Source: Sphingobacteriaceae bacterium (GTDB lineage Bacteria; Bacteroidota; Bacteroidia; B-17B0; Aurantibacillaceae). From it: 64,000 nt of DNA. Positions 1-64,000 of this stretch are shown piece after piece. The position numbers were made by a program, and so were the translations under genes. The number at the start of each line of letters is the position of its first letter. Within the stretch, counting starts at the first letter, position 1. The notes beneath the pieces are model-generated. The model worked only from the letters and a program-made list of their open reading frames with translations, did no database searches and had not been told where the DNA came from. The stretch lies in NCBI GenBank assembly GCA_002319075.1, contig NVQB01000001.1, positions 5,332,001-5,396,000 of the forward strand, written 5' to 3'.

Positions 1-1
1 C

Positions 2-487
2 ATGGCTGTTAAAGGGGCCCTGTTATTTGAACTAAATAATCAAACCTTTGCTCTTGCGCTCACGCATACCGAAGCTGTCATCTCTATCGAACGCAAAGAC
101 ATCCACAAAATAAGCACAGGCCTCATATCCAAATACCTTGGAAAAACCATCTCTATCATTTTTTTAAACGATCTATTTGAAATGGAAAGTCTGCAAGTAG
201 CCATAGAAGAAGGCGCTTTTCATGAAACTTTTGATAAGATAAAAGAGGGACAAAAATTAGACGTGGTTATTGTTTCATATAACAAACACCTGGTAGGACT
301 TGTGGTTGATAAATTAATGCAGCAGAAAGAAATCGTAGAAAAAGCATTGGAAAAACCTGTACAGCACATTCACATGTTCAGTGGTGCAACCATTCTCGGA
401 GATGGAAATATTTGCCTGGTACTGGACGTTGCAGGCATACTGAAAAATCTATTTAAGGAAAAACTAACCTCAAAAATTGAAATTTAA
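2..487 (+). CDS. CheA-type CheW-like regulatory domain (5'-truncated)
   Basis: The 161 visible residues form a CheW-like fold. The stretch SGATILGDG near residues 126-134, followed by a hydrophobic strand ending in VLDV, is the signature of the carboxy-terminal regulatory domain of CheA histidine kinases. In CheA this domain binds CheW and receptors and controls the kinase. The window begins one base before the first ATG, so this Met is probably internal and the rest of CheA lies upstream. A free-standing CheW is the alternative. The stop codon abuts the ATG of the CheC-like gene, so the two are co-transcribed. Downstream CheC-like and CheR genes support a chemotaxis-like signalling operon. 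Confidence 0.75.
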   Translation: MAVKGALLFELNNQTFALALTHTEAVISIERKDIHKISTGLISKYLGKTISIIFLNDLFEMESLQVAIEEGAFHETFDKIKEGQKLDVVIVSYNKHLVGLVVDKLMQQKEIVEKALEKPVQHIHMFSGATILGDGNICLVLDVAGILKNLFKEKLTSKIEI

Positions 488-1108
488 ATGATGAATAAAA
501 TTAGTGATATAGAACTTTCTGCTGCCAGCGAAATAGTAAACAAAGGTTTGTTTAAAGCAGCCGAATCTCTTTCGTTTTTTATGAAAGAGAAAATTTCGCT
601 CGACGAGATGGATTATAGTTTTAATAAATCGTCAGAACCTGCAGATTTTACAAGCAAGAAAGGCAATAACATTCATCTGTTGTTAACTGAGATAATCGGA
701 GATCTAAAAGGAATTTGCTGTCTTATTTTTAGCGAAGAAGAGGCCGACAAACTCCGCCAGGCTGCCCTACCCGAAGAAATAAGAAACAATCCTGCTATCA
801 TGGCCGAAATGAGCGACGGAATTTTGCTGGAGGTTGACAACATTATTTCAGCCTCTGTGATCACACAATTTTCTAACATTCTAAAGCATAAAATATATGG
901 AGGCGTACCCGCTCTCAAAAAAATCAGCAGCGAACAGATCAATCAGTACATCAAAGGTAAACTCGAAGACGATATGTTCGTTGTGAGTTTTAACACCCAT
1001 TTTGTTTCCGAGAACCTTGACTTTGGTCCGCAATTCTTATGGCTTTTTGACTCTTCTTTTGCTGAAAGTATTAAAAAATACACAGCACAGTTAAATACAA
1101 TGCAATAA
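488..1108 (+). CDS. CheC-like CheY-P phosphatase family protein
   Basis: A 206-residue protein with the CheC/CheX/FliY layout. Around residues 100-125, MAEMSDGILLEVDNIISAS resembles the E-x2-N active-site helix of CheC. In that family the pair of acidic and Asn residues removes phosphate from CheY-P. Two adjacent ATGs (488 and 491) follow the upstream stop directly, so translation is probably coupled. Only one clear E..N motif is visible, while classical CheC has two, so activity is likely but unproven. Its place between CheA-like and CheR genes supports an adaptation role. It could also act on a response regulator other than CheY. Confidence 0.68.
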   Translation: MMNKISDIELSAASEIVNKGLFKAAESLSFFMKEKISLDEMDYSFNKSSEPADFTSKKGNNIHLLLTEIIGDLKGICCLIFSEEEADKLRQAALPEEIRNNPAIMAEMSDGILLEVDNIISASVITQFSNILKHKIYGGVPALKKISSEQINQYIKGKLEDDMFVVSFNTHFVSENLDFGPQFLWLFDSSFAESIKKYTAQLNTMQ

Positions 1109-1150
1109 GCCAAACTTTTAAAAATTTATTTACTCTAATTTTTTCTATCT

Positions 1151-2005
1151 ATGTCAGGCTTGCTCAAAGAAATATCTCAGCGCATTGAAATAAGCAATGA
1201 AGAACTAAATTCATTAACCACAGCGATAAAAACCCGTTATGGCATTGACTTTACAAGCTATGAACCTAAATCACTTAAAAGAGGATTTGCAAGACTCATA
1301 GCCAAAAACGATTTAGGTTCACTTGTCGGCTTATGGTCAAAAATCCTCAAGGACAAAGAGTTCCTTGTAAAATATATTGATGATCTTCTAGTAAACCTAA
1401 CCGAATTATTTCGAAATCCGGAAGTATGGTTAAAAATAAAAGATGATTTACTTGAGACGCTTAAGTCAAAATCTAATATCAACATCTGGCATGCCGGCTG
1501 TTCAACAGGCGAAGAAATTTACTCTATGGCCATTGTTTTACGAGAACAACACCTGCTCAATAAAAGCAAGGCCCATGCCACTGATCTTAGCACAACCGCT
1601 CTTAATACAGCCAGACAGGGCGTTTATAATAAAATGCTTCTTAAAAAATACACCGAATCTTATCTCAGCTACTTTCCTAAAGGTGATCCAACCAGGTATT
1701 TTAAGGTTGAGGAAAATACGATTATTGTGAAAGATGAACTCAAGGGACACGTTACTTTTAATGTGCATAATCTTGTTCAGGATAAGATGCATAAAAAATT
1801 TAACCTGATCTTTTGCAGAAACGTGATGATCTATTTTGATGAACATCTTAAAATGAAAGTACTCCGTTTGTTTTACGATTCGTTAGAAGACGATGGTTAT
1901 TTTATTATAGGTTATTATGACATGCTGCCTGATAGTTCAAAAGAACTATTCACTTTGTACGATGCCACTACCAGAATCTATAAAAAAAATAAATTAAACA
2001 CATAA
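1151..2005 (+). CDS. cheR: CheR-type protein-glutamate methyltransferase
   Basis: A full-length CheR of 284 residues. The amino-terminal helical domain spans about residues 1-90 and the Rossmann methyltransferase domain follows. The S-adenosylmethionine motif is HAGCSTGEE near residue 116, and the conserved FCRNVMIYF block is near residue 221. CheR methylates glutamates on chemoreceptors using S-adenosylmethionine. No receptor or CheB gene is visible in the window. It lies 43 bp after the CheC-like gene on the same strand and is followed by the Sia-like genes. The organism shows gliding rather than flagellar markers, so the pathway probably controls surface behaviour rather than flagella. Confidence 0.92.
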   Translation: MSGLLKEISQRIEISNEELNSLTTAIKTRYGIDFTSYEPKSLKRGFARLIAKNDLGSLVGLWSKILKDKEFLVKYIDDLLVNLTELFRNPEVWLKIKDDLLETLKSKSNINIWHAGCSTGEEIYSMAIVLREQHLLNKSKAHATDLSTTALNTARQGVYNKMLLKKYTESYLSYFPKGDPTRYFKVEENTIIVKDELKGHVTFNVHNLVQDKMHKKFNLIFCRNVMIYFDEHLKMKVLRLFYDSLEDDGYFIIGYYDMLPDSSKELFTLYDATTRIYKKNKLNT

Positions 2006-2055
2006 CAAGTACTAGCTGTTTACCCTATTGTTTCTGACCCCTCATAACTTTTACT

Positions 2056-3051
2056 TTGACGTACATGGAAACTGACCAAAAATATAATAAAGTTTTAGAA
2101 GAACTCGACGGCACGAGGGAAGAAAATGCAACACTTCAAAACGAACTACAAAATTTGAAAATACAATTCCACGAGCTGGAAGAAACCAACAATCACCTTA
2201 TTGCCGCTACCTGGCGCGAACGTGATCTAAAGAAAAAATTAACCGATACAATCGGCGAATTAAACAGAACTAAACTAGTTGTAGAAAATCAAAATAAACG
2301 TATTACAGAAAGTATTAACTACGCCCGTAAAATACAACTCGCTATTAATCCTACAGAAGCAGATCTACAAACCTGTTTGCCTGAAAGTTTTATTCTGTAT
2401 TTACCAAAAGACATGATCAGCGGTGATTTCCCATGGTTGTTTCAACATGGCGACTTTATATACGTGGCAGCTGTAGATTGCACAGGACACGGCGTTCCTG
2501 GAGCAATGATGTCTATGATAGGCAATCTGCTATTAAACGATATAACAAATGGATCGGACATCATGCTTCCGTCACAGATCTTAAACCATTTGCACGCAGC
2601 GGTTGTACAGACTTTGAAACAAAATGTGCAGGATAATAACTCCAGCGACGGAATGGACATTGGCCTTAGCAGAATAAATATCAAAACCCGGGAAATAGTG
2701 TACAGCGGCGCGCACAGGCCCCTATTCCTGTTGAGAGACGAAGAAATAATTGTACACAGCGGAGATAAATTTCCAATCGGCGGAATGCATTATAAAGGCT
2801 TAAACAGTTTTACGGATACACAATTTCAATTTCAGGCCAACGACCGGATATTTCTCTTTACGGATGGATTTCCCGATCAGATAGGCTCCACTGGAAAAAA
2901 ACTCATGACAAGAAATCTTAAACTATTTATCGAGTCGAATTGCAAAGGACCGATGGAAGAAACCAGGACGAAATTGTATGATTTTTTTCTTGAATGGAAA
3001 GGTGATCAAAAACAAATTGACGATATCTTAATTATGGGTGTAAAATTTTAA
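2056..3051 (+). CDS. SpoIIE/PP2C-family serine phosphatase (SiaA/RsbU-like)
   Basis: Residues about 5-95 are a charged coiled coil and the rest is a PP2C-type phosphatase. Metal-binding motifs are visible: ISGDF, VAAVDCTGHGVPGAMM, LFTDGFPDQ and the final QIDDILIM. Enzymes of this class dephosphorylate anti-sigma antagonist or SiaC-type proteins. No membrane or sensor domain is present, so input must come from a partner, perhaps the adjacent Che proteins. Two SiaB-like and two SiaC-domain genes follow at once, matching the logic of a SiaA phosphatase, SiaB kinase and SiaC target. A second ATG at 2065 is an alternative start. Confidence 0.88.
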   Translation: MTYMETDQKYNKVLEELDGTREENATLQNELQNLKIQFHELEETNNHLIAATWRERDLKKKLTDTIGELNRTKLVVENQNKRITESINYARKIQLAINPTEADLQTCLPESFILYLPKDMISGDFPWLFQHGDFIYVAAVDCTGHGVPGAMMSMIGNLLLNDITNGSDIMLPSQILNHLHAAVVQTLKQNVQDNNSSDGMDIGLSRINIKTREIVYSGAHRPLFLLRDEEIIVHSGDKFPIGGMHYKGLNSFTDTQFQFQANDRIFLFTDGFPDQIGSTGKKLMTRNLKLFIESNCKGPMEETRTKLYDFFLEWKGDQKQIDDILIMGVKF

Positions 3052-3055
3052 TCAG

Positions 3056-3589
3056 ATGTATATAGAGTTAACGAAGAGCATTCACAAACAAATGTCCGAG
3101 CATCAATTCGTGGTTTCCATTATGGGAAATTTTAATCAGGATTTTCTTAAATCATTGATAAAAATGACCGACAATAAACTTACGACACTCGACTTAAATG
3201 AATCTGTAAAAAAAAGAATTTTTCATTTTGTGGTAGAATGCGCACAAAATATCTGTACCTCAGATGACGGGCTTAACTCGACTTACAACAGTCTTTTTCT
3301 GATTGGAAAAAAGAAAGACGATTACCTGGTTTACCTGGGAAGTGTTTTTGATAATCATGCGGCTGTGCGTATTCAAAAACTTATTGCGGAAGTTAACGCA
3401 ATGACCACTCCCGACCTTAAGGAAAAATTATATCAGGAAATGATAAAAAAAGAGAATACGGAAAATCATTTGCTTATGAGTTTGCTGGATCTTTCAAAAC
3501 GTACGAAAGAAAAAATATCCTGTGACGAATTCATTTTCGACACCACCAATAAGTTTTTGTCTTTTAAAATAACCTTATCAAATTTTTAG
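3056..3589 (+). CDS. SiaB-family kinase-like protein (copy 1)
   Basis: A 177-residue protein of the SiaB/DUF6272 type. It shows a paired-helix amino terminus, a helix reading VECAQNICTS and a terminal segment similar to GHKL-like anti-sigma kinases. In Pseudomonas SiaB phosphorylates SiaC. It starts 4 bp after the phosphatase stop and is paralogous to the next gene: both share the NFNQDFLKSLIKMT / LFDQEIIKSMVAMT block and the V-E-x-x-Q-N-I-C motif. This copy lacks the glycine-rich GGAGLG segment found in copy 2, so it may have weak or no ATP binding and act as a regulatory partner. That functional difference is inferred. Confidence 0.7.
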   Translation: MYIELTKSIHKQMSEHQFVVSIMGNFNQDFLKSLIKMTDNKLTTLDLNESVKKRIFHFVVECAQNICTSDDGLNSTYNSLFLIGKKKDDYLVYLGSVFDNHAAVRIQKLIAEVNAMTTPDLKEKLYQEMIKKENTENHLLMSLLDLSKRTKEKISCDEFIFDTTNKFLSFKITLSNF

Positions 3590-3595
3590 CTCATA

Positions 3596-4138
3596 ATGGA
3601 CAGTCAGATTAATATTTACAACATGTTCAGGTTAATGCTTGACAACAAATTAATAATCATTTACCAGGGCTTATTTGACCAGGAAATAATAAAGTCGATG
3701 GTTGCCATGACCGAAAAAAAACTGATGCAGGATAACGTTGACGAAGGCCTGCGAAGAAAATTATTTAATATAATGGTAGAAGGCCTTCAGAACATTTGCA
3801 AGCACCAGTTTAAAACAGAGGTCTTTGAGCATAATCCTTTCCTGATGGTAGGCGCGGGTGACAGCTACTACAACATGTCGACCGGCAACCTTATAAATAA
3901 AGATAAAATCGCAATGCTTGAATCTAAGCTAGACGAAATAAACAGCCTTAGCAAAGAGGAACTTAAAGAGTTTTACAAGCAAGCCAGGCTCAAAAGCGTT
4001 ATAAGTGATGTGGGTGGCGCAGGTCTTGGCTTTATAGACATGGCAAGAAAATCGGGTAACAAATTAGAATATAAATTTTACGACGTTAATACCACCCAGT
4101 CCTTTTTTGTTTTATACACTAAAATAAGTAACAATTAA
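3596..4138 (+). CDS. SiaB-family kinase-like protein (copy 2)
   Basis: A 180-residue paralogue of the preceding gene. It keeps the VEGLQNICKHQ helix and adds DVGGAGLGFIDMARK near residues 140-155, which resembles the glycine-rich ATP lid of GHKL kinases. It is therefore the better candidate for the active SiaC kinase. Spacing to the upstream copy is 6 bp and to the SiaC gene 11 bp, so all belong to one transcript. The tandem duplication suggests either a heterodimer or one active and one regulatory copy. Confidence 0.74.
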   Translation: MDSQINIYNMFRLMLDNKLIIIYQGLFDQEIIKSMVAMTEKKLMQDNVDEGLRRKLFNIMVEGLQNICKHQFKTEVFEHNPFLMVGAGDSYYNMSTGNLINKDKIAMLESKLDEINSLSKEELKEFYKQARLKSVISDVGGAGLGFIDMARKSGNKLEYKFYDVNTTQSFFVLYTKISNN

Positions 4139-4149
4139 ATATATATACT

Positions 4150-4533
4150 ATGGAAACGCTTGAATTGAAGATATCTGGCACTGAGGATACGCCTGAAATT
4201 AGCTTTAACAACGAAACAAAAGAGTTTATGATCTCAGGAAGATCTTTACCGGAAGACGTAAGCACATTTTATAAACCCGTGTTTGAGTGGTTGGATTTTT
4301 TTGCCACTACCACAAGCCTTAACACGGTTTTTAAATTTAAGCTTGAATACTTTAACACAGCTTCTTCCAAAATTATCCTGGACATCCTGATGAAACTAGA
4401 GGAGCTTCAAAATTCAAACAACTTTGCAATTAGTATCGAATGGTTTTATAACGAATCAGACGATGACATGCAGGAGGCCGGCGAAGAATACAAAGAGCTT
4501 GTTGAAGTTCCGTTCAATGTTATAGCCTATTAA
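4150..4533 (+). CDS. SiaC-family regulatory phosphoprotein (DUF1987)
   Basis: A 127-residue single-domain protein matching SiaC/DUF1987: an opening TPEISFNNE strand, an ISGRSLPEDVSTFYKPVFEWL segment and a LEYFNTASSKIILDILMKL helix. In the Sia system the phosphorylation state of this protein decides which partner it binds; the Ser/Thr after FNTAS is the likely phosphorylated region. Here the phosphatase, kinases and target lie in one operon, so a complete switch is present. The Pseudomonas output, a diguanylate cyclase, is absent from the window. The output here may be the exporter downstream. Confidence 0.85.
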   Translation: METLELKISGTEDTPEISFNNETKEFMISGRSLPEDVSTFYKPVFEWLDFFATTTSLNTVFKFKLEYFNTASSKIILDILMKLEELQNSNNFAISIEWFYNESDDDMQEAGEEYKELVEVPFNVIAY

Positions 4534-4550
4534 TATTAAAACAAACTACC

Positions 4551-5621
4551 ATGGTAACTGAAATAAATAATGTACTCTCAGGACTTAATTGGCCTAAAGA
4601 CAGCCTGGTTACCCTCCACCGTTTAAAGCTGGGAAGCTCATTCACGGAAAATACGCTATTAAAAAAAATAATTTCTTTAATCGGAAGTCGAAATTCAAGC
4701 CGGCTCAACCGACTAAATGAAAACTCAAAAATAGATCGTCCGCTAACCGCCGAAATGCGTTTTTACCTCTTTTTTCTCGTACTTAATTTAAACTTTGACT
4801 CCCATAGCGGTAAGATAAATAGCGATCTCGAGAAGATGATCGCTTCTCTGAAGCGCATTCTGCACATAGAGGAAGCGGTTTACCAGGATCTGCTTGTTTT
4901 CCTTTCCTGCAATAAACTTTATGCTGACACAAAGGAGAGTATATATTTAAGTCCGGCAAGAACTAATCCCTTACTAAAAGCGAAAGGTGTAAACATTCAT
5001 TTTAAAAATAAAGATCAGAATAGAATACAGTACATGAAGTATTTTAACACGTACGATCTTTTTCTAACTAAAACCTTCTACTCTGCCAGACCTTATAATA
5101 CTTTCGAAGACGAAATAAAAATAGAAGAAATAAATGTGGTTAGCGAAAAACAATGTGTAGTTTCTGACTATGGCATGTTTTCATTCGATGAATTAAAGCA
5201 TGAGATCAGGAATTTCCATCCCCTGCAACACGTGCAGGTTTATGGAAATGATTATTTACCGAGTATTCAGCTTGATCCTTACAAAAGCGAGATCTCTATC
5301 TCGGGCTCTTCTGCCCCACTCTCGGTTACCAGCTATTTTGAACCCATACTGGAATGGGTAAATATTTTTAACTGGTATGGAAAAAAACACCTGCGGATTT
5401 ATTTGAAGTTTGACTATTTTAACACCTATACCACCCGCTTTCTTGTTGATCTTGTAGCGCTTTGCAAAACTTTTTCTATTCACGGCAAAGAAATAATTTT
5501 TTTCTGGTACTACGATTTGGAAGATGTTGATTCGAAAGATTTCGGCGAATACCTCCAAAGTCATTTTTCACAACAAAGTACTTTTCACCTTCTTGAGAAC
5601 GATAACACGGTTTACAAATGA
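4551..5621 (+). CDS. Protein with carboxy-terminal SiaC-like domain
   Basis: A 356-residue protein. Residues about 1-220 are not recognised; the part around 60-120 is helical and vaguely TerB-like. Residues about 225-345 repeat the SiaC fold: LPSIQLDPYKSEISISG, SVTSYFEPILEWV and LKFDYFNTYTTRFLVDLVAL. It is therefore a second, fused SiaC-type module. The stop overlaps the ATG of the ABC exporter by four bases (ATGA), which couples their translation. A natural reading is that the phospho-switch domain is tethered to, or regulates, the exporter; this is inference from gene order. Confidence 0.72.
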   Translation: MVTEINNVLSGLNWPKDSLVTLHRLKLGSSFTENTLLKKIISLIGSRNSSRLNRLNENSKIDRPLTAEMRFYLFFLVLNLNFDSHSGKINSDLEKMIASLKRILHIEEAVYQDLLVFLSCNKLYADTKESIYLSPARTNPLLKAKGVNIHFKNKDQNRIQYMKYFNTYDLFLTKTFYSARPYNTFEDEIKIEEINVVSEKQCVVSDYGMFSFDELKHEIRNFHPLQHVQVYGNDYLPSIQLDPYKSEISISGSSAPLSVTSYFEPILEWVNIFNWYGKKHLRIYLKFDYFNTYTTRFLVDLVALCKTFSIHGKEIIFFWYYDLEDVDSKDFGEYLQSHFSQQSTFHLLENDNTVYK

Positions 5622-8600
5622 GCGAAGAAATTTTAAAAGCCTTAATGCAATTATTTGCAATTCTCGCAAGACAAGATGGTGTTCTGATCGAAAACCACGA
5701 GGCGTACGTATTTAATTTTTTGTCGTCGCAACTGAGCGCCGACCGAGTTAAAGAGTATATGGAAATCTATACTGCGTTTTTTAAGGCAACCAAATCAGAG
5801 AGTCTTGCAACCGATGAAAAAGAAAGAAACCGCACCTCTATGAAAGATTCGGTTAGAACACTTTCCATCTGCAAAAAAATAAACAAAACTTTAGCCCAAA
5901 AGCAAAAATTAATAGTTCTTATCAGGCTCCTCGAATTTTTTAAGAAAGACTCGCAACATTCTCTCAACCGCGTACAAATTGTTGAAACGGTTGCTGATGT
6001 TTTTAAAATAGAAAAACAAGAGTTTAATGAAATAAAACAATTCGTTTTTCAGGAAGAAAAAGCCATCGACCAAAATCAGATTCTCATAAGCACAGGATTG
6101 GATTCTGAGAAAAACAATTGCAAACATTACATCGACATTCCGAACTATACCGACAGATGTAAATTGCACTTCATCAAAAGTATAAACATAATTATACTGA
6201 AATACCACGGTTCGGCTGAGTTGTTTCTCAACGGCATTGTCATACAGCCAGAGTCTATCTACCTATTTCCGCAAGGCAGCACCTTAAGATTACCGCAATC
6301 GTCCATCTATTATTCTAACGTAATTACCCTTTTTAACGAAGAGCGTCAGGATGCTGTTTTTTCTTTCTCGGCACATATTGTGGAACATAAGTTTCCGAAC
6401 GGCACAGTGGCATTGAACGAATTGCGCATCGAGGAAAGTTCCGGAAACTTAGTTGGGATCATGGGAGCAAGCGGGTCGGGCAAAACAACCTTATTAACGC
6501 TTTTGTCAGGCCAGGAAAAACCATCGAATGGCACTATCCTAATTAACAATACCCCCGTAACAACATCTAATTCAGAGTTAAATGGGGTCATTGGATACGT
6601 TCCACAGGATGATCTTCTGATTGAAGACTTAACCGTGTACCAGAATCTTTATTACAATGCAAAACTTTGTTTTAAAGATTTAAGTGAACAAGAAACAGAC
6701 GACAAGATCCTAAAAACACTGGCCTCGCTGGGACTAGAAGAGATTAAACACATTAAGGTAGGTAACGCACTTAATAAAAAAATAAGCGGTGGACAGCGCA
6801 AACGACTAAATATTGCTCTTGAATTATTAAGAGAACCTCATATTATTTTTCTGGATGAACCTACCTCAGGTCTCTCCTCGCGGGACTCAGAAAACGTAAT
6901 GGACCTGTTAAAAGAACTCACATTCAAAGGCAAACTTATTTTTGTAGTTATTCATCAGCCTTCATCAGATATTTTTAAAATGTTTGATAAGCTTATGATC
7001 CTTGATAAAGGTGGCTTTGCAGCGTATTATGGCAACCCCGTGGAGAGTGTGATCCATTTCAAAAAAACCACACTTCAAATTAATGCAGAGGTAGCAGAGT
7101 GTTCAACGTGCGGAAGCGTAAATCCGGAAACTATCTTTAACCTGATTGAGTTAAAAGAAATTGATGAGTATGGAAATTACACCTCGAAAAGAAGACTTAA
7201 GCCTGTTCATTTTTATGAAATTTACCGCCAAAAATTTTTCGACACGGGCATAAAACAACAGGTGACAGAAAAAATTAAAACATCTTTAAATACTCCCGGA
7301 AAAATCAAACAGACCTTATACTTTTTTCTGCGGGATTTCCACGCGAAGATTGGCAATAAACAATACCTGCTTATTAATGCATTAGAGGTGCCTGTGCTTG
7401 TTTTATTTCTTAGTCTTATAATAAGGTATATCGACAGAAATAAGACGGATAACTACATCTATGCGCACAACTACAATATACCGGCCTATTTTTTCATGGC
7501 CATTATAGCTTCATTGTTAGTGGGACTTACTATAAGTGCTGAAGAAATATACAGGGACGAAAAAATACTAAAACGAGAAAAGTTTTTGCATTTAAGCAGG
7601 CTTTCCTATTTATTATCAAAGGTCATTATTCTCTTTTCGATTTCCTTTATACAATCTCTTCTGTTTGTTGCAATTGGCAACGTGATATTAGAAATCCGCG
7701 TTAATTATCTGGACTTTTTTATCATGCTCTTTTCCGTTTTTTGCTTCTCAAATATTTTAGGCTTGATCCTTTCGTCGACATTCAACAGTCCGGTAACGAT
7801 CTATATTATAATTCCTTTAATCATTATTCCCCAGCTTATTCTGGGTGGCGCTATGTTCAGTTATTCTAAACTTAACAGCTTGTTTGGCGGCGGTTACAAG
7901 GTGCCTCCAGTTGCAAATTTAATGGTTTCGCGCTGGGCCTACGAAGCAATTATTGTAGATATGTTTACCAACAACAAATTTAACAGCGACAAGTTTAGTT
8001 ACGACAAACTGGAAAGTAAGTTGAATTATAAGCTGGTTTATTTTATTCCAAAAATGGAAGAACTCGTTGGACGCAGAAATGAAGAAACAGCGAGTGCCTA
8101 CCTTGCTACCAGCTCCATCATTAGAAACCAATTAGTAAAGGATGCGAAAGATGCAAAGAATTTAGGATTTACGCTAAATGTTCCCGATGAAAAATCAGCC
8201 TCCGCAGTTTTACATTACCTGGATACGCTAACTAAATTTTATATAGAAAAAAATAATTCGGTCGTTCGCATCAAAGAACAGTTCGTGACTAAAAAAATCC
8301 GGGCTATGGGTGGAAAAAAATCATACGAAGAAGAAAAACTAAAGTATTTGAACGGAAGACTTGACGAAATTGTTACAGCTTCTTTTGAGAAAGAGAAAAT
8401 TATTGAGATGGATGAGGAGTTGATCCAGATCATCGACCCCATATTCAGAGATCCTGAAACATCTGCTAAATTCATGAGTTACGATGCCCACTTCCTAAGC
8501 GCAAACAAATATTTTGCAGGCATCCTCATCCCGACTTTTATTTTTAATCTCCTTGTAATTTGGGTAATTAACCTACTCCTGTTTTTTATTTTATACTTCA

Positions 8601-8680
8601 ATTTTTTCAAGCGCTTGTTAAGCGTATTTGACAACCGCACATTTAAAATGAAGATTCCCAAAACTACAACTACTATTTAA
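5618..8680 (+). CDS. ABCG-type ABC transporter with TerB-like amino-terminal domain
   Basis: A 1020-residue fusion. Residues about 1-130 are a helical TerB-like domain. Residues about 150-250 are a beta-rich linker that may be FHA-like. The ATPase domain follows: Walker A GASGSGKTT near 288, signature SGGQRKRLNIA near 390, Walker B IIFLDEPTSGLSSRD near 409. The EPTSGLSS form is typical of the ABCG/White class. From about residue 590 an ABC-2 permease begins, with membrane segments at about 590-800 and 945-1000 separated by a large soluble insert at about 770-930. One polypeptide thus carries one ATPase and one membrane domain and probably dimerises. The substrate is unknown. The TerB-like region may sense signals from the Sia proteins encoded just upstream. 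Confidence 0.86.
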   Translation: MSEEILKALMQLFAILARQDGVLIENHEAYVFNFLSSQLSADRVKEYMEIYTAFFKATKSESLATDEKERNRTSMKDSVRTLSICKKINKTLAQKQKLIVLIRLLEFFKKDSQHSLNRVQIVETVADVFKIEKQEFNEIKQFVFQEEKAIDQNQILISTGLDSEKNNCKHYIDIPNYTDRCKLHFIKSINIIILKYHGSAELFLNGIVIQPESIYLFPQGSTLRLPQSSIYYSNVITLFNEERQDAVFSFSAHIVEHKFPNGTVALNELRIEESSGNLVGIMGASGSGKTTLLTLLSGQEKPSNGTILINNTPVTTSNSELNGVIGYVPQDDLLIEDLTVYQNLYYNAKLCFKDLSEQETDDKILKTLASLGLEEIKHIKVGNALNKKISGGQRKRLNIALELLREPHIIFLDEPTSGLSSRDSENVMDLLKELTFKGKLIFVVIHQPSSDIFKMFDKLMILDKGGFAAYYGNPVESVIHFKKTTLQINAEVAECSTCGSVNPETIFNLIELKEIDEYGNYTSKRRLKPVHFYEIYRQKFFDTGIKQQVTEKIKTSLNTPGKIKQTLYFFLRDFHAKIGNKQYLLINALEVPVLVLFLSLIIRYIDRNKTDNYIYAHNYNIPAYFFMAIIASLLVGLTISAEEIYRDEKILKREKFLHLSRLSYLLSKVIILFSISFIQSLLFVAIGNVILEIRVNYLDFFIMLFSVFCFSNILGLILSSTFNSPVTIYIIIPLIIIPQLILGGAMFSYSKLNSLFGGGYKVPPVANLMVSRWAYEAIIVDMFTNNKFNSDKFSYDKLESKLNYKLVYFIPKMEELVGRRNEETASAYLATSSIIRNQLVKDAKDAKNLGFTLNVPDEKSASAVLHYLDTLTKFYIEKNNSVVRIKEQFVTKKIRAMGGKKSYEEEKLKYLNGRLDEIVTASFEKEKIIEMDEELIQIIDPIFRDPETSAKFMSYDAHFLSANKYFAGILIPTFIFNLLVIWVINLLLFFILYFNFFKRLLSVFDNRTFKMKIPKTTTTI

Positions 8681-8701
8681 AGTCAAACAAACACCGCCAA
8701 C

Positions 8702-9607
8702 ATGAAAAAAAATATATTGATAATCCTATCAGGCTTTCTTATTTCGGGATGTAACACTTCCTCAGACAATAAAAACGAAGCCGATATTTTAAATACTAAA
8801 TCAGATACATTGCAATCTGTAAATATCTCACGGGAAGTGCTCGATGATATGATGCAAACCTTGCCATCGCCTATAGAAATGGCAAATCTTATCACTCAGT
8901 CGAAAGGTGGATTTAAAAAAGAACTTTTGATTCCTTCTGAAAATGCAGAAAGCTATTCTGACAAATATTCACAGGCGCTTGCTTTAGGCGGCTATGGCGT
9001 AGATCTTGGTTACCTGAATCTGAATAATAAAATGCTTTATACCATGAATTACCTCGAAAGCATAAATACAGTTTCGAAAGAACTCCGGGTAAATCAATTC
9101 CTTGATTTTTCAGTCTTAAGCACCCTGGCAAAAAACCGGAATAATGTAGACTCCCTGATCCAGATCTCAACTAATAATTTTAATCAGATCAATGAATATT
9201 TAAGATCTCAAAATCGCGGAGACCTGAGTGTATTGATTCTTGTGGGCTCATGGCTCGAGGGCTTACATATGTTCACCGCCATAGTACAAGAGAATCCATC
9301 TGACGAGGTTAAAAAAAGAATAGGCGAGCAAAAAGTCATCATCGACAATATTTATGCAATACTGAATAAAATCGAAAACATTCCTTATTACAAGGATCTG
9401 AAAATGAAACTGGCTGGACTTAAAAAGGCATATGCACATGTAAAAATATCTTATATCTATAAAGAACCGGAAATGAAAGAAGTAAACGGCGAACTCGTTG
9501 TTACGGATAATTCAGAATCTATTATAGAAGTAGCACCTGCCGATATTCAAACAATCTCAATCGAAGTAAAAAAATTAAGGTCTGATATTTTTCTTATAGA
9601 CAAATAA
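8702..9607 (+). CDS. Putative lipoprotein of unknown function
   Basis: A 301-residue protein starting with a signal peptide and lipobox (LISGC, Cys17), so it is exported and lipid-anchored. The mature part is helical and rich in Asn, Ser and Lys, with no recognised catalytic motif. It follows the exporter by 21 bp on the same strand, so it could be a periplasmic partner of it. Similar lipoproteins of about 300 residues occur widely in Bacteroidota without assigned function. Confidence 0.7.
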   Translation: MKKNILIILSGFLISGCNTSSDNKNEADILNTKSDTLQSVNISREVLDDMMQTLPSPIEMANLITQSKGGFKKELLIPSENAESYSDKYSQALALGGYGVDLGYLNLNNKMLYTMNYLESINTVSKELRVNQFLDFSVLSTLAKNRNNVDSLIQISTNNFNQINEYLRSQNRGDLSVLILVGSWLEGLHMFTAIVQENPSDEVKKRIGEQKVIIDNIYAILNKIENIPYYKDLKMKLAGLKKAYAHVKISYIYKEPEMKEVNGELVVTDNSESIIEVAPADIQTISIEVKKLRSDIFLIDK

Positions 9608-9656
9608 TTAAGCCACCAATAGTTAAAAATCCTCTCTCACTTAAAAAACCACGCAA

Positions 9657-10142
9657 ATGAATATGAATAAGTCATTAAAGAAAACGTATTTTTTTATACT
9701 TACCCTGATCTCACTCGTAATTCTGTCGCCTGTTTTTGGTTTTAAAAAGGGCGGTTGCAACCATGAACGTCTGATGACGGAGGCCGTGGACCGTCTTAAA
9801 AAATACACGCTCCTGCAGGATTTTCCACTTTATATGAAGGAAAAGAAAAAAAAGGACGCCATTGAATTTAAAAAACAGATCATTACACTTAACAGGGGCG
9901 TGAAATATAAATTCTATACTGTAAGGAATACCGATTACGAAGGTTTACCAATACTCTCTATTTACAACAATGAGAAAATGGAATTTCTACTCGGTATAAC
10001 CTACAATGCCAACCTCAAGAAATTTTATAACGAACTCGAATTTGAATGTAAAACCACAGGCAACTATTGTTTAGCCTTTAACTTCCAGGATGGTCTTGAA
10101 GGTTGTGGCCTTGGCGTTTTTGCATCACTAATAAAAGAATAA
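9657..10142 (+). CDS. Small secreted protein, paralogue of the product at 20015-20473
   Basis: A 161-residue protein with an amino-terminal signal sequence (hydrophobic residues about 12-28). The mature part holds several cysteines and ends with a GxYCLAFNFQDG...GCG pattern. The protein encoded at 20015-20473 shares the spacing of these features, including GVYYVEAFFEGEKKGCG, so the two form a small family placed on either side of the giant adhesin gene. The fold may resemble pre-peptidase beta-sandwich domains. Function unknown. Two ATGs (9657 and 9663) are possible starts. Confidence 0.62.
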   Translation: MNMNKSLKKTYFFILTLISLVILSPVFGFKKGGCNHERLMTEAVDRLKKYTLLQDFPLYMKEKKKKDAIEFKKQIITLNRGVKYKFYTVRNTDYEGLPILSIYNNEKMEFLLGITYNANLKKFYNELEFECKTTGNYCLAFNFQDGLEGCGLGVFASLIKE

Positions 10143-10170
10143 ATCAGGTTCTGAATAAAAATTTAACCAC

Positions 10171-10683
10171 ATGCAAATGAAGAACGTTTATATTTTTTTA
10201 CTGGCTTTGATCTCGTCGGAGTTTTGCGCTCAAAACCCAAAACTAAAAATATACATCGACACCGTTGAATTCAAAAACAAAGAAAAACAAGTATCTGCAA
10301 CTGTGAAGATTGGAAAAAATAACGTCGCTATTTTATCGCCTGAACAAGATAGAATAATGTTGCCTGCCGATATGGATGTTAGAACAATTGAAGCCATCAC
10401 ATTTATAGTCTGTAACGACACTATCACGTTTTCAGTTAACAAGATACTTGAGGGAACAGATATATCGTCAGAATCAGTGCGACTGGCAGCGCTGAATATA
10501 ATTTTCCATTCCGTAAAGCGGTGGGAACTTCGTGTAAGTGGTTTTAGCAGCGAAGCAGATAAAAAAGAAAAAGGTACAGAAAAAAATACCGGTAAGTTTG
10601 AACGTAAAAATGCTCAATCCAAAAATTTTAAGATTTACGCGCTCCGAACGATCAGCTGGAAATATTATATAGTGAAAGTATGA
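10171..10683 (+). CDS. Small exported protein of unknown function
   Basis: A 170-residue protein with a signal peptide ending near the FCAQ site (residues about 18-21). The middle part is beta-rich and the carboxy terminus is strongly basic (KKEKGTEKNTGKFERK). No family is recognised. It lies between the small secreted protein and the giant SprB-repeat gene on the same strand, so it may belong to the same surface-protein unit. Confidence 0.55.
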   Translation: MQMKNVYIFLLALISSEFCAQNPKLKIYIDTVEFKNKEKQVSATVKIGKNNVAILSPEQDRIMLPADMDVRTIEAITFIVCNDTITFSVNKILEGTDISSESVRLAALNIIFHSVKRWELRVSGFSSEADKKEKGTEKNTGKFERKNAQSKNFKIYALRTISWKYYIVKV

Positions 10684-10717
10684 TTTTTGATTTTAATCCT
10701 GCAAGCACCGATAACTA

Positions 10718-13700
10718 ATGAAAAAACAAATGACTCTATTGCGTGATAAAATAAACAAGTTTACAAAGATCATCAGTCTACGCCTGGTATGTTTTCTTTT
10801 TATACTTACCCCTACTGTATCTTATGCCACGCACGTAGTAGGCGGAGTTCTCAACTATAGTTATAACGGAAATAATGTTTACACAATTAAATTACTACTT
10901 TACCGTGACTGTGGATCTTCGTCTGCAGCCCTTCCATCTAACGTTACCATTAGCATTCGGGGCGCTAATGGTGGCACTTTCTCACCAAGCATCGACCTCA
11001 CAATAAATCTTGGAACAGTAACAACGCTGCCGTCAAATCTCGCTGCCTGTGCCGTTACACCAAACCCCCTGCCATGCGTTCAGGAAGGAGTGTATACCAA
11101 AACAATTTCTTTGCCCTCCGTTACAGGCGGTTACCACTTGTATTACCAGGTTGTTGCACGTAACCTGTCTTTAACAAATATCAATAGCTCCTGCAATTGT
11201 GTCGGTGAGAGTTTTTATGCCTATGTACCCAGCACAATTTCCAATAATAACGCCGTATTTAATCTCTTTCCTCCGCTTTTCATCTGTGTGAATAAACCAT
11301 TTTCGTTTAATCATTCCGCTACGGATAGTAATGGCGACTCCCTGGCCTACTCACTATATGCGCCCTACGATGGTGACAATGGCACAGGATCACTAGACCC
11401 CACTTTCCCGTCTAATACGGCATCTTTCACACCTGTGGGCTACCTTTCGGGCTACACCGCTACTACTCCACTCGGCGCCTCACCCTTTTTTCTAAATGCA
11501 ACTACGGGAGTTCTTACGTGCACTCCCAGTACCATAGGGCAGTTTGTTGTTGGAGTGAAAGTAAAGGAATACCGGAATGGCGTATTTATTTCGCAAACAC
11601 TTAGAGATTTTCAATTTAACGTATTAAGTTGTCCTACCCCTCCTCCCACACTTGCAATCAACAATTTCACAATCAACAACGGTTGTTCCATAAAGGTGCA
11701 AGCAGGTGGTATCTCGGCTGCTTCGGCAACCTGGACTTCGATTTTTCCCGGAACTATTGGCACCTATAGCAACTATCTTTCGTGTACAGCCGCCTGTTTA
11801 AATCCCACCGTCTCTGCTCCAGGCTCTTCCAGCTCTATACCTTCTTATGTAGATTTTCGTGTATGCGGAACTTCCACCAACTGCGGCGCTGCTTTTATCT
11901 GTGACACATTCAGAGTATCTTTTAATTCCGTACTCAGCGTTTCCGTTTTGCCGGCAAACCCGGCACTCTGTAATGGACAATCGTCCACAACAATAACGGC
12001 GGTGGGGTCTGGAGGCACTCCTCCCTATAGTTACCTGTGGAATAATATAAATCCTTCTCAAACAATTAACGTCGGGTCTGGAACATATAGCATTAAACTA
12101 ACAGATGCTTCGGGATGCCCTCCCGTGTACAACTCAGCTGTGGTAACAACTTACACAGTACCAATAACTGTAAATGCGGGCGCAAACCAAACGCTTTGCG
12201 CACAAAACCCAGTCACCCCGCTAGGCGGAACGGTAACAGGCGCAACCGGAGGTCTTTGGTCGGGAGGCACGGGCACCTTTAGTCCTAATAACAGCGCCAC
12301 TGCAAATCTTTTTTATTCGCCCTCCCCTTCTGAAATAACTACAGGTTCAGTGAGTTTGTTTTTAACCAGTAGTGGAAATGGCAGTTGTCCCTCAAAATCA
12401 GACACGGTAGTTATTTATTATAAAAATTTTACCGGCACGCTTTCACCGCTTGCTTCCATGGCAAGTTGCTATGGTGGAACTAACGGATCAGCTACAGTAA
12501 GCATTCTCGGAGGGATTGGCCCACATACTTACACCTGGAGCACAGTACCTGTTCAAACTACATCGTTTGCTTTAAATCTTCAACCCGGATCTACGTATAC
12601 TGCCTGGGGTACAAACGGTATTGGCTGCACATTTCAGACAACGGTTGCTATATTGCAGCCACCGCCTTTAAATAGTAATGGCACCATCACCAACGTTTCC
12701 TGCAACGGATTGACTAATGGCTCTGTATCGATTATCGCAATGGGCGGTACACCGCCCTATACTTACTCATGGTCTCCCGGAGGGGCCGCAAGTGCATCAG
12801 TCAATACCCTTTCCGCGGGTGTATACTCCGTTAAAGTTACTGACTCTAAATCATGTCAGGCGAGTTTTACCTATACGGTTACTCAACCTGCTTCTATAAC
12901 CGCGGTATTTTCTCAAACACATGTCAGCTGTTTTAACGGTACTAATGGATCTATTAACTTAACTGTTGGAGGAGGTATTGCACCTTACTCATACAGTTGG
13001 GCGCCAAATGGCGCAACTGCGCAGAACCTATCAGGATTATCCGCCGGCAACTATACCGTTTTTATCCGCGACAACATGAATTGTCTCTCAACTCAAACCA
13101 TTACGCTTACACAGCCTTCATTACTCACGCTAACTGTAGCTGTCGTAAACCAGAGTTGCGACGGTCTTGCTGATGGGTCTGCTGCTGCAACTGTTTCGGG
13201 GGGCGCAGGTGGCTATATTTATTTATGGCAGCCATCATCCATTACAACAAGTAGTTTGTCTAATCTGGCAAGTGGCAATTATACAGTCGTGGTAAGCGAT
13301 ATGAACAGTTGCGCCACTTCCAGTTATATCAGCGTTACCAAACCTGCTCCTTTAACCGTTAGTTTTATTAGTCAGCTGAATGTCTCGTGTAACGGTGGGT
13401 CTAACGGCATGATAACAGCTAACGTAGCCGGCGGCACGCCAAACTATGCGTATTCCTGGAGTCCCGGAGGCTTAACTACTGCCACTGCAAACAGCCTCTC
13501 GGCAGGTACTTACACCGTAATGATCACCGACAGTAAATCTTGTTCTGTGACGAACTCCGTAACCATCACGCAACCCTCTGCCCTTTCTGTTACAGGCACT
13601 ACCGTAGGAGTATCCTGCTGGGCGGGAAACGACGGTTCTGTTCTTCTAAGTCCCGGCGGCGGTTCATCTCCCTACACATTTTTCTGGCTTCCCCTCGGCC

Positions 13701-16700
13701 AGTCTACAGCAAGTATCTCCAATCTAACGGCCGGTACTTATACATCTTCACTTACAGATAATAAAGGGTGCAGTATTTCAGCCGTTTATGTCATACCACA
13801 ATCACCCCAGATCATCGTGACCTTTACACAAACCAATGTCAGCTGCTTTAATGGCAACAATGGCAGCATTACTACCTCTGCTTCCGGAGGCGCAGGACCA
13901 TACGTGTTTCAGTGGATGCCAGTAAATAGTTCCTCGCAGAATATCACCGGGCTAGGCTCAGGAATTTACACACTCACGGTAACTGATAACCTGGGCTGCA
14001 CCAATTCCAAAACCGCGTCTATCACTCAACCTCCGCTGCTGGCTTTAACAACAACAGTTGTAAATGAAACTTGCGACTATCTTAATAACGGTTCTGTGTT
14101 TGCCGCAGGATATGGTGGAACGCCAGGCTACACTTATCTGTGGCTTCCAGGATCCAACACTACAAACAGTGTTACTAATCTTTCCGCTGGCAACTATTCG
14201 CTAACTCTCAGTGATACATTAGGCTGTACCATCACTACAGTAGTTGTTGTTACAGAGCCAGCTGCGCTTTCTTTAAGTTTCAGCAGCCAGGTAAATGTAT
14301 CCTGTAATGGTGGGTCAAATGGGGCCGTAACAGCCTCTCCTTCTGGCGGTACGCCTAATTATTCCTATTCCTGGAGTCCGGGAGGATCAGCCAATGCAAT
14401 GGCAAATAGCCTATCCGCAGGGATATACAGCTGTTTGATTTCTGATAGCCACTCCTGTGTAACACAAAATACGGTCTCAGTTTTGGAACCCGCAAATCTT
14501 AATCTCATTCCCACTATTACAGATGTTAACTGCAATGGAAGCGCCAACGGGGCTATTTCGATTTCAATGAGTGGTGGCACGGCTCCTTACGTTCAAACCC
14601 TGATACCCGGAAATATTTCAGCTTCTAATTTTTCAAGCTTGTTACCCGGAACTTATACTATTGTTACCACAGATGCTCATGCCTGCATCATTAACACAAC
14701 ACTTTCCATTAATCAACCCATTACTATTACATCCGTAATAAGCACTACCAATTCTGCATGTCTGCTGCAATCAGGCCTCGCTTCTATTGAGATAACAAGT
14801 GGAGGAATTCCGCCTTTTTCGTATTCCTGGACTCCTGCCGGGGGCACTTCTACTCTAACCACCGGGTTGTATGCAGGCACCTACACGGTAGCTGTATTAG
14901 ACAGTAGTGGCTGCGTGTCAACAAAAATCGTAAACATTAATGATACTGGCGGACCAGTAGTAAGCATCCTTTCTACCACAAATGTTTCTTGCCATAGTGG
15001 TTTTAACGGAGCCGTTGAAGCTGGTTTCTCCGGGGGAACAGGTCCTTCATTCACTTATTCATGGATACCGGCAGGCGGAAACAGCCTGACGGCAACAAAT
15101 CTGCCAACAGGAATTTATGCTATTAAAGTTACCGATGCGCTTGGTTGCATTGGTATAGTAAACAGTTCACTCATTACAGAACCCCTGGAGCTCAGCGTAA
15201 CTCTTAGTTTAACAGATGTGTTATGTTACGGTGGAAGCAATGGAGCAGCAAGTGCCAGTGTATATGGAGGAACACCGGCTTATACTTTTACCTGGTTACC
15301 TGCAATGAGTAGCGGAAATTCGGTAATGGCATTGCCTGCGGATAATTATACTCTGCAAGTCAGCGATAATAACAATTGTTCTGTTACGTCAACATTTGCC
15401 ATTACACAACCTTCCTCGGCACTCAGCCTTTCTCTGTCTCCTGCCGGTGTAAGCTGCTTTGGAGGAAATAATGGTGCAGTGATAAATCTGGCAGCTGGAG
15501 GAACAGGACCACACAGTTACAATCTGGCACCCGGAAATATAAGTGGTCTGAATTTTTTTAATCTTACTCCTGCAATTTATACAATCACTACAACAGATTT
15601 TAATAATTGTGCTTTATCAAAAACAGTAGCAGTTGATCAACCCTCTGCTATAAGCCTTACAATCAGTGCGGCGAACTCCAATTGCAGTCTTGCAAATGGA
15701 CAGGCTACCGTTTTAGCTTCGGGAGGTACCGGAACATTTTCCTACGGGTGGTTTCCTTCTGGCGGCACAAATTTTAATGCCGTCGGTCTCAGTGCGGGCG
15801 CATATACGGTTACCGTTAGCGATGCAAATAATTGCGTTGCCATAGCGGGCCAGACTTTATCAGACAATCCAGCCCCGGCAGTTTCGGTCTCGGTAACTGC
15901 AAATGTAAAATGTTTTGGCGGATCTGATGGAGCTGTTAATGCGGTCGTAACGGGCGGAACAGGCCCGTTTACCTATTCGTGGAGCCCCTCAACGGGCAAT
16001 GCCTCTAGTGTTGCCAATCTCCCGGCAGGCACCTACACAGTTTTAGTATCTTCGGCAAACACCTGTTCAGTATGGGCAGTCAGCGCTGCTATCACACAAC
16101 CCTCTCCGCTGTTTGCTATGGTTTCTACAACTTCGGTACAATGTTTTGGAGAGACGTCAGGATCAGCTACTGCACTTTCAGGTGGCGGCATACCGGCCTA
16201 TTCTTATACCTGGTTGCCCGTTGCGGGAACCGGAACCTCGGCAATTGGTTTAGCGGCTAGTAATTGCACCTTGCTGTTAAGCGACGCTAACAACTGCACT
16301 CTTTCTTCAACCTTTGTGATTGCTCAGCCTTCTGCCGCGCTAAGCGTATCCATTCTTTCTTTCACCAACGTGAGTTGTTTTTCCGGAAATGATGGAGCTA
16401 TCACTTCTACCTTAAACGGAGGAACTCCCGTTTATAATTTTAACTGGCACTCCGCCTCATCCACTGGGCCCTCGATTCTTGGCCTTCCCGCGGGTAGCTA
16501 CTCCTTAACGGTTACAGATTTAAATAGTTGCACAGCGGACGCCTCACTTACCATTACTCAACCTGCTTCTGCCTTATCAGCCTCTGCGATCACTTCTTCT
16601 ATAACCTGTTTTGGTTCTGCAAATGGCTCCGCAACAATAACTCCATCAGGGGGTACTCCTGGGTATGTATACGTATGGAATCCGAATGTGGGAAACACCA

Positions 16701-18997
16701 ATGTAATTACTGGTCTTAGTCCGGGCACGTATGTAGCCACTATCACTGATTTAAATGGGTGTCTGACTAACTTATCTCTCCCCATCACCCAGCCTTCTGC
16801 ACTTGCAGGAACGGTTACAGCAATTCATCCGGCCTGTGCACAAGCAAATGGTTCAGTTTTTTCTCAACTAGCCGGGGGAACTATTCCGTATAGTTACACA
16901 TGGTCGGCCGGCGCATCCACTGCTTCTTCAATTTCGGGCCTGACTCCGGGTACATATAGTTTGTTAATCAGCGATAATAATTACTGCCTTAAAAGTTTCA
17001 GTATAACAATTTCTAATATTCCCGGACCAACTGTTACAGTTGTTTCAAAAAGCGTTTCGTGTTTCGATGGAAACAATGGCTCAGCTACCGTCAGTATTGC
17101 ACAAGGCAGCGCCCCTTTTGTGATCAACTGGACACCCTATGGTGGAAATGCCGTTGCAGCTTCATCGTTAACGCAGGGTACTTACACAGCAACAGTAATA
17201 GATGCGCGAGGTTGTGAATCCACTGCCAGTACCAACATCACAGAACCCTCACAACTTGTTCTTGCTATTGCATCCGTTACAAATGTTGCCTGTGCCAATG
17301 GATCCAACGCTGCAATTGCCGTAGCCGCCAGCGGAGGTGTGCCGGCTTATAGTTTCTCCTGGCAACCCTCTGGTGTAGGCAATATAAAAAGCAATCTTTC
17401 TGCCGGGATTTATACAGTGAATCTTAAGGATAATAATAATTGCAAGAGGATCATGTCTATTCAGATCACGCAACCCACTGTGTTAACCTCCTCCATAACC
17501 AATATACAAAATGCCCTATGCTATGGCGGAGCTGGTAATGCCACAGTTGTCGCTGAGGGAGGCACCGCGCCATACACTTATACCTGGAGTCCCGGGGCAG
17601 CTCAGAATGGCAATACACTTTTAAACGCACCGAGCAAAGCATACGCGGTAAACATAAAAGACGCGAATGGCTGCGCAACCTCAAACACTTTATTTATATC
17701 CCAGCCTTCTCAAATTAAAACAACAGTAAGCAATAACGACACTATCTGTATCGGATCTGCCGGCATTTTAACTGCCAGCGCTACGGGTGGCACAGGTGGC
17801 TTTTACTATTCGTGGCAACCTGCAAACGTTATAAACACAGGTGTCTACACTTTAAGTCCTTCGGCTAATACGTCTTACACAGTGTCTGCTTTTGATCAAA
17901 ATGGTTGCTTCGGCGTAGATGCCGATACTAAAATAATTGTTTACAATTTCGATTCACAAAATGTAAAAGTCTTTGGCGCTAGTCCTATATGTCCAGGTGC
18001 AGTAACCAGCGTCTTCATTGAAACACATGGAAATACAGGGCATCTGACGTATGCGTGGAACGATAATCTGGGGTCTGGCCCCGGAGTGTACGTGGTGTCA
18101 CCCGGAAAATCAAAAACCTACTACGTTACCGTTACCAACGCCTGCGGAAAATCAGTGCAGGACTCCATTTATGTTATCGTTCGTCCGCTGCCACTAGTAG
18201 ACTTAACTGCCGACACTCTGTTTACCTGCACGCCTGGCACTATTAATTTTTCAGATAAGTCTATCCTCGCAAGTGCTGGAGACGATATCGCCTCATGGCA
18301 GTGGAGCTTTGGAGATAATACATTTTCTACCAAACAAAATCCTTCACACCTGTACAGCGCTGAAGGGGTATACAGTGTAAACCTCTCTGTTACTACGAGT
18401 GAAGGTTGTACAAATAATTCCGACACATCGCTTGTAGTCACGTCTCTTCCCAAACCCACTGCTTCTTTTTCAACAAATGCCGCCATCTATAATCTGCCTT
18501 ATCAGGAAATAGTCTTAAGTAATACATCCACCGGGGCAATAAAGTACAACTGGTTTTTCCAGGATGGTGGAAGTTCAGATCTGAAAAATCCCAAATACTT
18601 ACCTCAAACTATTGGCTTGTTTAATATTGAACTTATCGCTTTATCATCTTACGGATGTGCGGATACCGCCTTCCAGTCGGTAGAAACAAAGGCCGACATA
18701 ACCTTCCCCACGGCTTTTACACCAAACAATGAACACGCGCCGGGTGGATATTATGATGTAAGCAGCCTCAACAACGACATCTTCTTTCCCTACACGTCAG
18801 GGGTAGTAGATTTTGAAATGCAAATTTTTAACCGCTGGGGCGAATTGATATTTGAATCAAAAGACGTCAAATATGGCTGGGACGGCTACTACAGGAATAA
18901 GATCTGTCAGGTAGGAGTTTATTTCTGGAAAGCCCACATAAAACTAAATGACGGAAGGGAATTTAAAACAACAGGAGATCTGACTTTACTGAAATGA
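10718..18997 (+). CDS. Giant SprB-repeat surface protein with type B sorting domain
   Basis: A 2759-residue secreted protein. After a signal peptide (cleavage near YATH, about residue 38) comes an amino-terminal beta domain of about 300 residues (THVVGG..., YRDCGS), common in gliding-associated proteins. Between about residues 410 and 2340 I count 23-25 SprB-type repeats of 75-80 residues, each opening with N-V-S-C-x-G-G/N-x-N-G and containing Y-S-W-x-P-G and L-x-A-G-x-Y-x-V-x-V-x-D. A PKD domain follows near 2490-2560. The last 90 residues form the gliding-motility-associated sorting domain (TFPTAFTPN ... IFNRWGELIFES ... WDGYY). Such proteins leave through the type IX system and act as surface adhesins. 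The stop overlaps the PorP/SprF start by four bases. Confidence 0.93.
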   Translation: MKKQMTLLRDKINKFTKIISLRLVCFLFILTPTVSYATHVVGGVLNYSYNGNNVYTIKLLLYRDCGSSSAALPSNVTISIRGANGGTFSPSIDLTINLGTVTTLPSNLAACAVTPNPLPCVQEGVYTKTISLPSVTGGYHLYYQVVARNLSLTNINSSCNCVGESFYAYVPSTISNNNAVFNLFPPLFICVNKPFSFNHSATDSNGDSLAYSLYAPYDGDNGTGSLDPTFPSNTASFTPVGYLSGYTATTPLGASPFFLNATTGVLTCTPSTIGQFVVGVKVKEYRNGVFISQTLRDFQFNVLSCPTPPPTLAINNFTINNGCSIKVQAGGISAASATWTSIFPGTIGTYSNYLSCTAACLNPTVSAPGSSSSIPSYVDFRVCGTSTNCGAAFICDTFRVSFNSVLSVSVLPANPALCNGQSSTTITAVGSGGTPPYSYLWNNINPSQTINVGSGTYSIKLTDASGCPPVYNSAVVTTYTVPITVNAGANQTLCAQNPVTPLGGTVTGATGGLWSGGTGTFSPNNSATANLFYSPSPSEITTGSVSLFLTSSGNGSCPSKSDTVVIYYKNFTGTLSPLASMASCYGGTNGSATVSILGGIGPHTYTWSTVPVQTTSFALNLQPGSTYTAWGTNGIGCTFQTTVAILQPPPLNSNGTITNVSCNGLTNGSVSIIAMGGTPPYTYSWSPGGAASASVNTLSAGVYSVKVTDSKSCQASFTYTVTQPASITAVFSQTHVSCFNGTNGSINLTVGGGIAPYSYSWAPNGATAQNLSGLSAGNYTVFIRDNMNCLSTQTITLTQPSLLTLTVAVVNQSCDGLADGSAAATVSGGAGGYIYLWQPSSITTSSLSNLASGNYTVVVSDMNSCATSSYISVTKPAPLTVSFISQLNVSCNGGSNGMITANVAGGTPNYAYSWSPGGLTTATANSLSAGTYTVMITDSKSCSVTNSVTITQPSALSVTGTTVGVSCWAGNDGSVLLSPGGGSSPYTFFWLPLGQSTASISNLTAGTYTSSLTDNKGCSISAVYVIPQSPQIIVTFTQTNVSCFNGNNGSITTSASGGAGPYVFQWMPVNSSSQNITGLGSGIYTLTVTDNLGCTNSKTASITQPPLLALTTTVVNETCDYLNNGSVFAAGYGGTPGYTYLWLPGSNTTNSVTNLSAGNYSLTLSDTLGCTITTVVVVTEPAALSLSFSSQVNVSCNGGSNGAVTASPSGGTPNYSYSWSPGGSANAMANSLSAGIYSCLISDSHSCVTQNTVSVLEPANLNLIPTITDVNCNGSANGAISISMSGGTAPYVQTLIPGNISASNFSSLLPGTYTIVTTDAHACIINTTLSINQPITITSVISTTNSACLLQSGLASIEITSGGIPPFSYSWTPAGGTSTLTTGLYAGTYTVAVLDSSGCVSTKIVNINDTGGPVVSILSTTNVSCHSGFNGAVEAGFSGGTGPSFTYSWIPAGGNSLTATNLPTGIYAIKVTDALGCIGIVNSSLITEPLELSVTLSLTDVLCYGGSNGAASASVYGGTPAYTFTWLPAMSSGNSVMALPADNYTLQVSDNNNCSVTSTFAITQPSSALSLSLSPAGVSCFGGNNGAVINLAAGGTGPHSYNLAPGNISGLNFFNLTPAIYTITTTDFNNCALSKTVAVDQPSAISLTISAANSNCSLANGQATVLASGGTGTFSYGWFPSGGTNFNAVGLSAGAYTVTVSDANNCVAIAGQTLSDNPAPAVSVSVTANVKCFGGSDGAVNAVVTGGTGPFTYSWSPSTGNASSVANLPAGTYTVLVSSANTCSVWAVSAAITQPSPLFAMVSTTSVQCFGETSGSATALSGGGIPAYSYTWLPVAGTGTSAIGLAASNCTLLLSDANNCTLSSTFVIAQPSAALSVSILSFTNVSCFSGNDGAITSTLNGGTPVYNFNWHSASSTGPSILGLPAGSYSLTVTDLNSCTADASLTITQPASALSASAITSSITCFGSANGSATITPSGGTPGYVYVWNPNVGNTNVITGLSPGTYVATITDLNGCLTNLSLPITQPSALAGTVTAIHPACAQANGSVFSQLAGGTIPYSYTWSAGASTASSISGLTPGTYSLLISDNNYCLKSFSITISNIPGPTVTVVSKSVSCFDGNNGSATVSIAQGSAPFVINWTPYGGNAVAASSLTQGTYTATVIDARGCESTASTNITEPSQLVLAIASVTNVACANGSNAAIAVAASGGVPAYSFSWQPSGVGNIKSNLSAGIYTVNLKDNNNCKRIMSIQITQPTVLTSSITNIQNALCYGGAGNATVVAEGGTAPYTYTWSPGAAQNGNTLLNAPSKAYAVNIKDANGCATSNTLFISQPSQIKTTVSNNDTICIGSAGILTASATGGTGGFYYSWQPANVINTGVYTLSPSANTSYTVSAFDQNGCFGVDADTKIIVYNFDSQNVKVFGASPICPGAVTSVFIETHGNTGHLTYAWNDNLGSGPGVYVVSPGKSKTYYVTVTNACGKSVQDSIYVIVRPLPLVDLTADTLFTCTPGTINFSDKSILASAGDDIASWQWSFGDNTFSTKQNPSHLYSAEGVYSVNLSVTTSEGCTNNSDTSLVVTSLPKPTASFSTNAAIYNLPYQEIVLSNTSTGAIKYNWFFQDGGSSDLKNPKYLPQTIGLFNIELIALSSYGCADTAFQSVETKADITFPTAFTPNNEHAPGGYYDVSSLNNDIFFPYTSGVVDFEMQIFNRWGELIFESKDVKYGWDGYYRNKICQVGVYFWKAHIKLNDGREFKTTGDLTLLK

Positions 18998-19998
18998 AAA
19001 ACATACTACTTCTTTTTATCGGGTTTACTTTTTTAGCGCCGCGGTTTCTAAATGGGCAGGACATGCAATTCACGCAATTTTACGCTTCGCCCGTTTATTT
19101 GAATCCAGCTTTCACAGGGGCTAACAGCTGTTCGCGGGTTTCTCTGATCTACCGCAAACAGTGGAACGGAATGTCTAATCCTTATACCTCTTACATGGTT
19201 TCCTTTGATCATTATCTTTACAACAAACACATCGGCTTAGGATTAATTGTTGCGGAAGATCATGCAGGGGCCGGCAGTTTGAAAACTACTCTTATAAAAC
19301 CCTCCATTGCATATGGGTTTAAAATAACTAAAAAACACTCCATCAGGCTGGGCATGCAGCCAGGAGTTGGTATACGAAGCGTTGACTACGGTAAATTACT
19401 TTTTGGAGATCAGATCTACAGGGGCGGTAACAACGTTGCCACTGTTGAAGCTCCAATGCAGTCTAAAACATATTTTGATCTATCTGCCGGTATTCTTCTA
19501 AACGGAAAGCAGTTCTGGACAGGCGTTTCTATTTACCATCTTAACGCACCAAATGAATCCATGATCAATGGCTCCCCTTCACGTATTCCTATGCAGTTAA
19601 GTTTACACTCGGGTTTTAAAATAGATCTTAATACAGAAGAAAAAGACAGTCATCAGAAAAAATACTTCACGCCAGTGCTGCATTACCGACATCAAAAAAA
19701 ATTCGATCAACTTGATATCGGATTTTATTTAACCAAACATATTTTCACAGTCGGTGCATGGTACAGAGGAATTCCATTGCTAAAAGCCTATCAGAAAGGC
19801 TATCAAAATAACGACGCCCTTGCTTTTATTGGAGGTCTGCAAACAGAAAGACTTAAAGTGGGTTATAGTTACGATATAACAATTTCAAATTTGGCAAGAG
19901 TTGCCAAAGGTGCTCACGAAATCACGCTCTCTCTCCAAATATGCGATCCAAAAAAAAGAAAGACAAAATTTGAACTTATTTCCTGCCCGAAATTTTAA
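18994..19998 (+). CDS. PorP/SprF-family outer-membrane protein (copy 1)
   Basis: A 334-residue protein with a signal peptide ending near NGQD and the family hallmark FTQFYASPVYLNPAFTG. The rest is predicted beta-barrel. PorP/SprF proteins are outer-membrane partners of type IX secretion; SprF is needed for surface display of SprB. The ATGA overlap with the giant SprB-repeat gene strongly suggests a dedicated secretion partner for that adhesin. Confidence 0.92.
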   Translation: MKNILLLFIGFTFLAPRFLNGQDMQFTQFYASPVYLNPAFTGANSCSRVSLIYRKQWNGMSNPYTSYMVSFDHYLYNKHIGLGLIVAEDHAGAGSLKTTLIKPSIAYGFKITKKHSIRLGMQPGVGIRSVDYGKLLFGDQIYRGGNNVATVEAPMQSKTYFDLSAGILLNGKQFWTGVSIYHLNAPNESMINGSPSRIPMQLSLHSGFKIDLNTEEKDSHQKKYFTPVLHYRHQKKFDQLDIGFYLTKHIFTVGAWYRGIPLLKAYQKGYQNNDALAFIGGLQTERLKVGYSYDITISNLARVAKGAHEITLSLQICDPKKRKTKFELISCPKF

Positions 19999-20014
19999 TC
20001 TCATACCAATAATC

Positions 20015-20473
20015 ATGTACATAACTACCGCTCTAAAAAATACAAGAACGCAAATAGCCTCGCTGCTCCTAGCCTCAGCCTTTATATTACTTTCTTTCAA
20101 GTCTCCTCCACCCTGTGATGGCGAAGCCTTGTTAAATAAATATGCAGTTGGCCTCGACGATTATGTATTTATAAAATCATTTAGTGTTTCAGCAGAAAAA
20201 ATAGATGATAAAACAGAGTATTCCTATGTATTGAGTCGTGCCATCAGCTACCGTATTGTTATTGGCGATGCAAATACAGAAAGTAAAAAAATGATCGTAA
20301 ACCTCTACGACAGAAATAAAAAATTAATTGCCTCAAATTATTTAAAGAGCAGCAAAAAAACATTTCCTATAATAAATTATACCTGCGCAGCAACCGGCGT
20401 ATATTATGTGGAAGCCTTTTTTGAAGGCGAGAAAAAAGGGTGTGGTATAAATATTTTGGGCTTTAAAAAATAA
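20015..20473 (+). CDS. Small secreted protein, paralogue of the product at 9657-10142
   Basis: A 152-residue protein. The reading frame is open from 19901, but I chose the ATG at 20015 because it avoids overlap with the PorP/SprF gene and places a signal sequence (LLLASAFILLSF) at the amino terminus. The mature protein shows CDGEALLNKY, a central beta region and a GVYYVEAFFEGEKKGCG ending, shared with the product of 9657-10142. The repeat of this family beside each sorted surface protein suggests a role in their function. No activity is known. Confidence 0.65.
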   Translation: MYITTALKNTRTQIASLLLASAFILLSFKSPPPCDGEALLNKYAVGLDDYVFIKSFSVSAEKIDDKTEYSYVLSRAISYRIVIGDANTESKKMIVNLYDRNKKLIASNYLKSSKKTFPIINYTCAATGVYYVEAFFEGEKKGCGINILGFKK

Positions 20474-20501
20474 AAAAGAAAACGATGAAAAAACGCTAAC
20501 T

Positions 20502-21845
20502 ATGTTTAAACCGTTTGCATATAGCTTACTATTTTTCCTGTCCTGGCTAACTGCCTGCAGTCAGTCCTTAGGAGGATATACCTCTGGTGCAACCGCATTT
20601 TGCGATTCGATTAATTCAGGTTTTATCTCCCTTAACAACTATTCCGGAACAGTTTTAAAGTGGGAATCCCGTATTAATTCCGCAGTTAGCTGGACAAGCC
20701 TCATGAATCCGACTTCCTCGCAGAGTTATAATAACCTTAAGAAAACAACAACCTTCAGGGCAATTGTAAAAAACGGCTCTTTTCCAGCAGATACATCTGC
20801 ACCCTGCACAATTACAGTTCAGGTAAAAGGTGAAACAGGATCACTGACCGGAGGCGGTATTTTTTGTGGAGAAACAGGAAGTGGAGTGATCAAATTAAAC
20901 GACTTTGTGGGAAATGTGAACTACTGGCAATCTTCAGGCGATAGTGGGCTTACATGGGTAATTTTGACAGGAACTTCGCCCAGCTATACATTTACAAATA
21001 TCACACAGACATCCCTTTACCGCGCCATAGTAAGCGCACTGCCGGTTTGCCCAAAGGATACGACAAAAAACATTTCATTTACAATTCATCAAAAAACAAA
21101 AGCGGGAACTATTTCAGGAGGCGACTCACTTTGTTATGGTTCACCCGGAGATACCTTAAAAATAAAAAACTCTGTGGGAACTGTTTTGGACTGGTTCTCC
21201 TCTGGTGATAATGGAATAAGCTGGAAGTCTCTGGGAATAAAGGATACACTGATGGTTTACCCTGGCGTGGTCAACACCACCGTGTATAGAGCAACGCTTA
21301 AAAGTGCTACCTGTAATTCAGAAGATACTCCGCCGGTAACGGTAGCTGCGTATAGTGTTAATGTTGCAAACGCAGGTCCGGATAAAGAAATAATTCAATT
21401 TCAATATGTAGTTCTGGAGGGAAGCGGCAAAGGAACACCACATTGGACTCCATCGTCATCACTGAATAACGAAAATATTCTCATGCCAGTGGCTGATCCG
21501 GAAGACACAAAGATTTATGTACTAACGCTTTCAGATGCACATGGCTGCCTCACTTCTGACAGTGTTACCGTCAAAGTAATCATTCCTGTTCCAACAGTTA
21601 TTACACCCAATGATGACATGGTAAACGATTATTTTATGGTAGACAAAATAGAAGAATACAGTCAAAATACGCTCACGGTTTATAACCGTTGGGGAAGCGA
21701 AGTATATTCCGCCAGACAGTATAAAAACACATGGAATGGAAAATCAAACAATGGCAATGACTTGCCGGACGACATTTATTATTACATCCTTGACTACGGA
21801 AATGGTGAAAAGCCTTTTACAAATTACATTTTGATCAAACGCTAA
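20502..21845 (+). CDS. Type IX secreted protein with type B sorting domain
   Basis: A 447-residue exported protein with a signal peptide ending near TACSQ. Three repeats of about 90 residues occupy residues 20-290 (pattern LGGYTSGATAFCDS, LTGGGIFCGETGSG, ISGGDSLCYGSPGD, each with W-x-S-S-x-D). An Ig-like region follows, and the carboxy terminus is a gliding-motility-associated sorting domain (VITPNDDMVNDYF, TVYNRWGSEVYS, WNGKSNNG). It is probably anchored at the cell surface by type IX secretion. The PorP/SprF gene starts 1 bp after its stop, repeating the adhesin-plus-PorP arrangement seen just upstream. Confidence 0.87.
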   Translation: MFKPFAYSLLFFLSWLTACSQSLGGYTSGATAFCDSINSGFISLNNYSGTVLKWESRINSAVSWTSLMNPTSSQSYNNLKKTTTFRAIVKNGSFPADTSAPCTITVQVKGETGSLTGGGIFCGETGSGVIKLNDFVGNVNYWQSSGDSGLTWVILTGTSPSYTFTNITQTSLYRAIVSALPVCPKDTTKNISFTIHQKTKAGTISGGDSLCYGSPGDTLKIKNSVGTVLDWFSSGDNGISWKSLGIKDTLMVYPGVVNTTVYRATLKSATCNSEDTPPVTVAAYSVNVANAGPDKEIIQFQYVVLEGSGKGTPHWTPSSSLNNENILMPVADPEDTKIYVLTLSDAHGCLTSDSVTVKVIIPVPTVITPNDDMVNDYFMVDKIEEYSQNTLTVYNRWGSEVYSARQYKNTWNGKSNNGNDLPDDIYYYILDYGNGEKPFTNYILIKR

Positions 21846-21846
21846 G

Positions 21847-22770
21847 ATGGGCCACAGAAAAATTATACTTCTTATTTTTTTACTTGTGCGGGTAATGCTT
21901 TTCTCGCAACAAGATCCTATGTATTCAATGTACATGCTGGATAAGATGCTTATTAATCCGGCCTTCGCGGGAAGCGCTAACTGGGCGGTAGCAACCATAA
22001 AACACCGGCAGCAATTTGTTGGCCTCAATGGTCACCCCTCCTCCGGCACTTTGAATTTTCACGCTCCGATACAAAAAAAACACTTGGGGTTTGGCCTCAA
22101 AATCATAAATGATAAGATCGCTGTTCAAACAAGCATACATATGGCCGGAATAATTTCTTACCATCTCAATTTTGCAGGAGGAAAATTATCTTCTGGAATT
22201 GAATTCGGTTTTAATAACAGGCGAATTAATTACACAAGTCTGGTGGTAAATAAACAAGGCGATGCTGCTCTGCCCCCTAATGCAATGGCCGCCACCGTAC
22301 CCGATGCTTCATACGGTTTCTATTATCAGAAGAAGCAGTTTTATGCCGGGTTTTCGCAGTACCATATTCTTCAAAAGCGATTCAATTTCACTCCCACTTC
22401 AAGTGCGCATTTATACAGACACTTTTATTTTCTCGCTGGAAATGTCTATAAGCTTTCAACTCATTTTACAGTTGAACCCTCTCTCTTAATTAAATGTCAG
22501 AACGCGGCAAAAATACAAATAGATTTGAATGCCACTGTTTATTACAACGACGTTATCGGTCTGGGATTGCAATTACGTACAAAAGAATCTTTTATTGTTT
22601 TCCTGAAGATCTCTGTTTCTGAAAATTTTAAAATAGCGTATGCTTATGACCACACGGTATCAAAGCTTGGTCTTTATTCAAAAGGCTCTCACGAACTCAT
22701 TATCTCCTACGCTATCAAACTCCCGCCGCCGCCCTCGCAAAAAGAAATTCATCCAAGATATTATTTTTAA
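21847..22770 (+). CDS. PorP/SprF-family outer-membrane protein (copy 2)
   Basis: A 307-residue protein with a signal peptide ending near LFSQQ and the motif MYSMYMLDKMLINPAFAGS that marks the family. The remainder is consistent with a beta-barrel. It directly follows the sorted protein gene and is probably its export partner, as copy 1 is for the giant adhesin. The ending (HPRYYF) finishes in aromatic residues, as is usual for outer-membrane barrels. Confidence 0.9.
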   Translation: MGHRKIILLIFLLVRVMLFSQQDPMYSMYMLDKMLINPAFAGSANWAVATIKHRQQFVGLNGHPSSGTLNFHAPIQKKHLGFGLKIINDKIAVQTSIHMAGIISYHLNFAGGKLSSGIEFGFNNRRINYTSLVVNKQGDAALPPNAMAATVPDASYGFYYQKKQFYAGFSQYHILQKRFNFTPTSSAHLYRHFYFLAGNVYKLSTHFTVEPSLLIKCQNAAKIQIDLNATVYYNDVIGLGLQLRTKESFIVFLKISVSENFKIAYAYDHTVSKLGLYSKGSHELIISYAIKLPPPPSQKEIHPRYYF

Positions 22771-22780
22771 ACGCTGATAA

Positions 22781-24568
22781 ATGAAAACAAGCCATTTAAT
22801 AATCTTTACATGTACCTTATGGAGTCTGACGTTGCCAGCTACTCTTTATTCTCAGAGCAGTTCTGCGAAAGGAGATAAGTACTACAATCAGAATTTATTC
22901 GAAAGTGCTATTAAATATTACCTGGTTGATGCAAAATCCCACACTAAAAAAGTATCAGAGTATGCTCTTCAAAAGTTGGCAGATTGTTACAGAATAACTG
23001 GAGAGTTTGAAAAAGCAGAAGCAACCTATAAAAAAATATTGAAGAAGAAAAAAAAAGAACCTGTTAACGTTTTAAACTACGGCCTCTCACTCAAAAGCAG
23101 CGCCAAGTATGCCGAAGCAGTAATTCAGTTTCAGGAATATATACGTTTAAAACCTGAAGACCCAATGGGGCCCATCTTTCTAATGTCTTGCGATTCTGCT
23201 CAAAAATGGCTTGACGAAACGCTTGGCAAAGAGGTTAAAAACAGCGTGAAAATAAATTCAGAATTATCCGATTTTAGTCCTGTATTTTATTCTCCCCGAA
23301 AATTGTTTTTTTCTTCTTCCAGGCTGGGAAGCACAGAAGCACTTATCAGCTTTGAAGGCGGCACAGAGATGCATCGCCTGGACCTGTATGGCATTGATAT
23401 CGAAAACATCGAAACCCCGCAACGTAAAACGAAAGACGTTGTCAATTTCAGGGAAATCAATACCGCCATGCATGAAGGGCCTGCCTGCTTTTCGAGCGAT
23501 GGAAAGGAACTTTATTTTACTAAAACTATTAAAGGGGTTAAAGACAAATCAAACAACAGTATTCTTAACACCTTACAGGTCTATTACAGCCGCCTGGACA
23601 GTAATGGAAAGTGGTCGACCCCTGGCAGCGCTTTCGAATTCAACAGTCTGGATTACTCAGTTGGACATCCCAGTTTATCAAAAGACGGTAAAAAAATTTT
23701 TTATATGTCCGATAAACCAGGTGGTTTTGGTAAGACGGATATATATTATTCGGTAAAGGAAAATGGAAAATGGAGCGCACCTGTAAATGCCGGCAACATT
23801 GTAAACACATTTGGTTTTGAATTATTCCCCTACCTCGCTTCATCCGGTGAATTGTACTTTTCATCTAATGCACATCCTGGAATGGGACAGCTCGATATTT
23901 TTCGCGCGCATTTCGAAAATGAAAAATGGGCAAGCATCGCCAATTTAAAACCACCTGTAAATTCTATCGGAAATGACTTCGGCATTAGTTTCGACGGAAA
24001 TCATCTAAGAGGTTTTTTCAGCTCCGACCGCTTTAATGGAAAGGGTGCCGAAGACATCTATAGTTTCTCAGACGAACTTTTTATGGAATTTTCGCTCATA
24101 AATGACTCTCTGCAATTTAACGACCTGGAAGTATACGACGATGTAAAATATAAGCTTACAAACGAAACCGATTCTACAAACATCGAACTTCACGCTGTAA
24201 ACGGTATATTTTCCGTGCCGATTTTACAAAACAAGAATTACAAATTAATAGCGAACCGTTACGGCATGAAATACAATCAGGTAGTTATCTCTTATACAAA
24301 AGACAGTCTTCAAAAAAACATGACCTTCACTTTAAGAACCAGCGAAAGACCTTTGCAGGTAACCGGCAAATGGTTTATAGGGGTAACTGCTTCACCCGAC
24401 CACAACACACTGAAATCAGAAAACACATTTTCACCAACAGGAAATTCTTCTTTTAGCGAAACAGAAGCTGGTATTTCCAGGCAGGGCTATTTTACCTTCA
24501 AAGCTTACCTCGAAGCCGGTCAACAGAAAGTAGTGTCGTCAAACAGTACTATTTCTGATAAGGAATAA
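22781..24568 (+). CDS. TPR and WD40-like (PD40) beta-propeller exported protein
   Basis: A 595-residue protein with a signal peptide. TPR-like repeats cover about residues 25-140 (FESAIKYYLVDA, ALQKLADCYRITGEFEKAEATYKKIL, AEAVIQFQEYIRLKPED). PD40 propeller blades follow at about 165-430, each with D-G-K/N-x-L-Y-F/I-x-S/M (FSSDGKELYFTKT, LSKDGKKIFYMSD, FFSSDRFNGKGAEDIYSF). Related Bacteroidota proteins often end in an OmpA domain; none is visible here. It is the last gene of the surface-protein unit and is followed by a terminator. It is probably an envelope-associated accessory protein of type IX secretion. Confidence 0.78.
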   Translation: MKTSHLIIFTCTLWSLTLPATLYSQSSSAKGDKYYNQNLFESAIKYYLVDAKSHTKKVSEYALQKLADCYRITGEFEKAEATYKKILKKKKKEPVNVLNYGLSLKSSAKYAEAVIQFQEYIRLKPEDPMGPIFLMSCDSAQKWLDETLGKEVKNSVKINSELSDFSPVFYSPRKLFFSSSRLGSTEALISFEGGTEMHRLDLYGIDIENIETPQRKTKDVVNFREINTAMHEGPACFSSDGKELYFTKTIKGVKDKSNNSILNTLQVYYSRLDSNGKWSTPGSAFEFNSLDYSVGHPSLSKDGKKIFYMSDKPGGFGKTDIYYSVKENGKWSAPVNAGNIVNTFGFELFPYLASSGELYFSSNAHPGMGQLDIFRAHFENEKWASIANLKPPVNSIGNDFGISFDGNHLRGFFSSDRFNGKGAEDIYSFSDELFMEFSLINDSLQFNDLEVYDDVKYKLTNETDSTNIELHAVNGIFSVPILQNKNYKLIANRYGMKYNQVVISYTKDSLQKNMTFTLRTSERPLQVTGKWFIGVTASPDHNTLKSENTFSPTGNSSFSETEAGISRQGYFTFKAYLEAGQQKVVSSNSTISDKE

Positions 24569-24652
24569 AAATTACCGGTTGAAAGCCACTGATGTGATGT
24601 AATTACCACTAAGACTTTTCACAGCGCAAACACATACCTTTAGGTAAAAATC

Positions 24653-24685
24653 AAAAAAGCAGAGAAAAACTCCCTGCTTTTTTTT
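24653..24685 (+). terminator. Intrinsic terminator after the surface-protein unit
   Basis: An 8-bp stem AAAAGCAG / CTGCTTTT with an 11-nt loop is followed by a run of T. It lies about 85 bp after the PD40 gene and ends the plus-strand unit. Confidence 0.8.
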
Positions 24686-24803
24686 GTACCCGGCACGTTG
24701 AAATTATCGAACTTTAGTGCGGATTTTAACAGAATAAGAAAACTTAAATCTTTCCTTGCCTCTATAATTTTGTATCGGAATAAAGGCATAGGAATTCTTA
24801 TTA

Positions 24804-25304
24804 TCAATCGTCAAACCCACTCCTTGAGGAGGAGGATTTTATTTTTTCTCCGTTCTCATCCCGTGCATAAAATGGCGCCTTAACATAAATACCCGGACAA
24901 TACAATTTCTTCTTATCTATATATCTAAACCTAAAATCAAATCCAAGATAATAGTTGGCCCATACGGATCCCTGAAAACCGAATCTCACCGCTGGTTTAT
25001 CAGTTTGTATTTCGATAACTGGGCCTGCCGCAATACCTGCCACGCCAATGCCCGTTTGTGCTTCACTATATAACCGTATACGTTTTCGTTCAAACTCCAT
25101 CCCAAAATCAACACTGTAGGGAAAATGCGAGAAATTCCAATAAGCAAGTTCAAGGGCATACGAAACCTTCACCTTTTCACCGCCAATATTTACGTGTAAC
25201 ATAGGCCCTATCGACCAAATGGTTTGGCCTGAAACCAAACATGTATTGAACAGAAAAATGAAAAAAAGCACTGGCTTAGTTAGGAATGTCTTTATCAAAT
25301 TCAT
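24804..25304 (-). CDS. Exported protein of unknown function
   Basis: A 166-residue protein. I use the Met at 25304 because it begins a clear signal peptide (FFIFLFNTCLVSGQ); the frame is open for 15 more codons upstream. The mature part (IWSIGPMLHVNIGG, VSYALELAYWNFS, SVWANYYLGFDFRF) alternates hydrophobic and polar residues like an outer-membrane beta-barrel. It is a lone minus-strand gene that faces the surface-protein unit, and no family is recognised. Confidence 0.6.
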   Translation of the reverse strand: MNLIKTFLTKPVLFFIFLFNTCLVSGQTIWSIGPMLHVNIGGEKVKVSYALELAYWNFSHFPYSVDFGMEFERKRIRLYSEAQTGIGVAGIAAGPVIEIQTDKPAVRFGFQGSVWANYYLGFDFRFRYIDKKKLYCPGIYVKAPFYARDENGEKIKSSSSRSGFDD

Positions 25305-25546
25305 TTGGATTTGTTTTACACGACATTCAAAGATACATAAACCTTTCAAAGGATTACAAGCACATTCTATTGCGTAAAACCTGGTCCGAAAATCAAAACG
25401 TATGCTGCTATATCATAAAGTGAAAAGCGGCACCCAAATGAATGAGAAAACGCTTTTCTGATTTATATACCCGGAGGCACGATTTATCGAATTTTTTGGA
25501 TGATTCAGGCGATTAGAATGTTAAGTCGTTTAACAGAGTATAATTT

Positions 25547-26650
25547 TCAGTACACAACATATTCCACCCGATGAGCCTCCCACGTTCTTGGCACTTCTAA
25601 TTTGTCAATCATCTTTTCAATAGCCGTTCCGGGAATTGGATATTCTCTGTTCCTGTTCTGGTTCATAAGAGTTTTGTATTCTACTTCCAGGTATATAATC
25701 CGCATCAGGGGATTATATACCGCAAATAGATCTATTAACTGACTACGCATCTGCGTGGTGATATTGGTAGCATTCCAAACAAATGGTTTTCCAGCTCTTA
25801 AGTGGTGTCTTGCCAGCTCTTTCGCTTCCTGTATCACCCGTCCGTTGCCCTTCGTATCGTTATACTTGATCTTTAGTTTTCGCCGCAGATCATCAAGTGA
25901 CACTACGGCATAATGCGGTAGATGTTTTCGGATATAATGATCCTTGCCACTTCCTGCAATACCAGACAGGATAATCGCTTCGCCTTTACGATTTTCAAAA
26001 GGCAAATAGTCAGGGCTTTGATCTTCTTTTCTAAAAAACTCGAACTTACCAGACTCGCTCCGGAACTCGCGAGCCTTACCCCAGCAATCTTGCTCAATAC
26101 AAAGTTCTTTGAACATATCGATCTTATAAAGCAGCTCCTTTTTATCCGAACAGATTCTGCCCAGTACATCAGCTTTAGCCAGCATAACCAATAATTTAGT
26201 ATCCACTTCAAGACTTGCTTTTAGCAATGCCTGTATAGGATTAGGTTTTTCAAACACCCACAATGGCAAACCATGATACCGTACCAATGCGACTATAGCT
26301 TCGCGCAATCCAAAGGGTGCATTAAAATCACGATAGAGGATTTGCCTGGCAGTTAACGCACCTTTTTTTGCGTGCCCCGGTGAAACGATATTGCCAGCAT
26401 CATCTACCCTCGTGGTAGATCGCTTTTCTACATCGTGCATTAAAGCAGAGGCCCAAAGAAGCTCGCGCTGCTGTTCAGGTAATTCTTGAAATTCCGGAAG
26501 CTTTTCCAACTCAGCAAGTACCATTTGTGTATGCAAAGCCACATCGCCTTCAGCATGATGCACAGGGCTTTGCTGAACGCCATGCATATCATTAACCCAG
26601 GAAAGTTTCCGGAGCTCATCCCAATTTTTATTTTTACTTAAGGTCCACAT
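25547..26650 (-). CDS. HD-domain plus polynucleotide-kinase (HD-Pnk-like) RNA end-healing protein
   Basis: A 367-residue two-domain protein, using the Met at 26650; the frame is open to 26701. Residues about 30-200 carry an HD phosphohydrolase domain (HHAEGDVALHTQMV, LMHDVEKRS, RYHGLP). Residues about 215-365 are a P-loop kinase with Walker A GIAGSGKDHY, the substrate motif SLDDLRRKL and WNATNIT. HD-Pnk enzymes remove 2',3'-cyclic or 3'-phosphate ends and phosphorylate 5'-OH ends, preparing broken RNA for ligation. It overlaps the upstream RNA ligase gene by 17 bp, so the two make a healing-and-sealing pair. An AAA/kinase protein acting on another substrate is the alternative, but the ligase partner argues for RNA. 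Confidence 0.83.
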   Translation of the reverse strand: MWTLSKNKNWDELRKLSWVNDMHGVQQSPVHHAEGDVALHTQMVLAELEKLPEFQELPEQQRELLWASALMHDVEKRSTTRVDDAGNIVSPGHAKKGALTARQILYRDFNAPFGLREAIVALVRYHGLPLWVFEKPNPIQALLKASLEVDTKLLVMLAKADVLGRICSDKKELLYKIDMFKELCIEQDCWGKAREFRSESGKFEFFRKEDQSPDYLPFENRKGEAIILSGIAGSGKDHYIRKHLPHYAVVSLDDLRRKLKIKYNDTKGNGRVIQEAKELARHHLRAGKPFVWNATNITTQMRSQLIDLFAVYNPLMRIIYLEVEYKTLMNQNRNREYPIPGTAIEKMIDKLEVPRTWEAHRVEYVVY

Positions 26651-27338
26651 CGTTCTCAAATTTAAGAGGAGCCCGCTTCCAGTTTCGCGTCCAGTGTTCA
26701 TCAGTCTTCACATGTCCTTTGCGCACATACTTAAACACATTTTTCTGAAAGTCGTTTACCTCATATTCATATTTATTTCTTGTTACAACACCCTCCATGG
26801 TACAAAGCTTTCCACTCTGAGTATCCACTGATCCAAAGGTTCCCGGCATTTTAACCAGGTCCAGAATAGTCGTTTCGAATTCTGCTTTGCTTGTAAGCCT
26901 CGAGCATTCTTGTAACACAGGAACTAACGGAAGATCAAAAGCTGCCGCAATGAATTCAGTTTCTTCCCAGGATAGCCAACGCTCCTCCTCTCTAACTCCG
27001 AATACAAAATAGTGACTTTCGAGATGACAGTATTTAATTGAGTGAATAGCATACAGATTTTCTCCAAAGATCTCATAGTCGCCCAGATCTCTTTTGATTA
27101 AACTCCAACGCTCTCTCAGCTTGGCAGTCCAGGGTGACACCGTGGGCGTAGCGTGCGACCTGGCAAACACGCCGTATTTGCTCAGGCAGTTATTTTCACC
27201 ATCCAGCTTTTCAGTATGAATAACACTTTTCAAACCGGATATATCTTTCCAGTAATCTTTGTTTATTCTATCGTCGCTGCTGGTCCCGGGAGAAAAAGGA
27301 TAATGGTAGGTTCTCCCATATTTTCTTGATAAAGACAT
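26634..27338 (-). CDS. RNA ligase (Rnl family)
   Basis: A 234-residue nucleotidyltransferase-fold ligase. All key motifs are visible: motif I EKLDGEN with the adenylated Lys near residue 43, FARSHA, GENLYAIHSIKY, motif IV EGVVTR and motif V KYVRKGHV. Its length suits a minimal ATP-dependent RNA ligase without accessory domains. With the overlapping HD-Pnk gene it should seal 3'-OH/5'-P ends after healing. It is divergently placed from the RtcB-PrfH unit. RtcB joins 2',3'-cyclic phosphate to 5'-OH ends directly, so the locus encodes two different RNA-sealing chemistries. Confidence 0.88.
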   Translation of the reverse strand: MSLSRKYGRTYHYPFSPGTSSDDRINKDYWKDISGLKSVIHTEKLDGENNCLSKYGVFARSHATPTVSPWTAKLRERWSLIKRDLGDYEIFGENLYAIHSIKYCHLESHYFVFGVREEERWLSWEETEFIAAAFDLPLVPVLQECSRLTSKAEFETTILDLVKMPGTFGSVDTQSGKLCTMEGVVTRNKYEYEVNDFQKNVFKYVRKGHVKTDEHWTRNWKRAPLKFENDVDLK

Positions 27339-27541
27339 GATAATTTATTTTAGATTAGACAATACAATGCACAGCCGATACTTTCGGGTGCCTGTCACTT
27401 CTTATCTGAAAAAAATTACACGACTTCTGGTCATTTACAAAGTTACATTCTGAATTACCAAATGGAGTTTGGCTTCTGAACCTGAAAGCAAAAGTATTAA
27501 AAATTAAATAATTTGAGAGAAAGTTTTTTTTTTAAGAATAT

Positions 27542-27739
27542 GTTTACGAACTAAAAAACACGCTTCACTCATTGAAACGACTCTTTTTATAAAAATCATA
27601 AACCAGACTTAAAGGGCGCAAAGCCCTTATTTTATAAGTGCTACGAGAGGTGTTAAATAACTATTTAAATACACTTCAATTTTTTTGATAAAAATAAATT
27701 TGCATTGAATAAAAAAAAATGATTTACATTTGCACCACA
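27542..27739 (+). promoter_or_regulatory. Promoter region A, nearly duplicated at 30771
   Basis: About 195 bp are shared in order with 30771-30967: GTTTACGAA, CACTCATTGAAACGACTCT, AGAGGTGTTA, an AT-rich dyad, then TTTG at 27699 and TACATTTG at 27725 (22-bp spacer), which fits Bacteroidota -33/-7 boxes. It should drive the leader peptide, basic protein, rtcB and prfH. The conserved upstream blocks are candidate activator sites. The gap 27339-27541 shows nothing recognisable beyond the opposite-strand upstream region of the RNA ligase. Confidence 0.75.
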
Positions 27740-27772
27740 ATCTTACTTCTCAGTATTAATTTTTTAATCAAC

Positions 27773-27830
27773 AGGAGGATCGATCATGCTAGAGCGCAAT
27801 AACATATTATCCCTGCAATTCACTGCGTAA
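27773..27830 (+). CDS. Leader peptide ORF with perfect Shine-Dalgarno sequence
   Basis: A 14-codon ORF (MLERNNILSLQFTA) starts at 27786 after AGGAGG at 27773-27778 with a 7-nt spacer. A perfect Shine-Dalgarno is rare in Bacteroidota, whose genes mostly lack one. The ORF overlaps sequences able to pair (AGAGC with GCTCT, and GATC blocks), so its translation should affect the leader RNA fold. A terminator-like hairpin follows at 27939. This is a candidate attenuation leader for the RtcB-PrfH operon. Expression is not proven. Confidence 0.55.
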
Positions 27831-27938
27831 CCGCGGCTCTGGATCGTTTTATCAGCATTTTTTACTTTCCTGATTTTTTGATTTAGATGTCCGCATATCA
27901 CCGGAATTTATTTTCGTTGCCCCTTTGTTTTGCACGGT

Positions 27939-27957
27939 AAGCCATCATTGGCTTTTT
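27939..27957 (+). terminator. Terminator-like hairpin (possible attenuator) before the RtcB-PrfH operon
   Basis: AAGCCA-TCAT-TGGCTT followed by TTT lies 39 bp before the first ATG of the operon and after the leader peptide. This is the expected place for an attenuator. The stem is short, so an anti-terminated state is plausible. Confidence 0.5.
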
Positions 27958-27995
27958 AATTCAACAATTTCCAAATACCGTTTACATGCAAATTA

Positions 27996-28739
27996 ATGGA
28001 CATAAACGAATGGGAATACTATGTTCTGTGCAGTCGCCTTAAAACGAAAAGACAAAAAGAGCGACTTCGGAAATGGGATTCCGACAAAAAACTAATAAAA
28101 ATTAATAAGGAACTAAAACGCCTTCAAAAAGAACAGATGAACCTGGGGCACAAGGAACTTGACCCTCCGGTACAAAGAGGTTGGAAAAGATCTTTTGTAC
28201 TTAGACCGGATGTGGAAAGAACTAAAGACCGCGCTTTTTTTCAAGCACTTTTAGATAAGATCAACACAGAGCAATACAGCCATCGTCGCGATTTTAAAAA
28301 AAAGATCAGAAAAAAAGGAAAAAAAATTCATGTGCCTCGGGTACAAAAGCTAAATGAGTTTTATGAATGGAGTTTTAGAAAACTGAAATTAACTGAAAAA
28401 GAAAAATTGTATTTCATAGAAAAATGGGAGTTCAATCAAAAGCGAGAGCTCTGCAAAAAATACGCATTTGCAGAACCCTGGAGATATACCTTGCGCGTGC
28501 GGCCAAATATGATAACAAAGGTAAAAGTAATCGATCCACTCTTGTTGCAACAGCAAGCTGAAATTGACAACTTTCTGTGCAGGAATAATCTTTGGCCCAG
28601 ACTTCATAAAGTGGTCGATGGCTGGCATCAATACCGTTGGAACCCCGGACCCAAAGAGAAATACAAACAATTATTAAAAACCGACTCCATTAAAAATTTA
28701 ATGGAAGACTATTACAAAGAAAAACAACATGAACACTAA
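27996..28739 (+). CDS. Lys/Arg-rich protein of unknown function in the RtcB-PrfH operon
   Basis: A 247-residue, very basic protein with many Lys/Arg runs (RLKTKRQKERLRKW, KKKIRKKGKKIHV) and several Trp/Tyr residues in its second half (WRYTLRVRP, WHQYRWNPGP). No catalytic motif or known domain is seen. The charge suggests RNA or ribosome binding. It overlaps the rtcB start by 11 bp and is first in the operon, so it is probably an accessory factor of the repair system. It may present damaged rRNA or tRNA to RtcB; this is inferred only from charge and context. Confidence 0.6.
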   Translation: MDINEWEYYVLCSRLKTKRQKERLRKWDSDKKLIKINKELKRLQKEQMNLGHKELDPPVQRGWKRSFVLRPDVERTKDRAFFQALLDKINTEQYSHRRDFKKKIRKKGKKIHVPRVQKLNEFYEWSFRKLKLTEKEKLYFIEKWEFNQKRELCKKYAFAEPWRYTLRVRPNMITKVKVIDPLLLQQQAEIDNFLCRNNLWPRLHKVVDGWHQYRWNPGPKEKYKQLLKTDSIKNLMEDYYKEKQHEH

Positions 28740-30132
28740 TAAATTAAATGGAAAAGATCTTTATAAGATCGGATATGACAAGGATGCATCACGAAGCATG
28801 GCAATAATGACCGCTTCAAAGCATTTTAAGCATAGCCCAAAAGAAGAAGTACTGAATCAATTTAAGTTGGTTAAAGAAAATCCGGAGGACTATCTGGCGG
28901 ATGAAAAGCTTGGAAAGCTTGCCGTTACATTTATAGAAAAAACGGATGAGCGACCTTTCAAGGTTTACACGTTGAATGATATGCCTGAACGGGTGAAAGT
29001 ATATGGTTATAATCATATTGAAGAAGAAGCAAGAAAACAAATGGATGTTGCCATGCGATTGCCCATTAGCCTAAAAGGCGCTCTGATGCCCGATGCACAC
29101 AGCGGTTATGGCTTGCCTATTGGTGGGGTGCTCGCTGCTGACAATGCTGTAATTCCATTTGGCGTTGGCGTCGACATTGGTTGTCGCATGGCCTTATCAA
29201 TTTTCGATCTCCCCGAAAAGTATATTCATCATAAAGCGTTTGAATTAAAAAACGCCTTAAAGGAGCATACTCATTTTGGAATGGAAGGTAGCTTAGACAA
29301 AAAACAAGATCATGAAGTACTTGAACGATCCGAATTCAATGACACACCTTTACTGCGAAAATTGCATGGCAAAGCAATGCGGCAACTAGGGACTTCAGGA
29401 AGTGGAAATCATTTTGTAGAATTTGGGATCATTACATTAAATGAATTTAATACGCAAAATTTACCAGCAGGCAGTTACATAGCGCTGTTGTCGCATTCAG
29501 GGTCAAGAGGCCTGGGGGCAACTGTCGCACAGCACTACACGAAGATAGCTATGGACACCTGCAAATTACCGAGGGAAGCACAACACCTTGCGTGGCTAGA
29601 TCTCAACAGTGGTGAGGGACAAGAATACTGGTTAAGTATGAATTTAGCGGGAGACTATGCAAAAGCTTGTCACGACAGAATTCATATTAATTTGACAAAA
29701 GCACTTGGAATAAAACCTGTTGCAAAAATTGAAAACCATCATAACTTCGCCTGGAGGGAAACACTAAATGGTAAAGAGATGATTATTCATCGCAAAGGTG
29801 CTACACCTGCACGTGAAGGTGAGCTTGGTATTATCCCGGGAAATATGACCGACGCAGGTTATCTTGTTTGCGGAAAGGGGATTATTGACTCTCTCAACTC
29901 TGCGTCGCACGGCGCTGGAAGAGCCATGTCAAGAAGAAGGGCCAAGGACAGCATCACGGTATCTTCATTTAAAAAAATGGTAGCAGATGCGGGAGTATCT
30001 TTAATTGGCGGCACGCCGGAAGAGTCTCCTCTTGCCTACAAGAATATTGATGAAGTAATGATCGCTCAGAAGGACCTTGTAGATATCCACGGAAAATTTA
30101 TCCCAAAAATCGTAAGAATGAACAAAGAATAA
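28729..30132 (+). CDS. rtcB: RtcB-family RNA ligase (PrfH-associated copy)
   Basis: A 467-residue RtcB. The conserved blocks are GVDIGCRMAL (Mn-binding Cys), GNHFVEFG, HSGSRGLG, ENHHNFAW, HRKGATPA and SHGAGR (the guanylated-His region). RtcB seals RNA 2',3'-cyclic-phosphate or 3'-phosphate ends to 5'-OH ends with GTP and Mn. The pairing with prfH, which starts 2 bp downstream, defines the RtcB-PrfH type known to restore ribosomes cut in the decoding centre. A second, diverged RtcB lies at 37090, so this copy is probably the rRNA-dedicated one. Confidence 0.93.
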   Translation: MNTNKLNGKDLYKIGYDKDASRSMAIMTASKHFKHSPKEEVLNQFKLVKENPEDYLADEKLGKLAVTFIEKTDERPFKVYTLNDMPERVKVYGYNHIEEEARKQMDVAMRLPISLKGALMPDAHSGYGLPIGGVLAADNAVIPFGVGVDIGCRMALSIFDLPEKYIHHKAFELKNALKEHTHFGMEGSLDKKQDHEVLERSEFNDTPLLRKLHGKAMRQLGTSGSGNHFVEFGIITLNEFNTQNLPAGSYIALLSHSGSRGLGATVAQHYTKIAMDTCKLPREAQHLAWLDLNSGEGQEYWLSMNLAGDYAKACHDRIHINLTKALGIKPVAKIENHHNFAWRETLNGKEMIIHRKGATPAREGELGIIPGNMTDAGYLVCGKGIIDSLNSASHGAGRAMSRRRAKDSITVSSFKKMVADAGVSLIGGTPEESPLAYKNIDEVMIAQKDLVDIHGKFIPKIVRMNKE

Positions 30133-30134
30133 TT

Positions 30135-30752
30135 ATGGAAACAAAACTGATACAAATTACATCAGGAAAAGGCCCCGCAGAATGTGAGCGGGCCGCCTTC
30201 CTGGTAGTAGATAAAATGAAAAAAGAAGCGATAAAACATACGCTGATAATTGAACCAGTAGAACTGATAAATGGAAAATTTGACGAAACCTATCTTTCTG
30301 TTTTATTCCGCGTTAGCGGCAAAGGAATCGGAGCTTTTCTTAAAGAATGGGAAGGAACCATTCAGTGGATAGCACAAAGTCCATATCGCAAATTTCACAA
30401 ACGTAAGAACTGGTTTGTTGGAATTATATCGTATGATTTGCCAAAAGAAATTCCATGGAATGAAAAAGATATTTCGTTTCAAACCCTCAGGGCATCAGGA
30501 CCAGGTGGTCAAAATGTAAATAAAGTAGAATCGGCTGTCAGGGCAATTCACAACCCAACCGGTACAAGTGTAACGGCATCTGATGAAAGATCGCAGCTAA
30601 TGAATAAGAAAGCCGCCGGAGAAAGATTAAAGAATAAGTTGTTAAGCTTGCAGATGCAAGAAACTATGATACAAACACAAGACCAATGGATGAAACATCA
30701 TTTGCTTCAGAGAGGCAGTCCTGTCAAGGTTTTCAAAGCATCGCTTGAATAA
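30135..30752 (+). CDS. prfH: Peptide chain release factor homologue PrfH
   Basis: A 205-residue protein with the release-factor catalytic domain: GPGGQNVNKVES (the GGQ motif) near residues 121-132, followed by NPTGTSVTASDERSQ and a basic carboxy terminus. It lacks the codon-recognition domain of RF1/RF2. PrfH proteins free the nascent peptide from ribosomes with a damaged decoding centre so that RtcB can repair the 16S rRNA. It is the last gene of the leader-basic protein-rtcB unit. The length and operon exclude the mitochondrial-type rescue factor ArfB. Confidence 0.9.
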   Translation: METKLIQITSGKGPAECERAAFLVVDKMKKEAIKHTLIIEPVELINGKFDETYLSVLFRVSGKGIGAFLKEWEGTIQWIAQSPYRKFHKRKNWFVGIISYDLPKEIPWNEKDISFQTLRASGPGGQNVNKVESAVRAIHNPTGTSVTASDERSQLMNKKAAGERLKNKLLSLQMQETMIQTQDQWMKHHLLQRGSPVKVFKASLE

Positions 30753-30770
30753 ATTAAAAAGTGTTTTCTT

Positions 30771-30967
30771 GTTTACGAATTTAAAACTACTGCTCACTCA
30801 ATGAAACACTCTATTCAGAAAAAATATAAATTATTTTTTAAGACCCTGAAAGTACTGATTTTAATGGAGTTTCCAGAGGTGTTATAGATATATTAAAATA
30901 TCATTTCGCCATTTTAATAAAAATAAATTTGGATCGAATAAAAAAAATGATTTACATTTGTGCCAGA
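30771..30967 (+). promoter_or_regulatory. Promoter region B, near copy of the one at 27542
   Basis: It shares with 27542-27739 the blocks GTTTACGAA, CTCACTCAATGAAAC, AGAGGTGTTA and the core TTTG (30928) with TACATTTG (30953), spacer 21 bp. It points toward the second leader ORF and the tRNA array, suggesting that tRNAs and RtcB-PrfH are co-regulated. Confidence 0.72.
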
Positions 30968-30985
30968 GTTAAAGAAAAGAACAAA

Positions 30986-31066
30986 ATGAAACACAGTTTA
31001 ATATATCGCCAAAACATACACCAACCGGCCTTTACGCCGCTATTTGGATGTATTGGGTTATGTTGA
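30986..31066 (+). CDS. Small leader ORF before the tRNA array
   Basis: A 26-codon ORF (starts MKHSLIYRQN, ends GCIGLC) lies just after promoter B. It has an A-rich upstream region and no Shine-Dalgarno, unlike the leader at 27786. A strong terminator follows at 31099. The layout of promoter, tiny ORF, terminator and RNA genes parallels the RtcB-PrfH leader. No codon bias typical of amino-acid attenuation is visible. Coding status is uncertain. Confidence 0.42.
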   Translation: MKHSLIYRQNIHQPAFTPLFGCIGLC

Positions 31067-31098
31067 ACTTAGAATAAAAATTTATTTTAATTTATCAT

Positions 31099-31125
31099 AA
31101 CCCCGGCCACACCGGGGTTTTTTAT
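31099..31125 (+). terminator. Strong intrinsic terminator after the leader ORF
   Basis: CCCCGG-CCACA-CCGGGG is followed by TTTTTT. It separates the leader ORF from the tRNA array, so it may act as an attenuator or end a short leader transcript. Confidence 0.85.
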
Positions 31126-31228
31126 TGAACAAGAAAATGAAACGACACAGTCTACAACCGATATTTTTCTATCAACCAGGTTTTACCTGACAGGGAAATC
31201 GTGTGCCATAGTGTAAAAACTATTCAAG

Positions 31229-31258
31229 CCCGATCCCTGAAAAGATCGGGTTTTTGTT
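31229..31258 (+). terminator. Second terminator just before the tRNA array
   Basis: CCCGATC-CCTGAAAA-GATCGGG is followed by TTTTTGTTTT. It ends 5 bp before the first tRNA, so array transcription either reads through two terminators or has a separate start. I see no convincing promoter between them. Confidence 0.8.
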
Positions 31259-31262
31259 TTAC

Positions 31263-31334
31263 TGCCGGGTCGTCTAATTGGTAGGACACCAGAGTTTGAA
31301 TCTGGGTATAGTGGTTCGAATCCACTCCCGGCAA
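31263..31334 (+). tRNA. tRNA-Gln(UUG)
   Basis: Acceptor TGCCGGG/CCCGGCA, D-arm GTCT...GGAC, anticodon stem CCAGA/TCTGG with loop GTTTGAA (anticodon TTG) and T-arm AGTGG-TTCGAAT-CCACT. Cloverleaf complete. CCA is not encoded. Confidence 0.9.
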
Positions 31335-31339
31335 CAAAT

Positions 31340-31413
31340 ACCCTCTTAGCCCAATTGGTAGAGGCGCTTGTCTTAGGAACAAGTTAGCATTGGTTCAAAT
31401 CCAATAGAGGGTA
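31340..31413 (+). tRNA. tRNA with Leu(UAG) anticodon and a short variable loop
   Basis: Acceptor ACCCTCT/AGAGGGT, anticodon stem CTTGT/ACAAG with loop CTTAGGA (TAG) and T-arm ATTGG-TTCAAAT-CCAAT. The variable region is only 5 nt (TTAGC), whereas bacterial tRNA-Leu normally has a long variable arm. It may not be charged by leucyl-tRNA synthetase. Confidence 0.8.
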
Positions 31414-31421
31414 CAAAAAAA

Positions 31422-31494
31422 TGGGATGTAGCTCAACGGTTAGAGCAGGTGCCTTATACTCACAAGGTTGTCAGTTCGAATCTGGCCACCCCGA
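31422..31494 (+). tRNA. Degenerate tRNA, probably Ile(UAU) by position
   Basis: Acceptor TGGGATG/CACCCCG has one A-C mismatch. The D-arm GCTC/GAGC and T-arm GTCAG-TTCGAAT-CTGGC are good. Canonical numbering gives the loop CTTATAC (anticodon TAT), but the anticodon stem then has only three central pairs (GTG/CAC). An alternative fold makes an 8-nt loop. It is likely a decoy, a decaying copy or an RNA with altered decoding. Confidence 0.62.
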
Positions 31495-31504
31495 CAAAAA
31501 AGAA

Positions 31505-31577
31505 CGGGAAGTAGTTCAGTTGGCAGAACGCGTGCTTTGGGAGCATGAGGTCGCAGGTTCGAATCCTGTCTTCCCGA
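31505..31577 (+). tRNA. tRNA-Pro(UGG)
   Basis: Acceptor CGGGAAG/CTTCCCG, D-arm GTTC/GAAC, anticodon stem CGTGC/GCATG with loop TTTGGGA (TGG) and T-arm with GTTCGAATC. Complete cloverleaf, no encoded CCA. Confidence 0.9.
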
Positions 31578-31582
31578 CAGAT

Positions 31583-31655
31583 GTTGAGATTAGTGTAAGG
31601 GTTAACACGGTGGCTTGTGGCGCTATCAATAAGGGTTCGAATCCCCTATCTCAAC
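31583..31655 (+). tRNA. tRNA-His(GUG)
   Basis: Acceptor TTGAGAT/ATCTCAA with the extra G-1 opposite C73, the identity mark of tRNA-His. D-arm GTGT/ACAC, loop TTGTGGC (anticodon GTG). The T-stem has one A-C mismatch. Confidence 0.9.
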
Positions 31656-31660
31656 CAAAC

Positions 31661-31728
31661 GTGAAGTAGAATAAATTTCGCTTCATATTAAAAAATCATG
31701 AAGCGTAAGTTTTGCTTTCTGCTTCATG
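31661..31728 (+). repeat. Two GAAG/CTTC hairpins between tRNA genes
   Basis: Two adjacent hairpins, TGAAG...CTTCA (near 31662-31685) and ATGAAGC...GCTTCAT (near 31699-31728), separate the His and Phe tRNAs. Similar GAAGTGAAC-based hairpins recur at about 31811 and 32075. They may be processing signals. Confidence 0.5.
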
Positions 31729-31732
31729 AAAG

Positions 31733-31805
31733 GGACAAGTGGCAGACGTGGTGTATGCGTTGCTCTGAAAAAGCAAAGAAAGTGATTCGATTTCACTCTT
31801 GTCCA
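31733..31805 (+). tRNA. tRNA-Phe(GAA)
   Basis: Acceptor GGACAAG/CTTGTCC, anticodon stem TTGCT/AGCAA with loop CTGAAAA (GAA) and T-arm AGTGA-TTCGATT-TCACT. The D-arm is poor (GCA...TGC only). Flanking CTTCA/TGAAG could extend the stem outside the gene. Confidence 0.82.
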
Positions 31806-31809
31806 CAGA

Positions 31810-31840
31810 ATCTGAAGTGAACCATAGAGTTTGCTTTAGA
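31810..31840 (+). repeat. GAAGTGAAC hairpin between tRNA genes
   Basis: TCTGAAGTGAAC pairs with GTTTGCTTTAGA (12 pairs including G-T) around a 6-nt loop, between the Phe and Arg tRNAs. Related to the hairpin at 32074. Confidence 0.5.
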
Positions 31841-31844
31841 AAAA

Positions 31845-31929
31845 CGACCTGTAGCTCAATTGGAAGAGCGGCTGAATACGAATCAGCAGGTTTAAGGTTC
31901 TCCCGATAGCTATCGGGATTACTGGTCGT
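31845..31929 (+). tRNA. tRNA-Arg(ACG) with a palindrome inserted in its T-loop
   Basis: Acceptor CGACCTG/CTGGTCG (one T-T), D-arm GCTC/GAGC, anticodon stem GCTGA/TCAGC with loop ATACGAA (ACG). The T-arm reads TAAGGTTC, then TCCCGATAGCTATCGGGA (31901-31918), then TTA, replacing the expected GAATCC. A normal T-loop cannot form, so the RNA is either inactive or a special form. Confidence 0.75.
31901..31918 (+). repeat. 18-bp palindromic element (copy 1) in the tRNA-Arg T-loop
   Basis: Perfect palindrome TCCCGATAGCTATCGGGA, inserted right after GGTTC. The same junction occurs at 35970. Confidence 0.85.
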
Positions 31930-31985
31930 CAAAAAAAAATGAGAATGCGCTGACCCTGGAGTTCAGGCATAGAAAATTATTAAAT

Positions 31986-32069
31986 GGGAATGCGCCAACG
32001 ACGGTGAGTTGGGACGGACTGTAACTCCGTTGCCGCAAGGCTTTGCAGGTTCGACTCCTGCTACTCCCA
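31986..32069 (+). tRNA. tRNA-Tyr(GUA)
   Basis: A class II tRNA: anticodon stem ACGGA/TCCGT with loop CTGTAAC (GTA), a long variable arm GCC-GCAA-GGC and T-arm GCAGG-TTCGACT-CCTGC. The acceptor GGGAATG/TACTCCC has one A-C mismatch. Confidence 0.86.
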
Positions 32070-32073
32070 CAAA

Positions 32074-32111
32074 TCCTGAAGTGAACGAACATTGTGAGTT
32101 CTACTTCAAGG
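32074..32111 (+). repeat. GAAGTGAAC hairpin closing the tRNA array
   Basis: CCTGAAGTGAAC pairs, with two bulges, with GTTCTACTTCAAGG. It lies after the Tyr tRNA and overlaps the 3' end of the convergent WYL gene. It could serve as a terminator for either side. Confidence 0.45.
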
Positions 32112-33125
32112 ATCCGTTCTTTGATAGTTTGAAATTGTATGTTTAAGCCGCGCTTGAATCTTTCCGGAGAGCCGTTTCGGAGATAACACTTTAATCTGTT
32201 CTCCGAAGCCAAGTATTTCTCGCTCAAGCTCAAAGTTCCAGATCACGTCTAAAGAGAAAATAGTTCCGTCCATTTCTTCTTTTAAGATCTTCTGACTATG
32301 GTGAATGGGCTTTGTGATAATGTAGGGTGCATGCTCGGGTATAATTTTCATCACAATAGTCTGAGATTTTTGGCTTGGCATTTTTGAAACACCGATAGTA
32401 TCATTAAAGTAACTGAAGACATCATGTTCAGGTTTGATATATTTTTCTGAACCTGCTTCGGCAATACTTTCAATGCGGTCAAGCGCGAGGATCATAATAG
32501 CTTTCCCTTTTTTATTTGCGCCTTTCAAAAACCAACGGTTACGATATTCTTTAAGCAGGTAGGGATAAAAGACAATTTCCTGTGGCTTTTGTGCTTTGAA
32601 AGATTGATAGGTGATGAGAATCGTTTTTTTATGAATAATAGCCTTATGCAGTGTATCAATGTGATTAAGGCCCTTGAGAAGTTCGTTTTTTTCGAAATCA
32701 ATATAAGAACGGCCTTTGTTTTTTTGCTTGTACAGCTTGTCCTCCAGCCGTGTAACCATTCCTGTAAGATCTTCGAAATAGCTAAAGCCCTTAAATTGTT
32801 TTAGTACTTCCATAACCTCATTCAAAGTACCCAGGTCCTGCGTACTTAATGGAATATTGGTGATGCTGTAATTCTTGTCCTCGTAAGAATAATATTTCTT
32901 ATCGGTCACAATAATGGGCGCATTATATCCCAGTTTTTCACTCCGCATGTTTTGTATGTCCAGTTGGATGGTGCGAACACTGATGCCTTTGCTTATTCCT
33001 TCGTACTCGTTAAGCGCTTCGGCGCAGGCTTCTACAAGGTCATTCAACGTCCATTTGCGAAAACGATTCTGAAGGCAATTATCTATGGTTTTATAGCGCA
33101 TAAGCGCCAGCTTATTAATTGGCAT
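32106..33125 (-). CDS. WYL-domain transcriptional regulator
   Basis: A 339-residue regulator. Residues about 1-80 form a winged-helix DNA-binding region (WTLNDLVEACAEAL, SVRTIQLDIQNMR). Residues about 155-230 form a WYL domain (ILITYQSF, YPYLLKEYRNRWFLKG, LALDRIESI) and the end is a WCX-type extension. WYL regulators sense ligands such as nucleic acids and control DNA-damage, RNA-repair or defence genes. A 23-bp operator lies 46 bp upstream of its start and recurs before the Ro60 and second RtcB operons, so autoregulation and control of both are likely. In many proteobacteria this place is taken by the unrelated activator RtcR. Confidence 0.88.
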   Translation of the reverse strand: MPINKLALMRYKTIDNCLQNRFRKWTLNDLVEACAEALNEYEGISKGISVRTIQLDIQNMRSEKLGYNAPIIVTDKKYYSYEDKNYSITNIPLSTQDLGTLNEVMEVLKQFKGFSYFEDLTGMVTRLEDKLYKQKNKGRSYIDFEKNELLKGLNHIDTLHKAIIHKKTILITYQSFKAQKPQEIVFYPYLLKEYRNRWFLKGANKKGKAIMILALDRIESIAEAGSEKYIKPEHDVFSYFNDTIGVSKMPSQKSQTIVMKIIPEHAPYIITKPIHHSQKILKEEMDGTIFSLDVIWNFELEREILGFGEQIKVLSPKRLSGKIQARLKHTISNYQRTDP

Positions 33126-33171
33126 AAAATAAGGGGCTGGTTCAACGCATTAAAGATACAATTTTAAAAAA

Positions 33172-33194
33172 ACTACGCAATGTATTTGCGTAGT
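33172..33194. promoter_or_regulatory. WYL operator, site 1
   Basis: Perfect inverted repeat ACTACGCA-N7-TGCGTAGT between the divergent WYL and Ro60 genes. Confidence 0.82.
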
Positions 33195-33272
33195 ATAAAC
33201 CGGGTGAGAGTTTAACCGAAATTAATTCTCCTCGTTTTCAGATACTTAAAATAAAAATAAAAAAATCAATAA

Positions 33273-33295
33273 ACTACGCAATTCGGATGCGTAGT
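33273..33295. promoter_or_regulatory. WYL operator, site 2, before Ro60
   Basis: ACTACGCA-N7-TGCGTAGT again. The right half is followed after 11 nt by TTTG, a likely -7 element, so the site would cover the promoter of the Ro60 gene. Confidence 0.84.
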
Positions 33296-33377
33296 TAAAT
33301 AAAACCTTTGTCTTGTCAATATGAAACAATAATAAAAACAAATTCAAATTGATAGTAATAATTAAAAACAGAAGAGT

Positions 33378-34895
33378 ATGAAATTCAACATCTTTAAAAA
33401 AAACGTAAACGCTGTAACCAACTACGAAGGTGCAAAAGCTTACACGTTAACTCCTGAAATGGAATTATATTCCGCAGTAGTAACTGCCGGATTAAATGAC
33501 AATTTCTACGAGAAAGGCGATACCCGTCTTGCCCGTATACAAGAGTTGATGTTGAAAAACAATGCTGAGTATGTTGCAAAACTGGCTGTATACACCCGCA
33601 ACGAAATGTATATGAGAAGCGTGCCAATGGTATTGGCAGTTGAACTGGCAAAAGCAAATTCAGGTAACGCAGTTGTTGGAAAAACTGTAAGCGGCGTGGT
33701 AAAACGCGCAGATGAGATCACTGAATTATTAGCCTACTACCAGTTAGCCAATAACAGAACAGGCACTAAAAAATTAAACAAGCTTTCCAAGCAAATACAA
33801 AGAGGTTTGTCTGAAGCGTTTAACCGTTTTGATGAGTATCAATTTGCCAAATACAATCGTGCAGCTGAAGTGAAATTGCGTGATGCATTGTTCATTGTTC
33901 ACCCTAAAGCAAAAGATGAAGCACAACAAGCGATCTTTAATAAAATTGCTGGCAACAACCTGGCTGTACCATACACCTGGGAAACTGAGTTATCAGCTTT
34001 AGGTCAGGCAAAATACGAGAATGAAAAAGCGAAAGCAGCGGCGCTTAAAGCCAAGTGGGAAGAATTAATAGACAGCGGTAAAATAGGCTACATGGCCTTA
34101 ATGAGAAACCTGCGAAATATTTTGGAGGCAAACGTATCGGTAGCTCATGTTAGAAAAGTAGGCGACTACTTATCAAACGAAACTGCGGTGGCCAATTCAA
34201 AACAATTGCCTTTCCGTTTTCTGGCTGCCTACCGCGAAATAAAAATAATGAACTCTGAATTTGCAACTATGATCTTAAATGCACTTGAAGATGCGGTTAT
34301 TGCAAGTGCAAAGAACATGAAAGGTTTTGTCGAAACAACACGTGTATTGATTGCCTGTGATGTATCAGGTTCTATGCAAAAGCCAATCTCTGCAAAAAGC
34401 AAAGTGTTGTTGTTTGACATTGGTTTAATGCTGGGCATGTTAATGCACTCAAAATGCAAAAGAGTTGTAACCGGTATGTTTGGTGATACGTGGAAGATCG
34501 TGAATATGCCGAACCGCGGTGTATTAGCAAACGTAGGAGAATACTACAAGCGTGAAGGTGAAGTGGGTTATTCAACGAATGGTTACAAAGTAATCGATGA
34601 CCTGTTTAATCGTGGTGTGGTAATGGATAAAATAATGTTGTTTACCGACTGCCAATTATGGGATAGCAAGTTTGGAGTTTCAAGCCTTGAAAAATCATGG
34701 AAAGCCTACAAACAAATAGCGCCAGAGGCAAAATTGTATTTGTTCGACCTGGCAGGTTATGGTACTACGCCGTTAAACGTCCAAAAAAATGACGTCTGCC
34801 TGATAGCAGGCTGGTCAGATAAAGTGTTTGATGTATTGCATTCTATCGAGAATGGTGTGAGTGCAGTTGAAAAGATCAAACAAGTAGTGTTGTAG
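33378..34895 (+). CDS. rsr: Ro60/Rsr homologue (TROVE and von Willebrand A domains)
   Basis: A 505-residue TROVE protein. Residues about 15-320 are the helical-repeat ring (KAYTLTPEMELYSAVVTA, MYMRSVPMVLAVELAK) and about 325-500 a von Willebrand A domain with the metal site DVSGSM. Ro60 rings bind the ends of misfolded RNAs and are gated by Y RNAs; bacterial Rsr works with exonucleases in rRNA and tRNA quality control. The gene has its own WYL operator and is followed at once by the Y-RNA array. Length and motif order match bacterial Rsr. Confidence 0.94.
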   Translation: MKFNIFKKNVNAVTNYEGAKAYTLTPEMELYSAVVTAGLNDNFYEKGDTRLARIQELMLKNNAEYVAKLAVYTRNEMYMRSVPMVLAVELAKANSGNAVVGKTVSGVVKRADEITELLAYYQLANNRTGTKKLNKLSKQIQRGLSEAFNRFDEYQFAKYNRAAEVKLRDALFIVHPKAKDEAQQAIFNKIAGNNLAVPYTWETELSALGQAKYENEKAKAAALKAKWEELIDSGKIGYMALMRNLRNILEANVSVAHVRKVGDYLSNETAVANSKQLPFRFLAAYREIKIMNSEFATMILNALEDAVIASAKNMKGFVETTRVLIACDVSGSMQKPISAKSKVLLFDIGLMLGMLMHSKCKRVVTGMFGDTWKIVNMPNRGVLANVGEYYKREGEVGYSTNGYKVIDDLFNRGVVMDKIMLFTDCQLWDSKFGVSSLEKSWKAYKQIAPEAKLYLFDLAGYGTTPLNVQKNDVCLIAGWSDKVFDVLHSIENGVSAVEKIKQVVL

Positions 34896-34937
34896 AATAA
34901 ATCCCTCTCTGTCAATCCAGTCAGAGGGGGTTAATAT

Positions 34938-35129
34938 GGTCTTGTAGCTTAAAAGGAAAAGCTGCGGCAAAATTAGCTTAACCGCGGAGTGTATGGAAAA
35001 TGCCGGCACAACTATGCGTTGTGAAGGACAGAGTTTACAGTGCACCGAAATGATTTTATCATAGTAGGGAAGCGTATTTACAGCCATACTGTCTGAAAAG
35101 AAATACGAGTTCGAATCTCGTCAGGACCA
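34938..35129 (+). ncRNA. tRNA-shell RNA with expanded anticodon region
   Basis: A complete tRNA frame: acceptor GGTCTTG/CAGGACC, TA linker, D-arm GCTT-AAAAGGAA-AAGC and T-arm ACGAG-TTCGAAT-CTCGT. About 142 nt (34963-35104) replace the usual 23 nt of anticodon arm and variable loop. Inside are possible stems GTATGG/CCATAC, CACAAC/GTTGTG and ATGAT/ATCAT. No classical anticodon arm is present. It is not tmRNA (too short, true D-arm, no tag ORF seen). It may be a Y-like RNA or a tRNA with an intron-like insert. Confidence 0.68.
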
Positions 35130-35150
35130 CGTTCTTTAAAATATTGAAAT

Positions 35151-35283
35151 TGTCAAAATGCCGTAGAATGGCCCGATAGCTATCGGGACGCTCTACAGGG
35201 CGGGTCTCAATAGGGGTGAAAGCCGGTATGGGTGCAAATCCTCATGCGTATCCCCGTTCTGAATTCGCCTTTTGCTTTTGACA
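35151..35283 (+). ncRNA. Y-RNA-like unit 1
   Basis: Outer stem TGTCAAAA/TTTTGACA, bulge TGCCGTA, return bulge GCCTTTTGC. The inner stem is broken by a CCCGATAGCTATCGGG palindrome (35172-35187), which also replaces the (A/T)TACTTCG motif. The payload has AGGGG/CCCC enclosing a T-arm-like GGG-TGCAAAT-CC hairpin. Confidence 0.75.
35172..35187 (+). repeat. Palindromic element (copy 2) in Y unit 1
   Basis: CCCGATAGCTATCGGG, identical to the core of copy 1. Confidence 0.85.
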
Positions 35284-35292
35284 TACTTAAAT

Positions 35293-35421
35293 TTCCAGGA
35301 TGCCGTAGAAGTGGGTTACTTCGAGCCAAAAACAATTAGGGGAGGTTGCCGGTACGTCCGGTATAGGGACATGATCCCTATGGCAAATCCCCGTTGCCTG
35401 CTCCGACTTTCGCTCCTGGAA
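35293..35421 (+). ncRNA. Y-RNA-like unit 2
   Basis: Outer stem TTCCAGGA/TCCTGGAA, TGCCGTA bulge, inner stem GAAGTGGG/CCGACTTT (7 of 8 pairs), motif TTACTTCG. The return bulge is shorter (CGC). The payload resembles that of unit 1 (AGGGG...GCCGGTA...CAAATCC..CCCC) with hairpins CCGG-TACGT-CCGG and TAGGGA-CATGA-TCCCTA. Confidence 0.75.
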
Positions 35422-35427
35422 TACTAT

Positions 35428-35522
35428 TGAAAGATGCCGTAAATAAGAGATACTTCGTTTGGCAAAGCCGAAAGGCAAGGGGTTCGAATCCCTTAAGACT
35501 CTTATTGCTTTTTGCTCTTTTA
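35428..35522 (+). ncRNA. Y-RNA-like unit 3 with T-arm payload
   Basis: Outer stem TGAAAGA/TCTTTTA, TGCCGTA, perfect inner stem AATAAGAG/CTCTTATT, motif ATACTTCG, return bulge GCTTTTTGC. The payload keeps one tRNA T-arm (AGGGG-TTCGAAT-CCCTT) but no acceptor or D-arm. Confidence 0.82.
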
Positions 35523-35523
35523 T

Positions 35524-35593
35524 AAACAGTGCCGTATATAAGACTTACTTCGTTTGAAACACCTAAAAAGGTCTTATAGCTCATTGCCTGTTT
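35524..35593 (+). ncRNA. Y-RNA-like unit 4 (minimal, no tRNA module)
   Basis: Outer stem AAACAG/CTGTTT, TGCCGTA, perfect inner stem TATAAGAC/GTCTTATA, motif TTACTTCG, return bulge GCTCATTGC. Only 26 nt fill the loop, so this is the bare Ro-binding-type stem, comparable to the small Y RNAs found without a tRNA mimic. Confidence 0.8.
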
Positions 35594-35601
35594 CTAAGAT
35601 T

Positions 35602-35738
35602 TTAAAACAGTGTCGTATATAAGAGATACTTCGTTTAAATTATGTGTCGTTGGTTCGAATCCAACTTTCATGAAAATGAAATAGCTCAGCTGGTAGAGCA
35701 ATAAAAAAGACTCTTATAGTTTTTTACCTGTTTTTTAA
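35602..35738 (+). ncRNA. Y-RNA-like unit 5 with circularly permuted tRNA module
   Basis: Outer stem AAAACAG/CTGTTTT, TGTCGTA, perfect inner stem TATAAGAG/CTCTTATA, motif ATACTTCG, return bulge GTTTTTTAC. The payload reads in permuted order: T-arm GTTGG-TTCGAAT-CCAAC (35649-35665), acceptor 3' strand TTTCAT, tetraloop GAAA, acceptor 5' strand ATGAAA, TA, and D-arm GCTC-AGCTGGTA-GAGC (35684-35699). The break in the tRNA falls where the anticodon arm would be. Confidence 0.85.
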
Positions 35739-35788
35739 TGCTATTGATAAGTGACGTAGTGAAGCGATCCTTCGGTAGAGCGCCCCGG

Positions 35789-35804
35789 CCCGATAACCAT
35801 CGGG
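35789..35804 (+). repeat. Palindromic element (copy 3, variant) in Y unit 6 anticodon position
   Basis: CCCGATAACCATCGGG, with two changes in the centre, forms the tip of the anticodon-like hairpin. Confidence 0.75.
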
Positions 35805-35842
35805 ACCGGGAAGGTCGTCGGTTCAAATCCGGCACCGGTTTC

Positions 35843-35857
35843 CCCGATAGCTATCGG
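35843..35857 (+). repeat. Palindromic element (copy 4) capping the permuted acceptor of Y unit 6
   Basis: CCCGATAGCTATCGG sits between the two ACCGGT acceptor strands and would extend that hairpin. Confidence 0.8.
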
Positions 35858-35913
35858 TACCGGTTAGCTCAGTTTTCTTCTTCGCTTTGCGCTTTTTTCC
35901 TTATCATAAATAT

Positions 35914-36071
35914 TGAATGGTGTCATAGAATAGAGATACTTCGACTGTCACTCAGGTGGTCGCAGGTTCTCCCGATAAATATCGGGACTGCCTTAATCGA
36001 CCCAGGTAACAGATTGGCTTTGTAGCTCAGTGGTAAAGCGCCATGTGCTTTATTCGCTTTTAACCCATTCA
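35914..36071 (+). ncRNA. Y-RNA-like unit 7 with partly permuted tRNA module
   Basis: Outer stem TGAATGG/CCATTCA, TGTCATA, inner stem GAATAGAG/CTTTATTC, motif ATACTTCG, return bulge GCTTTTAAC. The payload has a T-arm GCAGGTTC...CTGCC interrupted by TCCCGATAAATATCGGGA, then an acceptor-like stem and a D-arm-like GTAGCTCAGTGGTAAAGC, the same permuted order as units 5 and 6. Confidence 0.76.
35970..35987 (+). repeat. Palindromic element (copy 5, variant) in the T-loop of Y unit 7
   Basis: TCCCGATAAATATCGGGA follows GGTTC, exactly as in the tRNA-Arg at 31901. Confidence 0.8.
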
Positions 36072-36075
36072 TCAT

Positions 36076-36147
36076 CGGCTGTAACTCAGATGGCAGAGTA
36101 CCGTCCTTTTAAGACGGGAGTTCCGGGTTCGAATCCCGGAAGGCCGA
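36076..36147 (+). tRNA. tRNA-Lys(UUU)
   Basis: Anticodon stem CCGTC/GACGG with loop CTTTTAA (TTT), T-arm CCGGG-TTCGAAT-CCCGG. The acceptor is mostly paired (one G-A) and position 8 is A rather than T. It lies 5 bp after Y unit 7 and is the only ordinary tRNA in this array. Confidence 0.8.
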
Positions 36148-36151
36148 CAAG

Positions 36152-36169
36152 GATTTTCACAAGAAAATC
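36152..36169 (+). terminator. Hairpin after tRNA-Lys
   Basis: Perfect GATTTTC-ACAA-GAAAATC stem, not followed by a T-run; it may be a weak terminator or a processing site. Confidence 0.4.
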
Positions 36170-36187
36170 TGAAATAAAATAAAAAAA

Positions 36188-36505
36188 ATGAATAAATACG
36201 AAAGACTGAAGCAGGAACTGCAAAGTTCAGGCACAGGAAAAATGAAATGTTTTGGGAACTCTATGTTGCCCATATTAAAAAGCGGCTCCTTGCTGACTTT
36301 TAAAAAAGAAGAAAATTATAAAATAAAAGACATTGTATTTTGCAAAGTAAAAGGGCGTTTTATCGACGCGCATAAAATTATCAAAACCGATGCCGCTAAA
36401 GGTTTTCTTATTGCCAATAATCATGGCTATGAGAATGGCTGGACACGTGTGATCTTTGGTAAAGCCGTGCTTGCCGAATACAATGGAGAAACGAAAGAAC
36501 TTTAA
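36188..36505 (+). CDS. S24/S26-type peptidase-like protein
   Basis: A 105-residue single domain with GNSMLPILKSGSLLTF (catalytic-Ser type motif) near residues 24-38, DIVFCKVKG, and AHKIIK followed by ANNHGYENGW near residues 62-80. This resembles S24/S26 peptidase domains (LexA-like or signal-peptidase-like). No DNA-binding or membrane segment is present. In this island it may be a self-cleaving switch or a protein partner of the Ro60 or WYL system, but this is inference. It follows tRNA-Lys by 40 bp and precedes WYL operator site 3. Confidence 0.66.
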   Translation: MNKYERLKQELQSSGTGKMKCFGNSMLPILKSGSLLTFKKEENYKIKDIVFCKVKGRFIDAHKIIKTDAAKGFLIANNHGYENGWTRVIFGKAVLAEYNGETKEL

Positions 36506-36526
36506 GATTTAACAAAATTATTTTTA

Positions 36527-36549
36527 TCTGCGCAATTTGACTGCGTAGT
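36527..36549. promoter_or_regulatory. WYL operator, site 3, before the second RtcB operon
   Basis: TCTGCGCA-N7-TGCGTAGT: right half perfect, left half 6 of 8. It is followed after 11 nt by TTTG, the same spacing as site 2. Confidence 0.8.
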
Positions 36550-36568
36550 CAAAGTTTTTCTTTGTAAC

Positions 36569-37093
36569 ATGAAAGAATTAAAAAAATACATGATCTGGTT
36601 TGGCATACTCGTCTTGCTTATTACTTGTGGCGATAGTGCCATGACCATTCTGAGTATTTTAGTTTACATTTTCCTCGGCATCCTGTTGCTTCTTATTGCA
36701 GTGATTCTGTTTGTCATTTGTGTAGAGGCTATAGAGGATGGAAAGTTTTCACGTTTCAAAAAAAAGAATGAAGGACATTATTTTTTAATGTATGGCATCA
36801 ATTGGCGCCTTAAAAAGAACATTGAGCTGGATCTAAAACCCTGTCTGGATATACAGTATAAAGATATTCTGATAAACAGAGATGAGATCGTTATTAAACA
36901 GAACGAAATGGAGAACGGATATTTGTTCAAGGAAACGAATATGGTTAAATTTCCCAGGGTGATGAGAATTGTTGAAGGCAAAATGCAAGTGGTGTCTTTT
37001 TACTCAGAGATCTGCAAGTTAAAAAGCGGAGAAATAAATAAAGATGCATTTAAAAAAGAAGTAGAAATCAAATTACAAAAATTACAGAAATGA
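36569..37093 (+). CDS. Membrane protein of unknown function in the second RtcB operon
   Basis: A 174-residue protein with one long or two close membrane segments at about residues 8-55, then a soluble domain (about 60-174) containing FLMYGINWRLKK and a Lys-rich end. Only 19 bp separate the operator from the start, so the mRNA has a very short leader. The stop overlaps the rtcB start by four bases (ATGA). No homologue is recognised. Confidence 0.62.
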   Translation: MKELKKYMIWFGILVLLITCGDSAMTILSILVYIFLGILLLLIAVILFVICVEAIEDGKFSRFKKKNEGHYFLMYGINWRLKKNIELDLKPCLDIQYKDILINRDEIVIKQNEMENGYLFKETNMVKFPRVMRIVEGKMQVVSFYSEICKLKSGEINKDAFKKEVEIKLQKLQK

Positions 37094-38520
37094 ATAAATT
37101 AAACATAAAAGGTGACGATCTATTAGCATTAGGTTATCCAAAAGGTAAAGCCATTGGAACTGCTATTCGCGTGGTAGAGCAAAACTTTAAGAACCAGGAA
37201 AGAGAAGAGGTTTTATCCATCTTACTAAAAGTGTTTCAATACCCGGAAAGCTTTTTAGATGATGCTATTCTCTCTCCAATTGCTAATGAGTTAGTTATCA
37301 AACCAAAAATGGAAGATGGCATTCCGGTAACACCTTTAAAAGAAAATGCGGATAGTTATGCTATTTATGGCAAGCAGCATATCGAAAAAGGCGCTATCGA
37401 TCAGATGGAAATAGCCATGAAGCTGCCGGTAACAGTTGCGGGGGCATTGATGCCGGATGCGCATCAAGGATATGGTTTACCTATTGGCGGAGTATTAGCT
37501 ACTAACAATGCAGTAATTCCTTATGGCGTGGGTGTTGACATTGGCTGCCGTATGGCCTTATCCATTTATGATTTTCCAGAATCGCATTTTGTTGAGAATG
37601 CCGCTAAGTATAAAAGAGAACTGATTGCGTGGACAAAGTTCGGCGCCGGTGAAGGTTGGCAGGGAAAGTTTCGTGCAGAGCATAACATTTTAGATCGCCC
37701 GGAATTTAATGCCACGCCCTTTATTAAAAGCCTGCACGAAAAAGCGGTACATCAGCTTGGATCTTCAGGTGGCGGTAATCACTTTGTAGAATGGGGTATA
37801 ATTGAATTTGAAAAAGACGATGTAGCTTTAAACATTCCAAAAGGAAATTACGTAGCCTTGTTAACGCATTCTGGTTCCCGCGGTTTTGGCGCTACCATTG
37901 CCGGGCACTATACCAGGCTGGCCAAAGATCTTTGCAAGCTTCCTGATGAAGCAAAGAACCTGGCGTATTTAAGTCTTGACTCCGCTGAAGGACAAGAGTA
38001 CTGGCTGGCTATGAACCTTGCCGGAGATTACGCATCGGCCTGTCATGAAGTGATCCATAACCGTTTAACAGCAGCAATGGGTGGCACCCTACTCGCCCGC
38101 GTAGAAAACCATCACAACTTTGCCTGGAAAGAAAAATACAATGGGCAGGATGTGATCGTACACCGCAAGGGTGCAACGCCAGCCTCAAAAAATGTACTGG
38201 GAATTATTCCCGGCTCTATGACTGCTCCTGGTTTTTTAGTCCGCGGAAAAGGAGAAGAACATGCTATTAACTCAGCTTCTCATGGTGCCGGCCGCCAGAT
38301 GAGCCGTACACAAGCTATCAAAACAGTGAGTAAAGCATCTATGCAAGAGATCCTGAAAGACCACGGCGTTACCTTAATTGGCGCCGGGTTGGATGAAGCG
38401 CCCTTTGCTTACAAGGATATCAATATGGTAATGGCTGCACAGTCGGAATTAGTAGAAGTATTGGCTAAATTCACACCGAAGATGGTGAGAATGGCAGATG
38501 ATGGCAGCAGAGAGGATTAG
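37090..38520 (+). CDS. rtcB: RtcB-family RNA ligase (second copy)
   Basis: A 476-residue RtcB with all hallmark blocks: GVDIGCRMAL, GGGNHFVEWG, HSGSRGFG, ENHHNFAW, HRKGATPA, SHGAGRQMSR. It is diverged from the copy at 28729 (GSSGGGNH versus GTSGSGNH, and different amino and carboxy ends). Its operon with nucleotidyltransferases and its WYL operator link it to the Ro60-Y RNA branch, so it probably repairs tRNA or other RNA rather than rRNA. No archease gene is visible in the window. Confidence 0.92.
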   Translation: MNKLNIKGDDLLALGYPKGKAIGTAIRVVEQNFKNQEREEVLSILLKVFQYPESFLDDAILSPIANELVIKPKMEDGIPVTPLKENADSYAIYGKQHIEKGAIDQMEIAMKLPVTVAGALMPDAHQGYGLPIGGVLATNNAVIPYGVGVDIGCRMALSIYDFPESHFVENAAKYKRELIAWTKFGAGEGWQGKFRAEHNILDRPEFNATPFIKSLHEKAVHQLGSSGGGNHFVEWGIIEFEKDDVALNIPKGNYVALLTHSGSRGFGATIAGHYTRLAKDLCKLPDEAKNLAYLSLDSAEGQEYWLAMNLAGDYASACHEVIHNRLTAAMGGTLLARVENHHNFAWKEKYNGQDVIVHRKGATPASKNVLGIIPGSMTAPGFLVRGKGEEHAINSASHGAGRQMSRTQAIKTVSKASMQEILKDHGVTLIGAGLDEAPFAYKDINMVMAAQSELVEVLAKFTPKMVRMADDGSRED

Positions 38521-38552
38521 AAAAATGTTGAATTATAAAATGTGTAAGACAA

Positions 38553-39323
38553 ATGGAACAACACATAAAAAATAAATTAAAAGAAATAGAACAAACACAC
38601 TCTATAAAAATACTCTATGCCTGCGAAACGGGTTCGCGGGCCTGGGGCTTTGCATCACCGGATAGCGATTATGATGTGCGCATGATCTATATGCATGAGC
38701 CTGATTGGTATTTGACGTTATCGGATAAAAAAGATTCGATAGAGTTAATGCTCGACAATGGAGAGCTGGACATAACCGGCTGGGATTTTAAGAAGTGCTT
38801 GAAACTATTATGGAAATCTAACGGCGCTTTGCTGGAGCGAATACAATCACCAATAGTGTATTGTAACACTTTAGATTTAGTCGAACGCTTCCACTATTAC
38901 GCAGACCGCTGTTTTATACCGATAGCAACCATGCACCATTATTCAGGAATGGCGAAAAATAGCTTTTCTGAAATAGAAGGAAAAGAAGAAATAAAACTTA
39001 AAAAATTATTTTATGCTTTAAGAGCTACTTTAGCTTGCAAATGGATCTTAGATAAGGACTCAATACCACCAATAGTTTTTAAAACCATGGTGGACGAATT
39101 AGACTTTGATCCCAAATTAAAGACAAGAATAGACGAACTGGTTCAGTTAAAATCAGGAAAAAACGAAAGCTATATGCACCCAGCCGAGAAAAAACTCAAC
39201 ACATTTATACATGCACAACTAACACTAGCCGATGAAAAAGCACCGGCATTAGCAGGTCGCAAAGACAAGAACGTAAACCTCGATGAGTTTTTCAGGCACG
39301 GATTAAAAACATACTGGGTATGA
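38553..39323 (+). CDS. Minimal nucleotidyltransferase (COG3541-like), copy 1
   Basis: A 256-residue protein with the polymerase-beta-type core ETGSRAWGFASPDSDYDVRMIY near residues 24-45 (GS motif and D-x-D metal site), then a helical carboxy-terminal part. Family members are predicted to transfer nucleotides to RNA or proteins; no substrate is firmly known. It overlaps the second nucleotidyltransferase by four bases (ATGA). Placement after RtcB suggests repair of RNA 3' ends or modification of a repair factor. Confidence 0.78.
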   Translation: MEQHIKNKLKEIEQTHSIKILYACETGSRAWGFASPDSDYDVRMIYMHEPDWYLTLSDKKDSIELMLDNGELDITGWDFKKCLKLLWKSNGALLERIQSPIVYCNTLDLVERFHYYADRCFIPIATMHHYSGMAKNSFSEIEGKEEIKLKKLFYALRATLACKWILDKDSIPPIVFKTMVDELDFDPKLKTRIDELVQLKSGKNESYMHPAEKKLNTFIHAQLTLADEKAPALAGRKDKNVNLDEFFRHGLKTYWV

Positions 39324-40387
39324 CAATAAAGGATTTAAAAGATCAGCAGTTGATCCTGCTCGAATGCATCAGTGGCAGCCGCGCTTATGGCCTGCATACG
39401 CCTCAGTCTGACACAGATCTGAAGGGTGTGTTTCTCTTGCCAAAAAATATATTTTATGGTCTTGAGCAAACCGAACAGGTTAACAATGACTCGAACGATG
39501 AAGTATATTATGAATTAAAGCGCTTCATCGATTTGTTGACAAAAAATAATCCTAATATCCTGGAGTTACTAGCTACGCCACAAGATTGTGTTATCGAAAG
39601 ACATCCATTGATGGATCATGTAAAACCGGAACTTTTTCTCTCACGTCTGTGCAAACAAACCTTTGCCGGCTATGCGCAATCTCAGGTAAAAAAAGCAAAA
39701 GGGCTCAATAAAAAAATTGTGAATCCGGTAGATGAGGAGCGCAAGTCCATCCTGGATTTTTGTTATGTAGTAAGTGGGCAGGGATCGGTTTCTTTAAAAG
39801 CATGGTTGCTTAAAAAAGGCCACAGCCATCAAGATTGCGGTCTTGTAAACATCCCTCATATGCGCGATACCTTTTCGGTATTTCATAACAGTCAGTTGCA
39901 GCAAGGTTACCTGAAAGGAATTTCGTCGGGCATAGAAGCTAATGACATCTCCCTAAGCTCGGTGCCTGCAGGCCTTGATCCCCTGGCTGTGATGAGCTTT
40001 AACAAAGATGGTTATTCGAAATATTGCAAAGATTATAAGGCCTATTGGGAATGGGTAGAGAAACGGAATGACGCCAGGTATGAGAATACCATCGAGCATG
40101 GAAAAAACTACGATGCCAAAAACATGATGCATACTTTCAGGCTTCTGAATATGGCCCAAGAAATTGCAAGAGAAGGCAGGATCAACGTGCGCCGTAATGA
40201 TCGTGAGTTTTTGCTCAGCATACGTTCTGGCCGTTTTGAATACGATGACCTGGTAAAAATGGCGGATGAAAAAGTAGCTGAAATTGAAAATTTGTTTGAT
40301 AAGAGCGATCTGCCGGAGATGCCAGATTTGAAAAGGGCTAATGAGTTGCTAATTCATCTCAGGGAGAAATTTTACGAAGAGACATGA
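39320..40387 (+). CDS. Minimal nucleotidyltransferase (COG3541-like), copy 2
   Basis: A 355-residue protein whose start carries CISGSRAYGLHTPQSDTDLKG (GS motif, D-x-D) near residues 14-34. It has a longer helical carboxy terminus than copy 1 (GKNYDAKNMMHTFRLLNMAQEI). The two differ enough to act as distinct subunits or to use different substrates. It is the last gene of the operon. Confidence 0.78.
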   Translation: MTIKDLKDQQLILLECISGSRAYGLHTPQSDTDLKGVFLLPKNIFYGLEQTEQVNNDSNDEVYYELKRFIDLLTKNNPNILELLATPQDCVIERHPLMDHVKPELFLSRLCKQTFAGYAQSQVKKAKGLNKKIVNPVDEERKSILDFCYVVSGQGSVSLKAWLLKKGHSHQDCGLVNIPHMRDTFSVFHNSQLQQGYLKGISSGIEANDISLSSVPAGLDPLAVMSFNKDGYSKYCKDYKAYWEWVEKRNDARYENTIEHGKNYDAKNMMHTFRLLNMAQEIAREGRINVRRNDREFLLSIRSGRFEYDDLVKMADEKVAEIENLFDKSDLPEMPDLKRANELLIHLREKFYEET

Positions 40388-40430
40388 AGATACTTCTTCC
40401 AGAGCCTGGAAACTATGAAAAATAAAAAAG

Positions 40431-40453
40431 CCGCTGATTTTCAGCGGTTTTAA
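40431..40453 (+). terminator. Terminator of the second RtcB operon
   Basis: CCGCTGA-TTT-TCAGCGG followed by TTTT, 44 bp after the last nucleotidyltransferase gene. Confidence 0.85.
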
Positions 40454-40521
40454 TGTTTGTAAACAACTTATTTCAGGACGAGAGATATTGACGAAAAAAG
40501 GCAGAATACAATACTGACGTG

Positions 40522-40653
40522 CAGGATAAATTACTAGCCAAAGCTTCCAAAATGCCTTCAAAGACATTGCGGCAAGCTGTTACAAAATATGGAAATGCTA
40601 AAACAAAAAAACTCTTTAAACCGCTTATAAGCCAAACCTTAGAGTATGCCTAA
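40522..40653 (+). pseudogene. Gene remnant without a proper start
   Basis: An open stretch of about 43 codons ending PLISQTLEYA, without start codon context except an internal Met. It looks like the 3' end of an old gene. The rest of 40455-40727 shows nothing recognisable. Confidence 0.35.
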
Positions 40654-40730
40654 TTATTGCCCGATCATAAAGTGTCTGGGCTGAGACGCATAAAAAAATC
40701 TTGGTTTTTATTATTACTTTTACGATCGTG

Positions 40731-40738
40731 TCTAATTT
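40731..40738 (+). repeat. Target-site duplication, left copy
   Basis: TCTAATTT directly flanks the left inverted repeat; the same 8 bp follow the right end. Confidence 0.9.
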
Positions 40739-40803
40739 GGATCAGGCGCAAAAGTTGTGGGGAAGAAAAAATAATCTGAATTTTACGGGGACTAAAACTA
40801 ACT

Positions 40804-41160
40804 ATGGACCCATCCTACAATGACTTTTTAAAAATAGTATTACCTGAGGGGATTTGCGATTATTTTGAACTCACAGGTTATAAAAAAGACTCAGAAAGCG
40901 AGCGCATTGATTTGTATTTACAAGAGATAAGCACTATTCCTGCTGAGTACGCGACTGTCCGATTAACTTCAAAAGGTTTTTTTGATCAGGTAACTATACA
41001 AGATTTTCCGATTCGGGGGCACAATGTTTTTCTGCATGTCAAGCGTCGTCGCTGGCTTAATGAGGAGACCGGAAGTGTAGTTTTTCGTAATTGGGATATC
41101 ATTACAAAAGGGACGCGAATCACAAACGATTTTGCGGCTTTTTTAAAAGAAATTAGTTGA
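40804..41160 (+). CDS. ISAon1-type transposase, amino-terminal region protein
   Basis: A 118-residue protein (PSYNDFLKIVLPEGICDYFELTGY ... FPIRGHNVFLHVKRRRW) of the kind found as the first ORF of Bacteroidota ISAon1 elements. Its end lies in an A/T-rich stretch (TTTTTTAAAAG), and the transposase frame (+1) is open there, so frameshifting or restart may join the two. Confidence 0.85.
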   Translation: MDPSYNDFLKIVLPEGICDYFELTGYKKDSESERIDLYLQEISTIPAEYATVRLTSKGFFDQVTIQDFPIRGHNVFLHVKRRRWLNEETGSVVFRNWDIITKGTRITNDFAAFLKEIS

Positions 41161-42139
41161 TACGCATGCGCATAGCATTAAAACTATAGGCTCATTTTAC
41201 GGCATTAATGGCAAAAAGCTTCAGCGTTACTATCGTAAGAAATTAAGTGATTATAACGATTGGAAATACAAGAATAAAGCCGAACAAGGAATTATATTTC
41301 CTGAAAACATTGGTCCTTATTTATCCATTGATGAGACCTGTTTATCACACTCAGAGCTTTACACAATCCTCTCCAACAAAGCGGCAAAAGGGAAGAAGGG
41401 TACCATAGTTGCGATTTTAAAGGGGACTCACTCGGAGAGCATAATCTCATTGCTACAAAGTATCCCCTTACATCTTAGAAAGAGAGTTCGTGAAGTCACA
41501 CTGGATCTTGCGGGTAGCATGGGGTTAATCGTAAAAAAATGTTTTCCTCATGCAAGTATGGTTATTGATCGCTTCCATGTTCAACAGTTAGCTACCGAAG
41601 CACTCCAGGAAATAAGAATAAGACATCGTTGGGAAGCTATAGAGGCTGAAAATAATGGCATTGACGAATCCCGGAAAAACAAAAGAGCTTATGTCCCTGA
41701 AATTTTAAGTAATGGTGAGACTCTCAAACAACTACTCGCAAGAAGCCGCTATTTACTCTACAAAGCCGAACACAACTGGACTTTAGAACAATCCCAAAGA
41801 GCTAACATACTTTTTGATCGTTATCCTGATATTAAAAAAGCGTATGGTCTGGCTCAAAAATTATCCTGGATCTACAGCAATACAAAAGAGAAAATATATG
41901 CGTTTACAAGATTAGCCAAATGGCATGAAGAGGTTGCCCAATCTGGGTTCAAGACCTTCAATACCCTATCCAGAACCATTGAAAACAATTACAAAAGAAT
42001 ACTAAACTACTTTAATAACAGAAGTACTAATGCCTCAGCCGAATCATTTAATGCGAAAATCAAAGCTTTTAGAGCGCAATACCGAGGAGTTACAGATGTA
42101 AATTTCTTCCTATTTAGACTCTCTAAACTATTTGCCTAA
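41159..42139 (+). CDS. ISAon1-type DDE transposase
   Basis: The frame is open from about 41159 and contains THAHSIKTIGSFYGINGKKLQRYY, then the catalytic part (LSIDETCLSH, VTLDLAGSMGLI, VIDRFHVQQLATEAL, ASAESFNAKIKAFRA). An internal ATG at 41450 would lose the first catalytic Asp, so translation must begin near 41160 or by frameshift from the preceding ORF. ISL3-type DDE motifs are recognisable and no disabling stop is seen. Confidence 0.82.
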   Translation, partial: DTHAHSIKTIGSFYGINGKKLQRYYRKKLSDYNDWKYKNKAEQGIIFPENIGPYLSIDETCLSHSELYTILSNKAAKGKKGTIVAILKGTHSESIISLLQSIPLHLRKRVREVTLDLAGSMGLIVKKCFPHASMVIDRFHVQQLATEALQEIRIRHRWEAIEAENNGIDESRKNKRAYVPEILSNGETLKQLLARSRYLLYKAEHNWTLEQSQRANILFDRYPDIKKAYGLAQKLSWIYSNTKEKIYAFTRLAKWHEEVAQSGFKTFNTLSRTIENNYKRILNYFNNRSTNASAESFNAKIKAFRAQYRGVTDVNFFLFRLSKLFA

Positions 42140-42169
42140 ATTTTACTCCACAGATTTTGCGCCTGATCC

Positions 42170-42177
42170 TCTAATTT
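42170..42177 (+). repeat. Target-site duplication, right copy
   Basis: TCTAATTT, identical to the left copy. Confidence 0.9.
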
Positions 42178-42722
42178 ATATATAATCGCAGGATGTAATG
42201 GTGCCGGAAAAACTACAGCATCTTATGCAATGTTGCCCGAAATTTTAAACTGCAAGGAATTTGTAAATGCAGATGAAATAGCCAAAGGACTTTCACCTTT
42301 TCAACCTGATAAAGTAGCTTTTGAGTCTGGAAGAATTATGCTTCATCGCATTAGAGAATTGCTGGCCAATGGGAACGATTTTGCTTTTGAAACAACTCTT
42401 TCTACAAGGTCTTATGTCTCCCTTATCAAAGAAGCAAAACAACTAGGGTATAAAGTAACATTGGTATTCTTCTGGCTAGATTCTTTCGAAACAGCTAAAG
42501 AAAGGGTCAAACATAGGGTGTTATTAGGTGGACACGATATTCCTGAAGATATAATTGAGAGGCGATACAAGAGAGGTATTCAAAATTTAACAAAATTATA
42601 CATTTCGCAAGTAGACTATTGGATGGTTTTTGATAATACTAAGGAATCTAGACTGGTTGCCGAAGGCACAAATAGTCTAGGTTTTAACATAATAAATTCC
42701 GATATTTGGTCTAGAATTTCTA

Positions 42723-42884
42723 ATGGGCAATAATCATCCATACTCTGATTTAAGAGATAAAATAATAGCTGGAACTAAACTAGCATTCGAACGTCTAGTT
42801 GAAAAAGCTAAGTTGAATGATGATTACCTGGTTTTTTCTGAAAATGGAAAAGTTATCAAGGTGAAAGCTCGTTCCTTAAAATAA
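42723..42884 (+). CDS. Small ORF behind the zeta-toxin gene, possible antitoxin or partner
   Basis: A 53-codon ORF (starts MGNNHPYSDLRDK, ends VKARSLK) overlapping the 3' end of the zeta-like gene by 11 bp. The overlap and charge suggest a toxin-associated partner. No family is recognised. Confidence 0.5.
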   Translation: MGNNHPYSDLRDKIIAGTKLAFERLVEKAKLNDDYLVFSENGKVIKVKARSLK

Positions 42885-43228
42885 GTGTACTTTATTACTT
42901 AATATTTTGAAAGCTCTTTCAATATTGTTTTTTAACAAAACACTACTTGTAACAACCTGAAAAACAAAACTTAAATCACCTTATTTTTGAGTCTTAAGAT
43001 GCTCAGATGAGTTAGGTGAAAAGTAACGTAGTTCTCCAAATAATGGCACCTCTAAGCTCTACTTTCTTCCCGAAACGGAAAAATTTGGCTTGAGCATTTT
43101 TCTGTACGCCTGTCGTCATTGTAAATTCCGCTTAAACAGACCCCTCTATTCCGCTTGAAAGAGACCCCTCACTTTGACTTACTTTTTTAGGGATAATCTT
43201 ACTCTATTTTTAGCAGTGTTTGGCTAAG

Positions 43229-44091
43229 TTAGTTTTTTAAATTTATTAGTTCAATTTCTTCCTGATTTTTGGGTTTTCTTTTCTTTCTTAAAGAGTCTCC
43301 TTTCATTTCAATACGGTGTGCATCATGTATAATTCTATCCAGGATCGCGTCAGCGATTGTTTCCTCTCCGATGACTTCGTGCCATTTGTTTACAGGTATT
43401 TGGGAGGTGATGACGGTTGAAGATTTGCCATGCCGGTCTTCCATTATTTCCATGAGTGTTAACCTGCTTTGTGCGTCCAGTGGTTGTATTCCAAAGTCGT
43501 CGATGAGTAAGACTTGTTGTTTTTCGATCTTGGCAAGTTCTTTTAAATAGGATCCGTCTGCTTTTGCGATTTTCATTCTTCCAAAAAGTTTTGTGCTGTG
43601 CTGATACAAAACACGATACCCGAGCGCGCAAGCTTGATGACCAATGGCAGAGGCGATAAACTTTTGCCAATACCAGTGCTTCCGGTGATGATGATGTTTT
43701 CTTTTTGTTTCACGAACTCACAATCTGCAAGCCGAAGGATTTGATTTTTATCTATTCGCTTGTTCTCAAAACTCAACTCTTCAATGCTTGCTTTGTAGCG
43801 GAAGCGTGCCGATTGCAGTGTTCTGTCGAGTTTACGATTGTAACGCTCGTCCCATTCTGAGTCTATCAGGTGAGTGATCATTTCATCGGGAGTAAACTTT
43901 TCGTTCTTACCTGATTCAAGGGTTAGGTGGAAGGCCTTGGCCATTCCCAGCAGACGCATCTGCCGCATTTTTGTTAAGATGTCATTCATGGTTTTGTTTT
44001 TATTTTTTATTTTATTGATAGTAATGAGGCCCACGTATATTCTCATGTGTAGGCATATTTTCTTCCCGCAGATCTTCTTCTTGTCTGTCAA
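43229..44091 (-). pseudogene. istB: istB, frameshifted
   Basis: An IstB helper ATPase gene. The 5' part (44091 to about 43660) includes Walker A GSTGIGKS; the 3' part (to 43229) has VLLIDDFGIQPL and HRIEMKGDSLRK. A one-base loss near 43657-43661, just after GKS, splits the frame: the continuation should read ...AIGHQ, which is still encoded in the next frame. Confidence 0.85.
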
Positions 44092-45555
44092 GGTTGTTCT
44101 TTAGGATGTCTTCGATGATCTTGTAATTGTAATAACCAATCTCATGAGCACGCTTGCAGGCTTTAATTAATCGTTGATTGCCAACACGTTTAGCAAAAGA
44201 TAAAATTCCCATGCAGGATTTATAAGCTTGTTCGGGATGTTGTTTTCGTTCCAGAACTTTACTTACAAAATATTCTACAACTGGATCAATCTCTTTTGCT
44301 TTACTAAGAAAAAATGTAGGGCTCCACTCAGTTACATAGCGATGCTGCGCTGGCATGTGCGCAGGGTCTGTAGAGTAGTTATGGGGACTGCGCAAGCGCT
44401 TGTGACTTGCTACAAGCTCGTACTGACGGTAAAGTCCAACCTCAGAGCGGGAGTACTGCATCTTAAGTTTCTTACCAATAAGTTCATAGGGAACACTGTA
44501 GTAATGCTGATCTTCACTCAAATAAACGTGTCCGTTTTTCATAACAGTGACTTGTTTTATCTTTCGCATTTCATAAAGTGAGTCTACAAGTGGATGAAGC
44601 GAGGGCAGTTCCATTTTCCATTGATCCGTTCTTGAACATTCTTTACCGGTGAGTTTAGCATCGTTAAGCGCTTCAAGATGTGTTCTGATTTGCTCATTAA
44701 GCTCGCTTAGAGGAAAGATCTTCTTCTCGGACAGGTTGGTGTAGATCTTTTGATAAGAGAGCTTCACCATGTTCTCTACGTGAGCCTTGTATTGTGGTTT
44801 GCGGGAGCGTGCCGGAAGAATTGCAATACCGTAATGGTCAGCGAAGGCCGTAAAATTTTCGTTTACTAACGGTTCATACCGGCTTGCTTTTATTACAGCC
44901 GACTTTAGATTATCAGGAACAATAGCTAGCGGTACACCTTTAAAATAGTGAAGAGCATTCTCACAAGCACTAATAAAATCTTCCACGTTTTGACTCTGCA
45001 TGGCCTCTACGTATGCGTACTGGCTCCATCCTAATATGGCCACAAAGACTTGTGCGTTTTTTATTTCACCAGTATCTGTATCTACAAAAGGAAGCGTAGC
45101 TCCCGCATAATCTACATACATTTTATCGCCAACCTTATGCTCTATGTGCATAGTTGGATTTACTTTTTTACTCCACTGATTGTAATAAATGTAAAACGAT
45201 GTGGCCTTGTAACCCTTTGGATGCAGCGTTTTGTAAACCTAAATTTGTTTTAAGATCGTCATCCCACGTCTACGCATTTGTTTTTCCATCTCAGGAAAAA
45301 ATTCATGCAGTTGTTTTAAGCGCTCATTGGATTGTATTACTTGTTGTGTGGGTGAAAGAGTTTATTTAACTCATAATCGGTGAGTTTGATTAACTCCTCG
45401 CAAGGTCGGCGCAAGGCCTGATACTGTCCAACATAAAGCTTTACAGTGTTTTTTGACATGCCTAAGCGTAATCCTATTTTTCTTTTGCCAATTCCCTGGG
45501 AATGAAGCTTGATGATCTGACGTACTTTGCTCATACTAATTGCTTTATTGGCCAT
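44012..45555 (-). pseudogene. istA: istA transposase, frameshifted and with an in-frame stop
   Basis: The amino-terminal helix-turn-helix (KVRQIIKLHSQGIGKRKIGL) is at 45337-45555. It loses frame near FHP (about 45350), and further on a TAG (45239-45241) replaces a sense codon before VYKTLHPKGYKATS. The rest from 45151 to 44012 contains the catalytic domain (KVGDKMYVDYAG, VPDNLKSAV, KAHVENMV). Transposition is therefore no longer autonomous. Confidence 0.85.
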
Positions 45556-45741
45556 GAAGTTTTTAAGATTACTGAAGTCATAAAGTACAACTCAACAATC
45601 AAAAAAACATCCTGCTAAATCAGCAAAATCATACTAAAAAAGGTGGGGTCAATTTGCTCCGGAATACTGGGGTCAGTTTACTCCGTAAAGGAGGGGTCTA
45701 TTTGGAGCGGTTAACTGGGGTCTGTTTGTGCGGAATTTCCA

Positions 45742-46138
45742 GTAATACCTGAATTGGCAATCCTCTAAGCATTAAAATCGACTTATCCTTAGGCTTCGAA
45801 AGATACTCTAGCTTGAGCTTTGGTTTGAGTTTTGCAAAATTAAAACTCATAAAGCCTGACAGAATTTTTATGTTCCGTTGAAACATATTTTTGGATATTT
45901 TCGCATCGGAGGCTTTGTATTTTTCTTGCAAAACTTCTACTTTTTCATCTAAAAGTTCGTTTTGTTCCGATCTAAAAACACTACCTATCGTGCTCAAGGA
46001 ATGGATCCAATAATCACCTCCTTCGCCAGGTTCACTTTTTGGTTTAGTTTTTTTCAAATTGTTAACAAAAGTCATCTCCGAACTAAGAGTCTTTTTCCTC
46101 CTAAATTCCACAATCTTACTAATAGCTATCTTATCCAT
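45742..46138 (-). pseudogene. Unknown gene truncated by the IS21-type element
   Basis: The native frame (starting at the Met at 46138, MDKIAISKIVEFRRKKTL) encodes about 132 residues up to the element; a few codons of element sequence then give a false ending at 45698. The remainder should lie beyond 43119, where a short open frame (FRFGKKVELRGAIIW) is seen. The protein has a basic helix start and no recognised domain. Confidence 0.6.
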
Positions 46139-46208
46139 AGTTGAACTAATAAACTTGTAAACACTCAAAATTATAACGACGAGGAAACGGTAATTCTTAG
46201 CTATCTAA

Positions 46209-47396
46209 TCAAATATTAAGAACTTTTATCGCCTTTATTCCATCTACTTTAAATACACGAGTAGCTTGTCGAAGATGGCAGTAGGCTTTCAAATAAGTTA
46301 ATGATACTTCTTCAGATAGGTCTTTTCCCTGTTCTTCTCCGACTAATTCAACGTCACTTATTACCCTCTTTGTCTCATCATCTTTAAAATCTTTATAAAT
46401 AATCCAATAATACTTCTCTTTTCCAACCTTATCAATTAAGTGCTTAATATTTTCAGCATTTATTAAACGCCCGTTTACTTTATTAGAAACTAATTTGAAA
46501 CTTGGTAATTCTTCTGAATACCATGATTCAAGAATCTCATACTTAGTTAATAAAATTGCAAACTCTTCTAACATGGCGTTAAATAGATTAAATGCAGATA
46601 CGTAGTATCGCCCTGCCCTATAATTAATCTTTTTTGGATCAACTAATATTTTTTTGGGAGGACTACCTTCTTTGGCGGATGGAAATGTTAATATTAAATG
46701 CTTGTTTCTTTCAATTGCATCTTTTAATGGTTCCAAGGCGTCTTTATTGAATTCGGGAATTTTAGATAACGCGTCAATTGGAATAAGAACTTCCGTCATT
46801 TTTTCTGACGCTGAATTATAATATTTACACTTGACAAGTGTTTTTGAAATAAAACGCTTTGGCCTTTGAGTATTAAGATCTCTTAAGGGTTCTTTTATCT
46901 CGTTCTTAGTGGTTCCAATAACCTGCATTATAGGGCTTACAAAGCTTAGCTCAGCAGTAACAGACGTTTCATTTTGATTGTTTTTAAATTTTAAGCTACT
47001 TTTTTTCTTGCCTAATTCTATCTCAGAACCTCTTAGCTCAACCAAATCGCCATATTTATAATTTACTAGCTCATCAACTGGCTTTATTATGCGCAATAAT
47101 CTTGATGATATCCAAACCTCTTCAAAATGAAAATTTTTGCTAGAAAACCAAATGCATTTGCATTGAAAGTTTTTATCATCTTTTCCGTCTATCAAATCTC
47201 CTGTAGTAGGATGGTAAGATTTTTTCTCTGGCGTAGTTTCAACAATCACCATCAAAGGTGAAATTATTTTAGGTTCACCTGAATAAACAATAATATCAGA
47301 ATTCACTTTTTCCGTATAGAAATGGCTCTTCAAAGCTACAACTGTGCCGTTTTTCCATTCTGTTGGATTAACCGGAATTCCTGTTTCAGTATCCAT
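46209..47396 (-). CDS. Protein with carboxy-terminal WYL-like domain
   Basis: A 395-residue protein. The first 110 residues and residues 110-210 are two unknown beta-rich domains. The carboxy terminus (about 310-390: YWIIYKDFKDDETKR, LTYLKAYCHLRQATRVFKVDGIKAIKVL) matches the WYL pattern, in which A-Y-C-H-L-R precedes a core strand. No helix-turn-helix is evident at the start, so it is not a classical WYL repressor. It may be a ligand-sensing component of the adjacent defence genes. Confidence 0.6.
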   Translation of the reverse strand: MDTETGIPVNPTEWKNGTVVALKSHFYTEKVNSDIIVYSGEPKIISPLMVIVETTPEKKSYHPTTGDLIDGKDDKNFQCKCIWFSSKNFHFEEVWISSRLLRIIKPVDELVNYKYGDLVELRGSEIELGKKKSSLKFKNNQNETSVTAELSFVSPIMQVIGTTKNEIKEPLRDLNTQRPKRFISKTLVKCKYYNSASEKMTEVLIPIDALSKIPEFNKDALEPLKDAIERNKHLILTFPSAKEGSPPKKILVDPKKINYRAGRYYVSAFNLFNAMLEEFAILLTKYEILESWYSEELPSFKLVSNKVNGRLINAENIKHLIDKVGKEKYYWIIYKDFKDDETKRVISDVELVGEEQGKDLSEEVSLTYLKAYCHLRQATRVFKVDGIKAIKVLNI

Positions 47397-47445
47397 AAAT
47401 GATATTTAACTTGTTAATTGGACGAATATATGGAAACCAATTAAC

Positions 47446-47474
47446 AAAAAAGGGGCGGTTTACCGCCCCTTTTC
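47446..47474 (-). terminator. GGCGGTAAACCGCC-type terminator (copy 1)
   Basis: GGGGCGG-TTTA-CCGCCCC flanked by A and T runs, so it can work on both strands. It lies between two minus-strand genes. Variants recur at 56407 and 63156. Confidence 0.8.
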
Positions 47475-47504
47475 GGTCAAAATACGGATTTTGGACTTAA
47501 TAAG

Positions 47505-47759
47505 TTATACTAGCGAATTTTCATTAACTTTAAATCGACTTTGCAGATCGCTAGGACGAGGACTTTTGGTTAGAACCGCAACGTTCTTAAGAACGTACTC
47601 GCATTTGGCAATAAAGTCAGGGTGTTGAGGAAAAGGATTACATTCCTGCGCCTTCTTGAGGCTGATATATCTATATATTTCATATATAAGGTATACAACC
47701 GATAGAATCGCAGATGGGATGTCTCCCAATAAATATAAGGATTTAATTAATATTATCAT
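47505..47759 (-). CDS. Small membrane protein beside the reverse transcriptase
   Basis: An 84-residue ORF when started at 47759; the frame is open to 47945 but then overlaps the RT gene. One membrane segment (IPSAILSVVYLIYEIYRYI) is followed by a charged tail. It is divergent from the RT. Part of its DNA is a perfect 16-bp palindrome (47581-47596), so the region might instead specify a structured RNA. Confidence 0.45.
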   Translation of the reverse strand: MIILIKSLYLLGDIPSAILSVVYLIYEIYRYISLKKAQECNPFPQHPDFIAKCEYVLKNVAVLTKSPRPSDLQSRFKVNENSLV

Positions 47760-47898
47760 GGTCTTTATGGCTTGAATTATTAGTTTCTTCTTCTGATTTC
47801 GAAAATATAGTGACTCAAGAATTTGGGTACTGGTTCGACCCGCAAGGGTGTATGTCTTCGAAGTGTCCGCTACAGCGACTGCAAAGTTTTTTTTAATT

Positions 47899-49470
47899 AT
47901 GGAAGAAGAATACAACTGGCTCAAATCAAAAGGGTATTTACACATTACGGCTCAGATTGATATAGCTCAACGTAAAACAGAGATCTATAATAAAGTCACC
48001 GATCCGGGTTATGTCGCCCGGTATTCTTTTTATCCTCTAATTCATCTAATTATTGACGAGCGCAAATACAAAAAAACTGGATTGCCATATCCTCAACGAG
48101 CCCACTCATACATTGATAATAAAGGCGAGCATAAAAGAACTGTCAAAAACCGACCCTTGCATTATGCTACTCATTTAGATGCCATAATATTTGGTTACTA
48201 CGCCGAGCTTTTACAAAAACGTTATGAAATTAGTCTACAAAAATATGAGGGGTTAAGTGACTGTATTATTGCTTATCGAAAAATACCCACTGGGGTTGAC
48301 GACACTAATAAAAGTACCATTCATTTTGCCCATGAAATATTCGAAGAAATAAGAACTCGTACTAACGAAGGACGAGAATGTTTTGTACTTGCCTTCGACA
48401 TTAAAAGCTTTTTTTCGCGCCTTGATCATTTAATGCTGAAGAAAGCTTGGATGAAGCTGCTTGACACAAATAGGTTAAGTCCAGACCATTATAATGTTTT
48501 TAAAGCAGCTACTAATTTTTCCTACATTATGCGTGATGAACTGCGAATAAATAAAAAACTAAAATCTGGAAAAAAGTCCCCTTTTGACGAAAAAGAGCTG
48601 GCAATGATTAGGAATAAAAAAGGATTTCATTCCTTTTTCGAATCACCAAAAGCATTTAGGGATAGAATAAAATCAGGAAAGCTAAAGATCTATAAGCATC
48701 CATTCAGAAATGATGAGAAAGAACCTGTAGGCATTCCGCAAGGCTTACCTATAAGCGCCATTCTTGCTAATTTGTATCTTTTAGAGTTTGATATTAACAT
48801 CCTTGATGAGCTTGTAAATAAAAAAGGGTGCTATTACAGGCGCTATTCCGATGATATTGCTATTATTTGCGACGTAGAACAAAAAGATTTTGTGGAGGAT
48901 TTTGTTAATACATCTATTAAAGAAAGTAAAGTGCGTATTAGCGAGGGTAAGACAGAAAAATTTCATTTTAAAGTAAGTGATATACATAGCAAAAGTCCAA
49001 GACTTACCTGCTTTAAAGTATCTAAAGATGGAAATTATACCTATTCGCCATTTATATATCTGGGTTTTGAGTTTAATGGTAGCCACGCCTTAATAAAATC
49101 ATCCAATTTGTCAAAATTCTATCGGCGCATGGTATTTGCGGTTAGAAGAAAGGCCAAGCGTGCTTTAAAAACCGCCGAACTACAGCCTGGAAGCAAACCA
49201 GTTGTATATAGGAGACAATTGTATAAGTTGTACAGCGCTTTAGATCTTAGTACTGTAAAAACGCATACACGCTGGAAAAAGCTACTTAAGCAGGAAAATG
49301 GTGAGTTCAGATTAATAACAGGAGTTAAGAAAAGACCCTTAAAAAGTAACTATTTCAGTTACGCTAGACGCGCCACTGAAATAATGAACGAGCCAAAAAT
49401 CTATGGCCAAACACGAAACCACAAGAAAATTTTTAATCAAGCTGTTTCTTGGCATTTAAGGGCAAAATAA
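47899..49470 (+). CDS. Reverse transcriptase, defence-associated (Abi/DRT-like)
   Basis: A 523-residue protein; I choose ATG 47899 (MEEEYNWLKSKG) over 47848, whose first 17 codons look non-native. RT motifs are present: FVLAFDIKSFFSRLDH (motif A), GIPQGLPISAILANLYL (motif B) and YRRYSDDIAII (motif C, catalytic DD) near residue 317. A thumb and helical carboxy-terminal domain follow. There is no maturase or integrase domain and no group II intron is seen, so it is not an ordinary retroelement RT. Surrounding defence genes suggest an anti-phage DRT/UG-type RT, but the exact class is uncertain. Confidence 0.8.
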   Translation: MEEEYNWLKSKGYLHITAQIDIAQRKTEIYNKVTDPGYVARYSFYPLIHLIIDERKYKKTGLPYPQRAHSYIDNKGEHKRTVKNRPLHYATHLDAIIFGYYAELLQKRYEISLQKYEGLSDCIIAYRKIPTGVDDTNKSTIHFAHEIFEEIRTRTNEGRECFVLAFDIKSFFSRLDHLMLKKAWMKLLDTNRLSPDHYNVFKAATNFSYIMRDELRINKKLKSGKKSPFDEKELAMIRNKKGFHSFFESPKAFRDRIKSGKLKIYKHPFRNDEKEPVGIPQGLPISAILANLYLLEFDINILDELVNKKGCYYRRYSDDIAIICDVEQKDFVEDFVNTSIKESKVRISEGKTEKFHFKVSDIHSKSPRLTCFKVSKDGNYTYSPFIYLGFEFNGSHALIKSSNLSKFYRRMVFAVRRKAKRALKTAELQPGSKPVVYRRQLYKLYSALDLSTVKTHTRWKKLLKQENGEFRLITGVKKRPLKSNYFSYARRATEIMNEPKIYGQTRNHKKIFNQAVSWHLRAK

Positions 49471-49479
49471 CAGTTGTTA

Positions 49480-51639
49480 CTATGTTTTACTCCCACAGTA
49501 GGGGCAAAAAGCGAAGAGCTTTTCAAGCTGACTGGAACAACTACCACATACTTCAATTTTTTCAATTACAGACTTAATAGGCAGACTAGTCTTTACAGTA
49601 AAATTATCAGGTATTTCTTTTAAAAAACTCGACTCATTACCTTTCTCAGTGATTAGAAATAGCTTGTCTTTCGCTCTTGTTATAGCTACATAAAAAAGTC
49701 TACGTTCTTCTTCCAGAAGAAGGTCGTGATCTGCCTTTTTGATTACCTGAAAAATTCGATCTTCGAGCCATATATCAGGAAATCCGCCGTTTCCTTCTGT
49801 AAGACCCAGGATGAATACAACCTTTGCTTCAAGCCCTTTTGACGCGTGGATTGTCTTCCCTTGAACTTTTAAACCTTCTGTTTTAAAGCGAAAAAAATAT
49901 GGAGAAAACATCTTACTTCTTCTGTATAAAAAAAGTATATCGTCATTTTTTATACCATCTTCTAATAACTCCCTAATCTTAGTAACGCAAAAGTTAATAT
50001 TTTCCTCCTCCTGGCTTCCTGCAAAAACCACAATTTTATGTTCTGACATCTTGGAGGCCGAAACCTCTTTTTCAACTTTAAACTTATTATGCTTTATAAC
50101 CTCATTGCTGGCACCAACAATGTTTTGAGTACTGCGATAATTGAGGTTTAATTTAATAGTTTTTGAATTTTGAAAATGCTTTTCAAATTCAACAATGTAG
50201 CTCACATTTGAGCCTCTAAAACCATAAATACTTTGCCAATCATCGCCTACGCAAAACAATTGAGTATTAGGGGTTAGAAGTAGCTTTATAAGCTCTACTT
50301 GTAGGTTATTTACATCCTGAAACTCATCAACCAAAATATATTGATATTTCTTTTGAAATTGATGAACAATATCAGGTTGGTTTTTAAATAGAGAAATCGC
50401 GGTCGAGATTAGATCATTAAAATCAAGATAAGATTTGTTTACACAATATTGAATATATTTTTCAATTATGGGAATAGCAACTCTATAAAATGCGCGAATT
50501 CGCTCATGTTGATCGGTTTGTGATTTTTCTAAGATTGAGTTAATATCAGTATTTTCAACCTTTATCATATCAGTAATCCGCATTACTTGGACTACAAAAT
50601 CCTTAACATCTTCATGGTATTTATTAAATTCTTCTTTAAATGATAGAGTTATTGTTTTATGGTAATCAAGTGGTAAGCGGCTTTTTACAATTTTGTCTAA
50701 TGTATGGTTGAATAAGGCCGAATCATTCGTCATACTTTCATATGTTTTAACTAAAAGTAATTTGCCTTTTTCGAACTGATCTTCTTTTGCTTTTATTGGG
50801 TGACTCTTATCGCTGATATGCTCTATATACAAGTTTGCATCTGGAATATAAAAATCCGGCCTGAAATCAAAGTCTTTTACATTTAACAAAGGCTCATATT
50901 CATATTTTATGCTATGCCTGTATAGCCAATCAGCAATTGATTGTTCAGATTTAGAGCGCACTTTATCACCATTTAAAGTGGTGTAATACTTTCCATCTTT
51001 AGGAATCGAAATCTTTTGATTTCTTTCAATATGAATTCTATCAATGATATAGTCAAGAATATACTTTTTAAGGTGTAACAGGTACTGGGTATCTTCGCAA
51101 AGTTCTATTACTATTTTATGAAAAACTTCAAAAACCGTTTCAGGGGCGGCATACTTGGCCAACTCATCTCCATCGTCCTTTTTTTCGTCTCCGATTATTC
51201 TGAATTTATTGTCAAATTCATTAACACCATAATTTCGCAAAATGTTGTAACAAAGCCCGTGAAATGTTTTTACCGTGAGGCTATCAACCCACTTATACTT
51301 TTTGACGTATGCGTACCTTGCAGTATCTTTTTCTACTTTGCTTTTATATTTATCAAAAAGTATGGCCTCAAATTCTTTCGATTCATCTGCGGAAATAATT
51401 AAGCGATCCACCATTTCATTGGTGGCATTTTTGGTAAAAGTAATCGCTAGGATATTCGAAGGGCTTACACCTTTCTCCTCAATTAAATAGATTAGTTTTT
51501 GAAGCAAGGTTTTGGTTTTCCCAGATCCTGCGCCAGCTAAAACTAAAAGTCTTTTATCCTCACTAATAACAGCCTCTCTTTGCTTATCGTTAAGCGCACT
51601 CAGATCTGTTTTCGTCAATTGGGGAACTACTTTGTCCAT
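49480..51639 (-). CDS. UvrD/HelIV-like superfamily 1 helicase with nuclease-like insert
   Basis: A 719-residue helicase. Motifs: Walker A LAGAGSGKT near 34-42, ITFTKNATNEM, DEFQD, VGDDWQSIYGFRG, LNYRSTQNI, HASKGLEAKVVF and FYVAITRAKDKL. Between motifs Ia and II an insert (about 225-280: SEQSIADWLYRHSIKYEYEP ... FRPDFYIPDANLYIEH) resembles the restriction-nuclease-like insert of helicase IV. The carboxy terminus has a zinc ribbon (CGSC...CPYC). It probably unwinds damaged or foreign DNA. It converges on the RT gene (10 bp apart) and lies 44 bp after the Rx4H gene on the same strand. Confidence 0.9.
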   Translation of the reverse strand: MDKVVPQLTKTDLSALNDKQREAVISEDKRLLVLAGAGSGKTKTLLQKLIYLIEEKGVSPSNILAITFTKNATNEMVDRLIISADESKEFEAILFDKYKSKVEKDTARYAYVKKYKWVDSLTVKTFHGLCYNILRNYGVNEFDNKFRIIGDEKKDDGDELAKYAAPETVFEVFHKIVIELCEDTQYLLHLKKYILDYIIDRIHIERNQKISIPKDGKYYTTLNGDKVRSKSEQSIADWLYRHSIKYEYEPLLNVKDFDFRPDFYIPDANLYIEHISDKSHPIKAKEDQFEKGKLLLVKTYESMTNDSALFNHTLDKIVKSRLPLDYHKTITLSFKEEFNKYHEDVKDFVVQVMRITDMIKVENTDINSILEKSQTDQHERIRAFYRVAIPIIEKYIQYCVNKSYLDFNDLISTAISLFKNQPDIVHQFQKKYQYILVDEFQDVNNLQVELIKLLLTPNTQLFCVGDDWQSIYGFRGSNVSYIVEFEKHFQNSKTIKLNLNYRSTQNIVGASNEVIKHNKFKVEKEVSASKMSEHKIVVFAGSQEEENINFCVTKIRELLEDGIKNDDILFLYRRSKMFSPYFFRFKTEGLKVQGKTIHASKGLEAKVVFILGLTEGNGGFPDIWLEDRIFQVIKKADHDLLLEEERRLFYVAITRAKDKLFLITEKGNESSFLKEIPDNFTVKTSLPIKSVIEKIEVCGSCSSQLEKLFAFCPYCGSKT

Positions 51640-51682
51640 AATATTATAAATTTAGCTAAAAGCGTTAAATTATTCATACTAT

Positions 51683-52606
51683 TTAATCCATTTGCTCGAA
51701 TTTTTGAATTTCAGGGATAATGAGGCTGGGGGTCATAAAATCAATACCTGACTCATAAATGATTGTATTTTTTACTTTATTATATTCTTCTTTCCAAGTT
51801 TCGAATTCATAAAGATTAAAAGCTGATGAAATTTTGACTTCCAAATTTGTCTTATGTTGTTTTGCGGTTAAAACATTATTTTCAATAACTGGATCAATAA
51901 TTTGAAGAGTGAAAATTTGCGGAACAGCCGCTTCATTCTCTTTTTGAGAAATAGGAAACAACGGAACACATAAAAAAATATATACCGGCGAGGAGTGCTT
52001 ATTGTTAATAAAAAGTAGTTTAAAGCGAAAAAGAATATTTTCTTTTTTGTCAAGAGTAAGTATTAATGACTCGCATAAATTCGATTCGTTCTGATTTTTC
52101 GTGAATGTATGCTCAAGCGCATTTCTTTGCAGTCTAAGAGAAACATCTTCATACATTTCGTTGATGGTACGGGAGACGAACTCAACTCTATGCCAAAAAA
52201 CAATCCCAGCAAAGCTATAATGCTTGGGATGAGCGAAATAATTTCTTGTCCACTTGAGGTGTTTTAAACCTTCTAAATTTAAATCAAATAGGTTTAATGC
52301 GCTTAACTCTCCGATGAGATTATTAAATGTAAGGTCTTTTGAACCCGGAAAAAAATCCTTGTATCGAATGCTCATAGCCATTTCAAAAGTGAGTAGGGCT
52401 TTTGCATAAGCCTCATCAACAAACCTATATTCATAATAACCAAATATCATAAGCTTTTCGATAACTTCGAAGTTTTTTATTACGTCTTCGGGGACGCCTT
52501 TTCTAAAATAAAACTTCGGTATTTTTAAGCAATAATCTTCAAAACTGATATCCGCACATAGTGGATGAGCTTTTAGATACAATTCTTTTGGGGAGGGATT
52601 ACTCAT
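51683..52606 (-). CDS. Protein with HEPN-like Rx4H motif
   Basis: A 307-residue protein of unknown family. The helical first half holds WTRNYFAHPKHY, giving R121-x4-H126, the active-site pattern of HEPN ribonucleases. The second half is beta-rich (RFKLLFINNKHSSPVYIFLCV). HEPN RNases are common in abortive defence. The motif alone is suggestive, not proof. It lies 18 bp downstream of the 1229-residue nuclease-like gene and before the helicase, consistent with one operon. Confidence 0.5.
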   Translation of the reverse strand: MSNPSPKELYLKAHPLCADISFEDYCLKIPKFYFRKGVPEDVIKNFEVIEKLMIFGYYEYRFVDEAYAKALLTFEMAMSIRYKDFFPGSKDLTFNNLIGELSALNLFDLNLEGLKHLKWTRNYFAHPKHYSFAGIVFWHRVEFVSRTINEMYEDVSLRLQRNALEHTFTKNQNESNLCESLILTLDKKENILFRFKLLFINNKHSSPVYIFLCVPLFPISQKENEAAVPQIFTLQIIDPVIENNVLTAKQHKTNLEVKISSAFNLYEFETWKEEYNKVKNTIIYESGIDFMTPSLIIPEIQKFEQMD

Positions 52607-52624
52607 TTTGGTTGTAGAGTTTAG

Positions 52625-55600
52625 CTATGGTTTGGTTGAAGTTTTGAGATTGAATAAACAACCACTTCCTTCTCTACGAAGCTGTGCAAAAGAAAATATT
52701 GGAAAGGGTAAGATTTCTTTTTTTAAATATGCAGTAGGAATTTCTTCGGAAGTTATGACTACAGATTTTATGCAGTAGGCGAGGGGATTTATTAACAGAA
52801 CTTTTAGTTTATCTAGATTGCTTTTGAGCCACTGGTCGCGAATAACATGTTTTTGTAGCATTCCGGGCATACCATCCCTTCCAAGATATTTGTCCATTTC
52901 TGTTTTCATGGCATGTACAACTTTAGCATCAACGGTGTTTTTGCACTCTATAGAATAGATTATTGACTGTTTATGATCTATTGCCATGATATCAATATCC
53001 CCAATATCTATAGTGTTATTTAGCAATTCGCCAGGGCCAATTTTTACTTCATCGGGCTTCACGTCCAACTCTGAGTTAGAACTCAGCCATTCTGTTACTA
53101 GGTTTCGAAAGTGATGACCCTTTTTTGTGTTAATGGCCTTTACAAGTTTATCTAGTTCCCCACCAGATTGAACATGTAAAGATCCATTTAAAAGTAAAGC
53201 AAGTAGATTGTCAAACGCAGCAAATAGATGTCTATAACTCCAGTAATAAATAGTTCTGTTATTTCTGGTAAGTTTAGCGATTGGCCTTCGTATGAAGGAC
53301 AGCTCACGGTTGTAATGCCAGGGATAGGTATCTGAATTTAAAAATCCCTGAGGAGGGATACCAACCTTCCAACCCGAAATTAACGAGAGAGCTTTTAAAG
53401 CTGAGGAGATTTCCGCCGTAGACCAATTAGAATCTTTTAGAATTTCACTATAAAGATCCGATTCATCGGCGCATACTAATGTTGCATTTTTGGTACGAGT
53501 AAAATGCGCAAGAGTTGTAATAAAGTCGTTTAGTCGTAAAAATTCTATACCCCAATCTGCTTTAAATGCTTGATTAATTTCTTCAAGCTCAGGAGAAATA
53601 TCGATGGGTATTTTTGAATCCGGTATATCAAATAATTCCCCATAGGCTTCATTATGATGAAGTATTTCATTTTGAGACCGTGCTACGTTAAATGGATAGA
53701 GTTGGGAATTGATCGAAGGATAATCAACTTTTAATCTTCCGCATGGTAGTAACTCGATTGCAGGGTCATACAAGCCGAGATTTAGGCCATCAGATAAAGT
53801 GGCCCAAGCAATCATTTCGTTCATGAGAGCAATTAGTTGATCCATATCATCAACAGACGGTAGTTGATGACCTATGATCGGCTCACTGTCATAAGCTACA
53901 ATTAATTCAATTAAGCAACGTAGTCCAAGGGCCGTTCTAACACGCTCTTGTTCATTAACTATCAGTTTAAGTACTTCTTCAGAGTGCGAATCAAGACAAG
54001 CAATTCGAGCAGGAAGATCTAAACTACGGATGGCGCGTAATTGAACGCAAGCTTCATTATTACTCATAAGGATGAGAAGCAACGATTCGGGTTCATAACG
54101 CCTAAAGCTGTCTATTATTTTTTGATGGATAACTGTTGCTATTTTATAACTGAGTTTCTTTTTGTTTTCTGTGGTAGAAAGGTCACTGGGCTGAATAGTT
54201 ATTCCATAGTTACGGGTCAAAGATGTTTGAACACTTGATATATCGGCTTGCTGGATTTTTCGATACGGAGGTAAGAACCGTTTTTCCATCTGTAAGTTAT
54301 TTGCATTAGCTAACATACTTGACATTTTTGCTGGACCTTTCGGCATTATTATGTCAAGAACGTTAACGAGTTCGACATGTTTGTCTTCACTAATAATTGT
54401 CTTTAAAAAACTAAGCATTACATGACGCTCACCGTCGTTGTGAGGTTTTGCATACCAATGTGCCATCTCAAGTGGAATAGTCAGTGTTATTAGATTAGAG
54501 CTGACTTTAACAGGAATAACAATATTCACTAAATCGACTATAGGCACTTCATGAAGCCTTACCTCTTTTTCAAAACGGTTATCAATTATTAAATTAATAG
54601 TAATGGGATCTAGATTTGTAGATTCAAATAAATTTCTCAGCTGATTACTCAGCCTGTATGACCAAAAGGCTAGCATCTCTAATTGTGAGCTAACCAATTC
54701 TTGATTCAGTTTTTCTTTTTGATTGTTGACAAACCAAATTGGAACTATAAAATCTTCTAGTAGAATGTCCGGAGGATAATTATCCCATCCTTCCATATAA
54801 AAGGGAGCATAGGTACAATATTTGAACACAAACTTATATGTCATCTCTCCACCTACTAATTGAGGAGCAATGTGTTCTTCCCTATCAATAATAGATTTAT
54901 ATCTATATCTCGCTGATGAACCAGGAGGAATTACTAACAAACCTGGCTGCTCTTCTCCCTCAATCCATAAGGAGTAACCGTTAGTTTTATAAGCGAAAAA
55001 TACATCAAGCATACCGCCATTATGTAGTAAATCCATCTCTTCTGAGGCATGAGTATAGCTGCGAGCAAATTTCCATAGCAACAATGGATCGGGTTCTTCG
55101 CTCAACGCTATAAATTTGAACTCTGTTACTTTAAAATGAAGTACTAATACATCTTTAGAAGTAGACGGAACCGCATAGGATTCGGAAGGATATGCGTCTG
55201 AAATTATATAGACGGTAAGGATTAACTGTTCGGGTAAGTCAAAAGTTTTAGAAAGATGATTTAAGACTTCAATTTGTCGCTTTTGCAATCTAGCACTATA
55301 TTCTACCAGTGGCTGTGGATGCTCTTGATAATTATCTTCCGCAATTTTGAGATCAACTCCCTTCTTAATAAAACAAAGATAAACTAGTTTATTAAGTTCT
55401 AATTTAAATACAGACTCTTGGAATAGATCTTGGTCAAAAGATGTAGGCAAGCCGATATCTATTAAAGGCCACTGCATTTTTCGTGCATACTCTTCAACTT
55501 GATTCATCTCAAAACTTTGGAAGAGATTTTGAAGTAAATCATAACAATTCTGGGTTTTGGCTTCCTGCCATATAAAATTTATAAGGCATTCAACTAGAGA

Positions 55601-56314
55601 AATTGGTTGAACCAAAATATACTCATCCTCTATTTTGATAAATGGCTTTTTGTTTAAAGGAGAATTGTATGGTAAATCCTGTAAAAGGCCTGTATCATTA
55701 AGGTTTGTAACAAAGATGTCGATAAGATCAACACTTATTTTCTGGTTAAGGAAATGTTCGGTAAGGTTTTGTTTACTAAAGGTAACTATACTTTTTAACT
55801 CTTGAAGTTGATCCTCTAGTGGAAAATTTAACGGTTTTTTCAATACTTTTTCAAAGTAATTATAGGAAAAACCAGTCTTTTCAGAGACTAATCGTGATAT
55901 GCCAAGAATTAGCATTGCTGAATTGTAAATATTGTCTCTGTATGATTTAGGAAAGCTCTTGTCCTTATCATATATAAAAATCGTCTGAAGCAACAAGTTC
56001 AGAATGCTAGTACCACTGTACGTAATACCTGGAAAAACGGTATAATTTTCACTAAAAAACATAACGTTTTCCGTGAAAAGATTTATTGGGTAATCTTCCC
56101 ATTCCGACTCTGCATATTCTCTAGCGGTTATTTCTTGAAACTTAGATATTGGAACCTTGTTTGAAAAGGAATTAAGATTAGTAACAGTAACTCGAGCGAG
56201 AGATTCTAGTCTAACTTTTTTGCCATGATTTTGTGGCAATAATTGCATTGCCCCAATGATTTTCAATAATTCTGAACTATTGTAAATTTGGGCAAATTGA
56301 GTGTATTCGGTCAT
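52625..56314 (-). CDS. Very large protein with carboxy-terminal PD-(D/E)xK-like nuclease domain
   Basis: A 1229-residue protein. Most of it is not recognised. Near residues 1100-1125, DIGDIDIMAID...IYSIECKN has the D...E-x-K spacing of restriction-type nucleases. The long amino-terminal part may be a sensor or scaffold. It heads a unit with the Rx4H protein and the helicase. A defence role is inferred from context and the nuclease motif. Confidence 0.62.
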   Translation of the reverse strand: MTEYTQFAQIYNSSELLKIIGAMQLLPQNHGKKVRLESLARVTVTNLNSFSNKVPISKFQEITAREYAESEWEDYPINLFTENVMFFSENYTVFPGITYSGTSILNLLLQTIFIYDKDKSFPKSYRDNIYNSAMLILGISRLVSEKTGFSYNYFEKVLKKPLNFPLEDQLQELKSIVTFSKQNLTEHFLNQKISVDLIDIFVTNLNDTGLLQDLPYNSPLNKKPFIKIEDEYILVQPISLVECLINFIWQEAKTQNCYDLLQNLFQSFEMNQVEEYARKMQWPLIDIGLPTSFDQDLFQESVFKLELNKLVYLCFIKKGVDLKIAEDNYQEHPQPLVEYSARLQKRQIEVLNHLSKTFDLPEQLILTVYIISDAYPSESYAVPSTSKDVLVLHFKVTEFKFIALSEEPDPLLLWKFARSYTHASEEMDLLHNGGMLDVFFAYKTNGYSLWIEGEEQPGLLVIPPGSSARYRYKSIIDREEHIAPQLVGGEMTYKFVFKYCTYAPFYMEGWDNYPPDILLEDFIVPIWFVNNQKEKLNQELVSSQLEMLAFWSYRLSNQLRNLFESTNLDPITINLIIDNRFEKEVRLHEVPIVDLVNIVIPVKVSSNLITLTIPLEMAHWYAKPHNDGERHVMLSFLKTIISEDKHVELVNVLDIIMPKGPAKMSSMLANANNLQMEKRFLPPYRKIQQADISSVQTSLTRNYGITIQPSDLSTTENKKKLSYKIATVIHQKIIDSFRRYEPESLLLILMSNNEACVQLRAIRSLDLPARIACLDSHSEEVLKLIVNEQERVRTALGLRCLIELIVAYDSEPIIGHQLPSVDDMDQLIALMNEMIAWATLSDGLNLGLYDPAIELLPCGRLKVDYPSINSQLYPFNVARSQNEILHHNEAYGELFDIPDSKIPIDISPELEEINQAFKADWGIEFLRLNDFITTLAHFTRTKNATLVCADESDLYSEILKDSNWSTAEISSALKALSLISGWKVGIPPQGFLNSDTYPWHYNRELSFIRRPIAKLTRNNRTIYYWSYRHLFAAFDNLLALLLNGSLHVQSGGELDKLVKAINTKKGHHFRNLVTEWLSSNSELDVKPDEVKIGPGELLNNTIDIGDIDIMAIDHKQSIIYSIECKNTVDAKVVHAMKTEMDKYLGRDGMPGMLQKHVIRDQWLKSNLDKLKVLLINPLAYCIKSVVITSEEIPTAYLKKEILPFPIFSFAQLRREGSGCLFNLKTSTKP

Positions 56315-56406
56315 GGCAAATACTTTATCAGATTAATTTCTATTTTGATTAAAGATAAATAAGTTTTGAAGATTAAAATGCAAGCGTAAATTTAAAAATG
56401 AAGTAG

Positions 56407-56432
56407 AAAAAGGGCGGTAAACCGTCCTTTTT
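56407..56432 (-). terminator. GGCGGTAAACCG-type terminator (copy 2)
   Basis: GGGCGGT-AA-ACCGTCC followed by T-runs on both strands, after the STAND NTPase gene. A further hairpin GCGCC-TTTTTA-GGCGTT follows at once. Confidence 0.7.
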
Positions 56433-56497
56433 GCGCCTTTTTAGGCGTTATTTCAAATTTTAAGGAATTATACAGTTAGAGAATTGATATCATCAAC

Positions 56498-59400
56498 CTA
56501 ACGTAAATTGATGCTTTTCAGGCGATGATTCATAAAATCAACCACATCTTGTTTCGAAATATCTCCTGTCCCTAAACAACCTTCGATACATTCATCAAAA
56601 ACTTCTATTTCTTCAACAGTCAGGTTTGATTTGGCAGCGCTATACATGCCTTCGATCTCTGAACGATACTGTTTATTTATTTCCGACAGCCAAGTTGATT
56701 CAATATCGCTATCTGTATCCAAGTTCTCTCTGTAGTCTAAAAACTTACCAAGCAACTGCATTATTTTAAAAAAGGCCTCGTCTTTAATATTCTCAATGTT
56801 TTTTTGAACTTCAACACCCGGCAACGAAGAAATTTTAAGATTGTCGGCAAACAAAGGCAACGGATTGTCTATTTCCTCTTTATCGAACTCACCAGTTTCA
56901 ATGGACTTTCTGATCACACTGAAATAATCTTTAGTAACCCTTATACCGCAGACTGCCTTGCCTTGCGATATGAAAACAAAAGTAAAAAAGTTAATCTCCG
57001 TCTTATCAAAATCCAGCATTTTGTTTACTAGTATTGTAAAATCCTCACTAAGATCAGTTAGATTCGCTCCTTCAATGCCTATTTCAGCATATTTCAGGTT
57101 TTCATTCTTAATAATTTTATCAGGAAGCATAAGTGTTAGCCCATCATGGGCACCACCCTTTATTATTGAGTGTAGTTGCTCTAATTTTTGCTTTTCAGTA
57201 TTCTCATACCAGCGTTCAATGTCAGTTTTTATAACAAAAATTCGCCCTGGGTTTTTAGCGTTAATCATGTGAACATAAAACAATACTGTTTTTAGTAAAC
57301 GGCTATACCAGGTTAATTCTAAGCTACATAATTCATCGGTTGGATAATAGTCAAATGTTTCCTGGGTAATTTTATTATACGCTTGTTGCATTGCCCGAAG
57401 CTTGTATTCAACAGCATCCAGATTAATTACTGCAAGGTTTCTGTCGTTATTTCCCTTTGGAGCAACAATATTCACCATTTGATTCCTAAAATTCGTTAGC
57501 GATGTACACCAGCTTTTTATCGTTTCCTCTTCTGTTTTGTATTTATCTTTTTCAATGTAATCCTTATTATATTTAGGTAGCTTTTTACTTGAGTTAATAC
57601 TTTTCAGCAGCTTGTCGGCTGGGCTAGCCCATTCTTGCGCAGCACTTTTAATTCTAGCCTGGTTTTGCTCCAGGTACGCTTCAAATAACCTAACACACTT
57701 TTTTGCAAATTCAATTCCTGCCTGCCTTATTTCAATATACTGCATTTGCCATTCATATAACGAACCTACGCGGTAGTTAGCTACAAGAGCACCGTGCCAA
57801 ATCTGGTTAATATGTACATCAAACTTGTCTTCAAGGTTAGCTTTCGAAATTTGCTTTACTGAGTCCTGAATAACCACATCAAAAATCTGCTGGTACGGAA
57901 AAGGCAGCACTATGGCTTTTGAACAGTAGCGATCATAATCCGGCAAAAAACTGCTCAAAGCATCTATGCGTTTCATACTTTGATGGTTCGCTTTCCCAGT
58001 ATCCGCGCCTAAAAAATATTTAATGTGAATATCACCTCCATCTTCCTCAACAGCCAACGTATCTGTATGTTTCTTAAGCAACGAAATTATTTCCTTTTTA
58101 TTTTTTATTGTAAACTGTTTATATTTTACAGGAAATGCGACTTGATAATAGCCGAACAATTCAGCAGCCTCATCAAGCTCTTGCTTTCTTAGAACGTTTA
58201 ATAGTATGTCGTCATTAACATTCACTAATACTGGTACTTCAATATTCAAGCACTTATACCACCTCGCTAAAAAATCTAATCCTTTAAAAGAATGCGGATT
58301 ATCGATTGGCTTTATCTTTAAAGACAATTTTTTAAGGAAAATAAAAAGATCGGTTTTAGAGGCATCATATGGGCTAAGGCCATCCAGCAGGCCAATTACT
58401 TCGTCATAATTACTGTTATTATTATCAATTTCTTTCAATCGCCTCAACATATTTAATTTTGTATAAGGGAGCGTATCAAAAATAAATACCTCTAACGCAG
58501 CAGGGATGTTAGTAGCAACACGGTCAAAAGTTGATCGATTGGCAAGCCAGAATTTTTCTGCTTCATATTTCATAAGGCCATCCAATGCGCGAACCAAATT
58601 AGGTACTTCTTTTGTTGCCAAAGCTGTAGCAACTTCCTTGTAAATCTCGTCCTTTTCTGAAGCAGAAATTAACGAAGGAACGGCTTTAAAAAATTCGAAA
58701 ATATATTCCGAATTAATGATAGAGAATAGCTGCAACAAAGTTTCGGAAACCTGTATCGAGCTATGTAGTATATCCACTAAATGCCGGGATCGTATAGGGT
58801 GAAGCCCTTCCACATATTTTTCATTAAACCGGATATAGTATTCCTGTTCTAATTGTCGGTAAACTTCATTTCTATCCGTATCAAACCTTACGGTATTGAT
58901 AATATGCTGAGTGATTCGGTTTGTTTCAAGTTTAATATCCATTATATCCGCAAGAGCAATTAACCGAAGTATTTCTGCCTTGGCCGCGCCGCTGTTTTCA
59001 TTAGCAAGTTGTTTCACCTGTTCCTGAAGCCGCTCGGCTAGCATCTGGCCTCGTGTTAGCAAATACACATATTCTATCAACAGTCCTTTGGCTTCAACCT
59101 TTTCCCACGCTTCCTGCCATCCGTTGTTATCGGCGCTAATTTTGCCCTTTTCCTTTAATTGCAAATAAATTTCACGGGCTTCCTGTTGGGATAATTTAAT
59201 TTGCACCGGCTTTATTTTGATTTTCGAATGATCGTAGCCATACCGCACCCAATCTTCTTCGCGTGCAGTGATTAAAAATTTCACTGGACGTTCCTTTAAC
59301 CTTTCAGCAAGTATGCCCCAGCCTTCAACCATGTGGCCTAAACCATCAATTACAATCAGTGGTATTTGGCCAATATAAATTCTCGATTCTATCAGATCGT

Positions 59401-60445
59401 AGATCTGTGAGGCTTGATCCCAATCTTTGCAATAATTTAATTGAAAGATCGTATAGCCCTCTGTAAGCAAACTATAACTGGCTTGCCAAGCTAGAGTAGA
59501 TTTGCCCTGCCCGCTGGAGGCGCGTATAACTGTTACGTCAAAACCTGTGGCGCTTTCCTGGATTTCCTTTTCCCACAAGGGTCTTTTGACAGGCAGGTTG
59601 TTTGCAATATGAATCGGTTTTGCCGCCTTGCCATCAAAATAATCCATTATATCCGTAGATTCTGTCATCTCGAAATTTACTGGTAACAGCCAGCTATTTT
59701 GAATAGCAGGATTAACAGGAGCCTTGGAAAACGATTCGGTTGTTAATACAATCAACTCATCAACATTCTTTTTACTGATTGTAGATCTGTTTTTGGACCA
59801 TTGAAAGACACTATTAAAAAGCGCATTAAAATATTGTTTTTCTGTCCCTACATTAAGGCAATACTTCTTCGCCAATAGCTTGAGGCAATTATTTAACAGA
59901 TCAATTTCGTTGGTTTTTTCAATCGTGATTGCTGCAATAAAAGCCGGAAAGTCAATTCCTAAAACATCAAAACCATTTTCTTTGAACCTATTTTTCCAGT
60001 ATTCTAAGGTTTCGTTTGAATAATTACGATTAAAAAGACCACGCAATTTTCCCTCGGTAAAAGCGGAATTATGAACTAGCTTAAATTTGGCCGCAGGATC
60101 AATTTTATATGCTTCAAGAAAATTTTGAAGTACTTTCATTTCCCAAAAGGCACTCGCGCCAATTATGTTTTTAGAAGTCTTAAGCTGCACATACTCTGTG
60201 GTATCTATCTCACCCAAAAAGTCGATATCCTCAATGCCTTCAAGGCGTATTTGGTGGCTTTCTTTGTCCAGCATTGTAAGAATAAGAAAACAGGAATACA
60301 AGAGCTGAAATTCCACGCCCCTGATATTGTTAGCACCACCGGTTCTCCTATTAACCAACACTTCCAAACCAGTAATTTTACCGTCTTTTACAGCGGCAGC
60401 CTGGGTTAGCTTTGTTTTTGGTTTATTATTCTTTGTCTTACTCAT
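56498..60445 (-). CDS. Avs-like STAND NTPase with Cap4/DUF4297-type nuclease domain
   Basis: A 1315-residue protein. The amino terminus (about 35-110) matches Cap4/DUF4297-type dsDNA nucleases: GGANNIRGVEFQLLY, LEGIEDIDFLGEI and EYVQLKT (the D...Q-x-K active site). A P-loop NTPase domain follows: Walker A ASSGQGKST at about 309-317, Walker B PLIVIDGLGHM near 365, and FLITAREEDW. The rest (about 500-1315) is helical, as in STAND sensors. This architecture is that of antiviral Avs-type proteins that detect phage proteins and then degrade DNA. It stands alone between terminators, as expected for a single-gene system. Confidence 0.78.
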   Translation of the reverse strand: MSKTKNNKPKTKLTQAAAVKDGKITGLEVLVNRRTGGANNIRGVEFQLLYSCFLILTMLDKESHQIRLEGIEDIDFLGEIDTTEYVQLKTSKNIIGASAFWEMKVLQNFLEAYKIDPAAKFKLVHNSAFTEGKLRGLFNRNYSNETLEYWKNRFKENGFDVLGIDFPAFIAAITIEKTNEIDLLNNCLKLLAKKYCLNVGTEKQYFNALFNSVFQWSKNRSTISKKNVDELIVLTTESFSKAPVNPAIQNSWLLPVNFEMTESTDIMDYFDGKAAKPIHIANNLPVKRPLWEKEIQESATGFDVTVIRASSGQGKSTLAWQASYSLLTEGYTIFQLNYCKDWDQASQIYDLIESRIYIGQIPLIVIDGLGHMVEGWGILAERLKERPVKFLITAREEDWVRYGYDHSKIKIKPVQIKLSQQEAREIYLQLKEKGKISADNNGWQEAWEKVEAKGLLIEYVYLLTRGQMLAERLQEQVKQLANENSGAAKAEILRLIALADIMDIKLETNRITQHIINTVRFDTDRNEVYRQLEQEYYIRFNEKYVEGLHPIRSRHLVDILHSSIQVSETLLQLFSIINSEYIFEFFKAVPSLISASEKDEIYKEVATALATKEVPNLVRALDGLMKYEAEKFWLANRSTFDRVATNIPAALEVFIFDTLPYTKLNMLRRLKEIDNNNSNYDEVIGLLDGLSPYDASKTDLFIFLKKLSLKIKPIDNPHSFKGLDFLARWYKCLNIEVPVLVNVNDDILLNVLRKQELDEAAELFGYYQVAFPVKYKQFTIKNKKEIISLLKKHTDTLAVEEDGGDIHIKYFLGADTGKANHQSMKRIDALSSFLPDYDRYCSKAIVLPFPYQQIFDVVIQDSVKQISKANLEDKFDVHINQIWHGALVANYRVGSLYEWQMQYIEIRQAGIEFAKKCVRLFEAYLEQNQARIKSAAQEWASPADKLLKSINSSKKLPKYNKDYIEKDKYKTEEETIKSWCTSLTNFRNQMVNIVAPKGNNDRNLAVINLDAVEYKLRAMQQAYNKITQETFDYYPTDELCSLELTWYSRLLKTVLFYVHMINAKNPGRIFVIKTDIERWYENTEKQKLEQLHSIIKGGAHDGLTLMLPDKIIKNENLKYAEIGIEGANLTDLSEDFTILVNKMLDFDKTEINFFTFVFISQGKAVCGIRVTKDYFSVIRKSIETGEFDKEEIDNPLPLFADNLKISSLPGVEVQKNIENIKDEAFFKIMQLLGKFLDYRENLDTDSDIESTWLSEINKQYRSEIEGMYSAAKSNLTVEEIEVFDECIEGCLGTGDISKQDVVDFMNHRLKSINLR

Positions 60446-60613
60446 GCATTCTACACTTTATTTATAAAGATAAATGTAGGGGTAATATACGGTTGCTATA
60501 AATTATAGAATATGGAGGCTAAATATGAACAGTTTTTTCTGTTTAAAACCCTGTTAACACCTTTCCACCTTCTATTGTCGCTAATTTCGAAAATTCTTTA
60601 TCTTTAGGCTGCC

Positions 60614-61477
60614 ATGAAAACCACTATTCCCAACCTTCCAGCGCACAAACAGGCCGAAATAAAGACCATTGTTGCGGCCTTGATCCCAAGGTTTTCCGAG
60701 ATTGAAATGATCATTTTATTTGGTTCGTATGCGCGCGGCACCTGGGTGGAAGATAAGTACATGGAGAAAGGTAATACTTACGAATATAAAAGCGATTACG
60801 ATTTGCTAATTATCCTGAGTAAAAACGGACATGCTAATAGCGACAGTGTTACTTCAGGCATTAGCACCAGGTTAAACGAATTAAAATTGGATACTCCAGT
60901 GCATCCTATTTATCATGGGATGGAATTTGTAAATAACGAACTACGCGAAGGCTCTTATTTTTTTGGCGATATTAAGAAAGAAGGAATCCTGCTATTTACA
61001 ACGAACCGTTATCAACTAGCCAATAAACGCGAAATGAGCCCGGCCGAAGTGCAGGTAAAAGCACAACGCGATTTTGATAATTGGTTTGAGAGTGCGAATG
61101 GATTTTATGGAATGTATCAACATGCCGTGAGTGTTGATCAAATAAAAATTGCTGCCTTCCAATTGCATCAAGCTACTGAACGCTACTACGGCGCTATTCA
61201 ACTAGTATTTACAGGGTACAAGCCAAAAACACATAACATAGAAGAACTCGGCAACCTTGCCAAAGCCTGTAATATGGAGTTCGGCAAAGCCTTTCCGCAG
61301 GCATCACCTCAAGAGCGCCAACGCTTTGAACTTCTTAAAAAGGCTTACGTAGATGCCCGCTACAATATGGATTATACGATCAGCAAAGAAGATCTGGATT
61401 ACTTAAGTGAACGCGTGCAAGTACTACGCAAAATGACAGAGGAGATTTGCAGGGGAAAGATTTCTAGCTTTATTTAA
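60614..61477 (+). CDS. Nucleotidyltransferase fused to HEPN domain
   Basis: A 287-residue fusion. Residues about 28-115 form a minimal nucleotidyltransferase (LFGSYARGTWVED, KSDYDLLIIL). Residues about 150-285 form a HEPN domain (IKIAAFQLHQATERYYGAIQ, THNIEELG). In MNT-HEPN pairs the nucleotidyltransferase silences a HEPN RNase by AMPylation; here both are one polypeptide. It is divergent from the STAND gene by 168 bp and convergent to the nuclease-like gene. Confidence 0.8.
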   Translation: MKTTIPNLPAHKQAEIKTIVAALIPRFSEIEMIILFGSYARGTWVEDKYMEKGNTYEYKSDYDLLIILSKNGHANSDSVTSGISTRLNELKLDTPVHPIYHGMEFVNNELREGSYFFGDIKKEGILLFTTNRYQLANKREMSPAEVQVKAQRDFDNWFESANGFYGMYQHAVSVDQIKIAAFQLHQATERYYGAIQLVFTGYKPKTHNIEELGNLAKACNMEFGKAFPQASPQERQRFELLKKAYVDARYNMDYTISKEDLDYLSERVQVLRKMTEEICRGKISSFI

Positions 61478-61492
61478 TGACCGTTTTTTTAG

Positions 61493-62476
61493 TTATAGCA
61501 TTAATAGATCATCAAGCCCTATAAATACAGGCTCATTATTTTCCCAGCTGTAGTATAAAACACTTATCCCGAGAGAAGCAAATCTCCTTGCCACAGGCAT
61601 GCTTAATCTATCAGGTAATACAGCAACCAGTTTAACGGGATTTCTAATTGGGATGCTATAAAGCAACAGTTGTCCCACAGCCTGGTAAAGACATTGCGTT
61701 GAAGAGCTTGTTTTAACTTCAAATAGAGTTGAAATTCGTGATCTGTGATGAATAAATAAATCACGATTTCTATCGTTTGACGCATTAAGGCCTCTTCTTT
61801 CTAGCTCATCATGCAATGCATTTACTACAATACCATGAGTTCTTGTAATTGTGCGCGGATCGTTACTTTCCGTGACGGTACTTCCAGAGCGTTCATCAGT
61901 ATATTTAAAGTTTCCTAGGTATCCAAAATCAGTTTCTATTTGTTCTTGGTTAAGATTTTTTACCCTATAAATTTCGCGGATGAAGTTCGAGACCTGTTCA
62001 GGGAAATGAGGTGAATTCAATTCACCAACGAGGCAATAGTCTACTTCTTTATCGTCATGAATAGCTTTTATAGGATCTCCTCTGAAATTTGAAAGGAAGA
62101 AATTTTTGCCTATACCCTTTTTTCCACCACCAATGGTGCCAGTGTGGAGAATCAATATTTTACCTTCGTTGTCAACCGCAAATGCACCTGCAACTCGTTT
62201 GCTACCTTCATAGTCAAAATTGATCTCACCATTCAATGAATTGCTTCTGCCTTGTTTAGGTCTACCTATTCCGAAGCCATTCCAATATTTACTTTCTTGT
62301 TCCTGAACGCATACCCAAATATCTAGTTCTTGTGAATATTGTACAGTAGTATCCATACTACCACCTGGAAATCCCACACGGCAGCGAATTCGTTCAGTGA
62401 AAAACGCATTTAATTTTTTGTGAAAAAGTTTGTGGAGCTTTTTTATCTCTTGCTCATCTGTGATTACTATAGACAT
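61493..62476 (-). CDS. Putative PD-(D/E)xK-type nuclease
   Basis: A 327-residue protein. The amino part (GIGRPKQGRSNSLNGEINF) recalls restriction-enzyme-like recognition domains. A nuclease motif appears near residues 245-262 (RDLFIHHRS...TLFEVKTSS: E-V-K), followed by a conserved Gln helix (YQAVGQLLLYS). It is the last gene of a unit with the DUF2971 protein; their ends are 2 bp apart. A restriction-like defence role is inferred. Confidence 0.6.
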   Translation of the reverse strand: MSIVITDEQEIKKLHKLFHKKLNAFFTERIRCRVGFPGGSMDTTVQYSQELDIWVCVQEQESKYWNGFGIGRPKQGRSNSLNGEINFDYEGSKRVAGAFAVDNEGKILILHTGTIGGGKKGIGKNFFLSNFRGDPIKAIHDDKEVDYCLVGELNSPHFPEQVSNFIREIYRVKNLNQEQIETDFGYLGNFKYTDERSGSTVTESNDPRTITRTHGIVVNALHDELERRGLNASNDRNRDLFIHHRSRISTLFEVKTSSSTQCLYQAVGQLLLYSIPIRNPVKLVAVLPDRLSMPVARRFASLGISVLYYSWENNEPVFIGLDDLLML

Positions 62477-62478
62477 AA

Positions 62479-63156
62479 CTAATCAATTTTAAAATGATTA
62501 ATCCACTTTGGATTTCCTAAAAGGGTTGAGTGCGAAATACGACCTTTAAATTCAGGAGCAAGATTCATCAACCCATCCTTTACGCTATTAAAAACGGGGT
62601 CGGGGAGTCTGCTGCTAAGAGTGATACGTCTAATGCAATTAATATCTAGTGGTACATCAAATGCTGGTTTTTGGTCTTCCTTTCCCAAAGCTATAATCCT
62701 GTATTCTCTTTCCGGCTCGAAAGGATCTCTTTTAAGATAAGGCAGTTGTTTAATATTCGAACCGTAGTCTGCAAGGTCGTTTATTTTCACATACTTCACT
62801 TTCCCGTGGCTTAAACTTTTTGTCTTATCAAGGCATTCGATTAGTTTCTTACGATCGAACTCTATACAACAACCACTGGTTCCGTTAGCAAAGGCAGTCC
62901 AATGATGAATGGTTTCTCTCCTGTCAGATAAACAAAGTGCATATATACTACCTGCTTTCTTTTTGTTTTTATATAGATCCATAGTAACCCTATCATTGTA
63001 ATCCTCCCAGAATGCAGGATTAAGCAAGGTTAATTTTTGCCTGGTAAGCATATCCATTAAAAATGGAATTGTAGTGAAGCGATTTAAGAAGTTGTCTTGA
63101 GATGTTGACATAGTGTTTTGTTGTAAATGTGTAAAAATAGATTTTAAGAACGACAA
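62479..63156 (-). CDS. DUF2971-family protein
   Basis: A 225-residue protein with the family signature HHWTAFANGTSGCCIEFD and YLKRDPFEPEREYRII. The Met at 63111 is an alternative start. DUF2971 proteins are frequent in defence neighbourhoods and have no proven activity. The gene lies between the nuclease-like and UDG-like genes. Confidence 0.75.
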   Translation of the reverse strand: MSFLKSIFTHLQQNTMSTSQDNFLNRFTTIPFLMDMLTRQKLTLLNPAFWEDYNDRVTMDLYKNKKKAGSIYALCLSDRRETIHHWTAFANGTSGCCIEFDRKKLIECLDKTKSLSHGKVKYVKINDLADYGSNIKQLPYLKRDPFEPEREYRIIALGKEDQKPAFDVPLDINCIRRITLSSRLPDPVFNSVKDGLMNLAPEFKGRISHSTLLGNPKWINHFKID

Positions 63157-63186
63157 AAAACGGGCGGTAAACCGAACTTTTTCGAC
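63156..63186 (-). terminator. GGCGGTAAACCG-type hairpin (copy 3)
   Basis: CGGTAAACCG core between A and T runs, next to the DUF2971 start and before the 3' end of the UDG-like gene. Its stem is weaker than in copies 1 and 2. Confidence 0.55.
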
Positions 63187-63199
63187 CTTATGATTCTAT

Positions 63200-63952
63200 T
63201 TATCTACGAAAATTGGCTAATTCCCTGCATAATTCATCTAACATCAACTTCATCTTTATTCCCGCTTCTCCTCTCGCATTTGGATGGTAAGTAATAAACA
63301 CCTTCTTAAGAAAATCCTTGAATATTGGATATTCTTCGCCGGAAACAGAATAATATAAAAGCTTCTCTTTCTCTGTATCGGGATCTAAATACGTCTTCTT
63401 GTGCTCATTCCAATCTACTGTATTTCCATCAATACGTTTATGAAGTACATCACTAGCGTCCGTTCCTAGTACCATAATAATATTCGGTTTAAATATTTTA
63501 ATCTCTTCTACCGAAACATTAAAGAGACTTTGCTCTAGTTCGACTTGCTCAGGGCTGATCTTATAGACATTATTCCAAATTAGACTAATATCCTTCTTAA
63601 GATTAAACTGCAATAACTCCTGAAAAGCATAAAAGTAATTCCAAAACGCATTGCCATAACGCCAATTACCTCCTTTAAAATAAAAATCTTCATACATGTC
63701 CATTAGTGCATTTATACCTTGCTCATCTGCTACATTATATATTTTTGTTTTGGTATCCCAACCATTTGTACTAATTCCGAATACCATTATACGTATGTCG
63801 GCTGCATTCCATTGATCTTCAAATTCAGGGGATACAGATAGTAAATGAGGGTGTTCAAAATCCTTATCGCCATCTTGTTTTAGTACCTCGGATTTAAAAG
63901 CTGACCATTTAGAGAGGTACAAATGTTGAAGTTGTGTTTTAATGTCACTCAT
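63200..63952 (-). CDS. Uracil-DNA-glycosylase-fold-like protein of unknown function
   Basis: A 250-residue protein. IRIMVFGISTNGW near residues 50-63, NYFYAFQELL, IFKPNIIMVLGTD and the late FITYHPNARG are spaced like the uracil-DNA-glycosylase superfamily. Catalytic residues are not certain, so activity is open. It precedes the DUF2971 and nuclease-like genes on the same strand. Confidence 0.45.
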   Translation of the reverse strand: MSDIKTQLQHLYLSKWSAFKSEVLKQDGDKDFEHPHLLSVSPEFEDQWNAADIRIMVFGISTNGWDTKTKIYNVADEQGINALMDMYEDFYFKGGNWRYGNAFWNYFYAFQELLQFNLKKDISLIWNNVYKISPEQVELEQSLFNVSVEEIKIFKPNIIMVLGTDASDVLHKRIDGNTVDWNEHKKTYLDPDTEKEKLLYYSVSGEEYPIFKDFLKKVFITYHPNARGEAGIKMKLMLDELCRELANFRR

Positions 63953-64000
63953 ATTGAGTTATGGGTTTCAAGAGCGTTACAGAGAAAATTAATAAAATAA

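Follow-up and report, generated by a model that had tools for sequence, protein, structure and literature searches.

Three defence-type genes were found on one probable transcript in the window, that is, the whole stretch of 64,000 nucleotides that was analysed, and no three-gene system was demonstrated. The trio seems to have been put together locally from parts of known kinds, and it is not an established new system. The original prediction had proposed a three-gene defence unit; a defence role was plausible in view of the Upx-family protein, the HEPN-like protein and the defence-type neighbours, but the triplet was present in none of the relative loci examined. The most interesting part of the locus was the portable HEPN-like family to which the second protein probably belongs.

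Organization of the Locus

The three minus-strand open reading frames were intact and arranged in tandem in the order P0001, P0002 and P0003. The gaps of 18 bp between P0001 and P0002 and of 43 bp between P0002 and P0003 were exact, in agreement with the original prediction. The trio was separated from the upstream STAND gene by 183 bp, and this gap before P0001 contained a symmetric terminator-like hairpin (56407..56432, listed under the plus strand), a repeat with A and T runs flanking each side. In the region, 14 terminator-like sites were counted against 10.3 ± 3.0 in shuffles, which was not clearly above chance. At the other end, a Drt2-like reverse transcriptase (RT) gene was convergent to P0003 and ended 9 bp away from it. 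The short same-strand gaps, the hairpin before P0001 and the convergent gene after P0003 together point to a single transcript, on which the three genes would be co-transcribed. P0001, P0002 and P0003 probably form one defence operon.

According to library searches, defence-type genes flanked the trio on both sides, and several unrelated ones were located in the same island. Close spacing within a defence island can occur without functional coupling.

The Upx-Family Nuclease P0001

Upx is a single-gene anti-phage defence, and no title on its mechanism was found among the literature matches listed. P0001 (1229 aa; 52625..56314, minus strand) is a distant relative of the Upx family and no equivalog, since the NCBIfam Upx model (NF042954) matched at 9e-35 with 119.2 bits and the equivalog cut-off of 1900 was not reached. 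The PADLOC Upx model (PDLC02221) matched at 2.4e-28, with the best stretch at 527-1201. Furthermore, the family profile of P0001 matched PDB entry 9wuf at 2.9e-55 in three stretches within profile positions 44-1222. The structure model (residues 31-1229, mean pLDDT 57.6, pTM 0.41) had the cryo-EM structure of Upx, 9wuf, as its first-ranked match (Foldseek E 2.3e-25, Z 27.9), and the alignment covered 796 residues with 16% identity and an rmsd of 11.7. Weaker, middling PDB fold matches, obtained with PD-(D/E)XK nucleases (Z about 6-10) and with a BspD6I-type protein at model residues 40-418, were given no weight.

The C-terminal PD-(D/E)XK nuclease possessed the catalytic motif G1105-D-I-D-(x14)-E1123-C-K1125 (52940..53002, minus strand). 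D1106, D1108, E1123 and K1125 were invariant in all seven aligned sequences, P0001 counted among them, and the D...ExK end foreseen for this protein was present. The N-terminal SEC-C zinc motif occurred in 7/7 full-length Bacteroidota relatives and was missing from P0001. The Pfam and PADLOC searches gave no match to OLD/TOPRIM in P0001 or P0002, and P0001 had no match in plasmids. P0001 was similar to Upx in its length, its near full-length fold match to 9wuf and its C-terminal GDID...ECK nuclease; it was different in that HEPN-like and helicase genes come after it. The gene set, for which the original prediction knew of no named system, carries no name and was found in none of the relative loci examined; the large protein does belong to a named family, Upx.

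The HEPN-Like Protein P0002

P0002 (307 aa; 51683..52606, minus strand) is likely a member of a HEPN-like family with a predicted RNA-cutting function. It consisted of an N-terminal part with E75 and the motif R121-N-Y-F-A-H126 (52229..52246, minus strand), and a C-terminal part of about 130 aa, a region missing in 4 of the 18 relatives (L013, L014, L066 and L097). E75, R121 and H126 were invariant in 19/19 family members, with identities to P0002 of 18-38%, and the residue after the arginine was N or D in every member. Rx4H alone was weak evidence: it was present in 428 of 2000 shuffles of P0002, and P0002 itself contained two occurrences. The motif was considered beyond chance because of its conservation in all 19 members, on which the original prediction had also depended.

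No model in Pfam, NCBIfam, PHROGs or PADLOC matched P0002 at E 0.1 or better. DUF4145 was weakly matched by 7/19 family members (best E 0.0074), and other weak HEPN-clan matches were obtained with HEPN_Apea (one member, 0.0032), HEPN (one, 0.022) and HepT-like (one, 0.073). Members also matched the unrelated models DUF7014 (two, 0.041), RNR_N (one, 0.011) and KwaB (one, 0.00081). In a profile comparison restricted to two DUF4145 proteins, the RN..AH motifs fell together. The single-sequence model of P0002 had a pLDDT of 33.3. Two PDB profile matches (E 0.7 and 0.99) were rejected as chance.

The Helicase P0003

P0003 (719 aa; 49480..51639, minus strand) was identified by Pfam and by its relatives as a UvrD/PcrA/HelIV-type SF1 helicase, as had been expected. 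It matched UvrD-helicase (4.1e-66) and UvrD_C (1.3e-26) in Pfam, the DNA helicase IV model (9.3e-76) and PcrA (2.4e-91). GajB models of PADLOC matched at 2e-64. A C-terminal zinc ribbon was probable, with weak zinc-ribbon matches in Pfam. Relatives with 54-81% identity were found in four genomes. The alignment of five helicases revealed an insert (50818..50955, minus strand) with conserved E232 ... P-D262 ... E273, a putative restriction-endonuclease-like pattern at the motif level only; the insert had no Pfam nuclease match. An Rfam match, n00280 at 49643-49737, was below the gathering score and was set aside as probable coding homology because its description reads 'included into helicase gene'. 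No viral relatives were obtained in scans with P0003, A3 and A5.

Distribution of the Three Genes

The other two partners were absent within the fetched flanks of 10/10 Upx-like, 18/18 HEPN-like and 4/4 close helicase loci, so the genes occurred separately in the relatives examined, an outcome that the original prediction had named as refuting it. A partner was counted as present if blastp gave a match at E 1e-3 or 1e-4 among ORFs of at least 90 aa (100 aa in one set). The sole cross-match was weak: P0003 and the UvrD protein encoded in L096 shared 36% identity over 63 aa (E 1.7e-5). In a DNA search of 40 genus genomes, the whole trio was found in its own genome only, and the DNA of 49480-60445 had no match in plasmids; the genome sets were overlapping samples, and a rare triplet may exist elsewhere.

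The underlying searches, with the own genome counted throughout, were as follows. P0001 matched 3 of 395 phylum genomes. Its family profile matched 75 of 87 family genomes, of which G000, G445 and G419 were kept; most matches covered the SEC-C motif only, in ORFs mostly of about 1100 aa, and were taken as SecA. One scan of genome contigs gave 8 loci. P0002 matched 4 of the 87 family genomes and 9 of the 395 phylum genomes, its family profile matched 11 of 395 class genomes, and the plasmid search with P0002 gave three distant HEPN-like matches. The whole helicase matched 86 of the 87 family genomes, nearly all with general UvrD-type proteins, and G402 was the one close P0003 relative among them. 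The P0003 insert matched 13 of 395 class genomes; five long matches were kept, and eight short ones were left out of the counts. Also left out were L003 (E 8e-4, internal stop), L030, L031 and L079 (E 6e-4 to 9e-4), L078 (a short fragment whose neighbourhood was read in L114), and L002 and L011 (the same locus as L018). L017 and L020, with near-identical flanks, each contributed one locus to the ten Upx-like ones, and L023 and L091 were fragments. The profile match of L094 had one internal stop, and its 291-aa ORF was taken. Flanks ended at a contig or record edge in L012 (whose other end is L015), L018, L021, L022, L066 and L112.

DNA-targeting defence genes adjoined the HEPN-like family in 9/18 loci as a raw count. 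Type I R-M was found beside HEPN-like relatives in five loci (L010, L063, L066, L068 and L097) and BREX-type genes in two (L067 and L012). In addition, the P0002 relative of L096 overlapped an OLD/TOPRIM plus UvrD pair, a Gabija-like arrangement, and a SNF2/DEAD helicase was adjacent in L095. Of two sister members from one genus, one was located among BREX genes (L067) and the other beside Type I R-M (L068), which indicates that the HEPN-like module changes partners. No adjacent partner was recognised for 6/18 HEPN-like relatives, whose neighbours were read without a family-library search. These included L064, L065 and L092-L094, with the nearest relative, L092 (39.7%), among them. In L013, an annotated DEAD/DEAH helicase and a DUF1837 gene, which we take to be a Hachiman-type pair, were encoded by the other strand at a distance of about 0.9 kb, so the assignment of L013 to the loci with no partner was conservative. 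For the close helicase relatives, a nuclease gene preceded the helicase in 2/4 (Mrr_cat in L111 and NucS_C/PDC-S11 in L113), and no adjacent defence gene was recognised in L062 (81%).

Comparison with Known Systems

DUF4145-like and R-M-linked HEPN proteins possess Rx4H and a conserved acidic residue and occur in operons with R-M and other defence genes, according to passages of PMC3710099. The P0002 family shared these residues and the defence-system neighbours, while P0002 differed in matching no library model and in its extra C-terminal region. Like Gabija, which consists of the OLD/TOPRIM nuclease GajA and the UvrD helicase GajB, the locus combined a nuclease with a UvrD-type helicase; unlike GajA, P0001 was not an OLD/TOPRIM protein, and no GajA partner was found. 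The same passages describe giant proteins with HEPN, SF-I helicase and Vsr nuclease and without a methylase. Here, too, a HEPN-like protein, an SF1 helicase and a REase-fold nuclease occurred with no methyltransferase gene, but on separate genes and with other nuclease and HEPN families. No Pfam match to transglutaminase or wHTH was found in P0001, P0002 or P0003. For other HEPN families, the logic proposed below for this operon is in print in parts of PMC3710099 and PMC12839542.

Proposed Function

We give about an even chance to the reading that the trio is a mosaic operon with a single transcript and an antiviral role, in which the Upx-like DNase and the helicase attack DNA and HEPN serves as an RNA-cutting backup. 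P0001 would be the core and would probably recognise and cut invading DNA, and P0003 would unwind or process the DNA, a step in which its nuclease-like insert may take part. P0002 would be a metal-independent RNase that is kept inactive at first. Its trigger might be a failed DNA attack, or DNA ends or helicase engagement signalling trouble, and it would then cut RNA and stop phage production or the cell. The three proteins would regulate one another and defend the cell against phage.

A serious, though less probable, contender is that three single-gene defences act independently: the nuclease of Upx type, a HEPN toxin and the helicase, which stand head to tail in the defence island by chance, with their mechanisms uncoupled. 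Each part occurred without the others in relatives, including the HEPN-like loci with no recognised partner and the helicase of L062 with no recognised defence gene next to it, and the island carries several unrelated defence-type genes. However, the very short same-strand gaps and the probable transcription unit of the trio's own argue against it, as do the repeated occurrence of HEPN-like relatives next to systems that carry a nuclease or a helicase and the nuclease genes beside half of the helicase relatives. P0002 is unlikely to be a HEPN-like protein that, instead of acting as an RNase, binds RNA or protein as an adaptor or serves as an immunity factor for the neighbouring nuclease. Its HEPN fold and RNase activity are predictions from the sequence, and passages of PMC3710099 report that some HEPN domains are non-catalytic; however, an arginine, a polar N/D, a histidine and an acidic residue kept in 19/19 members at such low identity fit a catalytic site. 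This role could be combined with either operon reading, and the likelihoods therefore do not add to one. Very improbably, the Upx-like DNase and HEPN alone form a functional pair, as their 18-bp gap might suggest, and the helicase serves repair or the RT locus 9 bp off, in line with RTasHel (RT-associated helicase, 6e-69) as the best PADLOC model of P0003, but RTasHel scored below general UvrD-type models such as PcrA, the convergent RT gene is not co-transcribed with P0003, and the window's RT protein had no blastp match (E 1e-4) in the flanks of the four helicase relatives.

A further proposal is more doubtful and is offered tentatively. P0002 may be typical of a HEPN RNase family, so far uncatalogued, whose members pass from one DNA-targeting defence to another (Type I R-M, BREX, Gabija-like pairs and, in this locus, a Upx-family nuclease) and give all of them the same suicide backup. 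Upx-HEPN-helicase would in that case be the first multi-gene Upx-type system, in which a block of the nuclease/helicase arm sets the HEPN protein free. The occurrence of a divergent Upx protein on one probable transcript with HEPN-like and helicase genes suggests that Upx can be built into multi-part systems. Passages of PMC3710099 propose HEPN RNases as an insurance for defences that cut DNA. If one HEPN-like family is indeed common to R-M, BREX, Gabija-like and Upx-type loci, this proposal could be tested directly with a single protein family.

Gene Organization and Genomic Context

The original prediction described three tandem genes separated by 18 and 43 bp, and this layout was borne out. 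The genes for P0001 (52625-56314; 1229 residues, nuclease-like), P0002 (51683-52606; 307 residues, with an Rx4H motif) and P0003 (49480-51639; 719 residues, helicase) were all intact and on the minus strand, with gaps of 18 bp (P0001/P0002) and 43 bp (P0002/P0003). Because a 183-bp gap containing a symmetric terminator-like hairpin (56407-56432) lies upstream of P0001, before the gene for a 1315-residue STAND protein, and on the downstream side only 9 bp lie between the end of P0003 and that of a convergent gene for a reverse transcriptase, the trio is predicted to be probably its own transcription unit. Regarding the proposed three-gene defence unit, the genes are real and a defence operon is plausible as a prediction, but the modules occur apart in relatives; the trio is put together from modules found separately elsewhere.

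Other genes of the defence island were also annotated. The convergent gene (47848-49470, plus strand) encodes a Drt2-like antiviral reverse transcriptase (PADLOC Drt2, 4.7e-134; NCBIfam, 349.8 bits, slightly below the cut-off of 390), and divergent to it is a WYL-YodC gene (46209-47396, minus) matching a reverse transcriptase-associated model at 8.7e-95. The STAND ATPase (56498-60445, minus; nSTAND_NTPase5, 9.5e-10) is a candidate Avs-like protein, whose N-terminal part resembles the nuclease LmuA (3.8e-13; Cap4_nuclease, only 0.028). Furthermore, a minimal nucleotidyltransferase-HEPN fusion (60614-61477, plus; HEPN 1.4e-9, Polbeta 1.3e-6) resembles the two halves of a toxin-antitoxin pair joined in a single protein. 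A match to the PADLOC candidate family PDC-S31 (3.4e-15) was found at 62479-63156 (minus), and putative IS21-type transposase/helper ORFs adjoin the island at 43229-45151 (minus).

P0001 Is a Divergent Upx-Family Protein

The original prediction knew of no named system made up of precisely these genes; the large protein, P0001, is a divergent member of a named family, the phage-defence nuclease Upx. Upx was its sole match better than E 0.05 in Pfam, PADLOC and NCBIfam (PADLOC, 2.4e-28; NCBIfam, 9e-35 and 119 bits against a model cut-off of 1900). When P0001 was combined with six relatives into a profile, this matched the PDB entry 9wuf (‘Cryo-EM structure of Upx’) at 2.9e-55. In a Foldseek search with the structure model of P0001 (residues 31-1229, mean pLDDT 57.6), the same entry alone scored below E 0.001 (2.3e-25), and it aligned with the model at a Z of 27.9 over 796 residues. 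The nuclease residues D1106, D1108, E1123 and K1125 were unchanged in all seven aligned sequences. An N-terminal SEC-C zinc motif was present in 7/7 full-length relatives from the genome-contig search but absent from P0001; the profile-versus-PDB alignment starts beyond the position of this motif.

Ten Upx-like loci were collected, eight from the genome-contig search (L016-L023, 25-34% identity to P0001) and two from the family-genome search, namely L090 (42% over P0001 residues 272-1223, the first ~270 residues missing) and the fragment L091. No gene resembling P0002 or P0003 was found by blastp (E 1e-3 or 1e-4) in the flanks fetched for any of the ten. In L021, the Upx-like gene with SEC-C was the last of a same-strand cluster (4700-13669), after genes for a D12 methyltransferase, a McrB-like AAA_5 protein and a protein of the DUF2357-PDDEXK_7 type; therefore, Upx-type proteins also join R-M-like sets. 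The Upx-like gene of L090 (9808-12681) lies within a same-strand gene run, whose scanned neighbours had no recognised family.

P0003 and Its Relatives

P0003 was confirmed as a UvrD-type helicase, in agreement with the UvrD/HelIV-like assignment made originally. Its close relatives were L062 (81%), L111 (77%), L112 (67%) and L113 (54%). The helicase gene follows an Mrr-type endonuclease gene by 70 bp in L111 and a NucS_C/PDC-S11 gene by 245 bp in L113, and no partner was recognised beside it in L062 and L112; no HEPN-like or Upx-like gene was found by blastp in the four flanks. An insert present in all five helicases carries a conserved E..PD..E pattern, which at the motif level suggests a possible nuclease; no Pfam nuclease model matched the insert of P0003. 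In addition, the Rfam sRNA model n00280 matched inside the helicase gene (49643-49737, minus; 56.3 bits, below the gathering score of 65.2), which probably reflects coding homology because its Rfam description places it in a helicase gene.

P0002 Belongs to a HEPN-Like Family

P0002 had no match at E <=0.1 in Pfam, PADLOC, NCBIfam or PHROGs, and single-sequence fold prediction gave no usable model. The Rx4H motif pointed out originally proved conserved: in the alignment of P0002 with 18 relatives, only M1, E75, R121 and H126 were invariant, and N or D directly followed the invariant R. DUF4145 (HEPN clan) was matched weakly by 7/19 members (best 0.0074), with other weak HEPN-clan matches to HEPN_Apea (0.0032), HEPN (0.022) and HepT-like (0.073). 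The family also showed stray matches to unrelated models, and one member matched KwaB (0.00081). HEPN proteins are defined in PMC3710099 by an Rx4-6H motif in which R is followed by N, D or H, often together with an acidic residue upstream. P0002 is likely a HEPN protein.

Of the 18 relatives, five had Type I R-M neighbourhoods: L010 (hsdM upstream, same strand), L063 (HsdS and HsdR), L066 (HsdR, 4-bp overlap), L068 (HsdR and an N6 methylase, same strand, starting ~2.7 kb off) and L097 (convergent HsdR, 72 bp apart). Two were BREX-type, L067 (BrxA and BrxC) and L012 (BrxC/D ATPase and helicase), and single loci carried an OLD/TOPRIM and UvrD pair (L096, 62-bp overlap), a SNF2/DEAD helicase (L095, 85 bp), RtcB (L008), a Panacea/MqsA-type antitoxin (L009) or an AbiEii-type gene (L014). 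DNA-targeting defence genes thus accompanied 9/18 as a raw count. No adjoining partner was recognised, judging neighbours by annotation or first residues, in six (L013, L064, L065, L092-L094), including the nearest relative, L092 (39.7%), where no defence partner was recognised. In L013 (8797-14520), genes for a DEAD/DEAH helicase and a DUF1837 protein, a pair that we take to be of Hachiman type, are located on the opposite strand ~0.9 kb from the P0002-like gene. L067 and L068, sister branches (support 100/100) within one genus, sit in BREX and Type I loci, respectively, which is evidence that the P0002-type gene swaps partners.

Proposed Mechanism

In PMC3710099, R-M-tied HEPN proteins are proposed to be inhibited by their partner and freed once the DNA arm is defeated, and giant HEPN/SF-I helicase/Vsr proteins without a methylase are also described. 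HEPN RNases serve BREX loci as backup effectors, according to PMC12839542. By analogy, the trio would fit this scheme, with the Upx-family nuclease P0001 as the putative DNA arm; P0002, a putative RNase, may be held by a partner and released on defeat of that arm. Scans of ten neighbouring proteins against Pfam, PADLOC and NCBIfam picked out no methyltransferase, so sensing of phage DNA features would be the likelier route of self/non-self discrimination. Among the components of the trio, the HEPN-like family deserves the most follow-up.
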